From the NCBI GenBank assembly GCA_021808485.1, contig JAKBBN010000036.1, forward strand, positions 1 through 33,805: a DNA stretch of 33,805 bases. The letters run 5' to 3'. The position numbers and the translations under genes were made by a program. This DNA is from Planctomycetota bacterium (GTDB taxonomy: Bacteria; Planctomycetota; Phycisphaerae; WQYP01). This document shows positions 1 to 33,805 of the stretch, in pieces (positions within the stretch are counted from its first letter, which is position 1; every line of letters begins with the position of its first letter). The notes below the pieces were generated by a model. That model saw only the letters and a list, made by a program, of their open reading frames with translations. It did no database searches and was not told where the DNA came from.

Positions 1-435
1 TGCGACGTAAACTGACGACGTTTTACCGACATAAAATGGACTCCGAAAACCGGGGAAAAACTACCTTAGCAGCACGCCCAGTTTTTGGGGAGTATTACAG
101 GCCGCTGATTTATCCATACCGATCGTCGAAAAAGCTATTGTATTACGGCATTTTTCGAGCTAAAGTGATTTGTAGAAGGTTGCATGCGTTCTCGAAAATC
201 GCCGCCACTAGGTCAAGAAGCTTCTCACATTTTTAATGCACCCTGTGGCTCGTCGCGGAACAGATTCAGATGGATGTAACATGGCTCTTGAATGCCATGT
301 TTAAAACTGAAGAGTAGATCAATGCGGCAGGCGGTGACGCAGGGGTTTTTATCAGCTGCATATCGCAGTAAACCGCGGTCCGTCCGGTTGGCGGACGATG
401 TCATCGCTCGGCGTAAGAGCAAAAGGAGCTTTATC
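1..435. other. Leader region before the pseudopilin gene; no gene supported
   Basis: No open frame here has a convincing ribosome site or recognisable protein. A weak promoter-like pair lies at 138-166 on the + strand (TTGTAT, 17-base spacer, TAAAGT). An 8-bp perfect inverted repeat (AACATGGC / GCCATGTT, 8-base loop) lies at 278-301, about 135 bases before the next start codon. These would fit a leader for the pseudopilin gene, but both are short enough to be chance. Confidence 0.35.
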
Positions 436-1500
436 ATGGAAACCACCATACGCACCCAATGCATCGCGGTGGGGCAGACCGGCGCAACGATGACGAAAGA
501 TATCATGAAGGCGACGGCGCGATCGCGGCGTCGGCCCCGCGGATTTACACTCGTTGAGCTGCTGGTGGTGATATCCATCATCGCATTGCTGATATCGTTG
601 TTGCTTCCGGCGTTGGCGCAGGCGAGGATTATGGCGCTGCGGACGCAGTGTGCATCCAACCTGCATCAGATCGGTGTGGCGATGCAGGAATACGCGGTCG
701 AATTTGGGATGTACCCGCCGGGTGACACTGAAACGTATCCCATGGGTGCATTTGATAATGCCGGCTACACTCCCCCTAACGGGTCACCTTCAACGGGAAC
801 GCCGACATGGGGGCTGTCATTGCTGTTTTATGATTCCTTCAGCACGTTGCATGATGGACTTCAGATGACAAATATCCGGCCGGGGATTCTTCAGCCCACG
901 ATGACAGGCATATCGCTCATCTTTTCGCCGCAACCCGGGGTTGCCAGTATATCCGGATGGATACCCGCCCGGAGCTGGACGAGCAACGGAATGCTCCAGA
1001 ACTGGAATTTCATCTGTGGTTATTGTTATTGGGTTGATCGCGGCACAGGGGGGCTAAATCAAAGAGGTTCGATTTACAGCTTTGGCGCACCGCAGAAGGG
1101 CCAGGTGGCTGGCTACAGTCCGTCGTATGACTGGTACAGCTACGAAGGCTACCCAGGCGGTTATATAACGGATGAATATTTCAATACGGAAACCAATCAC
1201 ATGCCTGCTGAAAACCAGAATTCGAACCCGGGTTCAATCTTGTGTTCGGACGTGGCGGTAATTAACCAACCGGCAAGTCCATCCGGTCAACCTCCGTATC
1301 AGGGTGCTGAAACACTTTACGGACTTGGAAAACCCGTTTATACGGCGGTATCAAATCATGTCGACACGCCGGGCAGCAATTTGCTCCCCGACGGCATCCA
1401 TGATCTGTACAATGACGGATCCGTGATTTGGAATCCCATGTCCGAAGCAAAATTGCATTACCGATATGGTGCCGGCGGGTTGAATTATTATATCTGGTAA
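436..1500 (+). CDS. Prepilin-type N-terminal cleavage/methylation domain protein (pseudopilin)
   Basis: This is a 354-residue secreted pseudopilin-like protein of the type that is very abundant in Planctomycetota. The prepilin peptidase motif [17 protein letters not shown] starts at about residue 36, followed by the hydrophobic helix ending in LPALAQAR. The body is rich in Tyr, Trp and Gly, and near the end an H-x10-DG stretch and a YNDGSVIW motif resemble the tail of DUF1559-like planctomycete pseudopilins. The start at 436 has AGGAG seven bases upstream. It gives a long 36-residue leader, so starts at 490 or 505 are alternatives that would give a more usual leader. Its place directly ahead of exported glycan enzymes suggests a surface or substrate-binding role, which is inference. 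The family is secure; the function is not. Confidence 0.88.
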
Positions 1501-1519
1501 TTAGCGGTGCATTATCCCC

Positions 1520-1553
1520 GGCAGTCCGCCGGTACCAAGGCCGGCGGATTGCC
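1520..1553 (+). terminator. Stem-loop just after the pseudopilin gene
   Basis: Twenty bases after the stop codon there is a 13-bp stem (one G-U pair) with an 8-base loop, arms GGCAGTCCGCCGG and CCGGCGGATTGCC. No T-run follows, so it may be a Rho-aided terminator or an mRNA-stabilising hairpin. It separates the pseudopilin transcript from the GH31 gene. Confidence 0.5.
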
Positions 1554-1910
1554 CATTACTGTTTACCCTCAGCCATGTGTTCCGCCGGACGAAAGTATTG
1601 CACATCCCAGGCAGGGGCACATTGGAAATCCACGGAGATATTGATCCCTCATCGCGAATTTAGCTTTCCATTTGAAATCGGTTTGTTCAGGCCATTGCAA
1701 TGGTTATGAGTGGTCGCGTTTTCGGCGATTCAGGCCTTCAGTGTCGGCGGGGCCCGGCAGGCTTTATCGAAATGAATTTGAGGCGGGAAGCCTGTATCAT
1801 AATAAATCGATTTTCACCGGGCTGAACGCCGGCCATCGTGGAACACAATCGCCCGGCTGCCGCTGTTCGGCAGATCATTTTAATCTTACAGACGCAAGGA
1901 TAATTCAATA
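1554..1910. other. Intergenic region before the GH31 gene
   Basis: No gene is supported here. A weak + strand promoter candidate is TTGAGG at 1778-1783, with TAATAA at 1800-1805 after a 16-base spacer. It would give a leader of about 100 bases. An AAGGA ribosome site at about 1898 serves the next gene. Confidence 0.35.
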
Positions 1911-4172
1911 ATGGAAAAATCAGGCCCGCCGGTATTGGTTACGCGCCGCAAAGCGCTGGGAACGCTGGCCGCCTTGGCGGCGACCGTGGAATCCGTGTTT
2001 CCGGCCTCCGCCCGCCCGGACAACGCTTCACCGGAAAAACATCGCCAGAACGATCCGCACGGCCTTATTGAGTCCGGCGGCTTGTCCGCGGCGCACATTA
2101 CGGAAGTATATCCCGGAGTGTGGAAAGTCCATTTTGGCGGAGCCTCCGAAGTTGTCACTCCGTTGACATTTCGCTCCGCGACGGTTGATCCCGCTGCCAT
2201 TGGCGCACTGCCCGCAGTGCCATCCATTCCCTTGGATACCGGATCAATGTCATGGACCCTGTCGGCAAGGGGAGTGTCGGTGCAATTGCCGATGACCCCG
2301 GATGAGCACATTTACGGTTTGGGATTGGACACGGCAATTTTTGATATGACCGGGCGCCGGGCCATCTGTTGTGCATCGGATCAGCCCCAGGATAAGATGA
2401 ATTATTCGCACGCGTCGCTCCCATTTTATGTTTCCAACCGGGGCTATGGGGTGTATGTGGACACCGCCCGGTATGCATGGATTTATACTGGCGATGTGGC
2501 GCCTGCCGCATACTCGGGTCTTGGCGCAGGGGAGGGCGAAGGCCATGCGGCACTTCATACGCGGGAATTGTACCAGCCCCGCGTGCTTGCGCATAAAACA
2601 ATGCTGATCGACGTGCACCCTTCACAGGGTGTCGATATCTATATATTCGGGGGCCCGACGCTGCGCGACGCGGTGCAGCGTTACAATCTGTTTTCCGGGG
2701 GCGGCGCTGTTCCACCGCTCTGGGGACTGGGCATGCACTTCCGCAGTGCGTCGCAAATGCCCGGCAAGCAGATTTCGGCATTGGCCCGGCGCATCCGGCG
2801 TGACCGCCTGCCGTTTACGATGTGGGGCCTGGAGCCGGGCTGGCAAAGTCATGCGTACCCCTGCTCGTTTATGTGGAACAAGGAGCATTTTCCGGATCCG
2901 GATGCATTCATTAATCAGATGAAAAAAATGAATTTTCATTTGAACCTCTGGGAGCATGCCTTTACGAGTCCGTTGTCGCCAATGTACGGCAAAATAAAGT
3001 CGTGGTCCGGCAATTACCTTGTCTGGGGCGGCCTGGTGCCGGATTTCGGTTCACGCCCCCTGCGGAAAATCTGGATGGAGCATCATGACCGGATCATGTT
3101 CGATAAAGGCGTTGACGGTGTAAAGCTCGATGAATGCGATAACCAGCCTTACCGCGCCCACCCCTGGTCATTTCCTGAAGCCAGCGTGTTTCCATCGGGA
3201 CTGGATGGGGAACTGATGCACAGTCTGTTCGGGGAACTGTACCAGCAGACCATGATTGAGCCATTAACGCGGCGCAATCTTCGCACGTGGGGCCTGGTGC
3301 GTAATACGTTTTCGCTGGCCGCACCCCTGCCGTTCATGGTGTACAGTGACAGTTACGATCTTACTTGCTACCTGCGGGGTATTTGCAAACAGGGTTTTTG
3401 CGGGCTTATGTGGAACCCGGAAGTGCGCCAGGCGGCATCGGTGGAGGATCTGTACCGGCGCATTCAATTGGTCATTTTCTCGCCCATGGCGGTAGTGGAT
3501 TGCTGGTACATGAACCTCCCGCCGTGGCTGCAGGTGAACCGGGATTTAAGCAACCATGGCGAATTGATGGCCAATCACCAGGCCGTCACTGAGGCGGTGC
3601 GCAAACTCTTTGAATTACGGATGAGCCTGATTCCCTACCTCTACACGGCATTCAACGATTACCGCCTGACCGGAATGCCGCCGGTTCGGGCCATGGTGAT
3701 GGATTGGCCGGAGGACATCCACACCCACGGGATTGACGATCAGTTCATGTTCGGTCCTGCGGTGATGGTGGCTCCGATCCTGACGGGCCAGTCCAAGCGG
3801 CGCGTCTATCTTCCGCACGGCGAATGGTATGATTTTGCCACGCACGAGAAATTCAAAGGTGGAGGATGGATCACGATCGGCAAGCCGCAGGAAGAAGTCC
3901 CGATGTTTGTGAAATCCGGCGTACTGCTGCCGCTGGCCCGGCCGGTGGAATATATAACGCCGACAACCTGCTTTGATATCACTGTCCATGTATTTGGTGA
4001 TTCGCCTGAACCAATCACACTGTATGAAGATGACGGTGTGACGCTGGATTTCCGTCGCGGAAAGCAGAACCGCATGGCGGTAAGCTGGGCGAACGGCGGG
4101 GGTGAATTAAAGAAAACGGGCAATTATCATGGACCGTCTCGCTATCGAATCACGGATTACAGGCGAGTTTAG
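1911..4172 (+). CDS. Exported glycoside hydrolase family 31 (alpha-glucosidase/alpha-xylosidase type)
   Basis: This 753-residue protein begins with a twin-arginine-like signal (TRRKALGTLAALAA at about residues 12-25, ending near PASA), so it is probably exported folded. The layout fits GH31: an N-terminal beta domain with the family-like segment EHIYGLGLD, a (beta/alpha)8 barrel from about residue 260, and a C-terminal beta domain ending in a YEDDG motif. The segment VDGVKLDEC places the likely catalytic nucleophile at Asp407. Asp480 in VYSDSYD is the likely acid/base. GH31 enzymes retain configuration and cleave alpha-glucosides, alpha-xylosides, alpha-galactosides or sulfoquinovosides; the substrate cannot be told here. 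It is the first enzyme of the glycan cluster but is separated by 417 bases from the following operon. The family call is firm. Confidence 0.9.
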   Translation: MEKSGPPVLVTRRKALGTLAALAATVESVFPASARPDNASPEKHRQNDPHGLIESGGLSAAHITEVYPGVWKVHFGGASEVVTPLTFRSATVDPAAIGALPAVPSIPLDTGSMSWTLSARGVSVQLPMTPDEHIYGLGLDTAIFDMTGRRAICCASDQPQDKMNYSHASLPFYVSNRGYGVYVDTARYAWIYTGDVAPAAYSGLGAGEGEGHAALHTRELYQPRVLAHKTMLIDVHPSQGVDIYIFGGPTLRDAVQRYNLFSGGGAVPPLWGLGMHFRSASQMPGKQISALARRIRRDRLPFTMWGLEPGWQSHAYPCSFMWNKEHFPDPDAFINQMKKMNFHLNLWEHAFTSPLSPMYGKIKSWSGNYLVWGGLVPDFGSRPLRKIWMEHHDRIMFDKGVDGVKLDECDNQPYRAHPWSFPEASVFPSGLDGELMHSLFGELYQQTMIEPLTRRNLRTWGLVRNTFSLAAPLPFMVYSDSYDLTCYLRGICKQGFCGLMWNPEVRQAASVEDLYRRIQLVIFSPMAVVDCWYMNLPPWLQVNRDLSNHGELMANHQAVTEAVRKLFELRMSLIPYLYTAFNDYRLTGMPPVRAMVMDWPEDIHTHGIDDQFMFGPAVMVAPILTGQSKRRVYLPHGEWYDFATHEKFKGGGWITIGKPQEEVPMFVKSGVLLPLARPVEYITPTTCFDITVHVFGDSPEPITLYEDDGVTLDFRRGKQNRMAVSWANGGGELKKTGNYHGPSRYRITDYRRV

Positions 4173-4355
4173 CGTGTCATGAAAGCCGAAGCTGCGTTTA
4201 CCGCAACCCAGGTGCGTTTCATGCGGTCGCAGCGCCATTTACCTTTGCGACTCGCAAGCTTGGGTCTTTATTGAAAGGATGCTGTTGTTGTTACCGGCTG
4301 CGAACCGTGAAATAGGTTTCGCTTGTGTTGCGGGTTCAGAAATGTCATGACCGGC

Positions 4356-4372
4356 CGCATGATTATCATGCG
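4356..4372. promoter_or_regulatory. 17-bp perfect palindrome, candidate operator
   Basis: The sequence CGCATGAT-T-ATCATGCG is a perfect inverted repeat around a single central base. It lies in the intergenic gap about 217 bases before the lyase start. Palindromes of this size with an odd centre are typical binding sites of dimeric repressors. The cognate regulator is not in the window. Confidence 0.5.
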
Positions 4373-4481
4373 AAGTTGTGAGGATTCTGAGGGTTAACCT
4401 CGGCAACGAAATTAAAATGTGATCCGAAGGGTTTGGGCGGGCGGCGTTGTTGGATAAAGGCGCCTGCGCCGCAGTGTCTGG

Positions 4482-4494
4482 TTTCATGATGAAA
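4482..4494. promoter_or_regulatory. 13-bp perfect palindrome, candidate operator
   Basis: The sequence TTTCAT-G-ATGAAA is a perfect inverted repeat with a one-base centre, 95 bases before the lyase start. Its 11-bp core TTCATNATGAA recurs at 28451-28461. Confidence 0.45.
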
Positions 4495-4589
4495 TGTTTG
4501 TATTCGGGATTGATCAAAAGCATCGGCACCTGCCTTAATTGGATGGCTGCAATAAAAGATGATCGTTATTTGGATGACAAGGATTGCAA

Positions 4590-6953
4590 GTGAGTGTGAA
4601 CAACAATATCGACCGACGTAATCTGATGAAATCGGGTATTTTGCTTAGTTCGGTGATATGGCAAAACAAATCTCTGCCGGCGGACATGGTTGCCCGGCAA
4701 TCGGGCGGCGGCTCTGCGTCCCCCGATCCATTTTTCCAGCAGCATCCGCGGCTTTTTTACAATGTCGCGTCGCTGAAGGGTTTGCGCCGCTGGCTGGGTT
4801 CAAACGCGGCGGCCCGCCATTCGCTGTTCAAGCGGGGCGGGGAATTGCTGCATGCCGACTTTATTCCCGAAGCGGACGCCGAGAAAGGGCCCGGCCAACA
4901 GGCGAGATTCGGATCTTCAGGCGACCAGATGATGGAAATGGGCTTGAATCTGGGCGTCCTTTATCATCTCACCGGCGATAAGCGCTACGCGGACAAGCTT
5001 CGCCGTGCGATGTTTTACTATGCACAATACACGCATTGGACCGCGCCGAGTTTTTTTCATCGATCCCCGCCCTGGCATTCGGAATTAGATACGTCAACAT
5101 TCGCATTTGGCTATGCCGCCGGTTATGACGCGTTATGCGGGTTTCTTTCCGACTCGGACCGCAAGGAAATTGCCACCGTCATGGTTCGCAAGGCGGTTTT
5201 ACCCATTCTTGACGATTGGATATTGCCTGGTCGAAGGATTCAGTCGCTGGATTCCATGGGCCACAACTGGTGGGGAGTCTGCGTAAGCGGCGCCGGACTT
5301 TGTGCCCTATCGCTGCTGGGTTACGATTCGCGGGCTCAGGACTGGATTGGCGCGATAGACATCGGATTCAAACAATGGTTTGACTATAAGGGCAATGTGC
5401 TGCAAAACCGAGTCGCCACGTTCGAGCCTTCCGGGCCATCCTACGAAGGTGTCGGCTATACCGACTACGGTGTAAGTCAATATCTCCAATATCGATTGGC
5501 CTGGCAGAATACCTTTCCAGGTCGGAAACCGGCGGATATTGAGCGGCTCAAAGACCTCTCCCGCTTTTTTCTCCATACTCTTTATCCAACGTCAAAGAGG
5601 TCTTTTGCCGTTAACTTTAACGACAGCGGGTTGCTGGGCGATTCCACTCCGACCATATTGCTGTTGATTGCATGCGGATTGGGAACGCCGGAATCCAGCC
5701 GATATCTTGAATTGGTACATACCCATCTGGAGGGGACCATGCTTTCGCTGCTGCGTCAGTATCGCAAGCCGGTCGCGGCAACGGATGTGCCGACGTCATA
5801 TGCCTACCCGAAAATGGGCTGGGCGATGATGCGCACATCATGGGAAAATGACGCGGCATTTCTGGCGGTAAAGTCCGGTTATACATGGAATCATGCGCAT
5901 GCCGACGCCGGCACATTTATGCTTTTCAAGAATGGGTTGCCGCTGATTATTGATTCGGGCCTCTGTTCTTATTTCCGGCCGGAGTATACCCGGTATTATC
6001 GGCAGAGCAGGGCGCACAATGTCATTTTATTTAATGGCATGGGGCAACCCGAACTGGATTTATTCGATGGCTGCAAGTTTTCCGGTCACCTGCACAGCAT
6101 GATCGACGGGTTGGGCCTGAAATACATCTGCGCCGACGCCACCGGCCCGATGGCCCGGTTTTTTGTGCGGAATTATCGTCATTGGATATGGAGCGGGGAT
6201 GTTATCCTGATCGTAGACGATGTGCGTGCGCACGTCGCCGGAAAGCTGGACTGGCTTTTGCACTTCGAAGGGAACTACACGAAGGCGCCGGGAGGAGGGG
6301 TCCACCTGAAAAATGGAGCGGCGGAGGCGGTGGTCAAAATCCTGTATCCAGATACAAAGCTCAGTCAGGCAACCGGACTGGCCAACGAACAACCGGATAA
6401 GAAGGTCCCATATCTGGTCTTTTCCCATGATGCCGATGGGCAATTGTGCCAGTTCGTGACGGCTATCTGCTTAAACCCGCTGGCAATGCCGACATTTGAG
6501 ATGCAATCCACCGGAGATCACCTGTCCGTGCGCGTGCGGACGGCTGATACGGTGGAAGACATTTATCTGGATCTTCGTGCCATCCGCACGCCGGGTACAA
6601 TCCGTGAAAACGCCGAAGGTTACCTGACGGATGCATATTTGCTGCATCTCACACGTGACAATTCACCGAATCGGCCCATTAAGCGGTATTTTATGTGTGA
6701 TGGCAGCTATCTTCGGCACAAGGATAAAAGCGTCATCGAATCCCTTTCCAAACTGACTGCATGCTGGTCATCAGGCCGGACGCCGGAAATTTATTCCAAT
6801 GACGGGTCTGACTTTATTCAGATTGCCGCGAACGAGGGCTGCCGACAAGCGCGGTGGAATGGCCGACTTATCAACGGCACTTATGACAGCGCCGCAAAAC
6901 TTCTTGTTTTGGATAAACGCGAAGATGCGAATGCCGCAAAGGACATCCGTTAG
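4590..6953 (+). CDS. Exported heparinase II/III-family protein (polysaccharide lyase type)
   Basis: This is a 787-residue exported protein with an N-terminal DRRNLMKSG twin-arginine-like segment. The first half looks like an (alpha/alpha)n toroid, with helical pairs such as DKRYADKLRRAMFYYAQY. The second half has the heparinase II/III signature: NHAHADAGTF (His435, His437) followed by RAHNVILFNGMGQ (His476, Asn477). Known members cleave uronic-acid-containing glycans such as heparin, heparan, alginate oligomers and related polymers by beta-elimination. I chose GTG at 4590 because AAGGA sits about seven bases upstream; TTG at 4584 is in frame but too close to that site. It heads a tight operon: the next gene starts 21 bases after its stop. 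The substrate is unknown. Confidence 0.87.
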   Translation: MSVNNNIDRRNLMKSGILLSSVIWQNKSLPADMVARQSGGGSASPDPFFQQHPRLFYNVASLKGLRRWLGSNAAARHSLFKRGGELLHADFIPEADAEKGPGQQARFGSSGDQMMEMGLNLGVLYHLTGDKRYADKLRRAMFYYAQYTHWTAPSFFHRSPPWHSELDTSTFAFGYAAGYDALCGFLSDSDRKEIATVMVRKAVLPILDDWILPGRRIQSLDSMGHNWWGVCVSGAGLCALSLLGYDSRAQDWIGAIDIGFKQWFDYKGNVLQNRVATFEPSGPSYEGVGYTDYGVSQYLQYRLAWQNTFPGRKPADIERLKDLSRFFLHTLYPTSKRSFAVNFNDSGLLGDSTPTILLLIACGLGTPESSRYLELVHTHLEGTMLSLLRQYRKPVAATDVPTSYAYPKMGWAMMRTSWENDAAFLAVKSGYTWNHAHADAGTFMLFKNGLPLIIDSGLCSYFRPEYTRYYRQSRAHNVILFNGMGQPELDLFDGCKFSGHLHSMIDGLGLKYICADATGPMARFFVRNYRHWIWSGDVILIVDDVRAHVAGKLDWLLHFEGNYTKAPGGGVHLKNGAAEAVVKILYPDTKLSQATGLANEQPDKKVPYLVFSHDADGQLCQFVTAICLNPLAMPTFEMQSTGDHLSVRVRTADTVEDIYLDLRAIRTPGTIRENAEGYLTDAYLLHLTRDNSPNRPIKRYFMCDGSYLRHKDKSVIESLSKLTACWSSGRTPEIYSNDGSDFIQIAANEGCRQARWNGRLINGTYDSAAKLLVLDKREDANAAKDIR

Positions 6954-6974
6954 CTTTTCTGGAGATAATGACCT

Positions 6975-8360
6975 ATGACTCGATTATCAAGGCGCAGTTT
7001 GTTAACGGGCTTGGCGGCTGCGGGAGCCGTGTCCCTGGCTGACCGCCCCGCAGGCATGGTTGGCGCATTGCCCGCGGTTGCCGATAACCCGTCTGCAGGT
7101 GCGTTGTCGCCTGCGGAAAGGAAAACCGCCAAACGGAAACTGATGGAATATTTTTCTTCAGTAGCGCCGAAAATGCTGCGACCGGCGATGGGAATCTTGC
7201 GCCATCCCAGTATATCTCCAAGCCTTCCGGGGGATGCGTACAACACGCAGCTATGGGACTGGGATACGCTCTGGACGAGCCGCGCGTTATTCCATCTCGC
7301 ACGCATGGCCGCGGATCGAAGTCTGTTCAATCAGGTTGGATTGCATGCGCAAGGCAGTCTTCTGGATTTTCTGGATCATCAGTCCGATACCGGCCGTATT
7401 CCTATCATGATAGAGGTGCACAACCCCGATCGCTTCAATTGTCTGAGCTCCGCGGCTCCCAATCACAGGAATCAGGCCAAACCGATATTCGGACAGTTGG
7501 CGCTGCTGATTGCCGATGAATTGCGGTCCGTCGATTGGCTGCGGTCAAAATTTGACCACATCCTTCGTTTTTATGATTCATGGATTTCGGGCAACCGGGC
7601 CTCTTTGGGTTTGCTGGTGTGGGGTGATGATGTGGCGATTGGCGATGACAATGATCCCACGACATTCGGGCGTCCCTTCTTTTCGTCGGCCAACCTGCTG
7701 CTTAATTCTCTGTACTATGCCGATCTTCGCGCATCGGCCGAACTGGCGCATCGTCTCAATCGTGTGCAGGATGCCAAACGTCTGGCCGCCATGGCAAAGG
7801 AACAGGGAGCAAATATCCAGAAATACTGCTGGGATCCGCGCGATCAATTTTATTACACCGTGGACGTGCAGTGCGTGGATAAACGCAGAGAGTTGATTCC
7901 CTGGGACCAGCACGAAGGCATGGCCATGTCGTGGAAATGCCTGCCATTGCGCATTCAGATGTTCACGGGCTTTCTGCCCATGTGGGCCGGGCTGGCAACG
8001 CCCGGGCAGGCGGCCATGCTGGTGAAGCAGCATTACCTTGACACCAAGACATTTAATTCACCCTTCGGCGTCCGATCGCTTTCGCGGCAGGAAACCATGT
8101 ACTCCTTGCAGTTCAGTTCTAATCCCAGTGACTGGCTGGGCCCCGTATGGATCATGACCAACTATTTCGTCTGGAAAGGTTTGAAAACCTACGGCTACCA
8201 TGCCGAGGCAACGGTGTTGGCCGACAAAACCCTGCGATTGCTGGCCGACGATCTTGCCAAACATGGATGCCTGAATGAATACTACCACCCGGAAACCGGG
8301 GCGCCGCTGGGGCAGAAAGGCTTTCTTGACTGGAATATGCTGGTTCTGGAAATGGCATAG
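6975..8360 (+). CDS. Exported GH37/GH63-like (alpha/alpha)6 glycosidase
   Basis: This 461-residue protein has a clear twin-arginine signal (SRRSLLTGLAAAGAVSLA). The QLWDWDTLWTSRALFHLAR segment near residue 95, the acidic GDDNDPTTFGRP segment (Asp224, Asp225, Asp227) and the closing NEYYHPETGAP (Glu435) followed by FLDWNML match the trehalase / mannosyl-oligosaccharide glucosidase (GH37/GH63, 'MGH1-like') fold. In that fold an Asp and a Glu in equivalent places act as acid and base. These enzymes invert configuration on alpha-glucosides or mannosyl-glycerates. The exact family and substrate need a profile search. It sits 21 bases after the lyase and 7 bases before the next gene, so co-transcription is likely. 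Confidence 0.83.
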   Translation: MTRLSRRSLLTGLAAAGAVSLADRPAGMVGALPAVADNPSAGALSPAERKTAKRKLMEYFSSVAPKMLRPAMGILRHPSISPSLPGDAYNTQLWDWDTLWTSRALFHLARMAADRSLFNQVGLHAQGSLLDFLDHQSDTGRIPIMIEVHNPDRFNCLSSAAPNHRNQAKPIFGQLALLIADELRSVDWLRSKFDHILRFYDSWISGNRASLGLLVWGDDVAIGDDNDPTTFGRPFFSSANLLLNSLYYADLRASAELAHRLNRVQDAKRLAAMAKEQGANIQKYCWDPRDQFYYTVDVQCVDKRRELIPWDQHEGMAMSWKCLPLRIQMFTGFLPMWAGLATPGQAAMLVKQHYLDTKTFNSPFGVRSLSRQETMYSLQFSSNPSDWLGPVWIMTNYFVWKGLKTYGYHAEATVLADKTLRLLADDLAKHGCLNEYYHPETGAPLGQKGFLDWNMLVLEMA

Positions 8361-8367
8361 AACGAGT

Positions 8368-9312
8368 ATGAGAATACCGCCGAATTTGAATCGTGGTTTT
8401 CCGGCGACATTATTCGCGGCCGCAGTGCTGTCCGCAATATTGTGGCCCGTCTGCATTGCCTTCGCGCGGGTAAAACTTTTAAAGGTGGAACCGAGCCGAA
8501 CTGATCCGGCGATCACGAACGTTCACGGTCCGAATATCGCGATTTATGATCCTCAGGCGCCGGACCGTCACCGACTGCTGCTGTTTATCGTGGGGACTGG
8601 AGCCACGGCCTTGGGCAGTCGACGGATTGACACGGTGTTTGCGAAATGGGGTTATCATGCCGTCAGCATTGACTACAACGACAACGTCATTGCCGTTGCC
8701 TGTGCCCACAGTCGGAACCCGGAGGCTTTTGGCGAGTATCGCGACGCCATTGTGACCGGCGCTCCGGTCTGCAAACTGGTGCATGTGACGCCGGCGGATT
8801 CCATCATAAACCGCTTTCAAAAAATGTTGTTGTACCTTGTGAAGCATGACCCCCGTGGTGGATGGGGGCAGTTCATGAAAGGTGGCAAGCCGGTATGGCG
8901 AAACGTCATTGTCGCCGGCCATTCACAGGGTTCCGGCCATGCCGCTTACCTCGGCAAACTGTTTAGAGTGGATCGGGTGCTGATGTTCTCCGGGCCGCAG
9001 GATTTTATGGATCGTTATCGGCGGCCGGCACCGTGGCTGTCCGAAAAAAGCGCCACGCCGCCCGCCCGTTTTTTTTCCTTTCTGGCCCGCAAAGATCCGT
9101 TTAACGTCCGACATCAAATCGCCAACTGTGTGGCGTTGATGCATTTATCCAAACCGGCGACATTGATGGTTCAACCGGGCAAAACGATTTCTCCGGACCG
9201 CGGAATACGGATTTTGATAAACAACCTTCCTGTCAAAAACCCACACGGTTCCACACTTCTGGTACGATTTAAGAATGTCTGGAAATACATGGTTACAGCC
9301 CGGATTCGATGA
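8368..9312 (+). CDS. Secreted alpha/beta hydrolase with lipase box (possible carbohydrate esterase)
   Basis: This is a 314-residue protein with a Sec-type signal (hydrophobic stretch at about residues 11-33). The lipase box GHSQG puts the nucleophile at Ser186. A beta strand-loop with VGTGA near residue 76 could form the oxyanion hole. SGPQD near 208 and FLARKDPFN near 238 sit where the acid strand of the fold is expected. The start at 8368 follows the preceding stop by seven bases. A longer in-frame start at 8275 would overlap the upstream gene by 86 bases and gives no signal peptide, so I rejected it. It resembles the BPSS1187-type alpha/beta hydrolases from memory; that is not certain. Within this operon an acetyl- or feruloyl-type glycan esterase is a reasonable inference. 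Confidence 0.78.
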   Translation: MRIPPNLNRGFPATLFAAAVLSAILWPVCIAFARVKLLKVEPSRTDPAITNVHGPNIAIYDPQAPDRHRLLLFIVGTGATALGSRRIDTVFAKWGYHAVSIDYNDNVIAVACAHSRNPEAFGEYRDAIVTGAPVCKLVHVTPADSIINRFQKMLLYLVKHDPRGGWGQFMKGGKPVWRNVIVAGHSQGSGHAAYLGKLFRVDRVLMFSGPQDFMDRYRRPAPWLSEKSATPPARFFSFLARKDPFNVRHQIANCVALMHLSKPATLMVQPGKTISPDRGIRILINNLPVKNPHGSTLLVRFKNVWKYMVTARIR

Positions 9313-9368
9313 GCACAATTCGCAGCGTATCATAGTAGAGTTCTGTCGGAACATGGAGATGAATTAAC

Positions 9369-11189
9369 ATGATCAAATGCTGTCCCATCAAACGCACGGG
9401 GTTGGCTGCCGCAGCAATCGCATTGTGGGGCATTCTGCACTGGACGGGTCCTTCTTCGGCGGCGGTATTCAAGCCGCGACATCTGGTTCGCACGTTTGCG
9501 CCGCCCGTCAAACTCGTACGCACCGGATCAGGCGACTATTTTGCCGATTTCGGTCAGGATTGGTTTGGCCAGTTGCATCTTCGCGTGAACAGTCCCGCCG
9601 GCGGCCGGGTCATCACCGTCATGATGGGGGAAAAGCTCGCCTCCCGCGACAAAATAGACTCGCGCCCGGGAGGTTATATCACTTTTTATAAAACCGGTCT
9701 TCGTCTGCGGCGCGGCCCTCACACCTATTCTGTCCCACTGCCGTCGGCCGACGCCCGTCGCATGCCGCGATCCATTGGCGCGGTCATGCCGTTCCGCTAT
9801 GCGCAGATCATCGGCTGTCCATCGGTTCTCCGGCGCAGGGATGTGCGGCAGATGCGCGTGTATTATCCATTTAATTCCGGCGCCGCCAAGTTTACTTCAA
9901 CCAACCACAACCTCAATGCGGTTTGGAAATTATGTCATCACAGCATTCAGGCTGTTACATTCTGCGGATTGTTTGTTGATGGTAATCGTGAGCGGCGGCC
10001 TTATGAAGCCGACGCGCTGATAGCGGAGCTCGACTGGTTCAACAATACAACAGGCGAAACGCTGCCGGCTCGGACCGATCAATATCTGATTTACCATCCG
10101 ACGTGGCCCACGGAATGGATCATGCAGAGTGTGTTGGCGGCATGGTATGATTATCTTTACACCGGCGATAAAACCCTGATTCGCGACAACTACACTTCGC
10201 TCAAGGCGAAAACCTTGGTGGCGCTGGAGCGTCGGGATGGATTGATCAGCACAATTGATCCGCCGGTACCCGTTGCGGTTCTACACAGCATTCATCGCAC
10301 GCGGCCCATACATGCCGTTGTGGACTGGCCTCAGGACGAACGCGACGGCTTTGTCATGCGACCCGTCAACACGGTGGTCAATGCTTTTCACTATCGCAGC
10401 CTGGTGCTCATGTCGCGCATTGCGGCGGCGCTGGGACATACGCGCCGGGCACGCTATTTCGCATCCCGGGCGCAATTGGTGCGCTCGACCATGAACCGTC
10501 TTCTGCTCAATCCGGCAACCGGATTGTATGTCGATGGCGTCGGCACCGGACACAGCTCAATACAGGCCAATTTGTTCCCCTTGGCGTTTGGTATCCCGCC
10601 CGGTCGGGACCGATCGCATATCGCTGATTTCCTTGTCAGGCAGGGTATGAAATGCAGTGTGTACGGCGCCCAATATTTGCTTGTGGCTCTGTATCGTGCG
10701 CACCGGGCGCAGGCCGCGTTGAATTTGCTTGATTCATCGGGTCCCAACAGTTGGATGGAAATGCTGAACGAAGGCTCCACGTTAACCACCGAAGCCTGGT
10801 CTGAGCGTATCAAGCCCAATGAGGACTGGAATCATATATGGGGAGCTGCGCCGGGTAACATTATTCCCCGTTACCTGATGGGCATTCGCCCGTTGGCGCC
10901 CGGCTTTACCAAGGCGATTATCGCACCGCAAATCGGCGATTTGTCGTTTGCGGATATAACCGTGCCTACTGTCCACGGGGAAATTGCCGAAAAAATCCGA
11001 CAGAATCATGGCGCTGCGACATTATCTCTCACCATACCCGTGGGAATTCAGGCCTCCATCAGGCTGCCGCGGAACTGGCGGGCGTTTCACGGCATCAGGC
11101 TGGACGGCCGCGCGCTACCCGCGGGTGCTCAAGATAAGGCCTTGTCCAATGTGGGTCCGGGCAATCACCTTCTGGTATTGTCGAAATGA
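9369..11189 (+). CDS. Secreted GH78-like alpha-L-rhamnosidase
   Basis: This is a 606-residue protein with a Sec signal (TGLAAAAIALWGIL, ending near SSAA). A short beta domain is followed by an (alpha/alpha)6 six-hairpin glycosidase domain from about residue 190. The segment DGNRERRPYEAD corresponds to the D-x-P-x-R-E...D acidic motif of GH78, with Glu208 and Asp215 in place but the spacing one residue shorter. Further on, TTEAWS (Glu475), DWNHIWGAAPGNIIPR and IRPLAPGF are typical of this family. GH78 enzymes remove terminal alpha-L-rhamnose with inversion. The start has GGAGA ten bases upstream. It is the last gene of the operon (56-base gap from the hydrolase). It is shorter than many GH78 proteins because the extra N-terminal beta domains are missing. 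Confidence 0.86.
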   Translation: MIKCCPIKRTGLAAAAIALWGILHWTGPSSAAVFKPRHLVRTFAPPVKLVRTGSGDYFADFGQDWFGQLHLRVNSPAGGRVITVMMGEKLASRDKIDSRPGGYITFYKTGLRLRRGPHTYSVPLPSADARRMPRSIGAVMPFRYAQIIGCPSVLRRRDVRQMRVYYPFNSGAAKFTSTNHNLNAVWKLCHHSIQAVTFCGLFVDGNRERRPYEADALIAELDWFNNTTGETLPARTDQYLIYHPTWPTEWIMQSVLAAWYDYLYTGDKTLIRDNYTSLKAKTLVALERRDGLISTIDPPVPVAVLHSIHRTRPIHAVVDWPQDERDGFVMRPVNTVVNAFHYRSLVLMSRIAAALGHTRRARYFASRAQLVRSTMNRLLLNPATGLYVDGVGTGHSSIQANLFPLAFGIPPGRDRSHIADFLVRQGMKCSVYGAQYLLVALYRAHRAQAALNLLDSSGPNSWMEMLNEGSTLTTEAWSERIKPNEDWNHIWGAAPGNIIPRYLMGIRPLAPGFTKAIIAPQIGDLSFADITVPTVHGEIAEKIRQNHGAATLSLTIPVGIQASIRLPRNWRAFHGIRLDGRALPAGAQDKALSNVGPGNHLLVLSK

Positions 11190-11695
11190 CAATTATTCAA
11201 TGCGGGTTAAATTGAAAGGGCAGTTCAGCTGCCGATTCGGGCGGGACAATAGTGGTCGGTGAATTGGCCGGTCAGGCCGTTGTACCGGCACCACCCATTT
11301 TTCTGTTTTTCGCTTTAGCACGAATTGGCGGGCCATTGCAAGGTTGAATGCGCAATTCCCGGCTGGAGTCTGCTTTTGCCCAACGCGACAGATGGCCGCT
11401 TCCGGTGGCAGTGGGGTGAAAATTCGGGCTTCCGGGAGCCTCCATTGGTCCGGTAGTGCCGTGCTGCGCCATTGAATCTGTGGCAGCAAACCTTTTCGCC
11501 GCCGCGCCGCACATAATAATTCGCGTTGCATGTGCAACAACGCCGGTGATGCGGATACATTTGCCGCTACTTGGCAGAAGCCGCCATTTTGCCCTAAACT
11601 GTTGGGCTTGGGACAGCCACTCGGCGGTTGGATGACCGTGCTGTTTGGCGGAGTCCGTATTATTGCTTCGTATTTGTTTTTGAAAGGTAGTTACC
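11190..11695. other. 506-base intergenic region
   Basis: No gene is supported. The long - strand frame across it runs deep into the aldolase gene and has no ribosome site. A small hairpin (GGCAG / CTGCC) at 11219-11233 follows the rhamnosidase but lacks a T-run. TATTAT at 11658-11663 is a possible -10 for the aldolase gene without a good -35. Confidence 0.35.
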
Positions 11696-12721
11696 ATGCC
11701 CCTCATGACCACTAAGCCAATGTTTGATCTCGCGTATAATGGCGGTTTTGCCATCGGCGCGTTTAACGTTAACAACATGGAACTGGCGCAGTCTATTATT
11801 GAGGCCTGTGCGAAGGAAAAAAGCCCCTGCATTCTGCAAATTTCCAAGGGTGCCCGGAAATATGCCAATATCCGCTATCTGAAGGCTATTATTGATGCCG
11901 CCGTGGCCGACCATCCGGAAATTCCCATCGCCATTCATTGCGATCATGGCGACACCGTAGATCTTATCAAGACCTGTGTCAACGACGGTTACACCAGTGT
12001 CATGATTGACGGCAGCCACCATCCTTATGAAGAAAATGTGCATGTTACCGCGGAAGCGGTGAAAGTAGCCCACGCCAATGGCGTAGTCGTGGAAGCGGAA
12101 CTCGGCATGCTGGGCGGCATTGAGGAAGATGTGGTGGGCCTTGACGCCGCGGAATATGAAAAGAATGTGGAAAAATTTCTGACCGACCCGGTGCAGTCCG
12201 CCGATTTTTGCAAGCGCACCGGCATTGATTCGCTGGCCGTGGCCATCGGCACCAGCCATGGAGCCTATAAGTTCAAGCACGAAGCCAAACTGGCTTTTAA
12301 CCGCATTGAAGAGATCATGAAAACCTGCCCCGGTATGCCGCTGGTTATGCACGGTTCCAGCAGCGTGCCGCAGGAATTTATCGACTTGGTGAACAAATAC
12401 GGCGGGGCCATGCCCAACGCCAAAGGCGTTCCGGAAGATCAGATCAATATGGCGGTCAGCAAATATGGTGTGTGCAAGGTGAATATTGACACCGACCTTC
12501 GCCTGGCCATGACGGCGAAAATTCGCGAAGTGTTCGCCACAAAGCCAGCGGAATTTGATCCGCGTAATTACCTTGGCCCGGCTCGCGAGGCGATCATTTC
12601 CATGGTGCAGCGCAAACTGCATGTGCTTAACAGTGCCGGAAAATCCGAGGCAATAATCGCCCATTGGAAAAAGCTCGGCAGCCCGATGCCGGGGTTCTAT
12701 GCTCACAAGAAAGCCGGCTGA
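11696..12721 (+). CDS. fba: Class II fructose-1,6-bisphosphate aldolase
   Basis: This 341-residue cytoplasmic enzyme cleaves fructose-1,6-bisphosphate to dihydroxyacetone phosphate and glyceraldehyde-3-phosphate, and runs in reverse in gluconeogenesis. The zinc-dependent class II motifs are all present: HCDHGD (Asp83 catalytic, His84 zinc ligand), GTSHG (His188) and MHGSSS (His219), then NIDTDLR for phosphate binding. The relatives are FbaA/GatY/KbaY, so a tagatose-bisphosphate aldolase is the main alternative. The start at 11696 has an AAGG-type site; ATG at 11705 is also possible. It appears to be a single-gene transcript closed by a strong terminator. Confidence 0.95.
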   Translation: MPLMTTKPMFDLAYNGGFAIGAFNVNNMELAQSIIEACAKEKSPCILQISKGARKYANIRYLKAIIDAAVADHPEIPIAIHCDHGDTVDLIKTCVNDGYTSVMIDGSHHPYEENVHVTAEAVKVAHANGVVVEAELGMLGGIEEDVVGLDAAEYEKNVEKFLTDPVQSADFCKRTGIDSLAVAIGTSHGAYKFKHEAKLAFNRIEEIMKTCPGMPLVMHGSSSVPQEFIDLVNKYGGAMPNAKGVPEDQINMAVSKYGVCKVNIDTDLRLAMTAKIREVFATKPAEFDPRNYLGPAREAIISMVQRKLHVLNSAGKSEAIIAHWKKLGSPMPGFYAHKKAG

Positions 12722-12755
12722 TCCGGACGCCGCTCCGGGGGATTGATCTTGGCCG

Positions 12756-12832
12756 CGCCGCGGCCGCCTGTCAGGCAGTTTTCCGCGATACCGCGATAAT
12801 TGCTTGAAAGCGGCCGCGGCGTTATTTTTTTT
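12756..12832 (+). terminator. Intrinsic terminator of the aldolase gene
   Basis: Perfect 12-bp arms CGCCGCGGCCGC (12756-12767) and GCGGCCGCGGCG (12810-12821) flank a 42-base loop, followed by TTATTTTTTTT. The left arm also lies in a self-palindromic GGCCGCG-C-CGCGGCC, so alternative folding is possible. Confidence 0.8.
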
Positions 12833-12871
12833 GTGTGATTTGTCCTTCAGTGGTAACGGAGTGGCACGGCT

Positions 12872-13288
12872 GTGCGGGAATTGATCCGGCGATTATTGAA
12901 TTTGCGTAAAAGCGGCACAAAGACGCTCGCGCAAACGCTGGGAAGCCGGGGCGAGGAACTGGTTGCCCGGCACGTCAGGCGTGATTTGCACATGAAAGTT
13001 GTTGCACGAAACCAACGCTTTGTCGGCGGGGAGTTGGACATAGTGGCGATTGATGGGCACGATCTGGCGTTTATCGAAGTCCGAACCCGCCGGTCGGATA
13101 ATGCCGGTGCGCCGGAATTGACCGTAGGCACGGAAAAACGCCGATTCCTGCGGCGCAGCGCCCGCAAATTTATGAGCCAGCGGCGGCTTACCAGCTTTAC
13201 ACCCCGCTTTGACATTGCCGCCGTTGTATGGCCGACAGATGGCCAGCCAGAAATTCGCTATCATAAAAATGCATTTCCGCCGCGGTGA
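12872..13288 (+). CDS. yraN: YraN family protein (UPF0102, endonuclease-like fold)
   Basis: This is a 138-residue protein. The core GSRGEELVARHV, then VARNQRFVGGELDIVAIDG and FIEVRTR, matches the UPF0102/YraN family, which shares the restriction-endonuclease-like fold with an E...D-x(n)-E-x-K/R centre. Its role is unknown; links to DNA processing or competence have been suggested. It starts with GTG at 12872, with GGAG about ten bases upstream. An N-terminal Arg/Lys-rich extension of about 25 residues precedes the family core. In many genomes it follows rplS-rnhB, which is not the case here. Confidence 0.85.
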   Translation: MRELIRRLLNLRKSGTKTLAQTLGSRGEELVARHVRRDLHMKVVARNQRFVGGELDIVAIDGHDLAFIEVRTRRSDNAGAPELTVGTEKRRFLRRSARKFMSQRRLTSFTPRFDIAAVVWPTDGQPEIRYHKNAFPPR

Positions 13289-13402
13289 GCTCGGAGTCGT
13301 CCGCGGATACACTTTTTAACCTTTTTGCTTGTCCGCCAACACCGTGCGACAAAAAGATCGAAAAACCCGTTCACGCGATTTTCGATTTGAAGCCTGTGCG
13401 GG

Positions 13403-13408
13403 TATAAT
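13403..13408 (+). promoter_or_regulatory. -10 box and ribosome site of the Gln/His-rich exported protein
   Basis: A consensus TATAAT lies 26 bases before the GTG start at 13434, with AGGAGG at 13421-13426. No good -35 is present at the proper distance, so the promoter may need an activator or another sigma factor. Confidence 0.5.
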
Positions 13409-13433
13409 AGTTTGATTCACAGGAGGTTCGCCG

Positions 13434-14111
13434 GTGAAAATATTGTCCCGCAGACTGTTTAAATGTTCGGCTGATCGGGAGGCGGTAGTTCGCCCGGCGG
13501 CAATTTGTCTTGCCGGATGTGTGTGGCTGGCCGGCGCCGGGGCGGCATTTTCCGCGTCTACGCCGGCGTGGGAACAGCGCATGCTCGCTTGGCCAACCGT
13601 GGTTCACCACCTCACGCCGCCGCAAGACACGCAAAAGCAGGCGAAAAAGTGGTTGGCCAGCGTTCTAAAAAATATGGCGGCGAGTGCCAACGGCCTGCTG
13701 GCTCAAAATGCCGGTACGCCGACACAAACAGCACAAAAACATATTATTCTGTCGCTGGATCAATTGATCAAAATGGCCGAACAGATGAACCAGGGGAGTG
13801 GCGGCGGACGGCAGCATCATCAACAGCAGCAAAACGGCATGGCCATTCAACAGACACGGGGCCAAGGCCACGGATATGGTTCAACGACGTCCCCGTCCAA
13901 TGCGGCGACGCGGTCGTATCTACCCGGGGGCGGCGCCATGCCGGTGCAGACGGGTAAGCCGTTTGAATCGCATAAAAAACAATGGGGGAATCTGCCGCCG
14001 CGGGCCAGAAATCTTATTCTCAATGCCATGCGGAATCAGTCGTTGCCGCAATACCATGGGCTGGTGAATGCCTATTACCGCGCATTGGGCCGCATGAATG
14101 AAAAGCAGTAG
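13434..14111 (+). CDS. Exported protein of unknown function with Gln/His-rich linker
   Basis: This is a 225-residue protein I do not recognise by name. An N-terminal signal (hydrophobic stretch about 21-40, likely cut near FSA) suggests export. A helical region spans about 65-120. A low-complexity linker rich in Gln, His and Gly spans about 121-170, including RQHHQQQQNG. A conserved-looking C-terminal motif, WGNLPPRARNLILNAMRNQ then LPQYHGLVNAYYRAL, recalls C-terminal tails of planctomycete exported proteins. The GTG start at 13434 is supported by a perfect AGGAGG seven bases upstream. It converges with the gene ending at 14149. The function is unknown. Confidence 0.75.
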   Translation: MKILSRRLFKCSADREAVVRPAAICLAGCVWLAGAGAAFSASTPAWEQRMLAWPTVVHHLTPPQDTQKQAKKWLASVLKNMAASANGLLAQNAGTPTQTAQKHIILSLDQLIKMAEQMNQGSGGGRQHHQQQQNGMAIQQTRGQGHGYGSTTSPSNAATRSYLPGGGAMPVQTGKPFESHKKQWGNLPPRARNLILNAMRNQSLPQYHGLVNAYYRALGRMNEKQ

Positions 14112-14148
14112 CGATCCATGGCGATGCATCCGGTGAGGGTGCGTAAAA

Positions 14149-14976
14149 TTAATGGGGAATGGGGCCGTCAAGTCCGTGATGTGGGCTGGGGGCGGGCAGC
14201 ACAGCATTGATCTTTTTATACGTACCGTTGCGGTGTACGCGGATGCCGCCAATGGCCGGCAAAAACTGCCACGGATCGGGAATTTCAGCGGCGGGGCCGC
14301 GCCATCGCGCCATGACTTTGCCCATATTGCTCATTTTGGTCCAACCGCCGTAAAACCGCTGGAAATACCACACCGCCGTGCGAAATATAATGGAACCCTT
14401 GCGCCCGGTAACAAAGGATTTTGTATCCAGCTGTTCCACCACCACCGTGGCATGATTATGGTCGCCGTTAATATACAGAGGGCGATTGTAATTGGTGAAG
14501 CGTTCCACTTTTTCAATAAAATCCACAATTTGTGCGGCATCCCCGCGAGTCATCGGCCGACCGGGGTTTACCGGCTTAAAATAGCGCATGTTTACGCCTT
14601 CCCAGCGGCCGGCGGCGGTGCAACAGACGATATCGTAGGTATGGCCGGCCGGAACATTTGGTATGGAAAAAGTTCCGTTGTGCTTGTGCCATTTTCCGGG
14701 AATAACCCACGGTGTGGGAAGGTTTTTGCTGAGGGCCAGCACATTCGCCCGGTTGCGATCGACTGCTTCAATCCGGGTTACCGGCGAGGAAGACACAATC
14801 CGGCCACGCAGGGTGATGCTCTCCGCCGCAACCCGCGCGGCATCTCCTGTCCGGGGCGCGATAAAAAAAGCGACTACCGCCAGACCGATTGCCGAACATA
14901 TCCTGTGCCCGGCGGAATGCAGGACCGTGGCGCCATATCGGTCGACTGATGCCTGATGCGATCGTTTGCATGGCAT
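14149..14976 (-). CDS. Exported protein of unknown function, last gene of the glyA-acc operon
   Basis: This is a 275-residue protein. A hydrophobic stretch at about 28-41 followed by GDAA fits a Sec signal with a long basic N-terminus. After it, ITLRGRIVSSSPVTRIEAVDR and NGTFSIPNVPAGHTYDIV look like a carboxypeptidase-regulatory-like (transthyretin-type) beta-sandwich, about residues 53-125. The rest, about 145-260, is a Trp- and aromatic-rich region without a recognised family. It starts 30 bases after accC ends, so it is probably co-transcribed, although an exported protein is an odd partner for those genes. GGAG lies nine bases before the start. Confidence 0.68.
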   Translation of the reverse strand: MPCKRSHQASVDRYGATVLHSAGHRICSAIGLAVVAFFIAPRTGDAARVAAESITLRGRIVSSSPVTRIEAVDRNRANVLALSKNLPTPWVIPGKWHKHNGTFSIPNVPAGHTYDIVCCTAAGRWEGVNMRYFKPVNPGRPMTRGDAAQIVDFIEKVERFTNYNRPLYINGDHNHATVVVEQLDTKSFVTGRKGSIIFRTAVWYFQRFYGGWTKMSNMGKVMARWRGPAAEIPDPWQFLPAIGGIRVHRNGTYKKINAVLPAPSPHHGLDGPIPH

Positions 14977-15006
14977 AATAAAGAACTCCGCCGGAATTCC
15001 AGAAGG

Positions 15007-16350
15007 TTATTTGGCCCGGGTCCGTTCTATCCATCCGGTGTCCACCCGGCCGGCCTGGAAATCGGGATCACGCATGATCTGTCGATGCAGTGGGATAGTG
15101 GTATGCACCGGACCGGCCCGGAACTCATCCAGTGCCCGCCGCATGGTGGCGACGGTCTGTTCCCGCGTGGGCCGATGCACAATCAGCTTGCCGATCATGC
15201 TGTCGTAATTTGGGCCGATGCGGTATCCCTGGTAAGCATGGGAATCAAAGCGCACGCCCGGACCGCCCGGCGGAGCGAATTCCTCCAGCAGTCCCGGGCT
15301 CGGTGCGAAATTACGGTCCGGATCCTCGGCATTGATCCGGCATTCCATGGCGCAGCCGCGATGCACAATGTCTTTCTGGGCAAACGGAATCGGTTCGCCG
15401 GAGGCGATTTTAAGCTGCCATTGAATCAGATCCAGGCCGGTGACAAGCTCGGTTACCGGGTGTTCCACCTGGATTCGCGTGTTAACTTCCAGGAAATAAA
15501 AATTCTTTTCCTTATCCATCACAAACTCCACCGTGGCGGCGGAGTAATAGCCGGCGGCTTTCGCCAGACGGACTGCCGACTGGCAAAGTTCCTGCCGGGT
15601 TTCCTCATCAATCACCGGACAGGGAGATTCTTCAATCAATTTTTGGTGCCGGCGCTGCACGGAACAATCGCGTTCATATAAATGCACCACTTTGCCGTGC
15701 TTGTCACCCAGAATCTGCACTTCCACATGCCGCGGCTCAACGTGATACTTTTCAATAAACACCGTTGAATCCTTGAATGCCGCTTCGGCTTCGGCCTGTG
15801 CGGCTTTCAAGGAGCTTTTCAGCGAAATGTCGTTATGCACCACGCGCATTCCGCGGCCGCCGCCTCCGGCGGAGGCTTTGATAATCACCGGGTAGCCGAT
15901 GCGCCGGGCAATATCCACAGCTTCTTTTTCCGTGGTAATGGGGCCATCGCTGCCCGGGGTCAGCGGTACTTTGCATTCCTTGGCCAGTGCCTTGGATGCC
16001 AGCTTGGAGCCGAGTTGCTTCATGGATTCCACGGATGGCCCGATGAACTCTATTTTGCAACTGCGGCAAATTTCCGCAAAGTGCGAGTTTTCCGAAAGAA
16101 AGCCGAAACCGGGATGAATGGCCTGTACGTCCGCCACTTCGGCTGCGGAGATAATCCGGGGGATATTCAGGTAGCTTTCGCCGGCGGGGCCGGGGCCGAT
16201 GCAAATAGCCGCATCGGCAAGTTTGAGATATGCCGCACCGCGGTCGGCCTCGGAATAAACGGCTACCACTTCCACTCCCAGTTCCTTGCAGGCGCGGATA
16301 ATTCGCAGGGCGATCTCGCCACGGTTGGCTACTAAAATTCGGGAAAACAT
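15007..16350 (-). CDS. accC: Acetyl-CoA carboxylase, biotin carboxylase subunit
   Basis: This 447-residue ATP-grasp enzyme carboxylates the biotin on AccB using ATP and bicarbonate, the first half of malonyl-CoA formation for fatty-acid synthesis. It has the full set of landmarks: [13 protein letters not shown] at the N-terminus, the Gly-rich ATP loop [43 protein letters not shown] and [10 protein letters not shown]. The length is the usual one for AccC. It lies 41 bases downstream of accB and upstream of an exported unknown gene. The carboxyltransferase genes accA/accD are not in the window. Confidence 0.97.
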
Positions 16351-16391
16351 GCCAGTCCTTTTTCAATGAGTCTTTTTTTGGATGCCCGGGG

Positions 16392-16877
16392 CTATTCCGG
16401 CGTAATTAGAAAAAGCGGCTGATTGAATTCAACAGCCTGGCCGTTCTGTACCAGAACTTTGGCGATGGTTCCGCTGGTTTCGGCATGGATCTCATTGAAT
16501 ACCTTCATCGCTTCGATAATGCATACCACGGAATCCTTGCTGACACGCGATCCGACTTTCACAAACTGTTCGGATTCCGGGTTGGCGGCTCCATAAAATG
16601 TGCCGACCATCGGAGATTTAATAGCCGGCAGATTTTCCGCCGGCGCCGCAGGTGCTGTATTGGAGGCCGCGGTCGGCGAGACCGGGATGGCGGGCGAAGC
16701 CACGTGCATCGGCACCGTCTGGACGGCGGTGGGAAATAAATCGCGTTTAAGGCGAATCTTGGCTTTGTCTTCCACCAGTTCAATTTCCGTCAGGCCGTGG
16801 TCCGCCATCAGTTTTATCAGGTCGCGTACGCGCTTGTTGTCTGTAAAAGTTTCCTTCGCCATCTTTTTAGGCTCCAT
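16392..16877 (-). CDS. accB: Biotin carboxyl carrier protein of acetyl-CoA carboxylase
   Basis: This is a 161-residue protein. The N-terminal helix (RVRDLIKLMADHG) is typical of AccB. An Ala/Pro-rich linker spans about 56-85. The C-terminal biotinyl domain carries IEAMKVFNEI with the biotinylated Lys125. It carries carboxyl groups between AccC and the carboxyltransferase. The start at 16877 is the longest; ATG at 16862 (five residues shorter) has a better-placed GGAG and may be the true start. It follows the M24 peptidase gene by 31 bases. The efp gene often found between pepP/pepQ and accB in bacteria is absent here. Confidence 0.95.
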   Translation of the reverse strand: MEPKKMAKETFTDNKRVRDLIKLMADHGLTEIELVEDKAKIRLKRDLFPTAVQTVPMHVASPAIPVSPTAASNTAPAAPAENLPAIKSPMVGTFYGAANPESEQFVKVGSRVSKDSVVCIIEAMKVFNEIHAETSGTIAKVLVQNGQAVEFNQPLFLITPE

Positions 16878-16908
16878 AATGCAGGTTCACCTGTTTCAAT
16901 TCACCGGA

Positions 16909-18021
16909 CTACAGCCGGGCGGAATCCATATCCTTGGGCAGACTGCTTAACACGCGGCAACCGGTTTCGGTCACCAGCACATCATCTTCAATGCGCACGC
17001 CGCCGATACCGGGCAGATAAATGCCGGGTTCAACGGTGACAATCATACCGGGTTTAAGGATGGTTGTGCCACGCTTGGAAAGCGAAATCTGTTCGTGAAT
17101 GTCCCGTCCAATGCCATGTCCCAGGCCATGGCCGAATTTATCGCCGTAACCGGCGTGATCAATAATTTTGCGGGCGATTTTATCGACTTTGCTGCCGGGG
17201 ATCCCCGGTTTAATGGCGTCTATCGCAGCGAGTTGCGCGTCGAGCACCACGCGGTAGATTTCCTTGATTTTTTCATCCGTGTTGCCCACCAGAATCATGC
17301 GGGTAAGGTCGGAGCGGTAACCGTTGAAAATGGCGCCCCAGTCTATAAGCAGGGGAGTGTGCTGGCGAAGTTTGTTTTGTCCGGGGCGGTAGTGCGGAAG
17401 GCTGCCGTTGGGGCCGGCGGCGACAATTGGATCAAAGGCGGCATTGGAAGCGCCACGTTTGCGCATTTCATAGGTAAGCAGGCCGGCAATTTCATTTTCC
17501 GTCATGCCAAGGCGAATCTTGGCCTTGAGTGTCGTGAAGGCATGTTCCGCAATAGCGATCGCCTGTTCAATGACGCCGATCTCGTGGGAATCTTTCACGT
17601 TGCGAAGTTCGACCACGATGTCGTCCACCGGCACAAGGCGCACCGGCGGCTTTTTGGCGAATTTTGTCAGCCAGCTCATTTGACGCAGGGAAATACTTTC
17701 CGACTGTACGCCGGCGCGGGAAATGCCGCCCCGTTTGAACAGACGGAAAACTTCCTCCGCCAGCCCTTTGCGGCGTATGATCGCCTTGACCCACGGGCAT
17801 TGCTGGGCAATCTGTTCTTCATAGCGAAAATCACTGATCAGCCACACTTGGTCCGGCGAAACCAGCGCCCAGGAATCATCCCCTTCAAATCCCGTCAAAT
17901 AGCTGACATCCGCGGAGGAACTTACCAGCAATGCCCCGATTTTTTTCGTCCTCATGGCGGTTCGAAGGCCGGTCAGGCGGGCATGAATAAAAGCAGGGCA
18001 CGGCGACAATAGCTGGGGCAT
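16909..18021 (-). CDS. M24B family metallopeptidase (Xaa-Pro aminopeptidase/dipeptidase type)
   Basis: This is a 370-residue two-domain protein: a creatinase-like N-terminal domain (about 15-135) and a pita-bread catalytic domain. The five metal ligands are visible in IDWGAIFNGYRSDLTR (two Asp), GHGLGHGIGRDIHE (His), VTVEPGIYLPG (Glu) and VRIEDDVLVT (Glu). The enzyme removes N-terminal residues before proline or splits X-Pro dipeptides in the cytoplasm. It lies 75 bases after glyA and 31 bases before accB in the same direction. An AAGGA site sits near the start. PepP and PepQ cannot be told apart from the sequence, so no symbol is given. Confidence 0.93.
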   Translation of the reverse strand: MPQLLSPCPAFIHARLTGLRTAMRTKKIGALLVSSSADVSYLTGFEGDDSWALVSPDQVWLISDFRYEEQIAQQCPWVKAIIRRKGLAEEVFRLFKRGGISRAGVQSESISLRQMSWLTKFAKKPPVRLVPVDDIVVELRNVKDSHEIGVIEQAIAIAEHAFTTLKAKIRLGMTENEIAGLLTYEMRKRGASNAAFDPIVAAGPNGSLPHYRPGQNKLRQHTPLLIDWGAIFNGYRSDLTRMILVGNTDEKIKEIYRVVLDAQLAAIDAIKPGIPGSKVDKIARKIIDHAGYGDKFGHGLGHGIGRDIHEQISLSKRGTTILKPGMIVTVEPGIYLPGIGGVRIEDDVLVTETGCRVLSSLPKDMDSARL

Positions 18022-18096
18022 TAATGCAATCCTTCACGCGTTCTCAATGGCACGAATTCAACCCTATGGGCCGCGGTTGCCGATGGTAGTTGCGGG

Positions 18097-19365
18097 TTAC
18101 ACCGCCTCCGCAAGACTCGCTTCCAAATGCGGAAGAGGGTATCGGCCGGTAAATTCCCGCACTTCGCCGCGGATACGCGATAATGTTGACTCCTCGCCAC
18201 CGCTGGAGGCGGCGCGGTCAAACCATTCGGCCACTTGCGCCATTTCCGGTTCCCGCAGCCCGCGGGTAGTAAGGGCGGGCGTTCCCAGGCGGATGCCCGA
18301 TGTTTCCATGGCCTTGCGCGTATCAAACGGGACCATATTTTTGTTAACAATAATGCCGGCGCTTTGCAACCAGCCTTCCACCGCGGCTCCGGTGAGGCCG
18401 GAATCTTTGGTTCGCAGGTCTACCAGCATAAGGTGATTGTCGGTGCCGCCGGAAACCAACCGATAGCCGCGCCGTACCAGTTCCTCCGCCAGAGTCTGGG
18501 CATTGGAAATGATCTGCCGGCAATAGGTTTTGAAGGATGGCTGCAGCGCTTCGCCGAAGGCTGCCGCTTTGGCCGCGATAATGTGCATCAACGGCCCGCC
18601 CTGCAAGCCGGGAAACACGGCGGAATCAATTTTCTTGGCCCAATCCGCTTTGCACATGATCATGCCGCCGCGCGGGCCGCGGAGCGTTTTGTGGGTGGTG
18701 GTGGTGACAAATTCCGCATGAGGTACCGGCGAAGGGTGCAGGCCGGTGGCCACAAGTCCGGCGATGTGCGCAATATCGGCCATTTGTACCGCCCCGATTT
18801 CATGGGCAATTTCCGCAAAGGCCGGAAAATCCCAAGTGCGGGAATAGGCACTGGCGCCGGTGATAATGAGTTTCGGCTTGTGTTCAATCGCCAATTTTCG
18901 CACTTCCGCCATGTTGATGCGTTCAGTCTTCGGGTCCAGCGTGTAGTGCACCGCCTTGAACCATTTACCCGACTGATTAACCGATTTGCCGTGGGTCAGA
19001 TGACCTCCGTGGTCCAGATTCAGGCCCAGAATCGTATCCCCCGGATTCATGGCGGCCATAAAAACCGCCTGATTGGCTTGCGACCCTGAATGCGGCTGAA
19101 CATTCACGTGATCGCAACCGAACAATTGCGTAACCCGCTGTCGGGCCAGATTTTCCACCACATCCACGAACTGGCACCCACCATAGTAGCGCTTTCCGGG
19201 ATAGCCTTCCGCGTACTTATTGGTCAGCGGGCTGCCAGCTGCCGCCATCACGGCCGGTGAAACATGATTTTCGCTGGCAATAAGCTCCAAGGTGGACTCC
19301 TGCCGGTGCTGTTCGTCACAAATCGCCTGCCACAATGCGGGGTCCTGCTGCTCAATTGGATTCAT
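18097..19365 (-). CDS. glyA: Serine hydroxymethyltransferase
   Basis: This is a 422-residue PLP enzyme that converts serine and tetrahydrofolate to glycine and methylene-tetrahydrofolate, the main source of one-carbon units. The PLP-binding segment [15 protein letters not shown] carries the Schiff-base Lys226. [18 protein letters not shown] and [15 protein letters not shown] are also typical. I chose ATG at 19365 because AGGA sits seven bases upstream; an in-frame TTG at 19383 is less likely. It is the first gene of the probable - strand operon glyA, M24B peptidase, accB, accC and an exported unknown. It complements the GcvT/GcvH genes a few kb away. Confidence 0.96.
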
Positions 19366-19392
19366 CGGTTTATCCTGTTGCAACGCTCTTTA

Positions 19393-19431
19393 CCGGGCCG
19401 CCAATGGCCCGGACGGTTTTCCGGTATTATA
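19393..19431 (-). promoter_or_regulatory. glyA leader: -10 box and hairpin
   Basis: On the - strand a consensus TATAAT (19431-19426) lies upstream of glyA but has no clear -35. Between it and the start is a perfect 7-bp hairpin, CCGGGCC-attggc-GGCCCGG (19412-19393), 27 bases before the start codon. The hairpin could modulate translation or be a binding site. Confidence 0.45.
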
Positions 19432-19653
19432 AAGCATTCGTCTTCAGCCCGCGACAGCAATATTTGGCGGGCCAGCAGCGTTGATAAACCAACTGAACGA
19501 TCGGCTGGATTTTTAGAAGATTACGGCACGGAATTTGCATTACGAACCATGTCGGCCGGTCCGCAGTAGTAACCTATGGTGCCGGATATGCTTTGCCGCG
19601 GCGCCACTGGTTTACAGGGATCGGGATGCCGGAAAATTTCTGGCCATTCATGA

Positions 19654-19682
19654 TTGTTTCATCCGATAAAAAGTGGTCTAAT
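19654..19682 (+). promoter_or_regulatory. Promoter of the small basic protein
   Basis: TTGTTT (19654-19659) and TCTAAT (19677-19682) are separated by exactly 17 bases. Transcription would start near 19689, about 37 bases before the ATG at 19726. Confidence 0.5.
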
Positions 19683-19725
19683 ATCCGGTGAAGCATTTTG
19701 TCCGTGTTGCAATGGAGTACGACTC

Positions 19726-19869
19726 ATGGCACATCGACGCACTTCGGGAGCGAAAGTTCGCTCGCACAAAATCGGTTTCAACAAAGGGAGCTTTTTACAC
19801 CGCAAGCAGGCGCGGCTGGAAGCCAAACGTCTGCTTTCCATGTGGCCGCGGCTTAATGCCGCGGAATAA
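19726..19869 (+). CDS. Very basic 47-residue protein of unknown function
   Basis: This short gene begins MAHRRTSGAKVRSHKIGF and ends MWPRLNAAE. Around a third of the residues are Arg, Lys or His, with no hydrophobic segment. GGAG lies eight bases before the ATG, and a 17-spaced promoter lies just upstream, so expression is likely. I do not recognise the family. Size and charge suggest an RNA- or ribosome-binding protein, which is inference only. A GC-rich hairpin (CCGCGGC-ttaat-GCCGCGG) sits over its last codons and may help end the transcript. Confidence 0.6.
   Translation: MAHRRTSGAKVRSHKIGFNKGSFLHRKQARLEAKRLLSMWPRLNAAE
19846..19864 (+). terminator. Hairpin over the end of the small basic gene
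   Basis: A perfect 7-bp stem with a 5-base loop (arms CCGCGGC and GCCGCGG) is followed by AATAATCTTTCT, a poor T-tract. A second perfect 7-bp hairpin (CTGTTTC-ctgc-GAAACAG) follows at 19934-19951. Either could end or protect the small transcript. Confidence 0.35.
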
Positions 19870-19969
19870 TCTTTCTCAGGCATATTAATGGCCTCAGACT
19901 TGCACCCATCCGCTTTATGGTGCGATACTCTTCCTGTTTCCTGCGAAACAGCAGGGGCCGGTGAGGCCA

Positions 19970-19998
19970 TTGCCCGCTGACTGAATTCGGCGGATAAT
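19970..19998 (+). promoter_or_regulatory. Promoter of the response regulator gene
   Basis: TTGCCC (19970-19975) and GATAAT (19993-19998) are separated by 17 bases, placing the transcript start near 20005 and leaving a leader of about 48 bases. Confidence 0.5.
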
Positions 19999-20052
19999 CT
20001 TGGCGTGTCTGGTGAAAACCAGCAGATTGTCCGCCTGATTCAGGAGCGATCC

Positions 20053-20547
20053 ATGACCACCGGTCCTTCCAGTCACGACACGCATCTTCCCCGCAGCACC
20101 GTGCTGGTGGTTGACGATAATCCGCAGAACGTGGAACTTATTCAGGCTTATCTGGAAACACTGGATTGCGTCACCCACGTGGCGGTTGATGGTCTTGATG
20201 CCTTGGCCAAGGTCCCGCAGGTTTCACCGGATCTGATCCTGCTGGATATCATGATGCCCAAGTTGAGCGGCTTTGAAGTATGCCGTCGGCTTAAGGCCGA
20301 CCCCAAAACACGGGATATTCCAATCCTTATGGTCACCGCGCTCAATGAACTTGGAGATATTGAACGCGGCGTGGAAAGCGGGACGGATGATTTTTTAACC
20401 AAGCCGATTAACAAACTTGAGCTTCTTACACGGGTGAAAAGCCTTCTGCGGGTTCGCCACCTGAAAGGGCAGTTGGAACGGACGCTGGCCTATCTATCGG
20501 ACATGGAGTCCGTGGAGAATCAGCGTTCCGGCCGCGGCCAAAATTAA
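20053..20547 (+). CDS. Response regulator, receiver domain with short C-terminal tail
   Basis: This is a 164-residue protein made almost wholly of a CheY-like receiver domain (about 16-135). The acidic pair Asp21-Asp22 (VVDDNP), the phosphoacceptor Asp65 (LLDIMMPK), Thr95 (MVTALN) and Lys117 (TKPIN) are all present, so it should be phosphorylatable. The sequence is closest to PleD-type receivers, but no GGDEF or DNA-binding domain follows, only about 25 polar residues. I chose ATG at 20053 because AGGAG lies six bases upstream; GTG at 20005 would coincide with the predicted transcript start. No histidine kinase lies nearby, so its partner is unknown. Confidence 0.93.
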   Translation: MTTGPSSHDTHLPRSTVLVVDDNPQNVELIQAYLETLDCVTHVAVDGLDALAKVPQVSPDLILLDIMMPKLSGFEVCRRLKADPKTRDIPILMVTALNELGDIERGVESGTDDFLTKPINKLELLTRVKSLLRVRHLKGQLERTLAYLSDMESVENQRSGRGQN

Positions 20548-20996
20548 GAGCGTTGCCGGTGTGCGATGCGGCGCCTGGGGCATGGGCGAAAGGGCGGGTT
20601 GTTTATGGTGTTCTCGTCGCCCATCGGTGGGGAAAATTAATCACTTGCGGCGGCCGCGGCAAGCCTTGCGCATCTAACACAACCGTATCGGCAAACGATC
20701 ATGATGTGTCACCGTCGTAGTTGAACATATATCCGTTCCAGCCGACACGTGCCCGCCATATGTCTGTAAACGCCTGCAGCCGCGCTGGGGCGAAAGCGGA
20801 CCGCGGGTGCGGTAATTATTCCCTTATGCCCGCCGCCGGATATTCATCCGGTCGTGGAAGCCGCCCTTTGCCGCGTGAAATGAAGATCCGCGGGATGGCT
20901 TTCCTGCCGCTGTCACCGCATGGATATAGTCCCGCCTTTGCCACAATGTGTCCCTTTGACTATGCTTTTCCCTTTGGCACAGCCGAAGGATACTTT
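20548..20996. other. 449-base region before gcvT
   Basis: The gcvT reading frame stays open back to 20721 but has no ribosome site and no family similarity there, so I take it as leader. An 8-bp inverted repeat (ATGGGCGA / TCGCCCAT, 27-base loop) at 20582-20624 may end the response regulator transcript. I looked for a glycine riboswitch and could not identify its conserved core. Confidence 0.35.
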
Positions 20997-22112
20997 GTGA
21001 GCGAACAAAAAAAAACGTTGAGAACCCCGTTTTATGATCTGCACATTCAAACCGGCGCAAAAATGGTCGATTTCGCCGGCTGGGAGATGCCGCTACTTTA
21101 CCGCGGAATAATCCCGGAGCATCAACAGACGCGCAGTGCCGCATCCGTATTCGACGTTTCCCACATGGGGCGGCTGGAGTTCCGCGGAGATGGCGCCGTC
21201 GATTTTCTGGAGCATGTGCTGACGCGAAAAATCCGCAATGCCGCAGTCGGTCAGTCGCTTTACAGCCTGGTTTGCCATGACCGCGGCGGAATTCTGGATG
21301 ATGTCATTGTGTCACGTTATGAAAAGCACTGGTTGATGGTGTGCAATGCCTCCAACCGTGAAAAGTTGCTCGCCTGGTTTTCCCGCCACACTGCCGGTTA
21401 TGCGGTAACGATTAAAGATGAGACCATGAACACGGCGATGGTGGCCGTCCAGGGGCCGAAGGTCATTGGACTGCTGGACGAGCTGTTGCCGGAACCGGTA
21501 TCGGACCTCAAGCGTTACCACTTCAAGGTGCAGCGCTACCTGTTTTTTTCGTTCACCGTGTTTCGCAGCGGTTACACCGGGGAAGACGGCGTGGAAATTA
21601 TCTGCGGCACCAAGGCCGCGCAAATGGGAATGGGATTCCTGTTCAAACAGGGGAAAATTCCAGCGGAAGTGCCGATGCAGCCTGCCGGCCTGGGCTGCCG
21701 CGATACCCTGCGGCTGGAAGCCGGCATGCCGCTGTACGGCCATGAGCTGGATGAAAGCCGCGATCCCATATCCGCGGGGTTAAGCTGGGCCGTCGCGGCG
21801 GATAAAGCCTTTGTCGGGTCGGATGCGATCGCCCGTATTCGCGCGGAGGGGCCTTCGCAGAAGCTTGTCGGCCTGCTGGTGGATGGGCCGCGTACGCCGC
21901 GTCAGGGAATGGCGGTGCTGAGCGGCGGCAAGCCGGCGGGGGTGGTAACCAGCGGAACGGCCGGTCCCACGCTGGGGCGGACAATTGCCATGGCTTATGT
22001 GGATGCGCCGCAGGCCGCGGCAGGTACCGAACTGGCCGTGGATTTGCGTGGGGCCGCCACGCGGGCCGTGGTGTCACCGCTGCCGTTTTACCGCCGTACG
22101 GCTGCATCGTGA
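20997..22112 (+). CDS. gcvT: Aminomethyltransferase, glycine cleavage system T protein
   Basis: This 371-residue enzyme takes the aminomethyl group from lipoyl-GcvH and passes it to tetrahydrofolate, releasing ammonia and forming methylene-tetrahydrofolate. The N-terminal LRTPFYDLHIQTGAKMVDFA, then SVFDVSHMGRLEF, RSGYTGEDGVEI and LGCRDTLRLEAGMPLYGHEL, are classic GcvT motifs. The C-terminal barrel includes GVVTSGTAGPTLGRTIAMAY. The GTG at 20997 follows AGGA by six bases and begins where the family begins. gcvH follows 165 bases later. The P-protein genes are not in the window. Confidence 0.95.
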   Translation: MSEQKKTLRTPFYDLHIQTGAKMVDFAGWEMPLLYRGIIPEHQQTRSAASVFDVSHMGRLEFRGDGAVDFLEHVLTRKIRNAAVGQSLYSLVCHDRGGILDDVIVSRYEKHWLMVCNASNREKLLAWFSRHTAGYAVTIKDETMNTAMVAVQGPKVIGLLDELLPEPVSDLKRYHFKVQRYLFFSFTVFRSGYTGEDGVEIICGTKAAQMGMGFLFKQGKIPAEVPMQPAGLGCRDTLRLEAGMPLYGHELDESRDPISAGLSWAVAADKAFVGSDAIARIRAEGPSQKLVGLLVDGPRTPRQGMAVLSGGKPAGVVTSGTAGPTLGRTIAMAYVDAPQAAAGTELAVDLRGAATRAVVSPLPFYRRTAAS

Positions 22113-22277
22113 TGCGATGTTTTATTGCGCTTTAAATCCGGAGTTTCCGCCGCGGGATTTTGGGTTTATGATCTCCATGCCGCCATCGGAAATAGCGTCA
22201 TCAATGGCGGCGGTGTTTTTGCGCCGGCGTGTAAAATCTTAATACCGTCGCGCTCAGTATGTGAACGGAAGAATAGC

Positions 22278-22655
22278 ATGGCAACTCCTTCGGATCGTTT
22301 TTACACAAGCACGCATGAATGGATTAAGCCGCAAGGCGACAGCGTGGTGGTGGGCATCAGTAAATTTGCCGTGGATGAATTGACCGATGTCACCTATGTG
22401 GAAATGCCGGCGATCGGACGGAAACTCGTCGCAGGCAAGGCTTTTGGCGAAGTGGAATCCGTAAAGGCCACCAGTGAGATATATGCCCCCGTGGATGGCG
22501 AAGTTATCGAGGTGAACCAGGCGGTGAAGGATGACCCTTCTTTGCTTAATCAAGACCCTTACGATCGCGGCTGGTTGATCAAAATGCGGACGGCGGCAAC
22601 CGATTTTTCGTCCTTCCTGACCGCGGAAAAGTATGACGCCGCGCACCCCCATTAA
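22278..22655 (+). CDS. gcvH: Glycine cleavage system H protein
   Basis: This 125-residue lipoyl carrier shuttles the aminomethyl intermediate from GcvP to GcvT and passes electrons to lipoamide dehydrogenase. The lipoyl site is Lys63 in GEVESVKATSEIYAPV, which matches the family closely. TSTHEWIK near the N-terminus and DPYDRGWLIKM near the C-terminus also fit. The upstream in-frame extension has no family similarity, so I start at 22278, although only a weak GGAA site precedes it. It is paired with gcvT. Confidence 0.96.
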   Translation: MATPSDRFYTSTHEWIKPQGDSVVVGISKFAVDELTDVTYVEMPAIGRKLVAGKAFGEVESVKATSEIYAPVDGEVIEVNQAVKDDPSLLNQDPYDRGWLIKMRTAATDFSSFLTAEKYDAAHPH

Positions 22656-22708
22656 TGCAATGGCCTGTTTCCCGGCATTGCTGAATATCCGCGGCAATGT
22701 CCACCCGT

Positions 22709-23521
22709 TTACAGTGCCGCCGCTTTCCGCCGCACATGCTTTCGCGGGGGAATTTGTGTCTCCAGTTCCGCCGCTGGAATGTGCAGTGCCGCGGCAATCA
22801 GCCGGAGCGTTTCTTTTTGCGGAGTGCGGATTTCACCGCGCTCAATGCGGGCGACCGTCTTAATGTCAACGCCCGGGATATCTTCCCGGCGCAGGCGGCG
22901 GGCCAGTCGCAAATGCCGGATCCGTTCGCCAGGATGTGCGGATTGTTTCCACTGCTGTCGGCGGCGGGCCCGGCGAAATATCGGATCATGGGTTTGAATA
23001 ACATTTAAAAGATCATATGTGCCGCCCGGGAGTTGCAATTGCGTTCCGGGCGGCAGCACCACCGGGCCGGCATCGCCGGCAGGGGGCGGGGAGATCGTTT
23101 CCAGCGGCAGCGTCAACACGGAAAGATCGCCGCGGATAAGAGTTACGAGCCTTGCGGTGCGGTCAAATACCAGGCCGATGGCTACAGCGGCGTCCGCCTT
23201 TCGCAGCTGTTCGCCAAGCTGCGCACCATGGCACCATGCACTATCCGCGGAATAGTAGACCACGCGTCGAAAGCAGCTCTGTACGCCCGCCAGCAGTTCC
23301 ACCGGCGGTAAAAATGGAATGAGCAGCGAACCTACCTGCCGCCGCGCCTTGCATCCGGCGATCGCCATCGCCGCAAGCACATCCTTATTCAACGCAATAG
23401 AAATGCTTCGCCATGAGTTGGCGGCAATCGTGGCGATTGCCTGCGCCGGGACGGAAACCACGGTCACCTGCGGGCCGTCCGGGCCGGCCGAATTACGGGG
23501 TTTATGCGGGGCCGTTGCCAT
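22709..23521 (-). CDS. XRE-type helix-turn-helix protein with unassigned N-terminal domain
   Basis: This is a 270-residue protein. A C-terminal XRE/Cro-type helix-turn-helix (about 198-252: GERIRHLRLARRL through TVARIERGEIRTP and LRLIAAALHIPAAEL) follows a 180-residue N-terminal part I cannot assign. That part has alternating hydrophobic strands (ATIAANSWRSISIALNKDVL, AVAIGLVFDRTARLVTLI) and may be a ligand or sensor domain. A DNA-binding domain at the C-terminus is less common in XRE proteins. It is divergent from the ACT-domain gene across 142 bases containing an inverted repeat, so it may control that gene and itself. TATACT lies six bases before its start, so its mRNA may be leaderless. 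Confidence 0.75.
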   Translation of the reverse strand: MATAPHKPRNSAGPDGPQVTVVSVPAQAIATIAANSWRSISIALNKDVLAAMAIAGCKARRQVGSLLIPFLPPVELLAGVQSCFRRVVYYSADSAWCHGAQLGEQLRKADAAVAIGLVFDRTARLVTLIRGDLSVLTLPLETISPPPAGDAGPVVLPPGTQLQLPGGTYDLLNVIQTHDPIFRRARRRQQWKQSAHPGERIRHLRLARRLRREDIPGVDIKTVARIERGEIRTPQKETLRLIAAALHIPAAELETQIPPRKHVRRKAAAL

Positions 23522-23590
23522 GAATACAGTATAACCGCGGTGGTTTATGCCGGCGATTGAAAGTTTTATACACGCTGGTTGCGGGTTATA

Positions 23591-23615
23591 CCGTTCCCGA
23601 ACAGCACGGGAACGG
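23591..23615. promoter_or_regulatory. 8-bp inverted repeat between divergent genes, candidate operator
   Basis: Perfect arms CCGTTCCC and GGGAACGG with a 9-base spacer lie between the XRE-type regulator and the ACT-domain gene. The repeat could be an operator for either direction, or a hairpin in the ACT gene leader. Confidence 0.45.
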
Positions 23616-23663
23616 CTGCTATTCTCCCTTATGCAATTTCCCGGTTTGTGTTACCATAAATCA

Positions 23664-24143
23664 ATGGCTCAGACACGCGAAAGACCCCTGACCAAGCGCG
23701 GCCGCGAAACACCCTGCATTCGGCAAGTCTCTGTTTTTGTTGAAAATCGGGTTGGTACGCTGGCCGGCCTGATGGCCTTGTTTCACGATTCCGGCATCCG
23801 GACGCTGGCGCTGACGGTCATTCAAGGGTTTGATTGCGCCATTCTTCGCTTCATTTTTAATGATACGGATATTGCCCTGCGGATTCTCACGCAAAGCGAT
23901 TTTAATTACACCATCTGTGAGCTTGGCGCTGTGGAAGTTTCCGCGGATTCACATGGCGATGGCCTGGGCAGTGTTTGCCAGGCTCTGCTGAGCGCGGAAA
24001 TCGACATTCATTATGTTTATGCGCTGATTTCACGTCCGGACCGCCGCCCGGGCGTTGTGATTCATGTGGACAACGCTGAACTTGCCAGCATGGTGCTGGC
24101 GGAAGAACACTTTACACTTCTGGATGAAAACGACCTGAAATAG
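23664..24143 (+). CDS. Tandem ACT-domain protein
   Basis: This is a 159-residue protein that appears to be two ACT domains in tandem (about 20-85 and 88-155). The first opens with RQVSVFVENRVGTLAGLMALF, the typical strand-helix start of ACT domains that bind amino acids. The second has HYVYALISRPDRRPGVVIHV. Small stand-alone ACT proteins act as amino-acid sensors or as regulatory subunits, and are often annotated loosely as acetolactate synthase related. No enzyme partner is adjacent. There is no ribosome site before the ATG, and TACCAT lies six bases upstream like a -10, which suggests a leaderless mRNA. The family call is good; the ligand is unknown. Confidence 0.85.
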   Translation: MAQTRERPLTKRGRETPCIRQVSVFVENRVGTLAGLMALFHDSGIRTLALTVIQGFDCAILRFIFNDTDIALRILTQSDFNYTICELGAVEVSADSHGDGLGSVCQALLSAEIDIHYVYALISRPDRRPGVVIHVDNAELASMVLAEEHFTLLDENDLK

Positions 24144-24332
24144 GGCGGAACGGCCGGTTGAACGGGGCTTGCGGCCAATGGCCTTGACGCTTCGATCGGG
24201 CGGAGTGGCGGCGTCGCCGCGGAACGATTACCATAGTTGTTGTAACACGATGATTTTGGACTGGGGTCATTTCAGCCCGAAGTGATTGTCGTTGCCAACA
24301 AGCTGTCTTTCGCTGGTAAAGGGGAACGTGTC

Positions 24333-26624
24333 ATGAAATTTATCAAACCGGTCGGAATTTCGGCGGTCGTGGCGATCATGGCGGTTACTACAGTATTTTC
24401 CGGCGTCACCCACGCCCGGACAATCGCGGGCCGGGTGCCCCCGGATCCAATGGTTTATATCGGTTGGAACGGCCCGCCAAGCCGCTGGGCCGGTTATCCG
24501 CATTCGCGGTTTAAGGATTTTCTTGACCACAGCCGCCTTTCCGAACTGTTCACCCGGGATCTGCCGGAAATCCTCAGGATGGTCGAGCCTAAGCATCCGC
24601 ATACGGCGCGGATTCTGGCGGAGTCGCTGATCAATGTGAATTTGTTTTTTCAGCACCCGTTCGCCCTGTATATCAGCCGTTTTTCCCTGCCGAATGCCGC
24701 AGCGGCCCAACCCGCAACACCGTCGCACATTGAACTGATCATGCGTGCGGGCAAGTCCCGGGCGTTGGCCATGGCGTTGTTCAAAAAAATCGCCGATGCG
24801 TTCAATCATTTGGCTGGGGGGGCGCCCGCAGCTTATCGAATGCGTGTCGGGCGCTTCGGCAATTTGGTTTATTTGACCAACGGTCTGACGCCGAGCATGA
24901 AGGAATTGCTTCATCTGGACGTTGGCGCCGTGCCTCCGCGTTCATTTATGCAGTCGGTGGCATACCAGCAGGCGCTGGCCCAAACGCAAACCCATCCGGC
25001 TCTGATGATATATGTGGACCTGCAAACCATCGTCAGGGGACTTAATTTCGGATTGACGCTTGCACCGTCCACTCACGAGGGCGGCAAGGCCGTTGTCAAG
25101 TTTCTGGAAAAAAGCTTTCATGTTGGCAGGTTGACGTCCTTGGTTATGACGGCGGGTATCGTCGGCCGGCGATTCACCCGTAACGTTTTCATCGGGGGGG
25201 CGGGTGGACAACAATCGCCGCAGGGGCAAAAATCGGTTGAGCGGATGCTGCGGCTGGTACCGCGCACCTGTGACAATTTTGCGATTGATTCGCTGGACAT
25301 AAAAGCCTTGATGGATCTGGTGGCACACGCCGTTCACCTTACGGACGGCGGGGCACAGTTCGATCAGGGATTGGCGATGATTAAAGCCTCCACCGGGCTG
25401 GATGTTCGCAAAGATGTGATTAATACCTTCGGCGGCCATTGGCTGATTTATCAATCTCCATACATTCCACTGGCGGGAAACAATGGATTGGTGGTGGTCA
25501 ATACGCTTCGCCATCCGCGGCGACTGGCGCAAAGTTTTGTAACTCTTACCCCCATGCTTCTTGTGGCGGCCAACGCGGAGGCGCACCGCGTTAACCCCGC
25601 CGCGCCTCCTTTGCGGCTGTCGCATGTCCGGGTTGGGAAAAACATTGTTTATTATCTCACCGCATCTCCCTTGCTGGTACCAAGCTGGTGTATTACGCCA
25701 CACCATTTTTATTTTGCTCTTCTGCCCCGTGCCATCCAGATGGCGATGGAGCACAAACCGGGCGAAAACTCAATTGTAAAGTCCGTAAAATTCCAGTCTG
25801 TGATGCGGCGGCTCCATGCCGCCGGCGTCGCGGATTCCATCAGTTATTGTGATGAGCCGGCAATGGCCCCCGCCGCTTACACGGAAATTCTGCTTGTCGA
25901 AAAAATGCTGCCTCTGCTGACCGGTATCAGTCTGCATCCCCCGCTGTCAGCGCTGCTGCCGCGGCTAAGCCGGGTGCGTAAGCTGCTGACGCCGTCCGGC
26001 ACCGTCAGCTGGTCGGACGGTCAGGGATACCATTTCCGATATATGTCGGCATTTCCCGGCAGCAGTTTGTTTGCTCCCCAATCCGTTTCTTCGATGAATC
26101 CGGTGATTGTCGGTCCCATGACCGCGGCGATGGCAACGGCGATCGTGCGTCCGACCATGGCGGCGGCAAAGAAGGATTCCAATAAACTCCAAGCGGAGCT
26201 AAATGAACATAAGATAATCAATTGGTGCGTGGACTATGCCGGCGATCACCAAGGCCGGTTGCCGTCCAGCGCCGGCGCCATTGTCAGCATGCACAAGAAA
26301 CCGGCAATCTGGATCGCACCCGGTTCCGGCACCATGCCGCTGACAGTTGATCAAATCAACAACACTTCGGCGGCCAAGCTGAATACCCTGCTGGCGCAGC
26401 ACAGCGACTTTGTATATGCAGGCGATGGTGTGGCTCTCAACAGCATTCCGGATCCGGTGCATTTTATCCTGGTTTATGAGCCGCACCCGCCGGCGGGTCT
26501 GATATGCGCGGTCGGTTTTGCGGATGGGCACGTGAGCACCATGACGGAACCCGCGCTCCGCAGCCGGATACGGCAAAACAATGCCGTTCGCCGGAAAATG
26601 CACCTTCCGGTGCTTCAACCCTGA
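24333..26624 (+). CDS. Large exported protein with pseudopilin-type C-terminal domain
   Basis: This is a 763-residue protein with a Sec signal (hydrophobic about 6-24, cut near THA). The long middle part (about 35-600) has the look of planctomycete DUF3352-like exported proteins: repeated helices, LIMRAGKSRALAMALFKKIA, and a domain duplicated in outline. From about residue 616 the sequence changes to a pseudopilin (DUF1559-like) globular tail: HKIINWCVDYAGDHQGRLP, then DFVYAGDG, ILVYEPH and FADGHV at about 729-734. The N-terminal pilin helix is missing. The start at 24333 follows a weak AAGGGGA. It converges with the CBS gene, with only 35 bases between the stops. The function is unknown. Confidence 0.8.
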   Translation: MKFIKPVGISAVVAIMAVTTVFSGVTHARTIAGRVPPDPMVYIGWNGPPSRWAGYPHSRFKDFLDHSRLSELFTRDLPEILRMVEPKHPHTARILAESLINVNLFFQHPFALYISRFSLPNAAAAQPATPSHIELIMRAGKSRALAMALFKKIADAFNHLAGGAPAAYRMRVGRFGNLVYLTNGLTPSMKELLHLDVGAVPPRSFMQSVAYQQALAQTQTHPALMIYVDLQTIVRGLNFGLTLAPSTHEGGKAVVKFLEKSFHVGRLTSLVMTAGIVGRRFTRNVFIGGAGGQQSPQGQKSVERMLRLVPRTCDNFAIDSLDIKALMDLVAHAVHLTDGGAQFDQGLAMIKASTGLDVRKDVINTFGGHWLIYQSPYIPLAGNNGLVVVNTLRHPRRLAQSFVTLTPMLLVAANAEAHRVNPAAPPLRLSHVRVGKNIVYYLTASPLLVPSWCITPHHFYFALLPRAIQMAMEHKPGENSIVKSVKFQSVMRRLHAAGVADSISYCDEPAMAPAAYTEILLVEKMLPLLTGISLHPPLSALLPRLSRVRKLLTPSGTVSWSDGQGYHFRYMSAFPGSSLFAPQSVSSMNPVIVGPMTAAMATAIVRPTMAAAKKDSNKLQAELNEHKIINWCVDYAGDHQGRLPSSAGAIVSMHKKPAIWIAPGSGTMPLTVDQINNTSAAKLNTLLAQHSDFVYAGDGVALNSIPDPVHFILVYEPHPPAGLICAVGFADGHVSTMTEPALRSRIRQNNAVRRKMHLPVLQP

Positions 26625-26659
26625 TCACGTGGAATTGCGGTCGCCGGATACGGTTGGGA

Positions 26660-27097
26660 TCACACCCGGCCGTATAAATAATCATGCAGGTGGTGTATGG
26701 TCACCTCCTGCTCCGTTACATGCTGGGCGTTGAGATCGCCGATGGAAACCAGGCCCAGAAGTTTGCCATCGTCATCGCAAACCGGCAGGTGCCGTACGCG
26801 CCGATTCATCATGATGGCGCTGGCGTCTTCCAAGCTGGTATCGGTCCGACATACAATAATGTCGCGCGTCATGGCATCGGCGACTTTTACATGCCGCGGC
26901 GACATTTCTTCCTGCACTACCCGCATAAGAATATCCCGCTCGCTTAAAATACCCACGATATGATCATTGTCCATCACAATCAGCGAGCCGATGCGATAGC
27001 GATTCATTTTGTGCGTCGCTTCGAGAACGGACTGGTGCGGAGATATGGAATACACGTGGCTGGATTTTCCCGCGATAATATCCGCTACAGTGGCCAT
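26660..27097 (-). CDS. Two-CBS-domain protein
   Basis: This is a 145-residue cytoplasmic protein consisting of a CBS pair (about 8-62 and 73-130), with repeated motifs VLEATHKMNRYRIGSLIV...GILSERDIL and LEDASAIMMNRRVRHLPV...GLVSIGDL. Such Bateman modules bind adenine nucleotides (AMP, ATP, NADH) and sense energy state. Stand-alone versions are common, and their partners are usually unknown. AAGGAG lies five bases before the ATG at 27097, which decides the start; the 28 in-frame codons upstream are not needed. Confidence 0.92.
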   Translation of the reverse strand: MATVADIIAGKSSHVYSISPHQSVLEATHKMNRYRIGSLIVMDNDHIVGILSERDILMRVVQEEMSPRHVKVADAMTRDIIVCRTDTSLEDASAIMMNRRVRHLPVCDDDGKLLGLVSIGDLNAQHVTEQEVTIHHLHDYLYGRV

Positions 27098-27451
27098 AAG
27101 GACTCCTTGTAAAAGAACCTGACATGCGCAAACTTCCGTACACCGGCGGCGTGAGATGCAACCGCTACATTGAGAATACACATCGTATCGACAAATGCAA
27201 CATTGTGCCGAAGTGGTACAAAGTGGCTTGTTTTGCTGCGATTAACGCTTGCGGTTTGTCTGCCGTTCGGCCGGTCGGCAAACGGTGGTTTTGTCCGCCG
27301 ACAAATGGGGCCTGTCAAACCGGCCCCGATTTTTGCGGATTAACTGTCGGCCAGGCCGGCAATTCGAATTTTGATCATTTACCGGCTACAATGCTCGATT
27401 AGCTAGTGCGTCGGCCGGTGTGCAGTCACGGGATTTGCTGTCAAGCGGTGG
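27098..27451. other. Structured intergenic region with an orphan terminator-like hairpin
   Basis: No protein gene is supported. Around 27261-27334 several hairpins follow each other: TGCCG/CGGCA (27261-27280), TTTGTC-cgcc-GACAAA (27290-27305) and GGGGCC/GGCCCC (27307-27327), the last followed by a T-run. Since the flanking genes are divergent, no annotated + strand transcript should end here. An undetected small RNA is possible. Confidence 0.4.
27307..27334 (+). terminator. Orphan intrinsic-terminator-like hairpin
   Basis: A perfect 6-bp GC-rich stem (GGGGCC / GGCCCC, 9-base loop) is followed by GATTTTT. It lies upstream of the desaturase gene and after no + strand gene, so it would end a non-coding transcript or act as an attenuator. 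Confidence 0.45.
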
Positions 27452-28450
27452 ATGTGCGGATTTGAGGATTTTGTGACGCTTATAGACAACGCCGACGCCC
27501 CCGGAAAACTGTTCCCAAGTGATACTGGCAACATCAACGCTGTTGAACCATCCCCGCAGGCAAGCAATAGCCGGCCATTCGGTAGTCGCCGGCTGCGGGA
27601 CGGCCATACGGTGCAATTTCAATGGTTTTACACGATTGTTTTTGTAATTTTGCATCTCTTGGCGGCGTTGGCCATCATGCCCGTTTTTTTTCGATGGTCG
27701 GCCGTGGCGGTATTTCTGGCCATGTGCTGGGTGACCGGTGCATGGGGCGTAACATTATGTTATCACCGGTTGCTGACGCATCGCAGTTTTGCCACGTACA
27801 AATGGGTTGAGTACTTGCTCACCTTTTTTGCCTGTCTTTCGTGGCAGGGTGGGCCGCTGAAGTGGGTGGGAACGCATCGGTTGCACCATGCCCAATCAGA
27901 TATGCCGGGCGATCCACATTCCCCGCGGGATGGCTTTTGCTGGTCGCATGTGTTCTGGATATTGCATTCAAGCCGGCCGAATGAGGACCCCATGGCCCTA
28001 ACCAAGGATTTGCAGAAAGACCCGGTCATGCTGTTTTATGACCGCTTCTGGTATGTGCCGCAGTTTGTCGCCGCGGGCGTGTTGTTTGCGCTCGGCTGGC
28101 TGCTGGCCGGCGGGATGATGGCTGGATTTGCTTGGGTGCTGTGGGGCATCTGCCTGCGGACGGTTCTGATGTACCATGCGACATGGTTTGTGAATTCCGC
28201 CGCGCACACCTGGGGCTACAGGAATTTTGACACACGTGACGATTCCCGCAACAACTGGTGGGTCGCGCTGATGTCATTCGGTGAAGGTTGGCACAACAAT
28301 CATCATGCCCAGCAGCGGTCCGCTGCTCACGGGATGCGCTGGTTTGAATTTGACATTACGTATTGGACAATTCTGCTCATGCAGTTCATTGGCCTGGCTT
28401 GGAAAGTGGTAAGTCCGAAGCGGCCGGAGGCAAAGCTGGCGGCGCCGTAG
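27452..28450 (+). CDS. Membrane fatty-acid desaturase (acyl-CoA/acyl-lipid delta-9 type)
   Basis: This 332-residue integral membrane di-iron enzyme introduces a cis double bond into fatty acyl chains, using oxygen and electrons from a ferredoxin or cytochrome b5. All three histidine boxes are present: HRLLTH (His105, His110), HRLHH (142-146) and EGWHNNHH (281-285). Hydrophobic pairs at about 58-100 and 200-240 form the membrane segments. NSAAHTWGYRNF and DDSRNNWWVALMSFGEGWH are typical of the SCD/delta-9 group. The start is uncertain: the first 50 residues are polar and have no homologue I know, and there is no good ribosome site. It may help adjust membrane fluidity in an organism exposed to oxygen. 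Confidence 0.93.
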   Translation: MCGFEDFVTLIDNADAPGKLFPSDTGNINAVEPSPQASNSRPFGSRRLRDGHTVQFQWFYTIVFVILHLLAALAIMPVFFRWSAVAVFLAMCWVTGAWGVTLCYHRLLTHRSFATYKWVEYLLTFFACLSWQGGPLKWVGTHRLHHAQSDMPGDPHSPRDGFCWSHVFWILHSSRPNEDPMALTKDLQKDPVMLFYDRFWYVPQFVAAGVLFALGWLLAGGMMAGFAWVLWGICLRTVLMYHATWFVNSAAHTWGYRNFDTRDDSRNNWWVALMSFGEGWHNNHHAQQRSAAHGMRWFEFDITYWTILLMQFIGLAWKVVSPKRPEAKLAAP

Positions 28451-28462
28451 TTCATTATGAAC
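28450..28462. promoter_or_regulatory. 13-bp perfect palindrome after the desaturase gene
   Basis: GTTCAT-T-ATGAAC starts on the last base of the desaturase stop codon. Its core TTCATNATGAA matches the palindrome at 4482-4494, so the two may be sites for one regulator. Confidence 0.35.
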
Positions 28463-28539
28463 GATCCGCCATGGGCGCGTTATTCACAACAAATGAACTT
28501 CCAATGAATATGTCTATTGGGAAAAATTATTCTTGACGT

Positions 28540-28562
28540 GGCGGCAAAAAATATATGCCGCC
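28540..28562. promoter_or_regulatory. Hairpin / inverted repeat downstream of the desaturase
   Basis: Perfect 7-bp arms GGCGGCA and TGCCGCC enclose AAAAATATA. It overlaps the downstream side of a TTGACG (28533-28538), so it could be an operator at a promoter as well as a hairpin. No T-run follows. Confidence 0.35.
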
Positions 28563-28836
28563 CATTTTCCATTAACCCCGGTATTGGCACATGAGTCGGA
28601 CGTGGCGGCCTGTTCCATTTCCATCTACGCTTCGGGCCGGGGGTGTTGAGGAGAATTGAAGTGTGTTATAAATCTTTTTAATAAAAGACGATACGAAAAA
28701 ATCTGCCAGCATTTGGCGAGAGGTGCGGGGAAGAGATACCGGCGAAAAATAGTTGCTGGAATGGCGGCCGGAGGCTATGAGCGAGTAGATATATCAAGAT
28801 TGTCCGAACTTTCGTCCGAAAATCCTAATTTTTTCT

Positions 28837-28865
28837 TTGACATTTTTGAAATTGTATCGTATATT
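28837..28865 (+). promoter_or_regulatory. Strong sigma-70 promoter with long leader before the PEP-CTERM gene
   Basis: TTGACA (28837-28842), a spacer of exactly 17 bases and TATATT (28860-28865) make a near-perfect housekeeping promoter. Transcription would begin at about 28872, leaving about 310 bases of leader before the ATG at 29182. Confidence 0.7.
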
Positions 28866-28974
28866 TTGAGTTGAAGGCATGAGGGACACATATCATTCTG
28901 GTATTTCCCAAGTGCAAACTGTTATGAACTAGTCGCTTTTCTGGAGGTGAGAAAGTCTAGTCGAGCTTAAATAT

Positions 28975-29151
28975 ATGCGTGCGGGTTTGGCAAGCCATAC
29001 GCGACGGGCGGTTCGTTTAGGCGCGATTATCTGGCACGGCAACAGTTGGAAAGCAGGAAGCCCGGCGAAGCCAATTGAGATGTTTGCCTGCCGAATTAAA
29101 TCTAGAGATGGTGAAGATTGGGAGATCGTCTTCCGGTCCACTCTTTTATAG
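28975..29151 (+). CDS. Doubtful 58-residue open frame in the leader
   Basis: An open frame from ATG 28975 encodes 58 residues, basic at the N-terminus (RRAVRLGAIIW) and mixed later (CRIKSRDGEDWEIVF). The GGAGGTGA at 28943-28950 is an excellent ribosome site but lies 24 bases away, too far for this start. It could be a small protein, a remnant, or simply leader RNA. I do not recognise it. Confidence 0.22.
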   Translation: MRAGLASHTRRAVRLGAIIWHGNSWKAGSPAKPIEMFACRIKSRDGEDWEIVFRSTLL

Positions 29152-29181
29152 CTTTGTTCAAATCGTTTTTGGAGAGTTACC

Positions 29182-29919
29182 ATGGGTGTCGGCAGATTAT
29201 CAGTTTCAAGTATTGCAGGAGCTTTTGCCGCAATTACGGGATTAGGCCTCGCCTCAAGCGCTATGGCTACGCCGGTACTCACGGTGACCACCAGCAGCGG
29301 CAGTCAGAACGTGACGCTGGTATCCATCGGAGGCGGCGCTTACGCTGCAACTCCAGGTTCAGCCGGTGGTTTCACCTGGGGTGCAATTGGTGTGAACGTT
29401 TCCTCCAGCTCTTACTCCCAGGTTGCTCTCCAGATTAACTCCGTGGCCAATACTAATCCGACGACCGGCTTGAACTCCGCCATCTCCTTCTCCGTCAGTG
29501 ATTCAGGCCTTTCGGCAACCCCAAATTCATTCCTGTCAATCCAGGAGTCCGGTTCGGCTACCTCGTCCCTTGCGACATCGGCGCAAACCGTTGATTTTTC
29601 CGGTTCCGCGGTTAATTCCAGCACCACGGTGGGTACGCAGGATTCGGGGGACCTGGCACTCAATACCTCCAAATCTTACCTGTCTTCGTCATCAGTGTCG
29701 TATTCCTCGCTGGGCAGCAATCTTTCAGGTGCTTATTCCACCCTTACCTTGAATGCGGAGACATCGCTCTCCATTGATCCGGGAATGAAGGTAAACGGCA
29801 CTGATTTGGCGGTGAATATTGACACCGCCACGGTAACCACCCCCGAACCGGCTGCTTTAGGCCTGTTCGCGGTGGGAGGTTTGGTCCTGCTGGCCGCCCG
29901 CCGTCGGCGGATGGCCTGA
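29182..29919 (+). CDS. PEP-CTERM sorting domain protein, Ser/Thr-rich
   Basis: This is a 245-residue exported protein. An N-terminal signal (about 8-30, cut near SAMA) is followed by a low-complexity body rich in Ser, Thr, Asn and Gly with a predicted beta character and almost no Lys, Cys or Trp. It ends with a textbook PEP-CTERM tail: TTPEPAALGLF, a hydrophobic segment GGLVLLAA and RRRRMA. In known systems this tail is recognised by exosortase and the protein goes to the surface or extracellular matrix. No exosortase gene is in the window. GGAGAG is well placed before the ATG. A strong promoter lies far upstream and a strong terminator follows, so it is probably transcribed alone and at a high level. 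Confidence 0.9.
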   Translation: MGVGRLSVSSIAGAFAAITGLGLASSAMATPVLTVTTSSGSQNVTLVSIGGGAYAATPGSAGGFTWGAIGVNVSSSSYSQVALQINSVANTNPTTGLNSAISFSVSDSGLSATPNSFLSIQESGSATSSLATSAQTVDFSGSAVNSSTTVGTQDSGDLALNTSKSYLSSSSVSYSSLGSNLSGAYSTLTLNAETSLSIDPGMKVNGTDLAVNIDTATVTTPEPAALGLFAVGGLVLLAARRRRMA

Positions 29920-29957
29920 ATTCCTCCGGTTTCGCCGGACAATTGTTAACAAGATTG

Positions 29958-29995
29958 AAAACCCGCCGACCGCCGGTCTGCGGGTTTTCCTTTGA
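29958..29995 (+). terminator. Intrinsic terminator of the PEP-CTERM gene
   Basis: A 9-bp perfect stem (AAAACCCGC / GCGGGTTTT) encloses a second inner stem (GACC / GGTC) and runs into TTTTCCTTT. It lies 38 bases after the stop codon. The A-run on the left side means it may also work on the - strand. Confidence 0.85.
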
Positions 29996-30248
29996 ATTGA
30001 CCGGTTTTTTCGTGATTGTTCGCTACGGCCGGGCCGGATTACGCGATGGAACTGCCGATTGAAAAAAAATCGGCGGCCAGTGGCAAAATCTCACAATCTT
30101 CGCTATCTTACATGATTCTGATTTCCGGATTGCCGCGGTTTCATCGCCGAGCTTCCGGGAAGTCGGTCGTCGGGATAAGCTTTTAGCCCGGTTGGTATTG
30201 GACCGCCGGCGGGTGATTCCTGAGAATATGGTTAGGCGGAGTTTGCGC

Positions 30249-30449
30249 GTGCCAAAACAGAAAACCCATAAAGGACTTAAAAAGCGGGTAAAAGTAACCG
30301 CAAGCGGAAAAGTGAAATTTCACAAGCACAACAAGGGACACCTGCAAAGCGGTAAGTCCGGAAATCGGCGGCGGCGGTTGCGCGGTACCACCGCACTGAC
30401 CGGGCCGTTCGCCAAGAAAATGATTACGCTCCTTGGCCCGGGGGCCTGA
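30249..30449 (+). CDS. rpmI: 50S ribosomal protein bL35
   Basis: This is a 66-residue basic ribosomal protein, the usual length. It begins PKQKTHKGLKKRVKVTASGK and contains HKHNKGHLQSGKS, typical of bL35. The start is GTG at 30249, with GGAG seven bases upstream. The open frame reaches 19 codons further back, but those do not match the family. It is followed by rplT 116 bases later. The infC gene that precedes rpmI in most bacteria is not here. Confidence 0.95.
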   Translation: MPKQKTHKGLKKRVKVTASGKVKFHKHNKGHLQSGKSGNRRRRLRGTTALTGPFAKKMITLLGPGA

Positions 30450-30565
30450 CCGCCGGACTGCTTATGCCGACGGGCGTGATGTGCACCCAGCGTATCGTTT
30501 TAAGGATTGCACAGGTCGCGCTGAGAACTGGAAAAGTTTAATTCAAAGCTAAAAAGAGGTTTGTT

Positions 30566-30937
30566 ATGCCACGCGTTACCATTGGAGCCGCCCGTCATAA
30601 GCGGCACAAAAAACTGTTGAAGCGAGCCAAAGGATTCGTCGGCGGCCGCAGCAAGTTATACAAAACAGCGCATGAAACACTGCTCCGCGCCGGCGCCAAC
30701 CGGTTCAGCGGCCGCAAGGAAAAGAAGCGTGATTATCGTGCACTCTGGATCACGCGTCTGAATGCCGCTGCCGTGGCACGCGGGCTGCGTTACAGCCAGC
30801 TTATTGCAGGTTTGGCCAAGGCCAATATCACGCTGAATCGCAAGAGCCTCAGCGAAATTGCGATTGCGGATCCGGCCGCATTTGATGCCATTGTCGCCCA
30901 GGCCCGCCAGGCATTGGGTTTGGCGGCCGCTGCCTGA
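30566..30937 (+). CDS. rplT: 50S ribosomal protein bL20
   Basis: This is a 123-residue 23S rRNA-binding protein essential for early 50S assembly. The N-terminal basic extension ARHKRHKKLLKRAKGFVGGR, then YRALWITRLNAAA and the C-terminal globular part with LNRKSLSEIAI, is standard bL20. A ribosome site (AAGAGG) lies just before the ATG. It ends in an Ala-rich tail. It forms the rpmI-rplT-pheS group. Confidence 0.97.
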   Translation: MPRVTIGAARHKRHKKLLKRAKGFVGGRSKLYKTAHETLLRAGANRFSGRKEKKRDYRALWITRLNAAAVARGLRYSQLIAGLAKANITLNRKSLSEIAIADPAAFDAIVAQARQALGLAAAA

Positions 30938-31061
30938 CGGTCGGCAAATTGTCCGTTGACAATTGCTTGGGTACGGCCGGCCTGATTGCGTACCGCAATG
31001 GTTAGGACAAGGTGAGGTCCGGGCTGTCCACCGCGAATCCCGCGACTACTGGCGGACTCAA

Positions 31062-32072
31062 ATGAATCTTGATGAAATTTCTGCAGCGGCCAGAGCGAAA
31101 GTTGAAGCCGTAAAAACCGCTGCGCAGGCGGAAGAGTTTCGCATTGAATTTCTCGGGTCCAAAGGCCTGCTGAAGCAGGCCAGCGATCATTTGCGAACGC
31201 TTGAACCGGTGCACAAGAGGGAATTCGGCAGCAAGCTTAATTCCCTGAAAAAAGAGATTGAAGAGCAATACAAAGCCGCCACGGAGAGGATCAAGCATGT
31301 GGCAACCGCGGCCGATGTCACCATTGACATCACCGAGCCGGGGAAAATTTCAGTTGATCCGTACACCCCCGGTTCGCTGCACATCATCAACCAGACGATT
31401 GATTTGCTTACGGAATTATTCTCGCGCATGGGCTTTTCCGTGGCCGACGGCCCGGAACTGGAAGACGAATTTCATAATTTTGAGGCGCTGAATGTGCCGC
31501 GGCATCATCCGGCGCGTGATCCGCTGGATAATTTTTACCTGCAACGGCCGGCGGCAGCCGCCCCTTTTATGCTGCGGTCCCAAACCAGCAGCGTGCAGAT
31601 TCGTGTGATGGAAACCCGGCGGCCGCCGATTCGGATTGTGGCGCCGGGCCGGGTGTACCGCCCGGATACGGTGGATGCCACCCATTCCTGGATGTTTCAT
31701 CAGTTGGAAGGGCTGGTGATTGATCGCGGTATTACGATGGTTGATCTGAAAACCTGCGTAGATCAATTCGCCAAAGGCTTTTTTGGCTCGGATGTGCAAA
31801 CCCGGTTCCGCCCGAGTTTTTTTCCGTTTACCGAGCCGAGCGCTGAATTCGATATTCTTTTTCATTATGCGGATGGTTCCAGCCGTTGGATTGAATTGGG
31901 CGGCTGCGGCATGGTGGATCCGAATGTGCTGGCGGCGGTGAATCTGGATTCCGATATTTATACGGGATTTGCGTTCGGCCTTGGGGTGGAGCGCGTGGCC
32001 ATGCGGCGGCACGGTATAGAAGATATCCGCGCATTCTACGAAAATGATCTGCGATTTAACGCGCAGTTTTGA
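31062..32072 (+). CDS. pheS: Phenylalanyl-tRNA synthetase alpha subunit
   Basis: This is a 336-residue class II synthetase subunit, the usual length. It has an N-terminal coiled-coil arm (about 1-85), then the catalytic domain with GFSVADGPELEDEFHNFEAL, motif 2 around MLRSQTSSVQIRVM and RPDTVDATHSWMFHQLEGL, and motif 3 GFAFGLGVERVAMRRHG. It charges tRNA-Phe together with PheT. I chose ATG at 31062 because the family begins there; the longer frame from 30963 adds 33 unrelated residues. pheT, normally directly downstream, is missing: a - strand MOSC gene follows instead. Confidence 0.97.
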   Translation: MNLDEISAAARAKVEAVKTAAQAEEFRIEFLGSKGLLKQASDHLRTLEPVHKREFGSKLNSLKKEIEEQYKAATERIKHVATAADVTIDITEPGKISVDPYTPGSLHIINQTIDLLTELFSRMGFSVADGPELEDEFHNFEALNVPRHHPARDPLDNFYLQRPAAAAPFMLRSQTSSVQIRVMETRRPPIRIVAPGRVYRPDTVDATHSWMFHQLEGLVIDRGITMVDLKTCVDQFAKGFFGSDVQTRFRPSFFPFTEPSAEFDILFHYADGSSRWIELGGCGMVDPNVLAAVNLDSDIYTGFAFGLGVERVAMRRHGIEDIRAFYENDLRFNAQF

Positions 32073-32265
32073 ACGGATAAAAATTAATCGTTTAATCCGG
32101 AAGGTCTGACGGCCGATGCCGTTGAACCGGCCCGCAACCCCGTGGCGAATTACGGGCCAAAGCGTTCCCGGCGTGAAACAGCTTGTTTGCGGTTTTAACC
32201 CTGATTTCTCACGGTTTGCGACTCGCCATGGTTCCGGTTGCGCGCGATCGGATCGTGAATGTGAA

Positions 32266-33000
32266 CTATGCGGACTCGCGATGCTCCAGCCGCGCCAATC
32301 GCTCCAGAAGTGTATCTTTCCAGGATTGTGACAGGGGGGATACTTCGGCCAGCAACCGCGTGAGTTGAGCGTCGGTTTTACAATGGTGGAGAATATGGTT
32401 GGCACGTGCCACCGACCAGGCTTCCTCCGGCCGGTCCAGAAGCGTGAACGGCATGCCCGGTGCAACCGTCCCCTCCTCCAGCACACGCAGATACCAGCCG
32501 GTGCGACCGTTGGCAATCACCATGGCCACCAGCTCATTCATCCGCCAGCGGCGACCGAGTTTCCAGCAGGGCTGCCGCGGTTGTGAAACCTGCACCCGTG
32601 CACTGCCTATCGCGTAAACATCACCAAGGCAGACGGTCTGTTCGCACAGCCCCGCAATGGTAAAATTTTCCCCAAACGCCCCGTGCGGCAGTTCCAGATT
32701 AATTTCGTTTTTCCACAGCGGATAGTTATCCGCGGAGTAGGCCAGCACGGCTTTGTCCGCGCCGCCATGGTATTTCAAGTCGGCCTGTCCGTCGCCAATC
32801 AGATTCGTTTTACCCAGAAAAAGACTGCCGTAAAACGGCTTTTTGAAAAAGCCGGTGGTCCATGGTTTGTCATGTGCGTCGACTGCATCCGGTGAGCCGT
32901 AATCCTGTGGCTTGGCCACGCAAAGCGTTACCAGCGAGGCGATTATCCGGGAGGGAATATCCACCTTGCGGTGCACAGCGGCATCGGATTCCTGCGGCAT
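32266..33000 (-). CDS. MOSC domain protein (YiiM family)
   Basis: This is a 244-residue protein. The MOSC domain (about 55-190) has KYHGGADKAVLAYSADNYPLW, then GAFGENFTI and the conserved cysteine Cys145 in QPRQPCWKLGRRW, which matches the YiiM group. MOSC proteins use this Cys in molybdenum-cofactor-linked sulfur transfer; YiiM of E. coli reduces N-hydroxylated compounds. A C-terminal helical tail (about 200-244) completes the YiiM layout. The start is uncertain: ATG at 33000 or GTG at 33018, neither with a clear ribosome site. It converges with pheS, with 193 bases between the stops. Confidence 0.9.
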   Translation of the reverse strand: MPQESDAAVHRKVDIPSRIIASLVTLCVAKPQDYGSPDAVDAHDKPWTTGFFKKPFYGSLFLGKTNLIGDGQADLKYHGGADKAVLAYSADNYPLWKNEINLELPHGAFGENFTIAGLCEQTVCLGDVYAIGSARVQVSQPRQPCWKLGRRWRMNELVAMVIANGRTGWYLRVLEEGTVAPGMPFTLLDRPEEAWSVARANHILHHCKTDAQLTRLLAEVSPLSQSWKDTLLERLARLEHRESA

Positions 33001-33805
33001 GATGGTGGATTTTAGCACCGTGCGACGGTTTCTGTAAACGACAGGGCCGCCTTTTTGCCGTCATGCCCGCGGCGCGGGCGAAAGAGTCGTACTCTCGCCC
33101 GGCTGACACATCCAGGCTCATTGAAACAGCAATGGAATTGGCCGCGCCCGGCATGGCCGGAATCAGTTTGGCACTATGTGTGAATCCCCTCAATCCGGCG
33201 ATCATGAATAAACAGGCGGGCCCCAAAAAGGTCCCATCCGCCCATTCCCTCCCGCGGTCATGCTGGCGAAAATAAGGGCTATCGATTGGGCTGGAACCTC
33301 CCGGAAGTTCAGGCATTTGGTGCGTAATTCTGATCTTTACGGACAGGGATAACTCCTTACGGGTAAACTCCCTGGAATCCCGGCCGCGCAATGCTACGCG
33401 CCCTGTCGGCAGTCTCCAAAGTATTTGCCGCTTTCATCCGCTGCGGGAAGGTTTGCGGCTGAATTCGGACGGCCATCAGCTTTGCCTCGTCAATTGATTT
33501 GGTTCAATTTTTCTTCTGGAAACGCAACGATCAACCGGTGACAGTCAGGGTATCAGGGAGTGCGGCGCCAATGGGCGAGCGGATCGGTCATCCGTTTATG
33601 GCCCAAGGTAGCGTTGCCCCGGGGGCTCGTTCGGCTATTTGGCGTGCAGAAGATTGGATGAAGCATCCGATAATCATGTATCGGTGCAATCGCCTGGAGG
33701 CGATTAACTGGGCAAGCCATTGGGCGGTTGATAAACCGCAGTTGCGGATAGAAATGCTTGGTTAAGGATGACCAAGATGCCGCGGCGAACGAAAATTTAC
33801 TATTG
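33001..33805. other. Right-end region without a supported gene
   Basis: Several frames cross this stretch on both strands, but none has a ribosome site or recognisable motif. At the very end an ATG at 33777 (MPRRTKIYY, AGGA eight bases upstream) could begin a + strand gene that runs out of the window. That is only nine codons and cannot be judged. Confidence 0.3.

Follow-up and report, generated by a model that had tools for sequence, protein, structure and literature searches.

Organization of the five-gene block

The window analysed here is a stretch of 33,805 nt from a Planctomycetota bacterium (assembly GCA_021808485.1, contig JAKBBN010000036.1; C26 below). Five consecutive genes on one strand occupy positions 1911–11189 (Table 1), with intergenic gaps of 411, 21, 7 and 56 bases in the ORF list; the last three values are the same as those given for the last four genes in an earlier note made from the sequence. 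Pfam and NCBIfam searches also bore out the five families (GH31, heparinase II/III, GH63/MGH1-like, BPSS1187 and GH78), with scores all far beyond chance. The Tat-like or Sec signals claimed for every gene were visible on reading the N-termini by eye: twin-arginine-like in genes 1–3 (TRRKALG, DRRNLMK and SRRSLLT) and Sec-like in genes 4 and 5. With four CAZyme-family genes and one hydrolase in succession, the block falls within the definition of a CAZyme gene cluster (CGC), namely a CAZyme beside another CAZyme, a transporter or a regulator, with at most two genes between (PMC11131199).

Table 1. Genes of the block and the gene upstream of it, with positions in the window
Feature	Positions	Strand	Supporting evidence
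Prepilin-like/DUF1559 exported protein	490..1500	+	N_methyl 4.5e-08; SBP_bac_10/DUF1559 1.2e-07
GH31, PsGal31A-type probable α-galactosidase	1911..4172	+	PDB 4xpo, 392 bits; GH31 barrel 1.4e-27, C-domain 2.3e-25; nucleophile D407; Tat-like signal
Heparinase II/III-type polysaccharide lyase	4584..6953	+	Pfam Hepar_II_III_C 8.4e-20; AF2; Foldseek; residue invariance
GH63/MGH1-like (α/α)6 glycoside hydrolase	6975..8360	+	PF22422 (MGH1-like_GH) 4.1e-36; Glyco_hydro_63 4.2e-13; YgjK match; Tat-like signal
BPSS1187-family α/β-hydrolase-like protein, probable esterase	8368..9312	+	NF047580 (BPSS1187_fam) 243.9 bits, cut-off 125; S186-D243-H293
GH78-like α-L-rhamnosidase	9369..11189	+	PF17389 (Bac_rhamnosid6H) 5.3e-39; PF17390 2.9e-11; Sec-like signal

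Three of the starts call for comment. The lyase gene has three options (TTG 4584, GTG 4590 and GTG 4596) with AAGGA upstream. The mechanical ORF of the BPSS1187-family gene opens at 8275, within the preceding gene, and its start was taken as 8368. The DUF1559 ORF runs from 292, and the prepilin motif suggests a start at about 490. Orthologues of this DUF1559 gene (62–65% identity) lie near GH31 in loci of two relatives, G002:C38 and G012:C66, at about 0.3 kb in one and about 2.5 kb in the other, and it is probably a sixth member of the locus, upstream of GH31. A strong hairpin (1520–1553) is found between these two genes. A scan for promoters and terminators gave the same counts as shuffled sequence. 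Horizontal transfer was considered on the basis of composition and rejected, the GC3 of the cluster (0.60–0.66) being that of the neighbour genes.

A probable α-galactosidase of family GH31

The best solved structure for the GH31 protein is 4xpo, matched over the full length (E 5e-116), the next distinct protein reaching 143 bits. This structure is PsGal31A, a GH31 α-galactosidase whose active-site positions include W486, Y274, E366, R418 and Y432 (PMC9491548). With an inferred one-residue numbering offset, which fits all five positions, these align with W532, Y316, E408, R464 and Y478 here, so that the Trp of the β8-α8 loop and its galactose-reading partners, the five specificity residues of PsGal31A, are kept. 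The enzyme is thus a probable α-galactosidase of the PsGal31A type, as judged from sequence. An α-glucosidase or α-xylosidase was rejected: NCBIfam scores were far under the cut-off, and the nearest solved protein is an α-galactosidase. Of the earlier description as an α-glycosidase, the family therefore stands, and the generic label gives way to α-galactosidase-like.

The lyase and its uncharacterized clade

The AF2 model of the lyase, computed from an alignment of 46 homologues, has a pLDDT of 86.6 and a pTM of 0.85. Its Foldseek matches include alginate lyase Dp0100 (PL39), Atu3025 (PL15), exoHep and PL35 GAGases, as well as human dermatan sulfate epimerase, PL17 and PL33, with no match above 18% identity; the best PDB sequence match is a PL35 enzyme (43.4 bits). 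Candidate catalytic residues are N228, H227, Y292, H437 and Y463, and a candidate metal site comprises H439, D441, D457 and H478. All 46 homologues keep N228, Y292, H437, Y463, D441 and H478, and almost all keep H439 and D457, the metal-site residues being present in 44–46 of them. Fold, Asn/Tyr/His set and metal site together place the protein in the (α/α)+β uronate lyase superfamily. The catalytic Asn, Tyr and His have been demonstrated by mutation in PL33 (PMC11848413) and PL35 (PMC12088678), and N228, Y292 and H437 correspond to these proven residues. By residue conservation, the lyase is predicted to be catalytically intact. In GAGase III, a His preceding the catalytic Asn is required for alginate activity (PMC12088678). 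H227 stands likewise directly before N228, which by analogy hints at a uronate substrate that differs from plain D-GlcA.

The lyase shares with PL33, PL35, PL39 and PL15 the (α/α) toroid and antiparallel β-sheet and the same Asn, Tyr, His and metal-site residues, but its structure-alignment identity to them is 14–18% (15–18% for PL33), below family level, and it fits none of the four. Since it is ≤18% identical to any solved lyase, a substrate cannot be transferred from these enzymes. According to record titles, its clade comprises Planctomycetota, Verrucomicrobiota, Acidobacteriota, Poribacteria, Omnitrophota, Victivallales and Bacillota. To our knowledge no member has been tested, and the clade could represent a new polysaccharide lyase family. 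This multi-phylum, uncharacterized clade is the most interesting part of the cluster.

The three downstream genes

The GH63-like protein carries an MGH1-like domain and matches YgjK (3w7s, E 1.4e-15). Its E435 aligns with E727, the general base of YgjK; the general acid was not located in the alignment. In the BPSS1187-family protein, S186, D243 and H293 follow the Ser-Asp-His order typical of α/β-hydrolases and are invariant in the three orthologues available, making it a probable esterase, and a candidate carbohydrate esterase for acylated sugars, on sequence grounds. A PDB search returned no relative of it. We know of no tested activity in this family, and the BPSS1187 papers found deal with it chiefly as a target for diagnostic PCR. 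The GH78 protein matches PDB 2okx and 6i60; the six-hairpin domain is present, and E475 aligns with E841 of RhaB (2okx), the general base of that enzyme, which is consistent at the sequence level with a GH78 α-L-rhamnosidase.

Content rather than order is conserved in relatives

Among 101 genomes, full-length close homologues of the lyase were found only in G000, G002 and G012. In two family relatives, the lyase, GH63 and GH31 genes, plus GH78 or BPSS1187, lie in one larger rearranged locus. On one strand G002:C38 carries DUF1559, a SASA esterase, GH31 and GH78, and on the facing strand cluster 8 (an orphan family described below), the lyase, GH63, a RhaT-type rhamnose symporter and an enoyl-CoA-hydratase-like gene. 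In G012:C66, cluster 8, the lyase, GH63, RhaT and the hydratase-like gene recur, and a second MGH1-like GH, BPSS1187, GH31 and DUF1559 come next on the opposite strand. The GH63-like orthologues adjoining the lyase are 78–80% identical to the window protein and are themselves adjoined by RhaT in both loci. Sugar dehydrogenases, an epimerase fusion and AraC regulators also belong to the relatives' locus. Conservation of the gene order in other Planctomycetota, which the note had suggested looking for, was rejected, the order differing in every relative seen; given the rearranged loci of G002 and G012, it is the content that is conserved.

Further afield, an Acidobacteriaceae MAG has the order lyase, GH31, GH63, cluster 8. 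The spacing between GH31 and lyase is 224, 228 and 196 bases in records labelled Verrucomicrobia, Acidobacteriaceae and Clostridia, respectively, and 5.1 kb in another Bacillota record.

Could the block simply be unrelated glycoside hydrolases that lie together by chance in a genome rich in CAZymes? More than half of the GHs are co-localized in some Planctomycetota classes (PMC11131199), and the variable gene order would agree with chance. However, the lyase adjoins GH63 in three genomes, which belong to two genera, and records of four phyla have GH31 beside the lyase. Our survey of lyase neighbourhoods covered 80 loci (1.3 Mb in total); because close relatives of the window GH31 number 0–2 per genome in the family, about one chance match or fewer would be expected near the lyase, as a rough estimate. 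This explanation, already disfavoured, is distinctly unlikely. GH31, GH63 and GH78 also occur in other settings in relatives devoid of the lyase, which makes the cluster a loosely assembled one; some versions of the locus lack GH78 or BPSS1187.

Companion genes elsewhere in the genome

Contig C44 of the same genome carries cluster 8, GH27, GH3, a DUF6259 protein and an AraC regulator. Its GH27 and GH3 share 70–78% identity with their counterparts in the G002 and G012 loci, and its cluster 8 gene is the orthologue of theirs. Comparison of the ends of C26 and C44 revealed no exact overlap. Cluster 8, 557 residues long and exported by appearance, returned no match in Pfam, NCBIfam or the PDB; it is found in exactly 3 of 31 genomes, those with the close lyase, and its AF2 model (pLDDT 43) was set aside. 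Glycosyltransferase-like genes, recognized by eye from their N-termini, flank the companion locus on C44.

Other contigs carry three GH88/105 genes, a RhaT homologue (C22, 60% identity) and a RhaI-type rhamnose isomerase (C12; 500.9 bits, under the curated cut-off of 531 bits); an E. coli-type RhaA is absent from the genome. The earlier note had described the cluster as being without transporter, SusC/D or sulfatase. The first holds locally; as a property of the whole system it was rejected, with RhaT in the relatives' locus and its homologue on C22. The SusC/SusD pair of Bacteroidota-type PULs is lacking as judged on the SusD_RagB model, which gave zero matches genome-wide and was positive in a control genome; since SusD is lacking from the whole genome, its absence does not set the cluster apart. 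The window cluster indeed has no sulfatase.

These genes bear on the idea that the enzymes act on a polysaccharide of the cell itself, at its surface or exported, and remodel it instead of digesting a food polymer. Five exported-looking proteins with no adjacent transporter would suit such a role, as would the glycosyltransferase-like genes around the C44 locus, but RhaT, the sugar dehydrogenases, the epimerase fusion and the AraC regulators of the relatives' locus point to catabolism, and we regard self-remodelling as quite improbable.

Proposed function and candidate substrates

We favour, with reasonable though limited confidence, a CGC that depolymerizes an acidic heteropolysaccharide containing rhamnose and α-galactose outside the cytoplasm. 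From the gene content we infer the following activities, order and uptake route. The BPSS1187-family hydrolase would take off ester groups, and the lyase would cleave the chain by β-elimination at a 4-linked uronic acid. The GH78 and GH31 enzymes would then release L-rhamnose and α-galactose, respectively, and the GH63-like enzyme would trim a further α-linked sugar. Symporters would take up the released sugars, rhamnose passing through the RhaT homologue to the RhaI-type isomerase, both encoded on other contigs. The window block would be one half of the system, its companions GH27, GH3, the AraC regulator and cluster 8 being on C44, and both halves would correspond to the single larger locus of the relatives. 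Rhamnose is a likely constituent of the substrate because RhaT lies in that locus and both RhaT and RhaI-type genes are in the window's genome.

A bacterial or algal acidic exopolysaccharide of Rha, Gal and GlcA, perhaps with Man (sphingan, acetan-like or similar), is a tentative candidate. PL33, which includes gellan-active members (PMC11848413), has the same fold as the lyase, although the identity noted above is far under family level. Distant lyase homologues adjoin GH38 and GH92 α-mannosidases in Acidobacteriota and GH38 in Paenibacillus, and a GH92 gene lies near the GH78 orthologue of G012; against this, neither the window cluster nor the scanned C44 genes include a mannosidase.

Plant pectin rhamnogalacturonan I (RG-I) or its side chains would fit GH78, RhaT and a uronate lyase, and C22 encodes a rhamnogalacturonase/epimerase-type protein some 5 kb away from RhaT. 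Known RG-I lyases, however, belong to PL4, PL9 and PL11, whose folds differ from (α/α)+β. None of these three families appears among the Foldseek matches of the lyase, which is closest to alginate and GAG lyases, and the window cluster has no GH28 or GH105 (nor GH88/105), so that RG-I seems unlikely.

Ulvan or another sulfated algal glycan is very improbable. The pairing of a lyase with GH78 is typical of ulvan loci, sulfatases flank distant lyase homologues, and a PL40 ulvan lyase is among the fold matches; yet it ranks 40th at 12% identity, and neither the window cluster nor the scanned genes of C44 and the relatives' locus include a sulfatase. The lack of a sulfatase in the window cluster leaves both ulvan and GAG readings unsupported on this count.

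None of pectin RG-I, ulvan and gellan is specifically supported as the substrate. The earlier proposal of a branched uronate/rhamnose polysaccharide thus keeps its general part, an exported glycan-active set retained in relatives with rhamnose likely, while rhamnogalacturonan or ulvan is not established.

Relation to known systems

Phycisphaerae and other Planctomycetota frequently carry CGCs, and a 2024 survey reports that none of those in the phylum was, to its authors' knowledge, functionally characterized (PMC11131199). The window cluster resembles these in having several exported CAZymes side by side, of uncharacterized function (PMC11131199), and differs in its particular content. In the literature searched, no paper describing this gene set was found. 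In the gellan route of Bacillus sp. GL1 a lyase acts first; then come an unsaturated uronyl hydrolase and exo-glycosidases, a GH78 rhamnosidase among them. It shares with the window cluster the lyase and exo-glycosidases including GH78, whereas the lyase here is of another family, predicted α-galactosidases and a probable esterase are added, and GH88 is absent from the cluster.

On the best reading, the cluster is an ordinary CGC of modest novelty. A bolder view, which we hold only as a tentative possibility, is that the lyase founds a new PL family spanning Planctomycetota, Verrucomicrobiota, Acidobacteriota and Bacillota and would cut an untested uronate linkage, working with the exported, glycosidase-like and likewise unassigned cluster 8 proteins on a polymer for which no dedicated locus is known. 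The cluster offers five soluble enzymes with predicted specificities for α-galactose, rhamnose and uronate that are directly expressible and assayable, together with a multi-phylum lyase clade lacking a solved close relative and an orphan family, cluster 8, that travels with the lyase.

Gene families accompanying the lyase and GH31

An exported-looking family of about 557 residues, for which Pfam, NCBIfam and PDB give no match, occurs together with the heparinase II/III-type lyase in three Planctomycetota genomes and in one Acidobacteriaceae record. Its member on C44, a second contig of the window's genome, is listed below, and others are in the loci L016, L028 and L034. In the window, a 780-aa ORF likewise has no match in Pfam.

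Three genomes from two genera have a prepilin-like DUF1559 protein close to GH31. In CAZyme loci, proteins of this kind usually receive no attention.

Positions of the features described
Feature	Locus	Positions
DUF1559 protein	window	490-1500
780-aa ORF	window	24282-26624
~557-aa protein	L141 (G000:C44)	8418-10148
Very large protein after the lyase	L057 (Paenibacillus)	12477-19223

Second GH31 clusters and lyase loci in other phyla

Conserved clusters in L144, L145 and L146 hold another GH31, of the type present in the window, together with a regulator-like protein, a D-2-hydroxyacid dehydrogenase-like protein, an 814-aa protein without Pfam match and, in two of the three, a sodium:solute symporter. 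Homologues of this dehydrogenase-like protein flank the lyase in the Clostridia records L084 and L102. After the lyase, Paenibacillus encodes a very large protein (about 2250-2330 aa; in L057, with a counterpart gene in L059), which groups with the lyase by similarity and has GH38 genes close by.
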